From assembly GCF_003575965.1 (NCBI RefSeq), contig NZ_QWJJ01000023.1:1-42004 (forward strand): a DNA stretch of 42,004 bases. Direction: 5' to 3'. The notes under the pieces are model-generated. The model was not told where the DNA came from, made no database searches, and saw only the letters and a program-made list of their open reading frames with translations. Below are positions 1-42,004 of this stretch, one piece after another. The translations under genes and the position numbers were made by a program. The DNA comes from Pseudooceanicola sediminis. Lineage in GTDB: Bacteria > Pseudomonadota > Alphaproteobacteria > Rhodobacterales > Rhodobacteraceae. Numbering within the stretch: the first letter of the stretch is position 1; each line of letters opens with the position of its first letter.

Positions 1-97
1 TGGAACACCACCACACAAACAGGCCGGACAGACGACAGTACTGACAAAAATGACCGCAGAAATCGCCAAAAAACTCTTGCAATGCAGGAGCCACCCA
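1..97 (+). repeat. Left copy of a 97-bp terminal inverted repeat (probable IS end)
   Basis: Positions 1-97 are the exact reverse complement of positions 41908-42004; the match stops at base 98. The inner edge reads GAGCCACCCA and then passes directly into MFS transporter coding sequence, so the repeat interrupts a gene, as an insertion sequence would. The same end of the element faces inward on both sides. No transposase is visible, and I could not assign an IS family from these bases. A contig that stops inside two copies of one IS would look exactly like this; true terminal inverted repeats of a linear element are a less likely alternative. Confidence 0.85.
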
Positions 98-826
98 AAG
101 CGGAGCATTCGGTCTGCGCAGCTTTGCTGCGCTGGCACTGGCCGTCATGCTCGGCATGCTTTTAGTACGGGTTGAATTGCGCACCCGTCTCCGCTGATCC
201 ATTTGGCGCAGCTGCGTAACCGGCGGATGATCGGCAGCCTTTTCGCCAACACCAGTGCGGCCAGCGTGATCATGTCCGTGCTGGCAATCGGGCCTCCCTA
301 CCTTTTCGGCGCACTTGGGTTGGGCGCCGCCGCAGTCGGCCTTGTCGTATCCGTTGGCCCCGTCATCGCCGCGCTCAGCGGTGTGCCTGCGGGCTTGCTG
401 GTCGACCGTTTCGGACCACGGCGCATGATCGTCATGGGCCTCGGGTGTATGACGCTTGGCCTTGTCAGCCTCGCTCTGACCTCACTTCATTACGGCTTGG
501 CCGGGTACGGCGCGGCGATGTGCGTTCTCACGCCCTCCTACCAAGTCGTTGTGGCGGCAAACAACATGTCTGTCATGTCCGGTGTCGAAGAAGATCAGCG
601 GGGGGCGATCTCGGGCGTGCTGACGCTGTCGCGGAGCCTGGCCCTCACGACAGGCGCGTCGATGATGGGGGCAATCTTCGTCTACTCGTTAGGCGCCAGC
701 GACGTTGCAACAGCTTCGCCGGGTGACATCGCGAGCGGGATGCGGACCGCTTTTCTGATCGCTGCGGTGCTGACCCTGTTTGCGACACTCATCGCGAAGG
801 CAAGCCACCCGGCGCGACCCAAGTGA
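98..826 (+). pseudogene. MFS drug transporter (DHA2/EmrB-like), C-terminal remnant
   Basis: This is the C-terminal half of a 14-helix drug:proton antiporter of the inner membrane. From base 100 a frame reads about 30 codons, ending in VELRTR, and hits a TGA near 194. The continuation (SPLIHLAQLRNRR, then about 200 residues) is in another frame. The joined text fits the DHA2 pattern of an acidic/arginine cluster, then PL-DL, then RNR. A one-base indel near 186 is therefore the likely cause. The downstream part has six to seven hydrophobic helices and the loop GLLVDRFGPRRM, typical of MFS proteins. An open frame from the TTG at 203 is probably not a real start. The N-terminal half is missing because the terminal repeat cuts the gene. 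No function is expected. Confidence 0.8.
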
Positions 827-1065
827 AAAGCAAAATGACGGACGCTGCGCCTAGAATGTCGCGCGACTTTCACCTCAGCGTGGGCCGGGCGGGGGTCATT
901 CCTCGATGACAGGGTCAGGTCGGGTACAGGGCGTTCATGCCCCGACCACCTGCGCTGACGGCCAGCGTGCGGACCATCGGTGCCTCAGCCTCGCTGGCAC
1001 CGATACGGCGGGCCACGTGCCCTTGGGACCGGGTCACGGTGAGGCAATGGTTTGCCGGGCGATTG

Positions 1066-1962
1066 CTATGCCAGCTCACGACGCGCCACGGCCAGGATGC
1101 TGCGCGTCAATTCGGTCAGCTGATCGGCGGCCAGCCTGTTGATCTGCCAGAACAAAGCCCTCTCAAAGCCGAGACCGGGGACAAGTTCCACAAGATCCCC
1201 GCGTGCAATATGTTCCTCGGCAAGCTTGGCCGGATTCAGCGCCCACCCCATGCCGGCGATGCTGCCCTGCAAGAAGCTTTGCGTCGATGGCAACCAATGC
1301 GTCGGAAATGCCAGGTCACGCCCAAAGACCTGGCGGGCCCAAGCATGCTGAAGCCGATCTTTCTGATTGAACGTCAGGGCTGGCGCCAACTGGAATGAGC
1401 CTGCGGTGACCCCATCTGGAAAGTGCCGAGCGACAAATTCGGGACTGGCCGTGGCCTTGTACCACAGCGCCCCAAGTGGTGTGACGCGGCACCCCTGCAC
1501 TGGGCGCTCCAGCGACGTCACCGCGGCAAGCACGCGCCCGCGCCGCAACCAATCCGCCGTGTGCTCCTCGTCGTCGATGGAGACATTCATCAAGTAATCA
1601 CTGGATTTCGCAAAGCTCGCAATGGCGTCGAGGAACCAAGTTCCCAGGCTATCGGCGTTCGTGGCCACATTGATCGTCACCCGCGGCATGGCTTCGCCAG
1701 GCGCGGAAAGCTCTGGCAGATGCTCCAACAGGTCTTTTTCCAGCATCCCGACGCGTTCCATGTGCCGGCACAGCCAGAGGCCCTTGTCAGTCGCGACACA
1801 AGGTACACCGCGTTCGATCAACACGGTACCGATCCGTTCCTCGAAAGTCTTGACCCGCTGAGAAATGGCCGAAGGTGTGACATTGAGGGTCGCGGCCGCC
1901 CTTTCAAAGCTGCCGGTCCGGACAATTGCCATGACGGCACGGGCTGCCGCATAGTCGATCAT
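1066..1962 (-). CDS. argP: LysR-family regulator, ArgP/LysG type
   Basis: A cytoplasmic transcription factor expected to sense basic amino acids and switch on the divergent exporter gene at 2061. The 298-residue length is normal for LysR regulators. Residues 1-60 form the winged helix-turn-helix: the order RTGSFERAAATLNVTPSAIS, then QRVKTFEERIG and VLIERG, is the ArgP/LysG signature rather than that of a generic LysR protein. The rest is the two-lobed effector domain. The start is the ATG at 1962. The regulator-exporter divergent pair is a classical arrangement (lysG-lysE in Corynebacterium, argP and argO in E. coli), which supports the call. The effector (lysine, arginine or another) cannot be read from the sequence. 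Confidence 0.88.
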   Translation of the reverse strand: MIDYAAARAVMAIVRTGSFERAAATLNVTPSAISQRVKTFEERIGTVLIERGVPCVATDKGLWLCRHMERVGMLEKDLLEHLPELSAPGEAMPRVTINVATNADSLGTWFLDAIASFAKSSDYLMNVSIDDEEHTADWLRRGRVLAAVTSLERPVQGCRVTPLGALWYKATASPEFVARHFPDGVTAGSFQLAPALTFNQKDRLQHAWARQVFGRDLAFPTHWLPSTQSFLQGSIAGMGWALNPAKLAEEHIARGDLVELVPGLGFERALFWQINRLAADQLTELTRSILAVARRELA

Positions 1963-2060
1963 GAGTTAGAATTCCTTAAGATGGATAAGTAGCCTTAATT
2001 TGTCTAATCCGCTCACCCGTAATAGCACAAGGCAGGCATTAGCGGAGCGGACCGACCCTC
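1963..2060. promoter_or_regulatory. Divergent argP / lysE-argO intergenic region
   Basis: This 98-bp AT-richer gap must hold both promoters. It contains an imperfect dyad, CCTTAAG near 1974 and CCTTAA near 1992, the spacing expected for a LysR-type dimer site. No mapped promoter can be claimed; the role is inferred from the divergent gene order. Confidence 0.5.
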
Positions 2061-2672
2061 ATGAACTTTTATGTATTTCTGACCGGCATCATGATGAGCC
2101 TCGGGCTTATCGTGGCCATCGGCGCGCAGAATGCGTTCGTCCTGCGGCAGGGCCTGCGAGGAGAGCATGTGTTGGCGGTTTGCCTTGCCTGCGCACTATC
2201 CGATGCAGTCCTGATCACCATCGGCGTAACCAGTTTTCAAACCGTGTCTGACTGGCTGCCGTTGCTGGAACCGATCATGCGCTATGGCGGCGCCGCATTT
2301 TTGATCTGGTACGGTGTCAGAAGTTTTCTGTCAGCTTTGCGTTCGAACGCAACACTTGAGGCAGCGTCGTCCGACGGTGTGAGCGACATGATGCGAACCC
2401 TGATCGCATGCCTCGCCATCACCTGGCTGAACCCGCATGTCTATCTGGATACCGTCGTGTTGCTTGGGACAATCTCCACACAGTTCGGCAGCGACACGGC
2501 CTCTTTCGCACTCGGTGCGATCCTGGGGTCCTTCATCTTTTTCTTCGCACTCGGCTACGGAGCAACCTGGCTGCGACCGGTTTTCGAAAGCCCGACTGCC
2601 TGGCGTATCCTCGAAATGGTCATAGCGCTGGTAATGTGGACAATTGCAGCAACCCTGCTGGTCGGCTCTTGA
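2061..2672 (+). CDS. LysE/ArgO-family amino-acid exporter
   Basis: An inner-membrane exporter of basic amino acids (lysine, arginine) or their toxic analogues, driven by the ion gradient. The 203-residue length and six hydrophobic segments match the LysE superfamily. The N-terminal signature GAQNAFVLRQGLRGEHV (residues 22-38) and the central TWLNPHVYLDTVVLLG (about 121-136) are the two diagnostic LysE/ArgO motifs; the Asn-Pro is conserved in the family. The ATG at 2061 has only a weak ribosome-binding site. It is divergent from argP, which probably activates it in response to intracellular basic amino acids. The gene appears intact. Confidence 0.9.
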   Translation: MNFYVFLTGIMMSLGLIVAIGAQNAFVLRQGLRGEHVLAVCLACALSDAVLITIGVTSFQTVSDWLPLLEPIMRYGGAAFLIWYGVRSFLSALRSNATLEAASSDGVSDMMRTLIACLAITWLNPHVYLDTVVLLGTISTQFGSDTASFALGAILGSFIFFFALGYGATWLRPVFESPTAWRILEMVIALVMWTIAATLLVGS

Positions 2673-2880
2673 AGACGGTCACCAAGGCCGGTCTTTCAAC
2701 ACAGACTGAGAAGTTGTCGACATCGACGCCCGCCGAGCGCTCGAGCGAGGGGTCAAAATGTGGACACGCTGCGCAACCCATCCCCCATCTGCAACAAAAA
2801 CACTCCGCAGCGCCCGCGCATGGCGCCGCTTGGCCCGCAACACACCGGAATGAAGACGACCCCCAGGGTCGAATTGCAAT

Positions 2881-3306
2881 GAACTCTGCGATGGCGAGGC
2901 TACCCACACGGCGTTGACCGTCGATATCCTGCGCAGCATCTCAGAGGTTCTGGGCGAAGACGCACTCGAGCGGATCATCGACGCCCGCGAGTCAACGACC
3001 CAAGCCCTTTACAAGGAGGCCATGGCCGGATGCGAAACCCTTGGCGCACGGGTCGAGAAGCTGGCGGAGATACGCAATCTGGAGGGTTACATGGCGGTGG
3101 CCGAGCGCGACGAAACCGGTGAATTGTGTCTTGTCGAAAACCATTGCCCGAGCTGCGCTGCAGCGTCCTTTTGTCAGGGATTTTGCCGCGCCGAGCAGGC
3201 GGTCTTCGAGGCCGTGCTTGGCGATGGCGTGTCGGTCTAACGGGTCGAGCATATCGTCGGCGGTGGCCGTCGCTGTACCTATGTCATCCGCGAGACCACC
3301 CCATGA
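2881..3306 (+). pseudogene. SufR-type Fe-S regulator, broken
   Basis: The open part (frame from 2914, stop TAA at 3238) is the C-terminal domain of a SufR-like DeoR/ArsR winged-helix repressor that would hold a [4Fe-4S] cluster. Recognisable parts are LTVDILRSISEVLGEDALER and the cysteine region HCPSCAAASFCQGFCRAEQA followed by FEAVLG. The same frame continues past the TAA with VEHIVGGGRRCTYVIRE and ends at a TGA at 3304-3306, which is the family's normal C-terminus including its last cysteine. The TAA is therefore a nonsense mutation. The N-terminal DNA-binding domain is not readable in frame (a TGA lies at 2851). No suf genes are nearby. Almost certainly non-functional. Confidence 0.75.
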
Positions 3307-3403
3307 CCGCAGTATAACCGTAAAAAGCGGCTCCCCCTAGGGCCAAGGATATCTGGGGCGTAATTGCAGACGCTCGACTGGCACGTGAGCGCGGGCCTAT
3401 TGG

Positions 3404-4357
3404 TCACAAGCCCTTGTCTGTCCGCAGGGACTGCGCCAGACGCCGGATTCTGATGGCCCGGTTAAGTTCGCCGCCGAAAATCAGGATCAGGGCCGCGAGA
3501 TACATGAAATAAAGCGCTGCAATGATTCCCGCGAGGCCCGCATAGTAGCTCGCATAGGCCGCGAATTTGGCCAGATAGACCGAGAAGGCCGCAGTCAGGA
3601 CAATCCATCCGCAAACTGTAAAGAGCACGCCCGGCCAAACGCTGGAGAACCGGGTGCGGCGTGCAGGCAGAATGACGTGCGCCGCAAACAGCAAGGAAAG
3701 GAAGATGATCCCGGCCGCCGGGTAGCGGATGAGACGGACCGTGACAGAAGCTGGATCGAACCCAGGCATGAGCTGATGCAGCCATGAGCCCGCCCTGGGC
3801 GCCAGCACCAACAGGTAACCTACCATAACGAGGGCAAATCCTGAAATGAGGACCACGCCGGCCTGGATCACGTAGATCAGGATACCCGAGCGCGTTTCCC
3901 TAATGCCATAGGCGCGGTTCAGACCCACGCGCACACCGTCCACCCCACCAACCGCGAACCAGACAGTCAGCAGGATACCGATGCTTAACACGCCGCCACG
4001 CTGCGCGGTCATGACCTTCTCCACTTCCGAGACGATCGGATCGGCGATGACCGGCGGCACGATCTCGATCAGGAAAGCAGTCAGGTCGTCCGCCATTGAG
4101 CGGTCGCCGATGAAGGCCGTCAGCGAACTCGTAAAGATCAGAAACGGAAAGATCGCCAGCAGCATGCGAAAGGCCACGTTGCCGGCAAGACCGAAGGCGT
4201 CGTCGCTCCACAGCCGCAGGACAGCTTCGCGGGCCACTGCCACGGCCACACGCCAACCCGACCCCGTTAGCAGAACCTCAGGGCGTTCACTGACAACGCC
4301 GTGGGTCAGGACGGTGTCGCGGAGGGTCTGGTGATCGCGGTTGGGGCTCATTCGCAT
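3404..4357 (-). CDS. YihY/BrkB-family inner-membrane protein
   Basis: A polytopic membrane protein of the YihY/virulence factor BrkB family; its molecular function is unsettled. About six hydrophobic helices are visible. Family hallmarks are the DDAFGLAGNVAFRMLLAIFP segment after the amphipathic N-terminus, and the ending GLAGIIAALYFMYLAALILI followed by FGGELNRA. I chose the ATG at 4357 (MRMSPNRD) because AAGAAAG lies directly upstream; a frame-open ATG 19 codons earlier at 4414 has no such site. The resulting 317 residues are normal for the family. It stands alone, convergent with the SufR remnant. Confidence 0.85.
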   Translation of the reverse strand: MRMSPNRDHQTLRDTVLTHGVVSERPEVLLTGSGWRVAVAVAREAVLRLWSDDAFGLAGNVAFRMLLAIFPFLIFTSSLTAFIGDRSMADDLTAFLIEIVPPVIADPIVSEVEKVMTAQRGGVLSIGILLTVWFAVGGVDGVRVGLNRAYGIRETRSGILIYVIQAGVVLISGFALVMVGYLLVLAPRAGSWLHQLMPGFDPASVTVRLIRYPAAGIIFLSLLFAAHVILPARRTRFSSVWPGVLFTVCGWIVLTAAFSVYLAKFAAYASYYAGLAGIIAALYFMYLAALILIFGGELNRAIRIRRLAQSLRTDKGL

Positions 4358-5267
4358 CTTTCTTTCGTACAAGGCGAGGCGACAGGTAGTTGTAGATCGC
4401 GACTTTCCCAGCATATCAGCTCATCCGGAAATCACATTAGTTTGCCACAGCGCGCTTTACCTGTGCATCAAGGGCTGGTCCATCGACGCAGGCTTGACGT
4501 GCCCCCGGACGTGATTGGATGGTTGATCCGGCACTTGCCGCCAGAACATTTCATGTCGGCCATCCTCCCGGTCGTGCAGCGCGGCAAAACCTGGGATACC
4601 GCCTATGGCACCTGCTGTTGAGCAAAACGCATTTTCAAGAGCCGTAAGAGCCGTGCGCACCATTTCTGATGAGCGAACGCGCGCATTTCAAGCGCGATCC
4701 GAGCCAAACGTCTTGCGCCGCAGCAAAGTGACAAGGGGATGTCTACGCGCCACCCCGGCACATCGGAGCCGGTGTGCCACTGTTTTGCGCTCACCTCACC
4801 ACCTCGGCGGCATTGGCACCCTGCGGCCGAACGGTAGACCCAGATGACCGATACAAGGCGATACCCCCTTCCCCTGAACAGACCGCGCCAGACAGCACGT
4901 AACCTCGTGAAGCTCTGCCGATCACTTTTCCAACCGCAGGAGTTCTTCATCAACCGGACGAACGAAGAACAGGAACACGTCGTCGATGCGAGGGTGTCTG
5001 CGATGTTCAAGCGCGAGCGCCCGACTTCAGCAACCGCTGAAAGTCCACCCGATCCACGTTCACGACGACCTCACTGGTGGCACGACCGGTGGGCTGGGAT
5101 CGGGCCTGCCGTCGGTGGAAGCAGGTCATTTTTCACATTATGACCCATGCGCGATACTTCTGCGCAGGACCTTGGGGCCAACGGAGTGCGGATGGCGGCG
5201 CAGCTGCCAGCACCGCCATCTGCGCGTGTTCAGATACGTTTTCATGGTGCGCGCCGGGATCGACCGA
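4358..5267. other. 910-bp region with no recognisable gene
   Basis: Several open frames of 70-135 codons exist here (for example 4603-5010 on the minus strand and 4844-5143 on the plus strand). None has a family motif, a convincing ribosome-binding site or normal amino-acid composition. It may be eroded coding DNA, but I cannot say of what. Confidence 0.5.
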
Positions 5268-6197
5268 TCACCTCGGGTGGCCACGCTGAATGACCCTCAG
5301 CAAGGCGCGAAGCGCCTCCGGCAACTGCCGACGGCTGGGATAGTATAGGTGGAAGGCGGGCCTCATCGACCACCACTCGGGCAGGACATGGACCAGGCGA
5401 CCATCGGCGAGCTGCGGACGGATGCGGTCTTCGAGCGTGTAGCAGATCGCACCGCCGGTTTCGGCGATGTCGAGCGACATGGTCGTCTCGTTGACGATGA
5501 CTGCCCAGTCGAGCGGCAGCACGACCTCCTCGCTGCCGCGCTCCAGCTCCCAGTTGTAGATCCGCCCGGTTCCCATCCGCAGTCCGATGCAGCGGTGCGC
5601 CCTCAGATCATCGGGATGATGCAGCGGCGGCGCTGCGGCCAGGTATTCGGGCGAGGCGACCGCCAGCCAGCGAAGGTCCGGTCCCAAGGGCAGCGCGATC
5701 ATGTCCTCGGGGACGGTGCCGCCATAGCGGACACCGGCATCGAAGCCTTCCTGAACGATGTCGATCACGTGGTCGTTGATGTCGATTTCGACCCGGACCT
5801 CGGGAAAGGCACGCATGTAGTCGGCAAGCACCGGGGCCAGGACCAGGCGGGCGGCGTCAGTGGGCACGTTGAGCCTGAGGTTGCCGGCAGTTCGGTCGCG
5901 GTAGCGGTTCAAACCTTCGAGGCCAGCCTCGATCGCCTCCAACCCCGCCTGAACATCGGTCAGCAGTTCGCGCCCGGCCTGGGTCAGGGTCACGCTGCGG
6001 TTGGTACGGTTGAACAGGCGCACGCCCTGCCGCTGCTCGAGCCCGCGCATCGCATGGCTGAGCGCAGATGGTGACAGGTCAAGCTCGGCCGCGGCCTTCC
6101 TGAATCCGCCTGACTCGGCGATGACGCGAAAGAAATTAAGGTCGCCCAGATCGGTGCGGTTGAGGTTGATGGCAGCTCCTTTGTGCCCATGTAGCAC
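5268..6197 (-). CDS. LysR-family transcriptional regulator
   Basis: A transcription factor of the LTTR family with an N-terminal helix-turn-helix (RKAAAELDLSPSALSHAMRG, about residues 33-52) and a substrate-type effector domain. It is divergent from the MFS-SDR-SDR-AKR operon starting at 6302 and is the obvious regulator of it. The start is uncertain. AAAGGAG is ideally placed before an ATC codon at 6170-6168 (INLNRTDLGDLNFF, the usual LysR beginning), whereas the only ATG is nine codons upstream at 6197 without a good site. Either ATC (or a mutated ATG) is the original start, or translation begins at 6197. Apart from this the frame is intact, unlike most of its target genes. Confidence 0.85.
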   Translation of the reverse strand: MLHGHKGAAINLNRTDLGDLNFFRVIAESGGFRKAAAELDLSPSALSHAMRGLEQRQGVRLFNRTNRSVTLTQAGRELLTDVQAGLEAIEAGLEGLNRYRDRTAGNLRLNVPTDAARLVLAPVLADYMRAFPEVRVEIDINDHVIDIVQEGFDAGVRYGGTVPEDMIALPLGPDLRWLAVASPEYLAAAPPLHHPDDLRAHRCIGLRMGTGRIYNWELERGSEEVVLPLDWAVIVNETTMSLDIAETGGAICYTLEDRIRPQLADGRLVHVLPEWWSMRPAFHLYYPSRRQLPEALRALLRVIQRGHPR

Positions 6198-6301
6198 GCT
6201 TTGATGTGAAATTCATTCATCATCGCGTGCAATTCTGTTCGCCTAATCGAGATAGGGTCGCGCCTCTATGTCTTGCTCCGAATCCAAGACAGGCGCCCCG
6301 A

Positions 6302-7449
6302 ATGACTATCATCGCGGCACAGATCGTCCTCGCGCTCGGGGGGTGTTCCTCGGAACCGCCGAATTCGCGGCCATGGGGCTGCTGCCGTCGATTGCCGAGA
6401 CCCACGCGGTGGACATGCCTACGGCTGGCAATCTGGTAAACCTTTACGCCCTTGGCGTGGTCGTGGGTGCGCCGCTGCTGACCGTGCTCACCGCGCGGAT
6501 GGAAAAGCGCAAGCTGCTGATGGGGCTGGCTCTGCTGATCGTGCTGGGTAACGCCGGTTCGGCACTGGCGCCGAGCTTCGGACTGAATGAGCTGGCGCGC
6601 TTCGTCGCGGGGCTGCCGCATGGGGCCTATTACGGTGCGGCGGGCCTCGTGGCGGCATCCCTCGTGCCGCGCGAGAAGCGCACGCAGGCCATCGGCCACG
6701 TCATGCTGGGGCTTGACGCCGCGAACGTGGCGGGCGTGCCTCTGGTGACATGGATGGGTCAGGTCTTTGGCTGGCGCTCGGCCTTCGGGCTGGTGGCGGC
6801 AGGCGGTGTGCTGCTCTTCGTGCTGCTGCCGCTCGTGGTGCCGACGCGGCCTGCGGAAAAGGACGCGTCTCCTCTGTCGGAGCTTTCGGCCTTCGGCTCG
6901 ATGCAGGTCTGGCTGACGCTGGCGACGGCGGCCATCGGCTTTGGCTGCATGTTCGCGGTCTACAGCTACATCAGCTCGACGCTGACCGAGGTGACCCGCC
7001 TCGCCGAGGCGCAGGTGCCATGGATGCTGGCCCTGTGGGGGCTGGGCATGGTCGTCGGCAACACCGCCGGGGGCTGGCTCGCGGACAAGTCCCTGACCCG
7101 CGCGATTCTTGGCTTCTTCGTCTGGACCATCGCGACGCTGGCGCTGTTTGCCGCCGTGGCCAGCTCGGTCTGGCTGGCGGGACTTTCGCTCTTTCTCGTG
7201 GGCATCGGATTTGCCCTGGTCCCTGCGCTGCAGGCCCAGCTGATGGACGCAGCGCCGCGAGTGCAGTAGCTGGCCTCCGCCATGAACCACTCCGCCTTCA
7301 ACCTGTCGAACGCCATCGGCGCATGGACAGGCGGATTGGCCATCTCCGCAGGGCTCGGCTGGGCCGCCACCGGCTACGTCGGCGCCGCCCTGGCGCTGGT
7401 GGGCCTCGTCATCTTTGTCTTTGCCCAGAAACTTGACCGAAAGGACTGA
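6302..7449 (+). pseudogene. MFS transporter (DHA1/AraJ-like), frameshifted and nonsense-mutated
   Basis: A 12-helix inner-membrane efflux transporter of the sugar-efflux/AraJ group, now doubly broken. The natural start is the ATG at 6302 (MTIIAAQIVLALGG). A run of six G at 6338-6343 then shifts the frame; one more G would restore the family sequence VFLGTAEFAAMGLLPSIA. The frame stays open to a TAG at 7267-7269. Beyond it the same frame continues with the family's eleventh and twelfth helices (AMNHSAFNLSNAIGAW and onward) to the true stop at 7447-7449. The frame open from 6268 includes an artificial N-terminus. The next gene starts 3 bp after the natural stop, so it was the first gene of an operon. 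Confidence 0.85.
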
Positions 7450-7452
7450 TCA

Positions 7453-8295
7453 ATGCCCCGTATGAAAGACACCCTCGCCCCCGGTTCCGTCACCGTCATC
7501 ACCGGCGCCGCTAGGGGCATTGGCGCCGCCATCGCCACAAATCTCGCGGCGCGCGGATTGAAGCTTGCGCTGTTTGATCGCGATGCAGAGGCGCCAGAGG
7601 CGCTCGCCGGCCGCCTCGACACCGAAGTACTGACCGTCACCGGCGACGTTTCCCTGGCCGAGGATTGTGAACGCCTGCACCGCGCCGTGACCGACCGCTA
7701 CGGCGCCCCCCACCTGCTGATCAACAATGCCGGTATGATGCACCGCCCCGGACCTTGGGCGTCGCCGGAGGAATGGCGCGAGGTGCTGGACGTGAACTTT
7801 ACCTCGGCCCTGCGGATGCAGCACCTCTTCGTGCCGGATATGATCGCAGGCGATCAGCCCGGGGTCATCGTCAACCTAGGCTCCAAGGAAGGAATCACGA
7901 CCCCGCCTGGGCAGGCCGCCTATTCGGTTGCCAAGGCCGGGATCAAGGTCCTGACCGAGCAGCTGGACCACGCGCTGCGCACTGCCACCGACGGCCGCCT
8001 GTCGGCGCACCTGCTAGGGCCGGGCTACACCTACACGCCGATGAACTTCCCTGACACGCAACCTGGCGACGGCAAGCCAGACGCCCCGTGGTCGGCCGAA
8101 CAGATGGTCGATTACTTCATGGCACGGCTGCAGAACGGCGACTTCTACATCCTCTGCCCGGATAACGAGGTGACGCCCGCGATGGATGCCAAGCGCATCC
8201 GATGGGCCGCCGAGGACATGGTGCTGAACCGCCCGGCGCTGTCGCGCTGGCACCCCGAGTACAAGGAGGACTTTTCGCAATGGATGAAATCGTGA
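7453..8295 (+). CDS. SDR-family NAD(P)-dependent oxidoreductase
   Basis: A classical short-chain dehydrogenase/reductase, cytosolic, using NAD(P) to oxidise or reduce an alcohol/carbonyl substrate. Visible are the cofactor motif TGAARGIG (about residues 17-24), NNAG (about 93-96), an active-site serine in VNLGSKEG, and the catalytic YSVAK (about 157-161). After it the sequence LLGPGYTYTP replaces the usual PG-x-x-x-T. The ATG at 7453 follows AAGGAC. The 280 residues are somewhat long for the family because of a C-terminal tail ending HPEYKEDFSQWMKS. It overlaps the next gene's ATG at 8280. It is the only intact structural gene of this operon; its substrate is unknown. Confidence 0.88.
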   Translation: MPRMKDTLAPGSVTVITGAARGIGAAIATNLAARGLKLALFDRDAEAPEALAGRLDTEVLTVTGDVSLAEDCERLHRAVTDRYGAPHLLINNAGMMHRPGPWASPEEWREVLDVNFTSALRMQHLFVPDMIAGDQPGVIVNLGSKEGITTPPGQAAYSVAKAGIKVLTEQLDHALRTATDGRLSAHLLGPGYTYTPMNFPDTQPGDGKPDAPWSAEQMVDYFMARLQNGDFYILCPDNEVTPAMDAKRIRWAAEDMVLNRPALSRWHPEYKEDFSQWMKS

Positions 8296-9079
8296 AACCC
8301 CGCGCACTCATCACCGACGGCTCCGCCGGGATCGGCCTCGAAATCGCGAAACTGCTGGCCGAGTACGGTCACGACCTGATCATCACCGGCTCCAGCGCCC
8401 GCGTGCAGGACGCGGCGGACAGCCTGCGGACCCTCGGGGCGGATGTCCTTGCCGTCCGGTCGGACCTGTCGCGGCAGGACGGCGTGCGCGAGGTGGTGCA
8501 GGCCGTCCGCGGGGCCGGGCCGCTCGATGTCATGGTGCTGAACGCCGGAATCGCAGTCGGCGGCGCCTTTCTCGACATCGCGCTGGAGCGGCACTTGCAG
8601 CTGCTGGACCTGAACATCGGCTCGACCGTGCGGCTGTGTCATGCGCTTGTGCCCGAGCTGATCGAAACCCGCGGCAAGATCCTCATGGTCAGCTCGATCT
8701 CGGCCCTTGGGCCCTACGCCCTACGCCCTATGAAAGCGTCTATGGCCCTTCGAAGGCCTTCATGTCGTCGTTCGACCTTGGTCTTCGCGAAGACCTGCGC
8801 GACACCGGGGTCAGCGTCACGCTGCTGCATACCGGTGCCACCGCGACCGAATTGCACCACCGCGCCGGCATGGATGCAACCCACTTTGGTGACAACAGCT
8901 GGAAGAACGATCCGGTGCTGGTCGCCCGTCAGGGGGTCGAGGCGATGCGGAACGGCGTGAACAGCGTCATCGGCTGCGATGAGGCGACGCAGAAGGCCGG
9001 GGCCGAGCGCAAGTTCCAGTCCGAAGAGGACAAGGCGCGCCATCACGCCGAACACACACGGCCGCCCGCGGCCAAGTGA
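8280..9079 (+). pseudogene. SDR-family oxidoreductase, frameshifted
   Basis: A second short-chain dehydrogenase, related to the DltE/YdfG-like group. Reading from the ATG at 8280 gives MDEIVKPRALITDGSAGIGL (cofactor motif, with D in place of the usual G in TG-x-x-x-GIG), then LVSSL-type sequence and VSSISALG. At 8712-8732 a 7-bp unit is present three times and the frame is lost. In another frame the protein resumes with YESVYGPSKAFMSSFDLGLR, carrying the catalytic Tyr and Lys, and runs to the TGA at 9077-9079. Removing two of the three units (14 bp) fuses the halves into SALGPYESVYGPSK, a normal active site. The C-terminus is rich in charged residues (about 266 residues in total). Confidence 0.85.
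8712..8732 (+). repeat. Three tandem 7-bp units causing a frameshift
   Basis: CCCTACG, CCCTACG and CCCTATG lie head to tail inside the second SDR gene, at the codons just before its catalytic tyrosine. Two units (14 bp) beyond the expected single unit put the downstream half out of frame. This is a slippage-prone short repeat. Confidence 0.85.
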
Positions 9080-9090
9080 AGGAGAACAAG

Positions 9091-9915
9091 ATGCACAACG
9101 TAACCGCAAACGGTGCCGCGATCCCCGCACTGGGCTTCGGCACCTTCCGGATGGAGGATGCAGAGGTGGCCGCCGTGCTGCCCGAGGCCCTGAGACTGGG
9201 CTTCCGCCACATCGACACCGCCCAGGTCTACGGCAACGAGGCCGCCGTGGGCGCCGCAATCCGTGCCTCAGGCGTGCCGCGGGACGAGATCTTCCTGACG
9301 ACGAAAGTCTGGGTCACCGAGTTCGCCAAGGCCGATTTCCTGCCCGCCGTCGAGGAGAGCCTGAAAAAGCTGGGCGTCGACCACGTCGACCTGCTGCTGC
9401 ACTGGCTGCATCGCAACGACACCCCGCGTGCGATGCAGATTGCCGAACTGAACAAGACAGTGGCAAAGGGCATGGCCCGCCACATTGGCGTCAGCAACTA
9501 CAACGCCGCCAAGATGCATGAGGCGGCTGAACTGTCCTATGCGCCGCTGACCGCCAACCCGGTGGAGTACCACCCCTATCTCTCGCAGGCCGCGATCCTG
9601 AAGGCCTGCAAAGAAATGGGCATGGCGTTGACCGGGTATTATGGCATGGCCGACGGCCTCGTGCCGCAAGACGAGGTCCTGAAAGACATCGGCGCCGCGC
9701 ACGGCAAGACAGCCGCCCAGGTCGCCCTGCGCTGGCTGGTCCAGCAGCCGCGCGTCGTGACCCTGTCAAAGACCGCGAAGCTCAAGCGGCTACCCGAGAA
9801 TTTCGGTATCTTCGACTTTGACCTGAGCGCCGCCGAGAGGTAGGCCATCCACGACCTCGCCCGCCCCGAAGGGCGGATCATCTCGCCGGAGGACATGTCC
9901 CCCGAATGGGACTGA
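9091..9915 (+). pseudogene. Aldo/keto reductase with premature amber stop
   Basis: A cytosolic NADPH-dependent aldo/keto reductase of the diketogulonate-reductase group. The ATG at 9091 sits 7 bp after AAGGAG. Motifs: LGFGTFRM, then the catalytic HIDTAQVYGNE (Asp and Tyr), the Lys in LTTKVWV, and the His in LLLHWLH. The family signature IGVSNYN is present. A TAG at 9841-9843 stops the frame after DLSAAER, but the same frame continues with AIHDLARPEGR and SPEWD to a TGA at 9913-9915, which is the family's usual C-terminus. The predicted product lacks 23 C-terminal residues. These help close the active-site end of the barrel, so activity is doubtful but not excluded. Confidence 0.82.
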
Positions 9916-9970
9916 CGTCTGTCGCTATCGGCTCTGGGCGCAAACATGCCGCACAGAAGGGGTCGACAAG

Positions 9971-10000
9971 GTATCAACGAACAAGAACGTTCGTTGATAC
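9971..10000. promoter_or_regulatory. Perfect 12-bp inverted repeat with 6-nt spacer
   Basis: The arms are GTATCAACGAAC and GTTCGTTGATAC, separated by AAGAAC. No T-run follows, so a factor-independent terminator is unlikely; the symmetry and the lower GC content suggest a binding site for a dimeric regulator. Its partner is not evident, and the only genes close by are the reductase remnant upstream and the amidase 630 bp downstream. Confidence 0.6.
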
Positions 10001-10516
10001 ACATGCCCACTTGGCAGAGTCAGCGCTTTGTCACCCTACCTGTTGTGAGTAGGCATGGCAGCCACCCGGCGCACGCCCTGCCTTGGTGTTCCGACAGGTT
10101 TGGGCCCTCACCCTGCGAATGCATTCACTGAAAACTCTCGGCAGAGCCATCGCAGCAAGTCACGATCCGGCTAGCATCGGCCTGTCGCGGTATTCGCAGA
10201 AATACCTTGAACCGATAGGACACCGACGCCAGACTGCTTCTTGCCGATACCATCAAGGAAGACGCTTCAGCAGGCACCCCGGCAGACCCTCGACATCCAC
10301 CTTCGGCAATATGGTTTGATCATAATACCCAAGCCCTACAAAAGCATCGAAAAAAAGGTGGCGTCAGGCCATGCACTTCTCAAACCAACTCAATCTGCGC
10401 CCTATTGAGTATGGTTGCCATCGGGCATCCGCGACGCCGAAATTCTCTTGCTTTTGCTGGGCGTTCAAGCGGCCTGCTCCGGCGTCTTTTGGGAATCGCC
10501 GAGACAATTGAAACTA

Positions 10517-10535
10517 AATTGAACATCGTTCAATT
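10517..10535. promoter_or_regulatory. Probable TetR operator upstream of amidase
   Basis: A palindrome with arms AATTGAAC and GTTCAATT around ATC. Its core ATTGAAC-N3-GTTCAAT is identical to the palindrome at 15110-15126 in front of the tetR gene, and an extra similar half-site (ATTGAAAC) begins about 10 bp upstream. It lies about 100 bp before the amidase start. Sharing the site with the tetR/dctM region makes the TetR protein the likely ligand. Confidence 0.75.
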
Positions 10536-10633
10536 GTCGCGTATCTTGGTTGGGAAAGTACTGACGGCATGTGCTCTGGTTTATCACGCACCTGCCCGCT
10601 GCCCCTTGGCCATCTCAATCATGGACATTCCGC

Positions 10634-12136
10634 ATGACCTCACTCCCGACTTCTCCCGCTGACCTTAGTGCGACCGAGGCGCGCGACCTCATCGGCAGAC
10701 GCGCCCTCTCCAGCAAGGAACTGGCCGAGGCCTGCATTGCCCGGGTCGAGGCAATCGACCACGCGGTCAACGCCCTTGTCGCGCGAAATTTCGAGACGGT
10801 GTTGGCGGGCGCCAAGGATGCGGACGAATCACTCGCGAAAGGTGACCCTCTTGGACCGCTGCACGGATTGCCTTTTGCGGTAAAGGACATGATTGATGTC
10901 ACGGGCCTGCCGACGACCTTCGGGTCGGAGCTGTTTGCCGGCGCTATCGCAAAGGGCGACGATCCGATCGTTGCCGCGATGCGCCGCGCCGGAGGCCTGC
11001 CCCTGGGCAAGACCAACAACCCGGAGTGGAGCGCTGGCGGCAATACGCGCAACCGGGTCTATGGCGCGACGGCCAACCCCTATGACCTGACGCGCACCTG
11101 CGCGGGTTCGTCGGGGGGATCGGCGGTGGCGCTGGCCTGCGGTTATGCTCCACTGGCGACCGGATCGGACACGGGCGGATCGCTGCGCAATCCAGCGGCC
11201 TATTGCGGGGTCGTCGGCTTTCGCCCCAGTCCCGGCGTGGTGCCGGGACAGTCGCGCGGCATGGGGTTCATTCCGCTGTCGACCTCTGGCCCGATGGCGC
11301 GCAACGTGGCCGATGCAGGGCTGATGCTGTCGGTGCTGGCGCGACCGGACGCGCGCGACCCCTATACCACGGTGATCGACGGGCAGACATCCTGGGATCC
11401 TGCGGGGTTTGCCGCCCTGCCCCGGCGCGACCTGTCGTCGCTACGCGTTGCCATGAGCGAAGATTTCGGCTTTGCCCCGACCGAAGCGCTGGTGCGTCGC
11501 CAATTCCGCAAAGCCACCGCCGCACTGGCTCCGTTCCTTGGGCGGGCCGAGGAGACGACCCCCGATTGCACCGGCGCAGACCGCATCTTTGCCGTACTGC
11601 GCGGGGTGCTGTTCGTCGGCCAGCATGGCGCTCGGCTGGATGCGCACCCGGACAAGATAGGCCCGAATGTCACCGAGAACGTCATCGAGGGGCGCAGCTT
11701 TACCGCCGACGACATCGCCTGGGCTCTGAGCCAGCAGAGCGCGTTTTACCTGCGCTGGCAGGACTGGTTCCGCGACTGGGATGTCATCGTTACCCCCGCC
11801 GTCACGATCAGCCCGCGCGACTGGCACGAGTTGTACCCTGCCGAGATCGACGGCGTGGCGACGCAGAGCTATTATCACTGGCTGGCGATGGCCTATGCCT
11901 CGTCCCTCGCTGGGCATCCCTCGATCACGATCCCATGCGGGCACGACGAAAACGGCATGCCCTTCGGCTTGCAGATCATCGGACGACGCCACGCCGACCG
12001 CGACGTTCTGGCGGTTGCGGCCGAGGTCGAGGCTGTGCTGGCCGGGCTGTCGGACTTCGCACCGAAAGGTCCGGATCTGGCCGCCCTTGCCGCCGCGCGC
12101 CCGCTGTCGGAATCAGAGGGCTTCCTGAGCTTCTGA
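10634..12136 (+). CDS. Amidase (amidase-signature family)
   Basis: A cytosolic amide hydrolase of the amidase-signature family, about 500 residues as usual. The catalytic triad is visible: Lys84 in FAVKDMID, the cis-serine about 159 in CAGSSGGSAVAL, and the nucleophile Ser about 183 in TGSDTGGSLRNPAAYCG. The start is the ATG at 10634 (MTSLPTSPADLSATEARDLI); the open frame runs 21 codons further upstream but that part has no family resemblance. It stands alone, convergent with the TRAP binding-protein gene and separated from it by a terminator. A TetR-type operator precedes it, so it probably belongs to the regulon at 12204-22418. The substrate is unknown; the context suggests an N-acyl or carboxamide compound taken up by the TRAP system. 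Confidence 0.9.
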   Translation: MTSLPTSPADLSATEARDLIGRRALSSKELAEACIARVEAIDHAVNALVARNFETVLAGAKDADESLAKGDPLGPLHGLPFAVKDMIDVTGLPTTFGSELFAGAIAKGDDPIVAAMRRAGGLPLGKTNNPEWSAGGNTRNRVYGATANPYDLTRTCAGSSGGSAVALACGYAPLATGSDTGGSLRNPAAYCGVVGFRPSPGVVPGQSRGMGFIPLSTSGPMARNVADAGLMLSVLARPDARDPYTTVIDGQTSWDPAGFAALPRRDLSSLRVAMSEDFGFAPTEALVRRQFRKATAALAPFLGRAEETTPDCTGADRIFAVLRGVLFVGQHGARLDAHPDKIGPNVTENVIEGRSFTADDIAWALSQQSAFYLRWQDWFRDWDVIVTPAVTISPRDWHELYPAEIDGVATQSYYHWLAMAYASSLAGHPSITIPCGHDENGMPFGLQIIGRRHADRDVLAVAAEVEAVLAGLSDFAPKGPDLAALAAARPLSESEGFLSF

Positions 12137-12153
12137 GCCAAGACATAGAATTG

Positions 12154-12184
12154 AAAAAGGGCGTCCGGAGGGGCGCCCTTTTTT
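12154..12184. terminator. Bidirectional factor-independent terminator
   Basis: AAAAAGGGCG and CGCCC followed by six T form a GC stem flanked by an A-run and a T-run. It lies between the convergent amidase and dctP genes and can serve both. Confidence 0.85.
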
Positions 12185-12203
12185 GGTGCTGGTGCGGGAT
12201 CGA

Positions 12204-13196
12204 TCAGTCTGGAGCGTAGTCGCCGACCATATCGCGCAATTCGGTGATGCGGGCAGCGTCGACGTCGGTCAGCAGCTCGCCCATGCCGTCGGTGGCGGAC
12301 TTGAAGGTCGCGAGCTCTTCTGCGGTGGGTTCATAGACGGCGATCCCAGCCATTTCGAGGTCGGCTTTCGACGTTTCCTGCGTGGCATCGACCCAGGCAT
12401 AGACATCCTCGAGCGCCGCTTCGGAGGCCGCGTTGACCTGCGCCTTTTCCGCGTCCGACAGCCCGTCCCACCAGGCCGAAGACGCCAGCGCGATACGGGC
12501 CGAGATGATCACCCGCGCATCGGTGAAGTTGGAGAAGAGGTCCGCTTGACCAAAGGCCAGCGGTACGACCGATGCGTTGACATAGCCATTTGCGATGCCC
12601 GTTTGCAGCGCGTTCGGCACTTCGGAGAAGGGAATGACGACGCCGCTTGCACCCATCATCTTGAACATTTCCAGCTGGTTGGCATCCAGCGCGCGCATCC
12701 GCAGACCTTCCATGTCCTTGACTGAGCGGACCTCTTTCTGGTTGTTGAAGATGCCCAGCATGCCACCGGTCGGCACGACGGCCAGAATGTGCATGCCCTC
12801 TGCCGCCAGCTTTTCGTTGACCGTATCCAGGTAGTCGCTTTCGTCGAAGAACTTGTGCACGTGCTGCGAGCTGTCAAAGGTATAGGGTAGCTGCATCACC
12901 CGCATTTCCGGGACAAACTGGTAGGACATGGCGTAGTTCGACATCGAAACGTCCAGGATGCCCGAACGGACCTGGTCCAGCCGGTCATCCTCACCGCCCA
13001 GGGAATCGCGGGGGAAGGTCTCGGTCTCCCATCCCTCAGCCTTGAGGGCGGTGAGCAGGTTGTCGACGTAGCGATAGCTGCCTTGGGTGTCGCGATCCGG
13101 GGTTGCGTCCAGCGCCACCGCGATGGATTGCGCCTGAACAGAGGTCGTTAGGGCCAAGGCGAAAAGGCCAGCAGTGCAGAGAACGTGAAGTTTCAT
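12204..13196 (-). CDS. TRAP transporter substrate-binding protein (DctP family)
   Basis: A periplasmic solute receptor that delivers a small carboxylate-bearing substrate to the DctQM permease. Residues 1-23 are a signal peptide ending VQAQS. Two family features are clear: GGEDDRLDQVRSGILDVSMS near residues 59-78, and the NQKEVRSVKDMEGLRMRA segment (about 152-169), whose arginine pairs with the substrate carboxylate in DctP proteins. The 330 residues are normal. It is the last gene of a dctM-dctQ-dctP unit transcribed away from tetR, 3 bp after dctQ. This order (binding protein last) is less common than P-Q-M. The ligand is unknown; the catabolic genes point to an N-acylated amino acid or a lactam/amide. 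Confidence 0.92.
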   Translation of the reverse strand: MKLHVLCTAGLFALALTTSVQAQSIAVALDATPDRDTQGSYRYVDNLLTALKAEGWETETFPRDSLGGEDDRLDQVRSGILDVSMSNYAMSYQFVPEMRVMQLPYTFDSSQHVHKFFDESDYLDTVNEKLAAEGMHILAVVPTGGMLGIFNNQKEVRSVKDMEGLRMRALDANQLEMFKMMGASGVVIPFSEVPNALQTGIANGYVNASVVPLAFGQADLFSNFTDARVIISARIALASSAWWDGLSDAEKAQVNAASEAALEDVYAWVDATQETSKADLEMAGIAVYEPTAEELATFKSATDGMGELLTDVDAARITELRDMVGDYAPD

Positions 13197-13199
13197 GGT

Positions 13200-13736
13200 C
13201 TACTCCGAATGGTTGGTTTCATATTGGTCGGCGAAAGCGATTTCACGGGCCAACACGCGTGGCGACACCAGCGCGCCAAGTCCGGCCAGCCCGTGCAGCA
13301 GGATCAGAAGGATGGTGACCGGCAGGGCGGAAGCCATCCAGGCTGTCGAAATCTCAAGCCCTTCGGAGGTGCGGCCAAGCTGGCGCAAAACGAAGGGAAA
13401 GCTGTACCAGAGCACCGGCACGAAAAATGCCCAGGAGGCGACGAGGCGCGCCACCACCTGCACCTTCTGTCGCCAGATCACCTTGGCGGGCGGGGTGACC
13501 ATCGCCGGGTCGGCATGGGCGTGAAATGCGCATGAGGCGCCCAGCAGACCACCCCAGACCATCAGCCAGCGCGCCAGCTCCTCTGTCCAGAAGGGTGGCG
13601 AGGCGAAGGCGTAGCGCGCCACCACCTGCAGCATCATCGTCAGCAGCATCCCGAAAAAGCAGAAGGCGGCCAGGCGCAGCGCAAGAAAGTTCAGCGCTGC
13701 GGAAAGGGCATAGAGCGCCTCGGAGAGTCGGATCAT
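13200..13736 (-). CDS. TRAP transporter small permease (DctQ family)
   Basis: The small four-helix membrane subunit of the TRAP transporter. The ATG at 13736 is preceded by GGGAGGA, a strong ribosome-binding site; the frame is open 11 codons further up but without a site. In the 178 residues four hydrophobic segments are visible, with the family motif FWTEELARWLMVWGGLLGAS around the second helix. It starts 13 bp after the end of dctM and ends 3 bp before dctP, so the three are one transcript. It appears intact. Confidence 0.9.
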   Translation of the reverse strand: MIRLSEALYALSAALNFLALRLAAFCFFGMLLTMMLQVVARYAFASPPFWTEELARWLMVWGGLLGASCAFHAHADPAMVTPPAKVIWRQKVQVVARLVASWAFFVPVLWYSFPFVLRQLGRTSEGLEISTAWMASALPVTILLILLHGLAGLGALVSPRVLAREIAFADQYETNHSE

Positions 13737-13749
13737 CGTGGCGTCCTCC

Positions 13750-15036
13750 CTAATTGATGAAGCCGGCAAGGCGCGGCAGGAACAGGCTGATTTCAGGCAC
13801 GAAAGTCAGCACCAACAGCACGACCACCTGCATCAACAGGAAGGGTGCAGCAGCCTTGGCGATGCCCCAGTACGGCACCCCCGACACGGTCGAGACCACC
13901 AGAAGCGCGGCTCCGAAAGGTGGCGTGACGATGCCGAGCATAAGGTTCACCACCAGCACGACGCCGAGATGGATCGGATCCGCACCCATTGCGATGCCGG
14001 CGGGCACGAACAAAGGCACCAGCAACGCCAGTGCGATCGGCACCTCTAGAAACATCCCCGCCACTAGAAAGACGGCATTCAGCAGCAGCAGGTACTTCCA
14101 GCCCTCGAACCCGAACCCGATGACCATCTCCGCCAGCAGGGTCGGCAATTTCTCCAGCCCCGCGAGGTAGCCGAAGATCGCCACTGCCGAGAGCAGAATG
14201 AAGATCGAACCTGACAGGATCGCTGTACGCTCAAAGCTTTCGACCAGCAGGCGCAGGTTCATGTTGCCATAGATCATGCCCGCGATGATCGAACAGCAGA
14301 CAGCGAGGCCCGCGGCCTCGGTCGGGGTCATGATGCCGAAGACGATGCCCGACAGAATGATTACCGGAATGACTGTCGCGGGAAGCGCATGGACGAAGCG
14401 GCGGAAAACCTCGCGCGCGGGCAGACGTTCGCCTGCAGGGTGATCGTAGCGATGTGCCAGAAAGGCGTTGGTGGCGAACAGGGCCACCGCCATGAACAGT
14501 CCCGGCAGTATCCCCGCCACGAACAGCGCCGCGACAGAGGTGTTCATCAATGCGCCGTAGAAGATCATGATGATCGAAGGAGGAATGATCGGCCCGATGA
14601 CTGAGGACGCCGCCGTGATTGCACCGGCGTAGTTGGCGCTGTAGCCCGCCTTGCGCATCGCGGGCACCAGAGTGTTGGATACGGAGGCGGCATCGGCCAT
14701 AGCCGAGCCGGAAATTCCCGCGAAGAACACCGAGGTCAGGATGTTTACATGCCCAAGCCCCCCCTTCAGCCGTGCCATCAACCCCATCGACAGATCGACC
14801 AGCGCCTTGGTCACCCCGGCGCGGTTCATGATCTCGCCCGCCAGAATGAACAGCGGCATCGACATGATCGAGAACAGGTCGATGTTGGCGATGATGCGTT
14901 GCGGCGCGGCGGCCAGAAAGCGCGCGCGATCCGCCGCGACGAACGACAGGATCGAAGCCGCGCCGATCAGATGCGCCAGAACCGCTCCCCCCATGAGAAG
15001 GCAGACAGAAAAGATGAGTATCGAAATGGCGGCCAT
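13750..15036 (-). CDS. TRAP transporter large permease (DctM family)
   Basis: The large membrane subunit that carries the sodium-coupled transport path. I place the start at the ATG at 15036 (MAAISILIF), preceded by GGAGAG; this gives 428 residues, the usual size. The open frame continues to 15366, but that extension would run through the divergent promoter and the start of tetR and is not protein-like. Family motifs are IMSMPLFILAGEIMNRAG, FAGISGSAMADAASVSNTLV and VIGPIIPPSIIMI. It is the first gene of the minus-strand transporter unit, divergent from tetR with a shared palindromic operator at 15110-15126. Confidence 0.92.
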   Translation of the reverse strand: MAAISILIFSVCLLMGGAVLAHLIGAASILSFVAADRARFLAAAPQRIIANIDLFSIMSMPLFILAGEIMNRAGVTKALVDLSMGLMARLKGGLGHVNILTSVFFAGISGSAMADAASVSNTLVPAMRKAGYSANYAGAITAASSVIGPIIPPSIIMIFYGALMNTSVAALFVAGILPGLFMAVALFATNAFLAHRYDHPAGERLPAREVFRRFVHALPATVIPVIILSGIVFGIMTPTEAAGLAVCCSIIAGMIYGNMNLRLLVESFERTAILSGSIFILLSAVAIFGYLAGLEKLPTLLAEMVIGFGFEGWKYLLLLNAVFLVAGMFLEVPIALALLVPLFVPAGIAMGADPIHLGVVLVVNLMLGIVTPPFGAALLVVSTVSGVPYWGIAKAAAPFLLMQVVVLLVLTFVPEISLFLPRLAGFIN

Positions 15037-15109
15037 CGCGGCTCTCCGTTGTTCGGCTGAGGGCGTGATCGGATCGCGCCACCTCGGTCGCAGTGCTGTT
15101 GATCTTTTA

Positions 15110-15126
15110 ATTGAACGGTGTTCAAT
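15110..15126. promoter_or_regulatory. Probable TetR operator in tetR-dctM divergent promoter
   Basis: A perfect palindrome, ATTGAAC-GGT-GTTCAAT. It is identical in both arms to the site before the amidase gene (10517-10535) and midway between the divergent starts of dctM and tetR. A promoter-like TTGATC lies immediately to its left. This is the usual position for an autoregulating TetR repressor. Confidence 0.78.
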
Positions 15127-15200
15127 AAGATGGCAAAAGGATTCTGCGGCTGGCAAGGAAATTCCCGAGTTTGCCCGAAAATTAATCAGGAGTGGCCATT

Positions 15201-15968
15201 TTGCCGGAAAATGACGATCCCAAGCCAAGGAGCAAGCTGCGGGGCCGCGCGGCGGCCATCGGCCTGACCAAGGCGCAGGTGATCGCAGCTGCGCTGGCAC
15301 AGATTGATGAAAAAGGGCTGCAGGCATTTTCGATGCGCGAGCTTGCGCGCTCGCTCGACGTTTCACCGGGTAATATCTACTTTCACCTGGGCGGCGCGAA
15401 GGAAGACCTGTTTGCCGAGATTTCCGGGGCGCTTACGGCATCGGTATCTGAGAATATCGACGCTGGTATGCCTTGGCAGGACCGGTTGCGGCAGGTGTTT
15501 CTGGCCTATCGCGATACGGTGGGTACCCATCCCAATTTGGCGCCGATGCTGGGTGCCCAGATGAAATCGAACGGCGTGGCCAACCTCGCCTGGGTCGAAA
15601 CGGTGCTTGGTGCGCTCGGCGACGCCGGATACCACGGGCAGGCGCTGCGTGATGCCTTCAACGCGCTGATCGGCGGGCTCGGCGGTTTCATCACGATGGA
15701 ATTCGCCCCCGCCCCCAGTGAAAAAGCCCGAGAATGGGAAGAGCTGTTCGCCGCCCGTGTCGCAGCCATCGACCCCGAACTGTACCCCCGCACCCATGCA
15801 GTGCTGCCAGAGCTTTCCAACCGCATCTTCGTGCTGCGCTGGCAGAATGGCACGAATGTCTCCTATGCGGGTGGCTACGAATTGCTGCTGAACCTGCTGA
15901 TCGACGGGCTGGCGGCACATGCGCCGCGCGGGCCCGACACCTCTTCCCCGACCGACACGACCAACTGA
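15201..15968 (+). CDS. TetR-family transcriptional regulator
   Basis: A one-component repressor with an N-terminal helix-turn-helix and a C-terminal ligand domain. The DNA-binding part is TKAQVIAAALAQIDEKGLQA followed by FSMRELARSLDVSPGNIYFH (about residues 23-66), the standard TetR pattern with a YFHLGGAKEDLF continuation. Start: AGGAG at 15188-15192 is 8 bp before the TTG at 15201, which I prefer; a GTG at 15192 would overlap that site. It is the first gene of a seven-gene operon and probably represses itself, the divergent TRAP genes and the amidase through the shared ATTGAAC-N3-GTTCAAT palindrome. The inducer is probably the transported compound or a breakdown product. Confidence 0.88.
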   Translation: MPENDDPKPRSKLRGRAAAIGLTKAQVIAAALAQIDEKGLQAFSMRELARSLDVSPGNIYFHLGGAKEDLFAEISGALTASVSENIDAGMPWQDRLRQVFLAYRDTVGTHPNLAPMLGAQMKSNGVANLAWVETVLGALGDAGYHGQALRDAFNALIGGLGGFITMEFAPAPSEKAREWEELFAARVAAIDPELYPRTHAVLPELSNRIFVLRWQNGTNVSYAGGYELLLNLLIDGLAAHAPRGPDTSSPTDTTN

Positions 15969-15980
15969 AAAGGACATCCC

Positions 15981-16325
15981 ATGACCACGATTGCCAATCT
16001 TCCCTTCTCGAAAGTCCGCCGCAGCGGTGGCACCGTCTATCTTTCGGGCGAACTGGGCTTTGACGCCGATGGCAGCCTGCCCGCCGGCATCGAAGCACAG
16101 ACCCGAAACTGTCTTCAGCGCATCAAGGCGACGTTGCAGGCCGAAGGACTGGATATGGCGAATGTGCTGTCGTGCACCTGCTATCTGACGGACAAGGCCG
16201 ATTTTGCCGCCTTTAACACAACCTATGCAGAGTTCTTCGCCGATCCCAAGCCGGTGCGCACGACCGTGGAAAGCGGGCTGATGATTGACGCCTGCGTCGA
16301 GATCACCGTGATCGCCGAGGCATAA
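15981..16325 (+). CDS. RidA-family (YjgF) enamine/imine deaminase
   Basis: A small trimeric cytosolic protein of the Rid family. RidA proteins hydrolyse reactive enamines/imines made by PLP enzymes and amino-acid oxidases, releasing ammonia and a 2-oxo acid. The 114-residue length is normal. The N-terminal YLSGELGFDADGSLPAGIEA and the C-terminal PVRTTVESGLMIDACVEITV carry the family pattern, including the arginine that binds the substrate carboxylate. The ATG at 15981 follows AAAGGA. It lies 12 bp after tetR and 45 bp before an FAD amine oxidase, whose imine product is its natural substrate; this pairing is known for D-amino-acid and amine oxidation clusters. Confidence 0.9.
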   Translation: MTTIANLPFSKVRRSGGTVYLSGELGFDADGSLPAGIEAQTRNCLQRIKATLQAEGLDMANVLSCTCYLTDKADFAAFNTTYAEFFADPKPVRTTVESGLMIDACVEITVIAEA

Positions 16326-16370
16326 GCCCATCCTATCGGCGCGTGCGCCAAATTTGAGAGGCATTGGCTG

Positions 16371-17606
16371 ATGTCCGAAATCCTCGTTCTGGGCGCTGGA
16401 ATGGTCGGCGTTTCGACAGCGCTGGCCCTACAGGCGCGCGGCCATGCGGTAACGTTGGCTGATCGCCGCGCTCCAGGTCTTGAAACCAGCTATGGCAACG
16501 CCGGGGTCATCCAGGTTGAGGCGGCTGAACCCTATCCGATGCCGCGCGATCCGATGACATTGGCGCGCATGGCCTTGGGGCGCAGCAATGACATCGCCTA
16601 TTCGCCTGCCGGGCTGCTGCACCAGTCGGGCGCGTTGTGGCGCTATTTCCGCGCCTCGGGGCCGCGCCGGCACAAGGTCGTGTCGCAGATCTACAGCCAG
16701 CTGACGGCGCGCGCGACCGCTGATCACCAGCCGCTGATCACCGCCTCGGGCAGCGAGAACCTGATCGCGCGCGACGGTCTGGCGCTGCTGTTTCGCAAAG
16801 CGATCGACTTTGACGCCGCGGCCCGCGCGGCCGAGCATCTGCGTGCCGCCTACGGTGTTGCCTCGCGCGCGGTGGACGGCAAAGCGTGGCAGCGCGAAGA
16901 ACCCGCGCTGCGCCTGACCCCGGCAGGCGCAGTGCATTATACTGGTAGTTGGAGCGCCTCGGACCCCGGAGGACTGACAGCGGCCTATGCGGACCTGTTC
17001 GAACGACAGGGCGGGCGCATCCTGCTGGCCGATGCGAAAACGCTGCTGCGCACTGGCAGCGGCTGGCAGATCGACGGCCCCGATGGTCCGATCACGACCA
17101 AGGCCGCGGTACTCTGCCTTGGCCCCTGGACCGGCAGTTATCTGCGCCGTTTCGGCCTGCGGGTGCCGATGGTGCTGAAGCGCGGCTACCACGCCCATTA
17201 CGACGCCCCGCTGCGCCCGCGCCGCCCATTTCTGGACGCCGACAACGGTGTTGTCCTGTCACCGATGACGCGCGGATTGCGGATGGCCAGCGGTGCCGCG
17301 CTGGTGCCGATGGACGCTGCTGCCGATCCGCGCCAGCTGCGCCGCGCCGAAGCCGCAGTCGGCACGCTGATCGAACTTGGCCCGCGGCTGGAGGAACCCC
17401 AGTGGGTCGGCACACGGCCCTGCCTTCCAAGCATGTTGCCCATGGTCGGCGCAATCCCCGCGCAATCTGGCCTTTGGGTGAATTTTGGTCATGGACATCA
17501 AGGTTTTACCCTTGGCCCGACCACCGCGACACTGTTGGCCGATGCCTTTGAGGGCGCGCCCTCAGAACTGCAAAAGGCGCTGTCGCCCGCAGTGCAGATG
17601 ATCTGA
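16371..17606 (+). CDS. FAD-dependent amino-acid oxidoreductase (DadA/DAO family)
   Basis: A flavoenzyme that oxidises a (probably D-) amino acid or secondary amine to an imine. The N-terminal Rossmann motif ILVLGAGMVGVSTALALQAR (residues 4-23) and the DadA-like ETSYGNAGVI place it in the DAO superfamily, and the C-terminal GHGHQGFTLGP contacts FAD. The 411 residues match D-amino-acid dehydrogenases of the DadA type, which pass electrons to the respiratory chain rather than to oxygen; which applies here cannot be told. It has a GAGAGG site before the ATG at 16371. RidA upstream and D-aminoacylase downstream support a D-amino-acid substrate. Confidence 0.88.
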   Translation: MSEILVLGAGMVGVSTALALQARGHAVTLADRRAPGLETSYGNAGVIQVEAAEPYPMPRDPMTLARMALGRSNDIAYSPAGLLHQSGALWRYFRASGPRRHKVVSQIYSQLTARATADHQPLITASGSENLIARDGLALLFRKAIDFDAAARAAEHLRAAYGVASRAVDGKAWQREEPALRLTPAGAVHYTGSWSASDPGGLTAAYADLFERQGGRILLADAKTLLRTGSGWQIDGPDGPITTKAAVLCLGPWTGSYLRRFGLRVPMVLKRGYHAHYDAPLRPRRPFLDADNGVVLSPMTRGLRMASGAALVPMDAAADPRQLRRAEAAVGTLIELGPRLEEPQWVGTRPCLPSMLPMVGAIPAQSGLWVNFGHGHQGFTLGPTTATLLADAFEGAPSELQKALSPAVQMI

Positions 17607-17636
17607 CCCCTTTCCGACGGTAACCCGGAGACGCCC

Positions 17637-18920
17637 ATGCCGACCGACCTTGCCTTGACCACCGACACTTCGCTTGATCATGCGCTGCAAGTGGCCATCG
17701 CGTGCTACCGCGCCCGCAATCCGGGCAGTGCCGAGATGCTGGAGCGCGCCCGTCAGGTGCTGCCCGGGGGCAATACTCGTAGCTCACTCTGGGCCAATCC
17801 ATTTCCGCTGTGCATTGCGTCCGGTCAGGGCTGTCACATCCGCGACGTCGACGGGAATGACTATGTCGACATGCTGGGTGAGTTCACCGCCGGAATCTTC
17901 GGCCACTCCTCTCCCGTCCTCGCCGAGGCGATCGCGACCGCCCACGCCCGCGGGATCAATCTGTCGTCACATACCCCCTATGAGGTCGAGCTGGCCGAGC
18001 GGCTCTGTGCGCGCTTTCCGTCCCTCGAGAGGCTGCGTTTCGCCAATTCCGGGACCGAGGCGAACCTGATGGCGCTGATGGCCGCGCGGCTGGTCACGAA
18101 GCGGGACCGGATCGTGGTGTTCCGGGGCGGCTATCACGGTGGGGTGCTGACTTTCGGGGACGGGGTGTCGCCCGTCGATGTGCCGTTCGACTATGCCTGC
18201 CTGCCATATAACGACATCGCCGCCGCCGAAGCCGAGTTCGCCCAGAGCGGCGCACGAATCGCGGCGGTACTGGTTGAGCCGATGCAGGGTGCCGGGGGCT
18301 GCGTGCCCGGCGATCCCGCGTTTCTGGCAGCGCTGCGCCGGTTGAGCGAGGCGCACGGCGCGATCCTGATCTTTGACGAGGTGCAGACGGCGCGCATGTC
18401 GGTTGGCGGCGCACAGGCGCGGCTGGGTATCATCCCGGACATGACAACTCTGGGTAAGATTTTTGGCGGCGGGCTGGCCTTCGGCGCCTTTGGCGGGCGA
18501 GCCGAGATCATGGACCGTTTCGATCCCGCGCGCGCCGATGCCCTGCCCCATGCGGGCACCTTCAACAACAACAGCCTGACCATGGCGGCGGGGGTGGCGG
18601 CGATTGACCACTACCTCGGGGCGGAGGCGCTGGAGGCGCTGTTTCAGCGCGGCGAAGACCTGCAGCGGCGGTTGACGGCGGTATTTGCCGAAACCGGTTT
18701 GCCATTTGCCGTCACCGGTATGGGCGCGATCATGAACCTGCATGCCCGCAGTGGCGAGGGTGCTGCGACAGACCGCAAGTTGCTGTCCCTTCTGCATTTC
18801 AGGATGCAGGAACGGGGCTACTATTTTGCCGCGCGTGGTCTGATCGCCCTGTCGTTGCCGGTCGGAGAGAATGAGATCCGCGGTTTTCTGACGGCTATTG
18901 AACAGGGGTTGCAGGCATGA
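17637..18920 (+). CDS. Class III aminotransferase (glutamate-1-semialdehyde aminomutase-like)
   Basis: A PLP-dependent fold-type I enzyme. The N-terminal part AEMLERARQVLPGGNTRSS resembles glutamate-1-semialdehyde aminomutases and related aminotransferases. FRGGYHGG binds PLP phosphate, IFDEVQTAR holds the Asp contacting the PLP ring nitrogen, and TLGKIFGGGLAFGAFGG carries the Schiff-base lysine. Its 427 residues are normal. It is unlikely to be the haem-pathway enzyme because it sits in a catabolic operon; an amino-group transfer or an aminomutase step on an omega- or beta-amino acid is more probable. The ATG at 17637 follows GGAG; its stop overlaps the next gene's start (ATGA). Confidence 0.87.
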   Translation: MPTDLALTTDTSLDHALQVAIACYRARNPGSAEMLERARQVLPGGNTRSSLWANPFPLCIASGQGCHIRDVDGNDYVDMLGEFTAGIFGHSSPVLAEAIATAHARGINLSSHTPYEVELAERLCARFPSLERLRFANSGTEANLMALMAARLVTKRDRIVVFRGGYHGGVLTFGDGVSPVDVPFDYACLPYNDIAAAEAEFAQSGARIAAVLVEPMQGAGGCVPGDPAFLAALRRLSEAHGAILIFDEVQTARMSVGGAQARLGIIPDMTTLGKIFGGGLAFGAFGGRAEIMDRFDPARADALPHAGTFNNNSLTMAAGVAAIDHYLGAEALEALFQRGEDLQRRLTAVFAETGLPFAVTGMGAIMNLHARSGEGAATDRKLLSLLHFRMQERGYYFAARGLIALSLPVGENEIRGFLTAIEQGLQA

Positions 18921-20434
18921 AGCCGGCCTTCGATATCGTCATCCGGGGCGGTCGGGTGATGGACCCTGAAACCGGCTTCGACCAGATTGCCGATGTCGCC
19001 ATTCGCGGCGCAGCGGTGGTTGCCATTGGCCGCGACCTGCCCGAAGGGCGCACCGAACTGGATGCGGTCGGGCGGATCGTCGCACCTGGGTTCGTTGACA
19101 TCCACGCCCATGGCCAGTCGCTGGCCGCCGACCGGATGCAGGCCTTCGATGGCGTGACAACGGCGCTTGAGCTTGAGGTCGGCGCATTGCCAGTGGCCGA
19201 GTGGTACGCCACCCAGACCGAGCGCCCGCGGCTGTTGAACTATGGTACGTCGGCTGGGTGGTTGTTCGCCCGCTGCCAGGTGATCGCCGACATGCCCGCC
19301 GATGGCACTGTGCCGTCGATGACGCTGATGGGGCGCGGTGCGGACGACCGGCGCTGGTCGCTGGACGCCGCGACCGAGGCGCAGGCAGAGCAGATTGTGA
19401 CGCTGCTGAAGGGCGGTCTGAAAGAGGGTGGTATCGGCATCGGCATCCCCAACGGCTATGCGCCCGGCGCGGGTGTGAAGGAGCTGACCCGCGTCTGCGC
19501 GCTGGCGGCGGAGGCGGGCAGCCTGACTTTTACCCACATCGCCAATGCGTCGAACGTCGACCCGCACAGCTCGCTCGAAAGCTACGTGCGCATCATCGGG
19601 CTGGCCGGGGCGACGGGCGCGCACATGCATGTGTGCCATCTGAACTCGACCTCGATTCTGGATGTGAAAAGCGCCGTCGACGTGCTGCAACGCGCTCAGG
19701 CACAGGGTCTGCCGATCACCGTCGAAGCCTATCCCTATGGCACCGGATCTACCGTGGTCAGTGCCGGCTTCTTCACCCAGCCAGATTTCGCCGCCCGCAC
19801 CGGCTCCGATTATGACCAGATCGAACTGGTACGCAGCGGCGAACGGTTCACAAATGTCGAGGCCCTTCGCGCCGCCAGCGCGCGCGATCCCGGCGATCTG
19901 ATCCTGTGGCACTTCCTGGATACTGAAAACGAACCGGCACATCGCGGCTTGCTGGACCTGTCGGTTACATATCCAGGCGGCAATATCGCGTCGGACGCCC
20001 TGCCCTGGACCATGCCTGATGGCAGCTTTTACGACGGCGCCGACTGGCCGCTGCCCGAGGAGGCGACCTCGCACCCCCGTTCCTCCGGGACGTTCACGCG
20101 GTTCCTGCGCGATTACGTGCGCGACCGCGCGCTGATCGGACTGATGGAGGGGCTTGCGAAATGCACCCTGCTGCCCGCCCGCGTGATCGAGGAAACTGCA
20201 CCGCAGATCCGCCGCAAGGGGCGGCTTCAGGTCGGGTGCGACGCCGACGTGGTGGTCTTCGATTTCGATCGGTTGCAAGACCGCGCGACCTTCCGGCAGA
20301 TGAACCTTACGGCCGAAGGCATGGTGCATGTGCTGGTCAACGGCGTGCCGGTGATCTGCGACGGCGCGCTCGACACGGATGCCGCACCCGGTGTGGCCAT
20401 CGTCGGGCGGGGCATCGCAGAGGCACGCGCATGA
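18917..20434 (+). CDS. D-aminoacylase / N-acyl-D-amino-acid deacylase family amidohydrolase
   Basis: A metal-dependent hydrolase of the amidohydrolase superfamily that would remove an acyl group from an N-acyl-D-amino acid. The N-terminal beta-sandwich (FDIVIRGGRVMDPETGF) precedes the metal motif FVDIHAHGQS (about residues 60-69). Further candidate ligands are the histidines in TFTHIAN and MHVCHLNS and the Asp in IASDALPW. In well-studied D-aminoacylases a cysteine (GNCG) is a zinc ligand; here the equivalent segment reads TTALELEVGALP, with glutamate instead. As I recall, this is typical of a subgroup labelled D-glutamate deacylases. The C-terminal GRLQVGCDADVVVFD closes the sandwich. Overlaps of 4 bp with both neighbours indicate translational coupling. 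Confidence 0.85.
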   Translation: MKPAFDIVIRGGRVMDPETGFDQIADVAIRGAAVVAIGRDLPEGRTELDAVGRIVAPGFVDIHAHGQSLAADRMQAFDGVTTALELEVGALPVAEWYATQTERPRLLNYGTSAGWLFARCQVIADMPADGTVPSMTLMGRGADDRRWSLDAATEAQAEQIVTLLKGGLKEGGIGIGIPNGYAPGAGVKELTRVCALAAEAGSLTFTHIANASNVDPHSSLESYVRIIGLAGATGAHMHVCHLNSTSILDVKSAVDVLQRAQAQGLPITVEAYPYGTGSTVVSAGFFTQPDFAARTGSDYDQIELVRSGERFTNVEALRAASARDPGDLILWHFLDTENEPAHRGLLDLSVTYPGGNIASDALPWTMPDGSFYDGADWPLPEEATSHPRSSGTFTRFLRDYVRDRALIGLMEGLAKCTLLPARVIEETAPQIRRKGRLQVGCDADVVVFDFDRLQDRATFRQMNLTAEGMVHVLVNGVPVICDGALDTDAAPGVAIVGRGIAEARA

Positions 20435-21360
20435 GCGTGCCCGTCATTCTGGTGACCGGCTTTCTGGGCGCGGGCAAGACCAGTTTTATCAATGCCTTGC
20501 TGGAAAGCGGCTTGCGCCGCGTCGCCGCCATCGTCAACGATTTCGGCGCCATCAACATCGACGCGGAAATCCTTGAAGGGCGCAGCGATGCGGTGATCGG
20601 CCTGGGAAACGGCTGCATCTGCTGCTCTCTTCAAGGTGATCTGCTGCGCAGCCTGAAACTGGTACTGGCACAGCAGCCCGAGGCCATCGTGATTGAGGCC
20701 TCGGGCGTATCGGACCCGCGCGGCATTGTCGAAACGCTCTCCGATCCAGTGCTGTGGAACGATGTGCGGCTGGACGCAATCCTGTGCGTCGTCGACGCCC
20801 AGGACTTGGCAGACACCCCCGCGCGCGCCGACGATCCGCTGTGGCAGGCACAGGTCGGCGCAGCGGATTACGTCATCCTGTCCAAGACCGCGCTGGCCGA
20901 TCCTGCAGGGCTGGCGCGCCTGAACACCCGGATCGCTGCCGGATACCGGCTGAAATCCTTCGACGTCGATCGCGACGGGCTGCCGCTGGCAGTGCTGTTC
21001 ACCGATGCCATAACGCCGCGTGCCCCGTTGCCGCCGGGCCGGGTGCATAGCGCCGAACGCTTCACCGCACTGGACTGGCAGGCCGAAGGGCGTCTGCCCT
21101 TCAACGGTTTCCAGCGCCTGATGGAGGATCTGGCGCCGGTGCTGTGGCGTGCCAAGGGCTTTGTCTCGGTGATCGAGCGTCCGGGACCACCGCTGCTGTT
21201 CCAGATGGTCGGTCGGCGCGCCGGGTTTGAAACCGGCACCAGCACCCGCACCGGATGCCGGCTGGTGCTGATCGGTGAAACCGACGGCTTTGACGCGGAT
21301 GCGGCGCGCGCCCGGCTTGACGCCCTGATCCAGCACCCTGACAAGAAAGATTGCAAATGA
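20431..21360 (+). CDS. CobW/COG0523-family GTPase (metal chaperone type)
   Basis: A G3E-family P-loop GTPase of the CobW/ZNG1/YeiR group, which bind Zn or related metals and deliver them to client metalloenzymes. Visible are the Walker A GFLGAGKTS (residues 9-17), the metal-binding CxCC in GNGCICCSL (about 67-75), a switch-like EASGVSDPRG, and the base-recognition segment ILSKTAL, which replaces the usual NKxD. The 309 residues include the CobW C-terminal domain. The ATG at 20431 overlaps the deacylase stop, and its own stop overlaps the next hydrolase start. Being sandwiched between two predicted binuclear-metal hydrolases, it probably metallates one or both; that is inference. Confidence 0.88.
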   Translation: MSVPVILVTGFLGAGKTSFINALLESGLRRVAAIVNDFGAINIDAEILEGRSDAVIGLGNGCICCSLQGDLLRSLKLVLAQQPEAIVIEASGVSDPRGIVETLSDPVLWNDVRLDAILCVVDAQDLADTPARADDPLWQAQVGAADYVILSKTALADPAGLARLNTRIAAGYRLKSFDVDRDGLPLAVLFTDAITPRAPLPPGRVHSAERFTALDWQAEGRLPFNGFQRLMEDLAPVLWRAKGFVSVIERPGPPLLFQMVGRRAGFETGTSTRTGCRLVLIGETDGFDADAARARLDALIQHPDKKDCK

Positions 21361-22418
21361 CCGCCCTGTCCCCCTCTGATCTGAAAGGCAAGGTGCAGAC
21401 CGTCACCGGGCTGGTCGCGCCGCAAACACTCGGCGCGGCCTTGATGCACGAACATCTGTTCATCGACCTGAACCCGCCGAAGTTTCGCACCACCCCCCTG
21501 CCCGATGGAGTTTCGGACGCGCCGATCGACCTGTGCAACTGCTTTCGCGCCCGCTATGGGCAGGGCCATTTCACCGACAACTACCGCATCGACGACTTCG
21601 CCGTGGTCCGCCACGAGGTCGAGGAAATGCAGCGCGCCGGGGGCCGCACCCTGGTCGATCTGACGGTCGGCGGCCTTGGCCCGCGCCCGCTACTCCTGCG
21701 CCGCATGGCCGAGGAAACCGGCGTGCAGCTGGTCATGGGCTGCGGGCATTATGTCGAGGAATACCAGATGGCCGAAACCGCCGAAATGTCGGTCGATGCC
21801 CTGGCTGCGCAGATGACCGCGCAGATACTGGAGGGCGCCTGGGGCACCGATGTGCGCGCCGGGATCATCGGTGAAATCGGCTGCCAGACACCCTGGACCG
21901 ACCGCGAAAAGCGGGTGATGGAAGGCGCCATCGCGGCGCAAAAGGCTACCGGCGCGGCGCTGAACGTCCACCCAGGTCGCGAACCGCATCAGCCGCAAGA
22001 GGTGGTGGATTTTGTCACAGCGCGCGGCGGTGCCCCGGAACGCCTGATCCTCAGCCATATCGACCGGACCATCTTTGACGACGACACGCTGTTCCGGCTG
22101 GCCGACACTGGCTGCATGATCGAATATGACCTGTTCGGCTGGGAGGACAGCTATTATTGGCCCAACCCCGATATCGACCTGCCCAATGATGCGATGCGGG
22201 TGCGCTGGCTGCGCAAACTGGCAGAGCGTGGGCATCTTGACCAGATCCTGATCAGCCATGATGTCTGCACCAAGGGGCGGCTGGAGCAGTTTGGCGGCCA
22301 CGGTTTTCAGCACATCTTTGCCAACGTGGTGCCGCTGCTGCTGCGCCGGGGTTTCACTCAAGGGATGGTCGACCGGATCTTGATCGACAACCCCGCGCGG
22401 CTGCTGACCTTCGTCTGA
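21357..22418 (+). CDS. Phosphotriesterase-like (PTE family) amidohydrolase
   Basis: A metal-dependent TIM-barrel hydrolase of the PTE family (phosphotriesterase-homology proteins, lactonases, some amidases). The first metal pair is in LMHEHLF (residues 30-36); later ligands are likely in VHPGRE, LSHIDRT and the Asp of ISHDVCT. The bridging residue normally found after strand 4 falls in IIGEIGCQTP as Glu rather than the carbamylated Lys of true phosphotriesterases. Family members with Glu here are known. The gene starts at the ATG at 21357, inside the preceding stop, and is the last of the operon. A role in opening a lactone, lactam or amide intermediate is plausible; phosphotriester hydrolysis is unlikely. 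Confidence 0.87.
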   Translation: MTALSPSDLKGKVQTVTGLVAPQTLGAALMHEHLFIDLNPPKFRTTPLPDGVSDAPIDLCNCFRARYGQGHFTDNYRIDDFAVVRHEVEEMQRAGGRTLVDLTVGGLGPRPLLLRRMAEETGVQLVMGCGHYVEEYQMAETAEMSVDALAAQMTAQILEGAWGTDVRAGIIGEIGCQTPWTDREKRVMEGAIAAQKATGAALNVHPGREPHQPQEVVDFVTARGGAPERLILSHIDRTIFDDDTLFRLADTGCMIEYDLFGWEDSYYWPNPDIDLPNDAMRVRWLRKLAERGHLDQILISHDVCTKGRLEQFGGHGFQHIFANVVPLLLRRGFTQGMVDRILIDNPARLLTFV

Positions 22419-22919
22419 CAGCTGGGATCCTGAGGTGTTGGGCCGAAGCGGCAGGCTTGGGAAACTGCAAATTCCGGCTCAGATCCCATTGGCATAAGCA
22501 TCTCTACAACGAAGCAATCGTCTCAAAATCATCCGTGTGGGCTTTGCCATTCGATAGCGAAACTGGCTCAGGGTCCATTGATGATGATCGCGCTGCGTGT
22601 TTCACGACTCCTGAAATAGCATTGTGTCTTTTCCAAATCCTCCGGTCCGAGCGACGCGCAGATGGCGCCCCTCACGCCCTATTTCCAAAGTCCGATGCCG
22701 AATCTCACCTCGACGACAGGCCCATTCTGAGTCGGACTAAATTGATCAAATGCAAAGACTTACGCTAGCAGGGCGTTTCAGCGAAATATGGGTCGCAAAC
22801 TATGCCAGATGGCCTGTGAGAATGGTGCAGATCTATGGTCTTCCCGATTACGGACAGATTTGCGAAAGTGCTGAGATTGCCTTTTGAGCACATTTTCACC
22901 CGACGAGGGAGCCTTGGTG
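22419..22919. other. 500-bp region, no gene recognised
   Basis: This lies downstream of the catabolic operon. An open frame of 103 codons at 22457-22768 has no motif or ribosome-binding site. No T-rich terminator hairpin is evident after the operon stop. GC content falls noticeably here and in the adjoining IS remnant. Confidence 0.5.
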
Positions 22920-23740
22920 GGCCGCGGCCGATATTCCGCCGCCCAGCCCCGAGGCGAGCACTAAACGTTGTAAAGCTCGCCCCGCCTGTCAATGCCTGCC
23001 AAGGCCGCTGCCCCGGTTTAGAATTCGGGGGGGGGACGCACTCGGCCTTCGCGCTTCGCAATAGCCTTTTGATCTCGATGTTGCCCATCCAGCGGCCCCC
23101 CTTCCATCGAAACCTTCAGCGGGGCGCCGAACAGGATCTGATTGAAGCGCAGGCTGATGAAAGGGCTGACCCGGCCCGTATTGAAGATCGCGGGCCGAGC
23201 ATGCAACTTTAGAGCCTCTTCCAGCACGACAATGCAGCGCTCCGTATCCAAGGGGGCAATAGCTGCCAGGCCCGAATATGGCGCGTCATCCTCTCCATGG
23301 CGACTGCGCTAGAACGGTGGGTCGTCCAGATTCATCAAAGCCAGTTTCAGCGGAGCCTCGATCCTGCACACGCCCTACCGCACCGGCCGGCTCATGCTGT
23401 CCGGCGCGCACTGCTAAACGGTCTACAGCGCAGAAAGCATCGGCTCGATCATCTCTCGTGATCTGGAATCGCTCACCGACCGGAGTCGGTCGCTAGAAAT
23501 TCCTGTTCGACGAAAAATTGCACGAGTTCGACGGTAGGTTGCCCTATCTTGACGCGCAGCTTTTCTATCTGGCCTGCCTTCCCACTCGTCTTGGCCTCGC
23601 CCTTGTCCGAAAAGATCCCGGAGAGGTCTTCGATCGACTTTCGCTACCAAATGTTGATCAGAGTTTCATGCATCCCATCCAAGCATTGCCACCAGTTCAG
23701 CGAACGTCATCTCGCCACGAATGGCCCCAGCCTGGGGGCT
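22920..23740 (-). mobile_element. Decayed IS3-family insertion sequence (orfA and orfB remnants)
   Basis: Read on the minus strand, fragments of an IS3 transposase appear in the right order but in several frames and with stops. From orfA there is DLSGIFSD, then AGQIEKLRVKIGQPTVE and FLATDSGR near 23640-23490. From orfB come LKLALMNLDDPPF (near 23340), CIVVLEEALKLHARPAIFNT with a degraded DDE-core block and KVSMEGGPLD (23018-23251), then NIEIKRLLRSAKAECV (below 23088). Family members normally read IEKLHAKIGQLVVERDFLA and NVFIERLWRSIKYECVY at the last of these places. No open transposase remains; terminal repeats were not found. Old and immobile. Confidence 0.8.
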
Positions 23741-23968
23741 AAACTCTCCGGACACTGTTCGGCGTGAATGCCCAATATCAATAAAACCAATGAGCTATCG
23801 AAGGCCAAGCTCGAAATGGCGAGCCTTGCGGCGGGGGGCTTTGAATTCATCCTTTCCCTATTGATGCAAATTACTGAACGAAACTTGCTCACAAAAACAT
23901 TTGGCAAACAAAGAAGCACTTTTACCTGAGACTCCCCGCCCACCTCAGGATCTAACTTAAGATGTGCG

Positions 23969-25039
23969 CTAACCAGATCCGCTCGTTGCTTGCAGGGCGA
24001 CCGCTCCGCCATACACCACAAGGATCATTGCACTTTCAAAGCCGATACGACCGGGCCCTGCCCGCTGTCGCAAAACAAGCCCGGCGAGAAGTATGCCCGT
24101 CATCAAGATTGAGGTCGCCGTCCAGAAGTAATCGCCCGTGCTGGCCGCATGATATAATGATCCGTCCCGATAGGCGACATCCGCGGCTGAGAGGAAAAGC
24201 GTATCAAAGGTGTTGCCCCCGATGATACCGCCAACTGCCAGTTGGAGTGCCCCTCTGCGGACCGCAGCCAAAGTTGTCACGAGCTCCGGCAGCGACGTCA
24301 CAACCGCTGTGGCCAATGCTCCGACAAGGGTTTCCGGCAGTTCCAGGCGGCCGGTCACCTCTGCAGCGGTTTTGGCAATAACCCAACCCGCAAGGCCCAT
24401 CACCACCATCAGAAAGCCAAATTCCATGAACAGGCGCAACGTGCTCTTCTGTCCGGTTTCGGCGTCTTCCTGATCTGGCGTGTCGGTCCTGCTGTCACGC
24501 GTCGAAACAGGGCGCCACATCGGATTTTCGCGTAAGCTGCGTGTCGAGACAAGCGCCGCCACATAGACGACCGGGATTACAAACGAGACAGGATGAATCG
24601 CAAGAACTGTGAACTCTTTCATATTGATGGCCAACAGGGGAAGCGTCAGCAGAATGATCAGAACGATGGATTGAAAGACATTCGCCAGCTCGGCCGCGGC
24701 GTGTTCCAGGTTGGCCTTGCGATATGTGATGTCGGCGATGGCCAGAAAGGCGGTCTGAGCGGCGATGCCGCCGATGCTGTTGGAATACGCCAGAGAGGCA
24801 AGCCCGTCATGTGCGGATGTGATCGATACAATTGTGCCGCTTAGCGAGGTCGCCGCCCCCAGCAGAACCGCCCCCGCTATCGCTTCGCCAAGTCCGGTTC
24901 GGTCAGCCAGCTTGTCGGCGAGGTCGGTCATCCTCAGTCCACTGAACAGGACCATGATCGCCGCGACCAGAAACGCAGCCAGCAATCCGAATATCGACCA
25001 TTGATCAAGCACAGAAGAGAGCCTTTCGCAAAGTATCAT
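23969..25039 (-). CDS. CaCA-family sodium/calcium-type exchanger
   Basis: An inner-membrane cation antiporter of the Ca2+/cation superfamily with about ten hydrophobic helices and two alpha-repeats. The second repeat, ATAVVTSLPELVTTLAAVRR and then GGIIGGNTFDTLF, is canonical including its Glu. The first, AATSLSGTIVSITSAHDG and NSIGGIAAQTAF, lacks the ion-binding Glu (Gly at that place); related proteins of this subgroup also vary there, so it may transport a different ion. I use the ATG at 25039; a GTG at 25075 would add 12 residues, and neither has a clear ribosome-binding site. It stands alone and is apparently intact. Confidence 0.82.
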   Translation of the reverse strand: MILCERLSSVLDQWSIFGLLAAFLVAAIMVLFSGLRMTDLADKLADRTGLGEAIAGAVLLGAATSLSGTIVSITSAHDGLASLAYSNSIGGIAAQTAFLAIADITYRKANLEHAAAELANVFQSIVLIILLTLPLLAINMKEFTVLAIHPVSFVIPVVYVAALVSTRSLRENPMWRPVSTRDSRTDTPDQEDAETGQKSTLRLFMEFGFLMVVMGLAGWVIAKTAAEVTGRLELPETLVGALATAVVTSLPELVTTLAAVRRGALQLAVGGIIGGNTFDTLFLSAADVAYRDGSLYHAASTGDYFWTATSILMTGILLAGLVLRQRAGPGRIGFESAMILVVYGGAVALQATSGSG

Positions 25040-25289
25040 AGGTGGACGCAACGCCTCGATTGCACGACCACACACGACAAGGGGAGGGCAAACGCCTTAT
25101 GAATCAAGAACTCGGCAGGCTAAAATAATGAAGGCGCCAGCGAAACAACAGACGAAGCACATGATCAGCCATCAGAGACCCTTGGATAATTCTACGCCTC
25201 TGTCTTGACCTCTCACCCTGGCTGAAATGTCAGTGCTACCCTGTGAAGCCAGCATTGATCCGCGATGAAAATGCGGCAATTGCGGCCGC

Positions 25290-25800
25290 ATGAGTTTAAT
25301 CCCCAAGCGGACCACTCCCCGCCTGACACTGCGCCTGATGCATGCAGATGACTAGCCGGATTATCATCGCCCCATGTCTTCAGACCAAGGGGTCTACATC
25401 GAGGGGCGTTCACCGCGTCTGTGTGTTGAGGGATGTTTTGTGCTGATCACGCGCGATGAAGCCTCGTTGGGTGTGGCGCCGTTATCATCGAGGCCAGAGG
25501 CGACGGCGATTCCGTCGGGCAAGTCGTCATCATCCAAGTGCCACTAAACACGGAATGGGAACTCGGCCGGTTTCTTTATCCTGAGGTGGAGGGGAAAGGT
25601 TTCGAAGATGAAGCGGCGGCGGCCCTCGCCGCTTGCCGCAACACGTAGCGCAATTTGAAACGCTGGCGTGCTAGGTCCATGCTGCCAATACAAGACCCGC
25701 CCCTTTGGCCGAAAAGCTTCGCGCGAAATTGGGTGCGACCGCTCAGCTACGAGCTTTAGCCGCCCCCGTTTACCTACACTTCTACAGAAGATTAGCCACC
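25290..25800 (+). pseudogene. GNAT-family N-acetyltransferase, degenerate
   Basis: This region contains the shattered sequence of a RimJ/RimL-type acetyltransferase. From the ATG at 25290 the frame reads MSLIPKRTTPRLTLRLMHAD, then D and a TAG where a Trp is usual, then PDYHRPMSSDQGVYIEG. After a frame change it continues as AVIIEARGDGDSVGQVVIIQ, VPLNTEWELGRFLYPEVEGK and GFEDEAAAALA to a TAG at 25646. A further piece, EKLRAKLGATA near 25710, matches the usual LAEKLGA ending. The acetyl-CoA site (normally R/Q-x-x-G-x-G/A) is not intact. Identified only from motif order, so the exact limits are approximate. Confidence 0.68.
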
Positions 25801-25985
25801 TAAGGCTTTGCCTGCGTCGCGGCGGTGGCGGACGAAGCCGTCGCACCGAACCGGCCAGAGCCGTCGCATCCGAGAGCCGGCAGAAGGATTTGTGATCCAA
25901 AATTATCCTAGTAGGTTTCGACGGCGCGCCCACGACGACAAAACTACCGTTCTTTTAGCTTCAGCCTGAACAAGTGTCGAAATGA

Positions 25986-27017
25986 TCAGTGAGATCGAGG
26001 CGCCGCCGTAGATTTTCTTGGGATAAGGCTCGGCGTCGCGATGCGAACCTCGCTCGAGCCTTCGGATGCATTGTTCAATAGCTGAAGCGCCATTTCAGCG
26101 ATATGGTCAAACGGCACCTTAACAGTCGTGAGGGGTACCGGCAGGCGTGACACGATCGGAATATCATTGTAGCCGACGAGCGAAATGTCATGTGGAACTG
26201 AAAATCCAAAGCTCGCGATAGCGGACAGAGCACCGATTGCAGTGTTATCATTGACCGCAAAGATTGCCGTTGGTCTATCTTTCAACTTAAGCAATGTCTC
26301 TGCCGCAAGTTCGCCAGACTCGATGCTGAAAGTCGACGGCACGATTAAATCTGACGACAACGAAACACTGGCCTCTTCTAGCGCCTTGCAATACCCCTCG
26401 AGCCGACCGCGCGCGCTCGTCGCGTAGTCCGGGCCAGTGATCAAGCCTATACGACGGTGTCCAAGATCAAGAAGATGGCGCGTGGCGAGGTAGCCGCCAA
26501 GTGGGTCATCCCCGATAGCAGCCAAACTCTGGCCGTTCTGGCGCAGTGCAAGAACGAAAGGAATATGGCGTGCGCGCAATTCATCCGTGAAATGGTCGTC
26601 GATACGCGCCGTCGAAAGAATCAATCCATCGACCCCCCGTCGGATCAGCGCCTCTGCTGCGGCACGGCCGGCGTCCGGGTGGTCGTCTGTCGTGGCAACG
26701 ATGGCGAACTGACCATTTCGACCGGCCGCTTTTGCTAAAGATTCATAAAGCATTGCCATCACCGTATCGGTCAGGCGCGGTACGATCACGCCAATCTGCC
26801 CGGTTGATCCGCGCCGCAGGTTCGCGGCCGACAGGTCGCGCACATAACCCAGCTTTTCCGCTACCTCCCGCACATGTCGAGCAGATGGGTTATCTGCCGT
26901 CGGCAAACGTTCATCGAGTATTCGTGACACCGTTGATTTCGAGAACCCGGAAGCTTTTGCCACGTCCAGCAAGGTCACCCTGCCCTTTGGTTTGTGATGA
27001 TTTTGGTCGCCGTCCAT
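25986..27017 (-). CDS. LacI-family transcriptional regulator
   Basis: A sugar-type repressor. The DNA-binding head VTLLDVAKASGFSKSTVSRI (about residues 14-33) and hinge SAANLRRGSTGQIGVIVP are classical, followed by the periplasmic-binding-protein-like core with its LGHRRIGLITGP and VGYNDIPIVSRLPVPLTTVK segments. The 343 residues are full length. It is divergent from the aldolase/TAXI-TRAP/PL22 operon and separated from it by a promoter overlapped by a perfect GGGAACGTTCCC palindrome. It therefore most likely represses that operon until a uronate or oligouronide derivative is bound. Confidence 0.92.
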   Translation of the reverse strand: MDGDQNHHKPKGRVTLLDVAKASGFSKSTVSRILDERLPTADNPSARHVREVAEKLGYVRDLSAANLRRGSTGQIGVIVPRLTDTVMAMLYESLAKAAGRNGQFAIVATTDDHPDAGRAAAEALIRRGVDGLILSTARIDDHFTDELRARHIPFVLALRQNGQSLAAIGDDPLGGYLATRHLLDLGHRRIGLITGPDYATSARGRLEGYCKALEEASVSLSSDLIVPSTFSIESGELAAETLLKLKDRPTAIFAVNDNTAIGALSAIASFGFSVPHDISLVGYNDIPIVSRLPVPLTTVKVPFDHIAEMALQLLNNASEGSSEVRIATPSLIPRKSTAAPRSH

Positions 27018-27062
27018 TTGGCCGTCCTTGCTGGTGCATCGTGCTCTGACGCTAAACTAACA

Positions 27063-27117
27063 CTTGACAGCTATCTGGTGCAATGTATTTCTGGGAACGT
27101 TCCCGCAATCGTTCCCG
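27063..27117 (+). promoter_or_regulatory. Promoter with LacI-type operators
   Basis: A consensus -35 box TTGACA (27064-27069) and a weaker -10-like TATTTC 16 bp later precede the palindrome GGGAACGTTCCC (27093-27104). The motif CGTTCCCG occurs twice as a direct repeat (27098-27105 and 27110-27117), 12 bp apart, so a second half-site lies on the same helix region. The palindrome overlaps the expected transcription start, as for a steric repressor. The downstream gene begins at 27184 after GGAGGAG. Confidence 0.75.
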
Positions 27118-27183
27118 TATCATCGAAAGATGTTGTGGATGACGCGGCACAGTCAGACACACCAGCCGGAGGAGTTTCCGAAA

Positions 27184-28125
27184 ATGACCCCCATGGACAT
27201 GCGCGGCCTGAGCCCCGCACCCGTTACAGCGTTCAAGAAAGACGGATCGCTGGACATCGAATCCAACGTGCGGATCGCAAAATGGCTTGCCAGTTTTGAA
27301 GATGTGAAGTCGCTGGTCATTCTTGGCCATGCAGGCGAAGGCACATTCCTGACCACCGACGAACGCCTGGAGTTGATCCGCGCCTATAAGGATTCCGTGG
27401 ATATTCCGATCATCGCCGGTATTACCGGTGAAGGCACCAAGGTTGCCGCGGAAGAGGCGAAGCGGTCACTTGACGCCGGTGCAACAGGTGCGCTCGTCTA
27501 TCCGAACCATGGGTGGCTGCGCTTTGGCTTCCAGAAAGGTGCGCCGCAGGATCGCTACAAGGCGATCTACGAAGAGGGTGGCCTTCAGACCATTCTGTTC
27601 CAATATCCCGATGCAACCAAGGCCTCCTACGATCTCGACACTCAGCTTGAAATCGCGGCGCAGCCTGGATGCGTTGCGACCAAGAACGGAGTGCGCAACA
27701 TGAAGCGCTGGTATGTCGAGATCCCCGAGCTAAAGAAAGCGCAGCCCGATCTGCAGATCCTGTCCTGCCACGACGAATGGCTGCTGCCGACAATGTTCGA
27801 CGTCGACGGTCTGCTGGTCGGTTACGGCAACATCGCACCGGAACTGCTGATCGAACTGATCAAGGCAGGTAAGGCACAGGATTATCCGACCGCCCGCAAA
27901 GTCTTTGAACAGCTTCTTCCGGTGACCCGTGCGGTCTATCACCGCGGATCGCACATGGAAGGGACTGTCGCGCTCAAGATCGGCCTTCGCTACCGTGGGC
28001 TTCTGGACAACGCCACGATCCGCGAGCCGCTCAAGAATTTAGGCGCGCAGGCCGAGCGCGAAATCGAAGCAGCTTTCGATGCAGCCGGGATCGGCCGGGT
28101 CGATATGGCGATGGCCGCAGAATAG
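27184..28125 (+). CDS. DHDPS/NAL-superfamily aldolase or dehydratase
   Basis: A TIM-barrel class I aldolase-superfamily enzyme using a lysine Schiff base. GGAGGAG is well placed before the ATG at 27184 (MTPMDMRGLSPAPVTAFKKD), giving 313 residues; the open frame extends upstream through the promoter but that part is not coding. The catalytic Tyr is in LFQYPDAT and the Schiff-base Lys in CVATKNGVRN. Where dihydrodipicolinate synthase has GTTGE this protein has GHAGEG, so it lacks the second Thr of the proton relay and is not a lysine-biosynthesis enzyme. With a PL22 enzyme and uptake system, candidates are keto-deoxy-sugar acid aldolases or a KdgD-like dehydratase. The specific reaction is not determined. 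Confidence 0.85.
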   Translation: MTPMDMRGLSPAPVTAFKKDGSLDIESNVRIAKWLASFEDVKSLVILGHAGEGTFLTTDERLELIRAYKDSVDIPIIAGITGEGTKVAAEEAKRSLDAGATGALVYPNHGWLRFGFQKGAPQDRYKAIYEEGGLQTILFQYPDATKASYDLDTQLEIAAQPGCVATKNGVRNMKRWYVEIPELKKAQPDLQILSCHDEWLLPTMFDVDGLLVGYGNIAPELLIELIKAGKAQDYPTARKVFEQLLPVTRAVYHRGSHMEGTVALKIGLRYRGLLDNATIREPLKNLGAQAEREIEAAFDAAGIGRVDMAMAAE

Positions 28126-28128
28126 GTA

Positions 28129-28165
28129 GCAAGCTGGCTTGCCCCCTGGGGAGAGGGAGCAAGCC
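28129..28165 (+). other. Intercistronic stem-loop before binding-protein gene
   Basis: GCAAGC-TG-GCTTGC forms a compact hairpin (28129-28142), and the same GGCTTGC arm can instead pair with GCAAGCC at 28159-28165. Two alternative structures are thus possible between the aldolase stop and the binding-protein ribosome-binding site (AGGGAGG). Confidence 0.6.
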
Positions 28166-28186
28166 AATTCACCAGGGAGGACAAAC

Positions 28187-29188
28187 ATGTTTGAATTTAC
28201 CAGCCAGCGCATTCGTCAGATGATGGCAGCAGCTGTTGTCACGGCCATTTCGGCAACAGCCCTCAGCGCGCAGGACATCCGAATTGGCGCCATGCGCGAA
28301 GGATCGTCCTGGTACATCTTTGCTGCGACACTCGAGCAGATGATCGAACCGATCTTGGGCGACAATTCGGTCGAGATCATCGCACGTGGCGGCGGTGTGG
28401 CCAATCCGATGGTCGTTCAGACCGGCAAAGCCGAAATTGCGCTGTCGAACGTCGCCTCCGCCGTCTGGGCCGCTAATGGCGACGATGTCTACCAAGGGAT
28501 GAAAGCTCCGGACATTCGCGCCCTCGTTGGCGGGCTGAACGATGTCTACGTCGGCGTGATGGCGACGAAAGCCTTCGTTGAAAAGCAAGGCACGACGGAC
28601 TTGGCCGAAATCGTGGCATCCGGCGCGCCGATCCGCGTCCTGATAAAGCCCGTCGGATCGTCCGCCGTGCCCGTCGCATACATGATCATGGAAGGCCTCG
28701 GCACCTCGCCCGAACAGATCAAGGCAAATGGCGGCGACATCATCCAAGTCGACACCGGCCAGATTGCCGACCAGATGCGCAATGGCAATGCCGATATCTA
28801 TATCGACACGATGATCAAAGGGCACCCGGCGATCACCGAGGTCGCCCTGACGAGCGACGTGACTTTTCTGGACATCCCGCAGCCCGCGATGGACGTCCTC
28901 GAGGCGCATGGCCTGCGACCCGGCAGTTATGGCCCCGACTGGTACAAAGGGCAAACGAGCGCCACGACCGGCGCAAATCTGGGCACGGTGCTGATCGCGA
29001 ACGCGTCACTGGACGAACAGACCGCCTATCTGATCACCAAGACGATCATCGAAAATGCGGATGCTTTGAAAGCCTCTCATGGGGCGTGGGCTTCGTTCGA
29101 TCCTGCCCAAGCCATGCTGCCCGCGAACGTCGGTATCGAACTCCATCCCGGTGCCCTGCGCTACTACGAGGAAGCCGGCCTGATGTAA
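28187..29188 (+). CDS. TAXI-family TRAP transporter substrate-binding protein
   Basis: A periplasmic receptor of the TAXI family, which works with a fused 4TM/12TM permease. A signal peptide spans about residues 1-28, ending TALSAQD. The mature N-terminus IRIGAMREGSSWYIFAATLE, the GGGVANPMVVQTGKAEIALS segment and SNVASAVWAANG follow the TAXI pattern. The ATG at 28187 follows AGGGAGG; 334 residues is typical. It lies 61 bp after the aldolase and 65 bp before the permease, with stem-loops on both sides that suggest high expression of this subunit. Known TAXI ligands are few (glutamate among them); a uronide ligand, as the neighbours suggest, would be new as far as I know. Confidence 0.9.
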   Translation: MFEFTSQRIRQMMAAAVVTAISATALSAQDIRIGAMREGSSWYIFAATLEQMIEPILGDNSVEIIARGGGVANPMVVQTGKAEIALSNVASAVWAANGDDVYQGMKAPDIRALVGGLNDVYVGVMATKAFVEKQGTTDLAEIVASGAPIRVLIKPVGSSAVPVAYMIMEGLGTSPEQIKANGGDIIQVDTGQIADQMRNGNADIYIDTMIKGHPAITEVALTSDVTFLDIPQPAMDVLEAHGLRPGSYGPDWYKGQTSATTGANLGTVLIANASLDEQTAYLITKTIIENADALKASHGAWASFDPAQAMLPANVGIELHPGALRYYEEAGLM

Positions 29189-29196
29189 GACGCGTA

Positions 29197-29219
29197 GCGT
29201 CGCAGGGCCCCTGCGGCGC
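29197..29219 (+). other. Strong stem-loop after TAXI binding-protein gene
   Basis: GCGTCGCAGG and CCTGCGGCGC pair over ten positions (one G-T wobble) around the loop GCC, starting 8 bp after the stop codon. No T-run follows. Its position matches RNA hairpins that shield the upstream message from 3' decay, raising binding protein over permease. Confidence 0.7.
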
Positions 29220-29253
29220 ACCCATTCCAGACCCAGCATGAGAGGAGGAAATC

Positions 29254-31149
29254 ATGCGTGATCTGCTTCAACACGGCGCCATCCGGAACATTGCCTTTGT
29301 GGTTGGTCTGGGAATGGTCGCCTTTCAGATTTGGCTACTCTTCGAACCGCAACAGCCGCTTTTCGAACGTCCCATCCACTTGGCTTTCGCGCTCGTCCTT
29401 CTGTTCCTGTATAAACCGCTGACCACGGAGGCCCTGCCGCAATGGGCAAGGTTTTGCGTGGATGCCACGCTGATCTGCGCTTCCGTCGCGGTGTTGTGCT
29501 ATTACCTGACCGGGTTCGAGCGTCTGACCACGCGGATGGAAAACGTCTCTCCGATCTTCTCGATGGACATCTTTTTCGGGGCGCTATTCGTGTTCCTGCT
29601 GCTTGAAGGATCGCGCCGGGCGGTTGGCTGGATACTGGTCTGGGTCCTTCTGGCCTTTATCGCCTACGCCTTTTGGGGGAATTCGCTGCCAGGATGGCTC
29701 AATTTTCGCGGGTTCGGAGTTGAGGCGGCGACCGAAATCATGACCATGACCACCGCCGGTGTACTGGGGATCACGACGTCGACCTCTGTGGCCTTCGTTT
29801 TCTACTTCGTCCTGTTCGGGGCGTTCTACGGCGCAGTCGGCGGTGGTCAGCTGTTTATTGACCTCGCCATCCGCGCAGCAGGTCGCGCAACGGGCGGCAC
29901 GGCCAAGGCCGCCATTATCGGATCGTCGCTGATGGGCTCGATTTCCGGCTCCGCTGTGGCAAACGTCGTATCGACTGGCGTGTTCACCATTCCGCTGATG
30001 AAACGCACCGGCGTTCCCGCTCACCGCGCCGCAGGCATCGAGGCCATTTCTTCGACCGGGGGGCAATTGATGCCGCCGGTCATGGGCGTGGCGGCCTTCA
30101 TCATGGCAGAGCTTCTGGGCATCCCCTACACGCAGGTGGCGCTGGCCGGCCTTATCCCCGCAATCGCCTTCTATCTCGCGCTGGTTCTTGTCGTCGACCT
30201 GAGTGCACGGCGCGACGGCGTGCGCGCGCTGACGATGGCCGAGCTCGCTGAAATCCCGGCTATCTTGCCAAGGCTTCATCTTATCCTGCCGCCGCTGGTC
30301 CTGATTGCACTTCTGATCAGTGGTTATTCCGCAGCCTATTCCGCCGTCGTGGCTTCGCTCGCTTGCCTTGTCGCGCCGTTTCTGCGCCGCTCGACCCGGA
30401 TCGGCGTGTCCGAGCTGACCGAAGCTCTGCGCGAAGCACCGCGCCAGGCCGCCGAAGTGGCCGTCCCGATCGCCGCCATCGGCATCGTTATCGCAGTGGC
30501 CGTTCAGTCCAACCTTGCGCTCAAATTTGCGGGCTCTTTGTTGTCTCTTTCCGAAGGGTCGGTCTACGCATCGCTCATGCTGGCCATGTTGGGCTGCATC
30601 ATCATGGGCATGGGCCTGCCGACAGTCGCAGCCTACATCATCGGTGCTGTCCTGTTCGTGCCTGCAATCCAGGACCTTGGAATCGACCCACTCGCAGCGC
30701 ATTTCTTCATCTTTTACTATTGCGTCCTGTCGATGGTGACGCCACCAGTCGCACTTGCATCCTTCGCCGCGGCAGCCGTCGGGCAGGCCTCTGCGGTCAA
30801 GACAAGCCTGTCCGCATTCGGTCTCAGCCTCGTCGCTTTCTTCGTACCCTTTGCTTTCGTGTTTGATCCAGGGGTTCTGGGACAGGGCAGCATGGCGCAA
30901 ATCGCGTTCAGCGCTTTGTCATTGCTGGTGTCGACCGCGCTCTGGGCCGTTGCGTTTGGCGGCTGGGCCGGACGACCGCTCGGATGGGCCACGCGCCTGC
31001 CGATTGGCCTTGCGGGTCTCGTGTCTGTCATCGCCCCGACCGGGACAACCCTTTGGCTGGTCGGCCTGCTTGCCGGATGGATCCTCGTCGTCGGCATCGC
31101 TGCCCTGTCGCGCCGTCGTGGTGATCCCGTCGCTAACCCTGCAGAGTAA
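29254..31149 (+). CDS. TRAP transporter fused permease (TAXI type, DctQ-DctM fusion)
   Basis: A 631-residue inner-membrane protein combining the small and large TRAP permease parts. The first 150 residues contain four helices of DctQ type. After NFRGFGVEAATEIMTMTTAG the DctM-like part begins, with FGAFYGAVGGGQLFIDLAIR, SLMGSISGSAVANVVSTGVF and SSTGGQLMPPVMGVAAF, and the late motif MVTPPVALASFAAAAVG. These are hallmarks of the 4TM/12TM TRAP permeases. The ATG at 29254 follows GAGGAGGAAA. A hydrophobic C-terminal extension of about 100 residues is usual for this group. It partners with the TAXI receptor upstream; the PL22 gene starts 3 bp after its stop. Confidence 0.92.
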   Translation: MRDLLQHGAIRNIAFVVGLGMVAFQIWLLFEPQQPLFERPIHLAFALVLLFLYKPLTTEALPQWARFCVDATLICASVAVLCYYLTGFERLTTRMENVSPIFSMDIFFGALFVFLLLEGSRRAVGWILVWVLLAFIAYAFWGNSLPGWLNFRGFGVEAATEIMTMTTAGVLGITTSTSVAFVFYFVLFGAFYGAVGGGQLFIDLAIRAAGRATGGTAKAAIIGSSLMGSISGSAVANVVSTGVFTIPLMKRTGVPAHRAAGIEAISSTGGQLMPPVMGVAAFIMAELLGIPYTQVALAGLIPAIAFYLALVLVVDLSARRDGVRALTMAELAEIPAILPRLHLILPPLVLIALLISGYSAAYSAVVASLACLVAPFLRRSTRIGVSELTEALREAPRQAAEVAVPIAAIGIVIAVAVQSNLALKFAGSLLSLSEGSVYASLMLAMLGCIIMGMGLPTVAAYIIGAVLFVPAIQDLGIDPLAAHFFIFYYCVLSMVTPPVALASFAAAAVGQASAVKTSLSAFGLSLVAFFVPFAFVFDPGVLGQGSMAQIAFSALSLLVSTALWAVAFGGWAGRPLGWATRLPIGLAGLVSVIAPTGTTLWLVGLLAGWILVVGIAALSRRRGDPVANPAE

Positions 31150-31152
31150 AAC

Positions 31153-32238
31153 ATGCCTCATATCCTTCACCCTTCGGAATCCCGGACATTCACTGATGAC
31201 CGGGGGCTCACGGTCCGCCAGATCACTGCGCACCCGTCGCTGCACCATCATCCCTTTTTCTTCGTGGATGCCTGGGACACTGAGATGGAGCACTTGGTGC
31301 TGACCTCGCATCGGACCGGGACCCCTCAGATATTCATCGAACGTGAACCCGGAAACGATCTTGTGCAATTGACGCAAGAGCCGGCGCTGGCCGAGTGGTC
31401 CGTCATCCCCTCCCGAGACGGCCGCTGGATCTACTTTGTCGCGGGCCAAGACGGCAAGCGCGTCTCGACCCGCGACGGACAGGTTGAAACGCTGGTTCAT
31501 TTCGAAAGCGATGAGATGCGCGAGCCTGGCATGGTCGGTGCCGCCATGGGGACAACGGCGCTGTCGCAGTGCGGGCGGTGGTGGGCCATTCCCGTGAAGT
31601 CAGGCGCGATCAGCAGGTTCTGGCTGATCGACACTGAACGGCAAAAGACCGAAGTGTTCCTTGAGGCGCCGACAATCGGGCACCCGCAGTTTTGCCCGGA
31701 TGACAGTGATCTGATTCTTTTTGCAGGGCCGATGACCGACCGGGTCTGGGTGACGGATCGCTCTGGCAACAGCCGACGGATATTTGAGCGTCGTCACCCG
31801 ATGCAATGGATCACGCACGAGGTCTGGCGCCCCGGTCACCGCAGCGTGCTGTTCGTCGACTGGCCGAACGGTATGGGCGAAATTGACGTCGCAACCGGAA
31901 ACGTGCGTGGTGTGACGGACTTTCCTGTCTGGCACGGTGCGCCCGATCCGTCGGGGTCACGGCTTGTTTGCGATACGAACTTTCCCGATCTGGGGCTACA
32001 TCTCTTGACGCTGGATCAGGATTATCCACCGCGGCCCCTGCACAGGCCCGAGGCCTCGTCAGAAGGGGCGCACTGGGCGCACCCGTTTCCATACAACGAC
32101 GGCCCAGTAGAGGTTTATGCCCCCCAGCATACCCATCCCCATCCGCGATTTTCGCCCGACGGCAGGCGAATTGTCTTTACCTCGGATCGCAGTGGCTGGG
32201 CGCAGGTATACGAACTCGAACTACCGGAAAATTTTTGA
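31153..32238 (+). CDS. Oligogalacturonate lyase-like beta-propeller (PL22)
   Basis: A seven-bladed beta-propeller similar to oligogalacturonate lyase, which cleaves unsaturated or saturated digalacturonate by beta-elimination. Repeated PD40/TolB-like blades are visible (for example SRDGRWIYFVAG, HPQFCPDDSDLILFA, SPDGRRIVFTSD). The Mn2+ site of PL22 enzymes uses a Gln-x-x-His-x-His cluster plus another His. Here QHTHPH near the C-terminus fits exactly, and GAHWAHPFPY supplies the further His. No signal peptide is seen, so it acts in the cytosol after import by the TAXI-TRAP system. The 361 residues are slightly short of the roughly 390 usual. Other propeller hydrolases are possible, but the metal cluster favours PL22. 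Confidence 0.82.
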   Translation: MPHILHPSESRTFTDDRGLTVRQITAHPSLHHHPFFFVDAWDTEMEHLVLTSHRTGTPQIFIEREPGNDLVQLTQEPALAEWSVIPSRDGRWIYFVAGQDGKRVSTRDGQVETLVHFESDEMREPGMVGAAMGTTALSQCGRWWAIPVKSGAISRFWLIDTERQKTEVFLEAPTIGHPQFCPDDSDLILFAGPMTDRVWVTDRSGNSRRIFERRHPMQWITHEVWRPGHRSVLFVDWPNGMGEIDVATGNVRGVTDFPVWHGAPDPSGSRLVCDTNFPDLGLHLLTLDQDYPPRPLHRPEASSEGAHWAHPFPYNDGPVEVYAPQHTHPHPRFSPDGRRIVFTSDRSGWAQVYELELPENF

Positions 32239-32804
32239 AAATCGTCTCGGCACTGCCCGGCTCGCACCTCTCCTCGGATTGTCGAAGGCATTAGGAATAC
32301 TCCGTTCGAAAACGGTGAAACATATTCTTATCCCTGCATGTCATCAGATGCTCCACTGGATCGCACCCCGTCGACGTCTCACTCAGCCTCTTGGGCCCGG
32401 AACTAATGTTTTTAATGGCTTGTCGTCCAATCGCAGCCACTTGCACGGCATCAGAAAAATGGTGTTTTATGCGTGTCGTTGGCCTCGGCCAATCCGTGGT
32501 GCCCATGATGGCTAAATGTCAAAGTTGGTGACGCTTCACTACGGCATGACCTGATCCAAACAAGGTCAGTTCCGAGCCGAGCGTTGGCGGACAGGCTCGC
32601 CAAGGGGCACCTCGCCGCACCGCCACAAGGCCGGTTGCAGCCCAAACTGCCAACTTTTCGCCCGCTGCGAAAATCTCACAAAAGATGCTGCCGTGGACCG
32701 TCACCCACGATGGTCTGCGAAACCGGCTCCATCGGCAAAACGATGGTCTTGCCTAAAGGGCAAAGCGTGCGGATCCCTGTCGCAGTCCGCACGGGAGGGC
32801 GGGA
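32239..32804. other. 566-bp region, no gene recognised
   Basis: It holds a small hairpin CCGTT-CGAA-AACGG (about 32301) and an inverted pair GTGCGGA/TCCGCAC (about 32767-32792). An open frame at 32584-32808 has no recognisable family. No terminator with a T-run is clear after the operon. Confidence 0.5.
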
Positions 32805-33465
32805 CTAGTTCACCGCTTCGACGGCCAACGCTATCACCTCTGCCACCTCATCAGGGTTCGTCATCGGCAGCATGTGGCCGTTCTTGATCTCGATGCCTGT
32901 CGAGCCGGCGTGCTCTGCCATACGGCGCTGCAACGGTTGCGAGATGAGAAGGCTCTCGTTCGCGACCGCCATCCAGCTTGGTTTATCCTTCCATGCCGCA
33001 GCAACAACTTTGTGCGCAAGATTCCCGGCCTTGGCCCCATGCCTGGGATCTTTTCCACGAACAGTGCGTCTTCTTCTGAAAGACCATTGCATGCCAAGGA
33101 CAGGAACACGTGGTCGTTGACCATGAGAAAGCCATCGTCGGTGATCGTCAGCTTGTCCACCGCGAAATCGCTGTTCGCCGAAGCCAGAAGGTCGCCGCCG
33201 CTTTCCCCGATATCAGGCAGGAAGGCTGTGACGTAGACGAGGCCTTTGACGGCCGGGTCAATACCGGCTTCGGCAATGACCACGCGGGCATAGAAATGTC
33301 CCACGAGCAGCCCGACCCGCCCTGCACGTCCAGGCTTCTCTGGACTGCCGCGATATCATCCTCGACGGACGTCATTGGCAGCTGAGTGAGAGCAACCTTG
33401 AGACCTTGCGCAGGCAGTCGGTCGTACCCCATCATTTTACCTGAACCCAATACGGGTCTTGGCAT
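32805..33465 (-). pseudogene. Alpha/beta hydrolase, frameshifted and N-terminally truncated
   Basis: Read on the minus strand, three frames together give one esterase-like alpha/beta hydrolase. First comes GLKVALTQLPMTSVEDDIAA with VQRSLDVQGG (33465 to about 33310). Then GHFYARVVIAEAGIDPAVKG, LVYVTAFLPDIGES and onward (about 33304 to 33030). Last is WMAVANESLLISQPLQRRMA, with HMLPMTNPDEVAEVI to the TAG at 32805-32807. The nucleophile motif G-x-S-x-G is altered to GHFYA (Ser replaced by Phe), and the N-terminal HGAWHG-type strand is missing. At least two frameshifts separate the parts. The gene is certainly inactive. Confidence 0.8.
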
Positions 33466-33814
33466 CTAGACATAATAGGTTTTCTTCGCCTCACTTTGCT
33501 GCCGGTGGAACTGTTTTACCATGCAAAGGGAAACACGGCAGGATCGAGCCCGAAGCAGATTGTGAGACACCTTGGTTCATCCAACTCACGTCATGAACTT
33601 CAGTATCGCCCCCTAACCTATTATAGATTAATATTTTTTTCGAATTCGGCGCGTACTGAAACAGCTGTTATCATACCGGCTACCGTGATTGCGCACCGCC
33701 TTTCAGATCCCCGGGTGTCTGTCCAGGTGTGCCAATCTCGCGGATCGCCTTGCGCCGGCGATAGGCGGGAGGGGCGCGATGTAGGAACGGGCTCTTGCCG
33801 TGGTACTGGTGCTA
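33466..33814. other. Region with no recognisable gene
   Basis: AT-rich in its middle (33610-33660) with a run of T. No coding motif could be found; the missing upstream part of the integrase at 33816 is not readable here in any frame. Confidence 0.5.
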
Positions 33815-33815
33815 A

Positions 33816-34100
33816 AGCGCGGCGGTTCAACGTTACGACGTCGGGGGCAGTGACAGCGAGATTCAGGCAGTGACCGGTCGCGAAACGCTCAAGATGGTCC
33901 AGAAGTACCGCGCGAAAGGCCGTCAAAGGTCGGCCTCGGAGGTAGCTTGGCAGCGTCGGGAACGAAAAAACCTCGGAACATGCATGCGCGAAACTTTGCA
34001 AAACGTCCCGAGAGGAGACGCCGCAAAGACATTCAATGCCTCACGTAAGCGTCTGAAATATTTCAAAATGGTGCGGGTGAAGGGACTCGAACCCCATTGA
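33816..34100 (+). pseudogene. Tyrosine recombinase/integrase, C-terminal remnant
   Basis: The frame after a TAA at about 33815 reads DVGGSDSEIQAVTGRETLKM followed by VQKYRAKGRQ. This is the end of a phage/ICE-type tyrosine integrase: EI-AVTGH-T-MV-KY with the nucleophilic Tyr. The usual His of TGH is Arg here. The frame runs on through a basic tail and into the tRNA-Leu fragment, ending at 34100, as integrase genes lying beside their attachment site often do. The catalytic core with the first Arg and His-x-x-Arg is gone, so it is inactive. Confidence 0.72.
34069..34095 (-). other. tRNA-Leu 3' end fragment (att site)
   Basis: Read on the minus strand, 27 nt match the T-arm and acceptor end of a tRNA, with the loop TTCGAGT, the acceptor strand CACCCGC and CCA. 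From memory this fits an alphaproteobacterial tRNA-Leu. No D-arm or anticodon arm exists next to it, so it is not a tRNA gene. It directly adjoins the integrase remnant, which identifies it as the duplicated end left by an integrative element that targets this tRNA. Confidence 0.72.
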
Positions 34101-34183
34101 TCCATAATGATATTTATCATTTTTTCGTAAAATTCTGGGGATTATTGCTATAGCTGCTATCGTGATGATCTGGTGAGTTAGGC

Positions 34184-34526
34184 TGTTGGATGTCACCCAG
34201 AAATGACCCGCCTTGTCACCGAGAACTGATCCGACCGTTTGTTGTGTTTGCTGGTTCAGGACGTGGTCAATAGCGCTGTTTCCTTCCGTTTCTTTTTCGC
34301 TGCCTAGGAGCCGACTTTGAAGCAGTAGCTGTCGGTTCCGGCCTCGAGGATGTGGCAGCGGTGAGGCAGGCGATCAAGGAGTGCAGTCGTCATCTTTGCA
34401 TCATCGAAGACGCTGACCCACTCGCTGAAGCTCAGGTTTGTCGTGATGACCACTCTTGTGCGTTCATATAGCTTACTGAGAAGGTGAAACAGCAGCGCAC
34501 CGCCTGAGGTGCTGAACGGCAGGCAT
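34184..34526 (-). mobile_element. IS21-family remnant (istB C-terminus and one end)
   Basis: The minus-strand frame ending at 34304 carries the C-terminus of the IS21 helper ATPase Ist[21 protein letters not shown], then [20 protein letters not shown] and [20 protein letters not shown]. Upstream of FSTSGG the similarity stops abruptly at about 34526, removing the Walker motifs and the rest of the element. On the other side, 34191-34233 hold two near-identical direct copies, 23 bp apart, beginning TGTCACC. Repeated terminal blocks of this kind are typical of IS21 ends. No istA remains, so it is immobile. Confidence 0.8.
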
Positions 34527-34826
34527 GATCGCTGCTGCCGTTGATGCTGCAGGGGGCTCGAACGGCAGAGATGCGCAGGAAGTTGATTTTGCAAACCCGG
34601 ACCTTGGAACGGGTTGATCGTATTTCGCGCTGCGCCGCATCGGAAAATTGCAGACGTTCGCCACAGGCGCATCACCCAAGTACAGCCGACCGTCCGGAGG
34701 GACTAAGCCGCTCCGCGGCATAGGCGCCCGTGGCTGGCGTTGGTTCGTCATTTCACCGTTTTTCTATGTGGCCGGGCTTTCTGGGCTGACGATTGGGTTC
34801 TTCCCACCGTCAGACAGGAGGTTCCC

Positions 34827-35714
34827 ATGGAGGAGAAGAACACCACGCCGCTGCGCCAGCGGATGATCGAGGACATGAACATCCGCGGGTTGTGCGAGAA
34901 GACCCAGAAGGCGCACATCCGGAATGTGAAGCATTTCGCATCATTTCTGGGGCGGCCGCCAGACACCGCCACGCCGGAGGATCTGCGGTCATATCAACTC
35001 AGGATGACCCAAGAGGGCGTGACCGCCAGCACCTTCAACGTGCGCATCATCTCGCTGCGGTTCTTCTTCGGGATCACATGTGGACGCGACGAGATGAAGC
35101 GCTTCATGCAGTTCCACCGCAACCCCCGGAAGTTGCCAATAGTTCTGAGCGTCGAGGAAGTGGCCGATCTGATGGCCGCGGTGCCGGGCCCGGGGCTCAA
35201 GTATCGCGCAGCGCTCGGGATCAGCTACGGAGCCGGGCTGCGCGCATCCGAGGTCTGCAACCTGAAGGTCAAGGATATCGACAGCGACCGGATGCTGATC
35301 CATGTCTATGACGGCAAGGGCGGGCGTGATCGCAAGGCCATGCTCTCGCCCAGCCTGCTGGATCTGTTGCGGGACTATTGGCGCGAGTCCCGTCCTGAGG
35401 GCTGGTTGTTCCCGGGCAAGCCCAAGGTCAACCCGCTGTCGCCGCGTCAGTTGAACCGGGCGTTCACCTCGGCCAAGCATATGGCGGGCATCAAGAAGGC
35501 CGCGACACTGCATACTTTGCGGCACAGCTTCGCCACGCATCTGCTGGAGGCCAATACCGACGTGCGGGTGATCCAGGTTCTGCTCGGGCATGCCAAGCTA
35601 ACGACGACGGCACGCTACACCCATGTGGCGACGAAGACGATCCGCGGCACGGTCAGCCCATTTGAGCAGATGAAGCTGCTTCAGGACGAGACCCTGCGAC
35701 GAGGGTTGGAATAG
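34827..35714 (+). CDS. IS91-associated tyrosine recombinase
   Basis: A XerC/D-type site-specific recombinase carried by the IS91 element. Start ATG at 34827 (MEEKNTTPLRQRMIEDMNIR) after AGGAGG; 295 residues. The N-terminal SAM-like DNA-binding domain occupies about residues 15-95. The catalytic residues are present: Arg in GAGLRASEVCNL, Lys in GKGGRDRKA, His-x-x-Arg in HTLRHSFATHLLE, His in LGHAKLTTTARYTHV, and the nucleophilic Tyr in ARYTHV. Its role in IS91 transposition is not established. The gene appears intact. Confidence 0.9.
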   Translation: MEEKNTTPLRQRMIEDMNIRGLCEKTQKAHIRNVKHFASFLGRPPDTATPEDLRSYQLRMTQEGVTASTFNVRIISLRFFFGITCGRDEMKRFMQFHRNPRKLPIVLSVEEVADLMAAVPGPGLKYRAALGISYGAGLRASEVCNLKVKDIDSDRMLIHVYDGKGGRDRKAMLSPSLLDLLRDYWRESRPEGWLFPGKPKVNPLSPRQLNRAFTSAKHMAGIKKAATLHTLRHSFATHLLEANTDVRVIQVLLGHAKLTTTARYTHVATKTIRGTVSPFEQMKLLQDETLRRGLE

Positions 35715-35717
35715 CAC

Positions 35718-35735
35718 CCGGGGCGCGTGCCCCGG
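35718..35735 (+). promoter_or_regulatory. Hairpin enclosing the transposase start codon
   Basis: CCGGGGC and GCCCCGG pair perfectly around GCGT. The transposase GTG start (35727-35729) lies partly in the loop and partly in the stem, and no free ribosome-binding site is seen. Such a structure would restrain translation unless ribosomes from the upstream recombinase open it. Confidence 0.6.
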
Positions 35736-36953
35736 CCGAAGCTGGAGATCGCTGACATTTTCCGCGCCCACGGTCCTGCGTGGCGGCAGGCCAATGCGGG
35801 GCATGTCAGCCTGACCCAGCTGAAGGTCATGTCGGCGATCGAGGCCTGCAGAACCGAAGCGCTCGGCGGGCATGTGGCGGGCTGCACCAAGTGTGGCCAT
35901 CATCACATCGCCTATAACTCCTGCAAGAACCGGCACTGCCCGAAGTGTCAGGGGCCGGCGGCGCGCGACTGGATGGCGGCGCGCGCCGAAGACCTGTTGC
36001 CGGTGGAATACTTCCATGTCGTCTTCACGCTGCCCGGCGAGATTGCCCAGATCGCCTATTGGAACAAGCGTGCGGTCTACGGGCTGCTGTTCAGAGCGTC
36101 GGCGGAAACGGTGATGACCGTCGCGGCGGACCCCAAACGCATGGGCGCGCGGGTGGGCATGACCAGCGTGTTGCACACATCGTGCCAGAGGCGCGTCTTC
36201 GACACGACGGACTCAGCCCTGACACACCATCCTCACATCCACATGATCGTGCCGGGCGGCGGCCTGTCGCCCGACGGTGTGAAGTGGGTCGCTTGCAAAC
36301 CCGGGTTCTTCCTGCATGTGCGGGTGCTGTCGCGGCTGTTCCGGCGCCTGTTTCTGGACGGGCTCATGGCACTGCACCGGACCGGGCAACTGGCCTTCTT
36401 CGGTGATCTCGAAGGGTTGGCCGCAGCTGAGGCCTTCAAGGCCTGGCTCGCCCCGTTCCGGAAGGCCGAGTGGGTGGTTTACGCCAAACCGCCCTTTGGA
36501 GGGCCTGAGGCCGTGCTGGCCTATCTGGGCCGATACACCCACCGCGTCGCGATCTCGAACGCCCGCCTGGTCAGCGCCGATGCCCAAACTGTCGCCTTCA
36601 GCTGGAAGGATTACCGAATCAAATCCGGCGATCGCCAAAAGGTCATGCGCCTGGCCACGCCCGAGTTCATCCGGCGCTTCCTGATCCACGTCCTGCCTGA
36701 GGGCTTCCACCGCATCCGGCACTACGGCCTGCTGGCCAGTTCGACCCGCAAGGCCAACATCACACAAATCCGCGCCTTGCTCTGCATTCAGCGGCCTGAT
36801 CAGGTCGCTGGGCCGGCACCACAGACCGAGATCACCCCGCTCACCCTGCGCGAGCCATGCCCCTGCTGCGGCGGCCCCATGCGCATCATCGAGATCTTCC
36901 GCCGCGGGCAAAAACCGATGTCGCGCGCACCACCACGGGAGCAGGCCGCATGA
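35727..36953 (+). CDS. IS91-family HUH transposase
   Basis: A single-strand-cutting transposase for rolling-circle-like movement. It begins at a GTG (MPRPKLEIADIF). An N-terminal zinc-ribbon region is present: C-x-x-C followed by HHIAYNSCKNRHCPKCQ (about residues 52-78). The HUH motif is THHPHIHMIVPGGG, and the two tyrosines lie four apart in AYLGRYTHRVAISN. The C-terminus has a second CPCCGG zinc motif. Its 408 residues are somewhat long. Just before the HUH motif, VLHT is followed by SCQRRVFDTTD instead of the usual Trp-Gly, a net in-frame gain of about nine residues that could affect the active site. Confidence 0.9.
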   Translation: MPRPKLEIADIFRAHGPAWRQANAGHVSLTQLKVMSAIEACRTEALGGHVAGCTKCGHHHIAYNSCKNRHCPKCQGPAARDWMAARAEDLLPVEYFHVVFTLPGEIAQIAYWNKRAVYGLLFRASAETVMTVAADPKRMGARVGMTSVLHTSCQRRVFDTTDSALTHHPHIHMIVPGGGLSPDGVKWVACKPGFFLHVRVLSRLFRRLFLDGLMALHRTGQLAFFGDLEGLAAAEAFKAWLAPFRKAEWVVYAKPPFGGPEAVLAYLGRYTHRVAISNARLVSADAQTVAFSWKDYRIKSGDRQKVMRLATPEFIRRFLIHVLPEGFHRIRHYGLLASSTRKANITQIRALLCIQRPDQVAGPAPQTEITPLTLREPCPCCGGPMRIIEIFRRGQKPMSRAPPREQAA

Positions 36954-36956
36954 CAC

Positions 36957-37848
36957 ACCGCCTGTCAGATGACACAGAACACCACCGGCTGCACCCTGCA
37001 GATCCGGTCAGGAAAGGCTGTGCCCATCTTCCTTTGGAGCGAAACACGATGGCAATCACGCCAAATCGTTCAGCGGTTCCGAGGGTAACGAACACACTCG
37101 CGCCCGTCTCAGGCGCCGTGTGCACACTCGGCCGCCCCCTTGATACAAACGGTGCCCCAACCGCCAGCACACTTTACCCATAGGGTGATCCAAGCCCCCC
37201 GCGGCTTCCTCCTTCCGAGATTTGTCAACGTGGGCCGCCATCTCATGACCGCCACCGTCGCGCCGCGGCCCACATCGAAAAACCTTCAGGAGAGCCGACC
37301 TTCGCTGCGGTGCGCATAAGCGTCCAGAAGAAGTCGGGGGCGGACACACGGATGGACTTTTGCTGCGATCGACCGCGAGGTTACCCGCGCCCTTTCCTCG
37401 CAGGCTTCGGCCTCAATCGCGGCCTTTCCGAGGATTGAGCAGCAGCTAATGATGGCAAAGTGGATCGAGATTTAACGCCCTGGTTGGCACGCGGCGCTTT
37501 CGACCGGGCCGATATTGCCGCGGACACCTATGTCCACCTGATGGATTGTGCTCGCCGCGACAGTCTTCTGGCTGGCTGGCAACATTTGCAGGACGAGTGA
37601 CAGGCCTTGCAGTAACGCAGGAGTTGGACCGGCTGCATTGGCCTCTGACTGTATCCCGAAAACCTGGCAGGCCTGCGTGCCAAGGGGCGGCTGTCCTTCG
37701 CCTCCCCCCAGTTCGTGACCTGGCCGGGAAGCGGTCGGTCGTATGAATTCATTAAGGAAGGACGGTTCCTTTTTGAACTGGCCTAAGATTCTGGAAAGGA
37801 ATTTTGTGCCAAGCCTCCTTGCGATGCTCTTGTCGGAAGGACCCTGCA
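36957..37848. other. 890-bp region, no gene recognised
   Basis: This must contain the right end of the IS91 element. Fragments such as DIAADTYVHLMDCARRDSLL (near 37510) look protein-like but match no family I can name. No ribosome-binding site precedes any frame of useful length except the one belonging to the gene at 37849. Confidence 0.5.
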
Positions 37849-39009
37849 ATGATGAAGCACGTACTTGGCGTGGCCTCTCTGCTCGCCGTCGCTGCCCTGT
37901 CCCCTGTCCACGCGGAACAGGGAATTACGGACACAACCGTCACCTTCGCCCAGGTCGCCGCCTTCGACGGCCCCGCCGCCGCACTCGGCACAGGGATGCG
38001 CCAGGGGATAGAGGCCGCCTTCGAGGAGGCGAACCGGAACGGCGGCGTGAACGGACGGATGATCGCGCTCGACACCTATGACGACGGCTACGAGCCCGAC
38101 CGCTCGATGACCGTGGTCCGCGAGGTGATCGAGGGCAACGCCCATATCGGCCTCATCGGCCCCGTCGGCACGCCCACCTCGCAGGCGACGCAGCCCCTTG
38201 CGACGGCCGCCAACCTGCCCTTCATCGGTCCCTTCACCGGCGCCGGCTTCCTGCGTGACCCGGCGCTGAAGAACGTGGTCAACATCCGGGCGACCTATGG
38301 CGCGGAAACCGCGGTCTGGATCGACCACCTCGTCAAGGATCTGGGCCTGGAACGGATCGCGATCCTCTACCAGGATGATGGCTTCGGCCGCGTCGGCCTG
38401 GATGGCGTGACCGCCGCCATGGAAAGCCATGGCATGGAACTGGTGGCCCAGGGCACCTACACCCGCAATACCGTCGCCGTGAAGACCGCCCTGCTGGCCA
38501 TCCGCAAGGCCGATCCGCAGGCCGTCGTCATGGTCGGCGCCTACAAGCCGATCGCCGAATTCATCCGCCTGGCGCACAAGATGAGCATGACGCCAGTCTT
38601 CGTGAACATTTCCTTCGTGGGCTCCGATGCCCTTGCTGCCGAACTGGGCGCCGAGGGCGAGGGAGTCATCATCAGCCAAGTCGTGCCCTTCCCCTGGGAT
38701 GACAGCCTGCCGTTGGTCGCCGCATATCACGCCGCGCTGACTGCCGCCGATCCTGATGCCAAACCCGGCTTCGTCTCCCTGGAAGGCTATATCACCGGCC
38801 GCGTCGCCATCGCCGCGCTGCAAGCCGCAGGCGCCGACCTGACCCGCGAAAGCTATCTCGCGGCGCTGCAGGGCCTCGGCACCCTCGATCTGGGGGGGGT
38901 CACCCTCACCTACGGGGCGAATGACAATCAGGGGTCGGACATCGTCTTTCTGACCAAGATCCAGCCCGACGGCAGCTTCACGCCCGTGCCCTTCGGTCAA
39001 GGCGGCTGA
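37849..39009 (+). CDS. ABC-type branched-chain amino-acid-like substrate-binding protein
   Basis: A periplasmic type I binding protein of the LivJ/Peripla_BP_6 family. The ATG at 37849 follows GGAAGGA; a signal peptide covers about residues 1-22 (ending PVHAEQ). The mature part has the usual two-lobed signatures: FDGPAAALGTGMRQGIEAAF, NGRMIALDTYDDGYEPDRS, and the ligand-site stretch GLIGPVGTPTSQATQPLATA. The 386 residues are normal. No Liv-type permease or ATPase genes accompany it; instead a chemoreceptor gene follows 96 bp later on the same strand. It may act as a ligand-presenting receptor for that protein, or serve a transporter encoded elsewhere. Binding specificity is unknown. Confidence 0.9.
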   Translation: MMKHVLGVASLLAVAALSPVHAEQGITDTTVTFAQVAAFDGPAAALGTGMRQGIEAAFEEANRNGGVNGRMIALDTYDDGYEPDRSMTVVREVIEGNAHIGLIGPVGTPTSQATQPLATAANLPFIGPFTGAGFLRDPALKNVVNIRATYGAETAVWIDHLVKDLGLERIAILYQDDGFGRVGLDGVTAAMESHGMELVAQGTYTRNTVAVKTALLAIRKADPQAVVMVGAYKPIAEFIRLAHKMSMTPVFVNISFVGSDALAAELGAEGEGVIISQVVPFPWDDSLPLVAAYHAALTAADPDAKPGFVSLEGYITGRVAIAALQAAGADLTRESYLAALQGLGTLDLGGVTLTYGANDNQGSDIVFLTKIQPDGSFTPVPFGQGG

Positions 39010-39105
39010 GGCCGCGACCCGGGTCGCCCCCACGCCGTTCACTGCACATGGGCGCCGGCCTCACGGCCGGCCCTGAACTGAAATAGGGAATGGACGAGCT
39101 TCAGC

Positions 39106-41715
39106 ATGGATTTCTTCGGTAGCGTACTCGCACGTCTCGTCGGGGTTCTTGGCGCAATGGCCGCCATGACCGTGGCAGCTGTCGTCGTCGGCTGGAACGT
39201 GTTCCAGTCCGTTGCGACGGAGGTCGGACACCTCGGCTCGGAAAGACTGCCCCAACTTGAACAAAGTGCGGATGTCTCGAGCTCCGCCCAGGATATCAGC
39301 CGCAACCTTTCCAACCTGCTTGCCGCCGTTGACCTCCCCACCCTGCAGGAGACGCAGTCCCAAACGGACACGATCATCGCCACCGCACAGGAGCGCATCT
39401 CGAGGCTCGCACCCGAGGCCCGCGACGCTCTTCAACCTGCCCTGCGGCGTGCCGGCCAGGCGCTGGCGGATCTCGCCGCCGAACGGCAGACGCAATTCCA
39501 GCGAGGGGACGAAATCGCGGCTGCGGTCGACCACGCCACCGACCTGGATGCCCAGCTCTCCGCAGCCCTCGCAACAGCCGCCGATGACGCCTACTTCGAG
39601 CTGGCAATGAACGGCGAGGCTACCATCGAAGGCGTCGACCAGCGCCTTACGGAGCTGGTCAGCCGCGACGTGGCTCTCCTGTCCGCCACCCAGCAGGCCC
39701 GAGCGGAGATCAACCTGATCAGCGGCCTGGCCCTGGCCGCCCTGCGCACCAGCGACAGCGCAACCCTCTCGATCCTCCGCGACCTGGAGCTCTCTTCCAC
39801 GCAGGCGCTCGACGTGCTTACCCAACAATTGGCCGCCGATCCCGACACCCGGGCCGCCGCCGAAGCGGTTGATGCGACGCGTGCCGGCCTGGCTGCCGCC
39901 TTCGAACCCATCCCCTTCAGCCGCAAGCCCGATATCCGCGACCTTCTCGAACTGCGTCGCACCTCCGACACGGCACTCGCGACGGCCCTGGATGACATTT
40001 CTTTCGAGCTGGAGATCCAGACAGAGGACACGAAGGCGGGCAATTCCGACGCGATCCGCACTCTCCTGGATGATCAGGTGACACGGATCATGGAGATCGG
40101 CACCCTCGACAGCGTTGCCAAGGCCTTCTTCGCGACAGCGCTTCAGGCCTCGCTGGCCCGAACCCCCGAGGAACTTGCGCGTCGCTCCGCCGCCCTGTCC
40201 GGGGCCGCCGGGCGCCTGCACGAGCTTCAGGCCGACGAAACGCCCGAACTCCAGGCCGCCATTGATGCCATGCTTGGCCTCGCAGATCCCGACGCCGGCG
40301 TTTCCCGGATCCGCGCGGCAGCTCTCGATGCCAAGGCGGATGCCTTGAAGGCTGAACACACCGCCACCGAAACCGTGGCCGAAATCCTCAACCGCATCTC
40401 GGCCTACAGCCGGTCTGCCCGTACTGCGATCGGTGCAGCGGCTGGATCGATCGAAGCCAGTATCACCAGCGCCCGGGCCAGCATGTCCCTGATCGGCATC
40501 CTCAGCCTCGCCCTGTTCTGCGTGCTGCCCCTGCTGACATGGCTCATGGTCGTGCGCCCGCTCAATCGCATCACTCGGACCACCGAACGCCTGGCAGGCG
40601 GCGACCTGGCCGAGGTCACCGGCCTGGCAAGCCGTGGCGAACTTGGTCGCCTAGCCAGGGCGTTGCAGATCTTCCGGGACGGCGCGCTGGAACGCAAGAT
40701 GCTGCAGGAGACCGAGGAAAAGGTCGCCCGGGAGCGCGCGGAAGAACAAGAGCAGATTGTCGGAGCCCTGGCCACGGGCCTCAAGCAACTTGCCGCCGGC
40801 GATCTCACCCACGAGATCCACGAGACCTTCCCCGGGGCCTATGATGCCCTGCGCACGGACTACAACGTCGCGATCGGCACGCTCAGCAAAATGATCCACC
40901 AACTGTCAGATTCTACCCAGACGATCTCGCACAGTTCCCAAGAGATCGCCCGCGCCGCTGCTGACCTCTCGCGCCGCACCGAATCCGACGCTGCCACCCT
41001 CGAGGAATCCGCCTCCGCCCTCGAAGAGCTGACCAGCTCCGTCGCTTCTGCCGCCAGTGGCGCCGCCAAGGCCAATGAGCTGGTTGGGTCGGCTCGGCGC
41101 AGTGCCGAAACCAGCCGCGGGGTCATGACCGAAGCCGTCGCCAGCATGGGCAGCATCGAGGAATCCTCTAAGCAGATCAGCCGCATCACCGCCGTCATCG
41201 ACGACATTGCCTTCCAAACCAACCTGCTGGCGCTCAATGCCGGGGTCGAAGCGGCCCGGGCGGGCGAGGCCGGGCGCGGCTTTGCCGTCGTTGCCCAGGA
41301 GGTGCGCGCGCTTGCCCAGAGGGCCTCTGAATCGGCCAGCGAAATCAATCGGATCATCGGTCAGTCCACGTCACAGATCGCCAGTGGTGTCAGCTCGGTG
41401 GGCCAGGTCGGCAAGGCGCTGGAGACGATCATCGCCTCGGTGGTGGAGATCTCGGAACACGTAGGCAATATAGCTACCTCTTCCGGCGAACAGTCCCATG
41501 GCATCGGTGAAATCAACCAGGCGGTCGGCCAGCTCGACAATGCCTCTCAAAAGAACGTCGCCATGTTCGAAGAGACCACGGCCGCCTGTGCCGCGCTCGA
41601 ACAGGAAACCCGGCAACTGTCCAGGGTGGTGGAGTGCTTCACGGTCAAGGGGTCTGCTGGCGGAGATACTTTCTGGTCCGCCGGCCAAAGTGGCGCGCCT
41701 TCCCAAGTTGCCTAA
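39106..41715 (+). CDS. Methyl-accepting chemotaxis protein with large periplasmic domain
   Basis: A transmembrane chemoreceptor of 869 residues. TM1 spans about residues 11-33, then a very large, mostly alpha-helical periplasmic sensor (about 34-462) with no Cache or PAS motif I can see, and TM2 about 463-483. A HAMP domain begins [20 protein letters not shown] (484) and a second HAMP-like unit is [13 protein letters not shown]. The signalling hairpin tip is [20 protein letters not shown], with [20 protein letters not shown] (about 703 onward). No C-terminal CheR-tethering pentapeptide is present. The helical sensor resembles receptors that contact periplasmic binding proteins; the binding-protein gene just upstream is an obvious partner, by inference. 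Confidence 0.9.
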
Positions 41716-41907
41716 ACACGCGGGCGAGGACCTGGAGGCGTCGGCGCTCGTTCCGCTACCCGGTCATCCAGCCTGTTCAATTGCCAAGTTGCGACCATCG
41801 GACGAATTGCCGCTGGTTAGCCCAGCAGATGCTGTTGCACGATGCTACCGATGACCAGTTCGGGCAAGCTGCACCGCAGCGAGACCGAACCTTGTGAACG
41901 GCCTCTG

Positions 41908-42004
41908 TGGGTGGCTCCTGCATTGCAAGAGTTTTTTGGCGATTTCTGCGGTCATTTTTGTCAGTACTGTCGTCTGTCCGGCCTGTTTGTGTGGTGGTGT
42001 TCCA
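41908..42004 (-). repeat. Right copy of the 97-bp terminal inverted repeat
   Basis: Exact reverse complement of positions 1-97. The inner edge at 41907/41908 lies 193 bp after the chemoreceptor stop. The 192 bp between them (41716-41907) show no gene. See the left copy for interpretation. Confidence 0.85.

Follow-up and report, generated by a model that had tools for sequence, protein, structure and literature searches.

Gene content and organization of the locus

The window, the 42,004-nucleotide stretch of Pseudooceanicola sediminis DNA analysed here, contains an amidase gene, a dctM-dctQ-dctP unit for TRAP uptake, and a seven-gene plus-strand operon that starts with tetR. The dct unit diverges from tetR, and the amidase gene (plus strand) is convergent with dctP. 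The features are:

10518..10534, no strand: putative 17-bp palindromic operator, ATTGAACATCGTTCAAT, upstream of the amidase gene
10571..12136, plus strand: amidase-signature amidase; likely start ATG 10634; Pfam PF01425, 4.5e-92
12204..13196, minus strand: dctP, TRAP solute-binding protein; among solved structures, closest in sequence to 4n8g and 4ngu
13200..13769, minus strand: dctQ, TRAP small permease; an inner ATG, 13736, is a likely start
13750..15036, minus strand: dctM, TRAP large permease; the mechanical ORF runs to 15366, and relatives align from ATG 15036
15110..15126, no strand: putative 17-bp palindromic operator, ATTGAACGGTGTTCAAT, within the divergent promoter of tetR and dctM
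15192..15968, plus strand: tetR-family regulator, presumed repressor of the regulon; Pfam PF00440 and PF02909; start GTG 15192 or TTG 15201
15981..16325, plus strand: ridA, enamine/imine deaminase family; Pfam PF01042, 1.3e-26
16371..17606, plus strand: FAD-dependent amine/D-amino-acid oxidoreductase (DAO family); Pfam PF01266, 1.7e-49
17637..18920, plus strand: class III aminotransferase, beta-phenylalanine aminotransferase type; 49% identity to VpAT
18917..20434, plus strand: D-aminoacylase-like amidohydrolase; NCBIfam NF006560, 683 bits against a cut-off of 340
20431..21360, plus strand: CobW/COG0523 GTPase, putative metallochaperone; Pfam PF02492 and PF07683
21351..22418, plus strand: PTER-like amidohydrolase of the phosphotriesterase (PTE) family, predicted N-acyl-beta-amino acid deacylase; Pfam PF02126, 3.7e-68

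The gene set claimed in an earlier note on this DNA is present throughout, and Pfam confirms each family named: amidase, DctP, DctQ, DctM, TetR, Rid/L-PSP, DAO, and class III aminotransferase, followed at the 3' end of the operon by amidohydrolase, CobW plus CobW_C, and PTE. The tight or overlapping junctions described for the operon are borne out by the measured distances, which run from 45 bp down to overlaps: gaps of 12 bp (tetR-ridA), 45 bp (ridA-DAO), and 30 bp (DAO-aminotransferase), then 4-bp overlaps at both aminotransferase/amidohydrolase and amidohydrolase/cobW, and an overlap of at most 10 bp at cobW/PTE. Here the cobW start is taken as ATG 20431 rather than that of a long ORF from 20161. 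Rfam and tRNA scans across the window gave no matches.

A conserved gene set with shared palindromes

Conservation of the gene set beyond this strain, on which the earlier note had staked its reading beforehand, was checked. All eleven genes occur together in 6 of the 79 loci fetched with the amidohydrolase, with the gene order rearranged in two, and thus their co-occurrence is not due to chance. Neighbourhoods were drawn for 18 of these loci and the others were searched with the window proteins only; gene calling in the relatives used a crude ORF-picking procedure. Parts of the set are also seen alone, as amidase-ridA-DAO, PTE-aminotransferase, TRAP-M81-amidohydrolase-cobW, and amidohydrolase-cobW-DAO.

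The perfect palindrome ATTGAAC-N3-GTTCAAT is present once 5' of the amidase gene and once between tetR and dctM. The amidase-side copy extends to 19 bp, AATTGAAC-N3-GTTCAATT (10517-10535), and its 17-bp core matches the palindrome at 15110-15126. Its first base, 10517, is also where the region described in the earlier note begins. Exact TTGAACN3GTTCAA occurs twice in the 4,440,901 bases of the 4.44 Mb genome, both times in the regulon, and allowing one mismatch adds four further sites. With the relaxed form of the palindrome, 20 dinucleotide shuffles of the window gave no sites scoring at least 11/12. In the relatives, all 14 sites scoring at least 11/12 fall in regulon promoters, with variant palindromes at the equivalent promoters; in two loci (L011 and L012), the amidase gene lacks a palindrome of its own. 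The near-exact form TTGA[AC]C-N3-G[GT]TCAA is found in none of the six eleven-gene relatives. Recovering their sites needed a relaxed half-site, ATTGNAC, chosen after the relatives had been viewed, so that the site count is partly fitted; this does not apply to position and symmetry. The longest mechanical ORF for tetR runs over the operator in L028 and L038, and in L028 so does that for ridA; later starts were assumed.

From a shared site for each divergent unit and an exact copy nowhere else, we infer that the palindromes are the operators of the local TetR. The eleven genes very probably form a single TetR-repressed catabolic regulon. The proposal that one TetR regulon brings together TRAP uptake, hydrolysis of amides, oxidation of amines, and a metal chaperone is supported.

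The aminotransferase and its partner gene

The aminotransferase is 49% identical to VpAT over 419 residues and is closest to the beta-phenylalanine aminotransferases. It keeps VpAT residues R41, E75, K267, and R398; three of these (R41, K267, and R398) are also present in all 52 other homologues aligned. K267 is the catalytic residue, and the two arginines, R41 and R398, are carboxylate-binding. R41 bonds the carboxyl group of the beta-amino acid, and this role and that of E75 are described in PMC9850050. V43 and Y76 of the VpAT aromatic pocket are Ser and Phe in the window enzyme, and thus no aromatic preference is claimed for it. As a glutamate-1-semialdehyde aminomutase the protein scores 284.8 bits against a cut-off of 398, and VpAT is a far better match. 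A CoA-dependent Kat identity was also rejected; Kat and the Mesorhizobium beta-transaminase share only 24% identity (PMC3149608). Since the enzyme is of the beta-amino-acid type, the earlier suggestion that a freed D-amino acid is both oxidised and transaminated in a single line is unlikely.

The PTE and aminotransferase genes are adjacent in 7 of 35 PTE places outside the source genome. In the other 28 no such aminotransferase was seen, at least 13 of these having been viewed with only ~1.5 kb flanks. Flanks were available for 33 of the 35 (20 up to ~10 kb, the rest ~1.5 kb, less at contig ends); for the two flankless places (on G274 and G351), their contigs gave no aminotransferase match. 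By genome, 16 of the 22 PTE genomes among 384 also carry the aminotransferase (Fisher test, p 7e-10, phylogeny ignored). The PTE cut-off was E <= 1e-50 for genus and class and 1e-90 for the order; the aminotransferase cut-off was 1e-90. Of 390 genomes sampled from the order, 2 have the PTE gene at E <= 1e-90, the source genome being one of them. Of 68 aminotransferase places, 39 were fetched with wider flanks, plus a few more. By the proximity test used, M81 is close to the aminotransferase gene in only 2 of 52 loci. The same operator scan found no palindrome of the window class near the same-genus PTE-aminotransferase pairs L122 and L123, nor in L124, L125, and L127.

The PTER-like enzyme

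The best PDB sequence match of the PTE-like protein (39% identity) is 9efa, a structure named phosphotriesterase-related that we take to be a PTER orthologue. In the alignment to 9efa, numbered as in PMC13311154, the PTER metal ligands H26, H28, E169, H201, H230, and D298 are all kept, as are active-site residues R204, R233, and Y263, where 3k2g has G, P, and F. All nine residues are also found in each of the 39 other full-length bacterial homologues aligned. Substrate-contact residue H300 is replaced by Cys both in the window protein and in 34 of those 39 (D, A, or G in the remaining five), and so the protein is called PTER-like rather than PTER. Its sequence predicts a hydrolase of the N-acyl-beta-amino-acid type. 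An organophosphate hydrolase identity was rejected (OPH model, 39 bits against a cut-off of 500), and this PTER-like enzyme is not an evident hydrolase of lactams or hydantoins, compounds raised in the earlier note.

Mouse PTER requires R204 for N-acetyltaurine, not for N-acetyl-beta-alanine (PMC13311154). This requirement, together with the retention of R204 in all full-length homologues, favours a substrate with a sulfonate or second acid group. Among N-acetyl alpha-amino acids, mouse PTER also cleaves those of Leu, Ile, Met, and Val, at less than 20% of its N-acetyltaurine rate (PMC11374699), so that the substrates of the fold extend beyond beta-amino acids.

The D-aminoacylase-like enzyme, amidase, DAO enzyme, and uptake

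Solved relatives of the amidohydrolase are 3gip, an N-acyl-D-glutamate deacylase and the best of these, and 1m7j. The Cys of the D-aminoacylase GNCG motif (Cys96, the bridging residue) is lost in the window protein, which has LEVG there. The protein is therefore called D-aminoacylase-like only, and the argument for D-specificity is weaker than the earlier note had it. The putative chaperone pairs with this gene: among 31 loci whose amidohydrolase gene is at least 44% identical, cobW follows it immediately in 24.

On two Rhodobacterales plasmids, amidase relatives of 70-71% identity adjoin a D-serine ammonia-lyase gene; on a Pseudosulfitobacter plasmid, amidase (70%), ridA (66%), and DAO (51%) genes are contiguous beside it. 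The DAO enzyme scores 139.4 bits against the DadA subfamily model NF001933, below the curated cut-off of 383, and the label "DadA-like" is not retained. DctP shares an RA(L/M)D-x-(S/N)Q stretch with 4n8g and 4ngu, which are probably D-Ala-D-Ala complexes.

Clusters with BKACE

A region of the Paraburkholderia graminis plasmid pPHS1_P (L222) holds relatives of TetR (36%), PTE (58%), the aminotransferase (51%), and the amidase (44%) together with BKACE, a beta-keto-acid cleavage enzyme. A palindrome, TTGTTC-N3-GWACAA, lies here at three places: between BKACE and PTE, ahead of the aminotransferase-amidase pair, and ahead of a porin-MFS pair (shuffle mean, 0.04 matches). L205 has two copies of a palindrome, TTGTAC-N3-GTACAA, in the interval separating a tetR gene (35%) from the aminotransferase gene. 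Both patterns were chosen after earlier operator-scan results had been viewed. BKACE also adjoins the PTE-aminotransferase pair in L127 and L128, is nearby in only 5 of 70 loci scanned, and is encoded twice in the source genome.

A proposed pathway and its alternatives

As a whole, the locus is best explained, with somewhat better than even confidence, as an inducible regulon for amide-linked beta- and D-amino acids. TetR would bind the palindromes until released by substrate or product. The TRAP system would import a carboxylate-bearing amide, that is, beta- and/or D-amino acids that are N-acylated or joined to each other, whose amide bonds would be cut by the amidase, the D-aminoacylase-like enzyme (which its CobW partner would help to load with metal), and the PTER-like enzyme. 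The last would free a beta-amino acid, which the VpAT-type aminotransferase would convert to a beta-keto acid, finished either by a BKACE encoded elsewhere in the genome or by spontaneous decarboxylation. A freed D-amino acid, or a similar amine, would be oxidised by the DAO enzyme and the imine hydrolysed by RidA.

The beta-amino-acid arm is probable, and became slightly more so with the L222 and L205 palindromes; the D-amino-acid arm is marginally favoured. That one molecule feeds both arms, a proposal drawn only from co-regulation, is doubtful. We offer with similar reserve the idea of a dedicated inducible bacterial N-acyl-beta-amino acid pathway (PTER-family enzyme, VpAT-type aminotransferase, and BKACE) fused with the D-arm, whose nutrient is a small mixed beta/D amide.

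Two or three separate catabolic functions might instead share one regulator and serve different members of a mixed pool rather than one substrate, for instance debris of peptides or cell walls that contains D- and beta-residues. The sub-modules that occur alone elsewhere are consistent with this, but retention of the eleven-gene set through rearrangement, with operators at equivalent promoters, makes it unlikely. A linear scheme, in which three hydrolases act in turn on one N-acyl-D-amino acid or lactam to release a D-alpha-amino acid that undergoes both oxidation and transamination, would suit 3gip as best solved relative, the presence of DAO and RidA, the D-serine ammonia-lyase neighbours, and the DctP relatives; however, the aminotransferase and PTE-like enzyme indicate beta-amino acids, and in other genomes their gene pair occurs separately from the genes for the amidohydrolase, DAO, and RidA, leaving this scheme quite unlikely.

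Finally, the PTER-like enzyme could hydrolyse N-acetyltaurine or another N-acyltaurine, with the aminotransferase acting on taurine. PTER is an N-acetyltaurine hydrolase (PMC11374699), R204 is kept, and N-acetyltaurine is a phytoplankton exometabolite used by Ruegeria pomeroyi, as inferred from naaS expression in PMC9870897. This reading is very unlikely, however, given that no Xsc scored above cut-off in the source genome (best 268.8 bits against 676.4), that BKACE accompanies the PTE-aminotransferase pair in L127, L128, and L222, with common operators in L222, that the aminotransferase is closest to beta-phenylalanine aminotransferases, and that the D-aminoacylase-like, DAO, and RidA genes would go unexplained. 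An NCBIfam scan of the neighbours of the distant amidohydrolase relatives L048 and L074, and of L199, revealed no link to taurine.

The proposed regulon for amide-linked beta- and D-amino acids gives testable functions to proteins whose public names go no further than "aryldialkylphosphatase," "phosphotriesterase," "hypothetical protein," or "class III aminotransferase." PTER-type chemistry, which the literature cited examines in mammals, would gain a natural setting in bacteria, and so would beta-amino acid aminotransferases, known there from degradation studies or as biocatalysts. With the operator, the TRAP binding protein, and the aminotransferase at hand, a search for the substrate is practical. 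A mixed beta/D amide nutrient, if true, would be a previously unrecognised dissolved-nitrogen substrate.

Comparison with known systems

The L222 cluster resembles the window in bringing PTE, aminotransferase, amidase, and a related TetR into one region with palindromes at three promoters. It differs in its operator letters and in adding BKACE, a porin, and an MFS protein, and the 15 kb fetched hold no relative of TRAP, amidohydrolase, CobW, DAO, or RidA. The Roseobacter TRAP-M81-amidohydrolase-CobW operon (L013 and relatives; Octadecabacter plasmid pOA238_160, L228) shares dctM (57-59%), amidohydrolase (60-63%), cobW (48-54%), and a DAO enzyme with the window, but also encodes an MlrC/M81 metallopeptidase and a regulator of the XRE-cupin type; neither L228 nor L013 showed a PTE, a VpAT-type aminotransferase, or a tetR gene.

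Among single enzymes, the amidohydrolase aligns with 1m7j and 3gip at the HxH and later His/Asp/Arg motifs, but matches them in two separate stretches only and differs in the GNCG cysteine and in having a CobW partner. The PTER-like enzyme shares with PTER the metal ligands and R204, R233, and Y263, and differs in being bacterial, in the change of H300 to Cys, and in sharing an operon with a beta-type aminotransferase. That aminotransferase has the four conserved residues of VpAT in common with VpAT and MesAT (4ao9, 2yku), but it differs from them at V43S and Y76F in the side-chain pocket and in being co-regulated with deacylases and a TRAP importer.

Gene Layout and Conservation of the Set

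All eleven genes claimed in the earlier note were found, with the strands and gene order it described, and the tight junctions it reported in the plus-strand operon were borne out: gaps of 12, 45, and 30 bp are followed by overlaps of 4, 4, and at most 10 bp. The amidase gene is convergent with dctP. The ORF list overextends dctM and cobW and leaves the start of tetR ambiguous. The likely starts are:

15036, minus strand, start of dctM
15192 (GTG) or 15201 (TTG), plus strand, start of tetR
20431 (ATG), plus strand, start of cobW

Immediately 3' of the cassette lies a gap (22419-23968) of lower GC (0.55 vs. 0.64 in the cassette), which may be decayed sequence; the single ORF tested there gave no Pfam match. 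A putative second catabolic cluster at 25986-32238 encodes a LacI regulator, a DHDPS-family protein, a further DctM, and an oligogalacturonate-lyase-like/PD40 protein. At 34740-36953, about 12 kb off the cassette, a phage-type integrase gene precedes that of an IS91-type (Y2) transposase.

Co-occurrence of the set in other genomes, which the earlier note had proposed as a check, was also found: all eleven genes are present in 6 of the 79 loci retrieved with the amidohydrolase query. The gene order of the window is kept in L009-L012 (a proteobacterial MAG, Pararhodobacter aggregans, P. marinus, and Rhodobacter sp. NTK016B). L028 (Jiella mangrovi) and L038 (Aurantimonas) carry the full set in a different order, with the blocks amidase-aminotransferase-PTE, DAO-ridA-tetR, and dctMQP-amidohydrolase-cobW. 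The distribution of the cassette is patchy. At E <= 1e-50, the PTE gene is found in 4 of 23 genomes of the genus and 23 of 385 sampled from the class (window genome counted in each), and at E <= 1e-90 in 2 of 390 sampled from the order, window genome included.

Candidate Operators

A perfect palindrome, ATTGAAC-N3-GTTCAAT, is present in two copies, one upstream of the amidase gene (10518-10534) and one in the divergent tetR/dctM promoter (15110-15126). The 4.44 Mb genome holds no further copy of the exact core; allowing one mismatch adds 4 other sites. The near-exact form was not found in the six full-set loci. Relaxing the motif to ATTGNAC-N3-GTNCAAT and requiring 11 or more matches of 12, a form selected once the relatives had been seen, yields 12 sites across these six loci plus 2 in the window; dinucleotide shuffles (20 per locus) average 0 to 0.05 sites. 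Every one of the 14 sits in a promoter region of the regulon gene set: at tetR/dctM in 7 of 7 loci, at the amidase gene in 5 of 7, and at tetR/ridA in L028 and L038. The amidase gene of L011 and L012 may use the promoter of an upstream gene, since another ORF stops about 30 bp 5' of the amidase ORF.

The Proposed Beta-Amino-Acid Arm

Sequence identity of the PTE-like protein is 39% with 9efa and 35% with 3k2g. Residues H26, H28, E169, H201, R204, H230, R233, Y263, and D298 (PTER numbering) are kept in it and in all 39 other full-length bacterial homologues, while H300 is Cys in it and in 34 of the 39; one partial match (27% identity) lacks the PTER residue set. At R204, R233, and Y263, 3k2g has Gly, Pro, and Phe. 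In PMC13311154, PTER is reported not to cleave N-acetyl-alpha-alanine, N-acetyl-GABA, carnosine, or pantothenate, and loss of R204 lowers N-acetyltaurine hydrolysis by 90% and doubles that of N-acetyl-beta-alanine. PMC11374699 (2024) reports that several N-acetyl alpha-amino acids are also cleaved, to a lesser degree (under 20%). This lesser activity and the retention of R204 here count against a simple beta-amino-acid reading.

The best solved relatives of the aminotransferase are VpAT (4ao9, E 1.8e-119) and MesAT (2yku, 1.8e-113), with glutamate semialdehyde aminomutases ranking far behind. The window protein shares R41, K267, and R398 with VpAT, as do 52 of 52 other aligned homologues; E75 is conserved, or Asp in four rows of the alignment. 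It differs from VpAT at V43 (Ser) and Y76 (Phe).

Outside the window genome, the PTE and aminotransferase genes adjoin in 7 of 35 PTE places from the genus and class searches (L099, L102, L113, L117-L120). Among 384 genomes, 22 bear PTE, and 16 of these also carry the aminotransferase (p 7e-10, with no correction for phylogeny). In L224, from S. meliloti pSymA, PTE lies directly 3' of the aminotransferase gene; L223 and L227, two further plasmid regions retrieved for PTE, showed no VpAT-type gene. C45-family peptidase genes occur near the PTE gene in L223 (Rhizobium NXC24 plasmid) and near the aminotransferase gene in L233 (Rhizobium C104 plasmid).

A gene for a beta-keto-acid cleavage enzyme (BKACE) adjoins the PTE-aminotransferase pair in L127 and L128, both from one genome (G274). 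BKACE is present in 5 of 70 scanned loci, a count that is illustrative rather than statistical because four of the five supplied the model; the window genome has two BKACE genes, both outside the cassette. In L127 (4708-13626) and L128, the three genes adjoin one for an MttB-type methyltransferase, as they do, without PTE, in L211. A DAO-GCV_T protein is encoded in L127 too, and the same cluster is seen in L128. These neighbours suggest an N-methylated beta-amino acid or betaine as substrate.

In L222, on a plasmid of Paraburkholderia graminis, BKACE and PTE point away from each other; a TetR gene (36%), a porin, an MFS gene, the aminotransferase, and an amidase follow. Three palindromes, TTGTTC-N3-GWACAA, stand at 6880 (BKACE/PTE gap), 9124 (5' of porin-MFS), and 11685 (5' of aminotransferase-amidase), with 0.04 expected from shuffles. 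In L205 (5275-7353), a TetR gene 35% identical to that of the window is divergent from the aminotransferase gene, and the gap holds two perfect palindromes, TTGTAC-N3-GTACAA. Both patterns were picked after inspection. Even so, in both loci a related TetR gene goes with a site of similar build at genes of the beta arm alone, which makes the beta arm, and a TetR-repressed regulon with two catabolic arms, slightly likelier.

The Proposed D-Amino-Acid Arm

The amidohydrolase is a member of NF006560 (683 bits vs. a cut-off of 340). Among solved proteins it best matches N-acyl-D-glutamate deacylase, but it lacks the GNCG cysteine. Directly 3' of it lies cobW in 24 of 31 loci whose amidohydrolase is at least 44% identical, a tandem suggesting that the chaperone serves this enzyme. 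In Azospirillum, the DAO gene (48%) is next in 4 of 6 loci, with a partial match in a fifth. Relatives of amidase (70%), ridA (66%), and DAO (51%), contiguous on a Pseudosulfitobacter plasmid, adjoin genes for D-serine ammonia-lyase and ACC deaminase, and a second such plasmid has the same order by annotation. On a Paroceanicella plasmid, the amidase relative (71%) alone adjoins D-serine ammonia-lyase, and no ridA or DAO relatives are present in that region. By sequence, DctP is nearest to the solved proteins 4n8g and 4ngu, both of which we take to be D-Ala-D-Ala complexes.

Proposed Pathway and Relation to Known Systems

The genes, operators, conserved linkage, and residue conservation were established from sequence. 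In the mechanism we propose, the TetR protein would repress the regulon until induction, the substrate would be imported, each amide bond would fall to a given hydrolase, and the products would probably enter a beta-amino-acid arm and a D-amino-acid arm. RidA acts downstream of DAO enzymes. A single molecule holding both kinds of residue is a weaker possibility, suggested only by co-regulation.

The Roseobacter operon (L013) and an Octadecabacter plasmid share the order DAO, dctM, dctP, dctQ, M81, amidohydrolase, cobW, whereas in L199 (1680-8400) and L201 (1717-8454) a VpAT-type aminotransferase gene replaces amidohydrolase-cobW; its operon also encodes a DAO enzyme, a TRAP system (dctM 58% to that of the window), and an M81/MlrC metallopeptidase. 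MlrC frees a beta-amino acid from microcystin, and the M81 proteins of L199 and L201 may, by analogy, carry out similar chemistry. A search limited to an open-licence library turned up no account of the eleven-gene set and none of a PTER-like/beta-aminotransferase pathway in bacteria. Every enzyme family here is already known; on this limited literature search, the combination of genes and the pairing of a PTER-like enzyme with the aminotransferase appear to be new.
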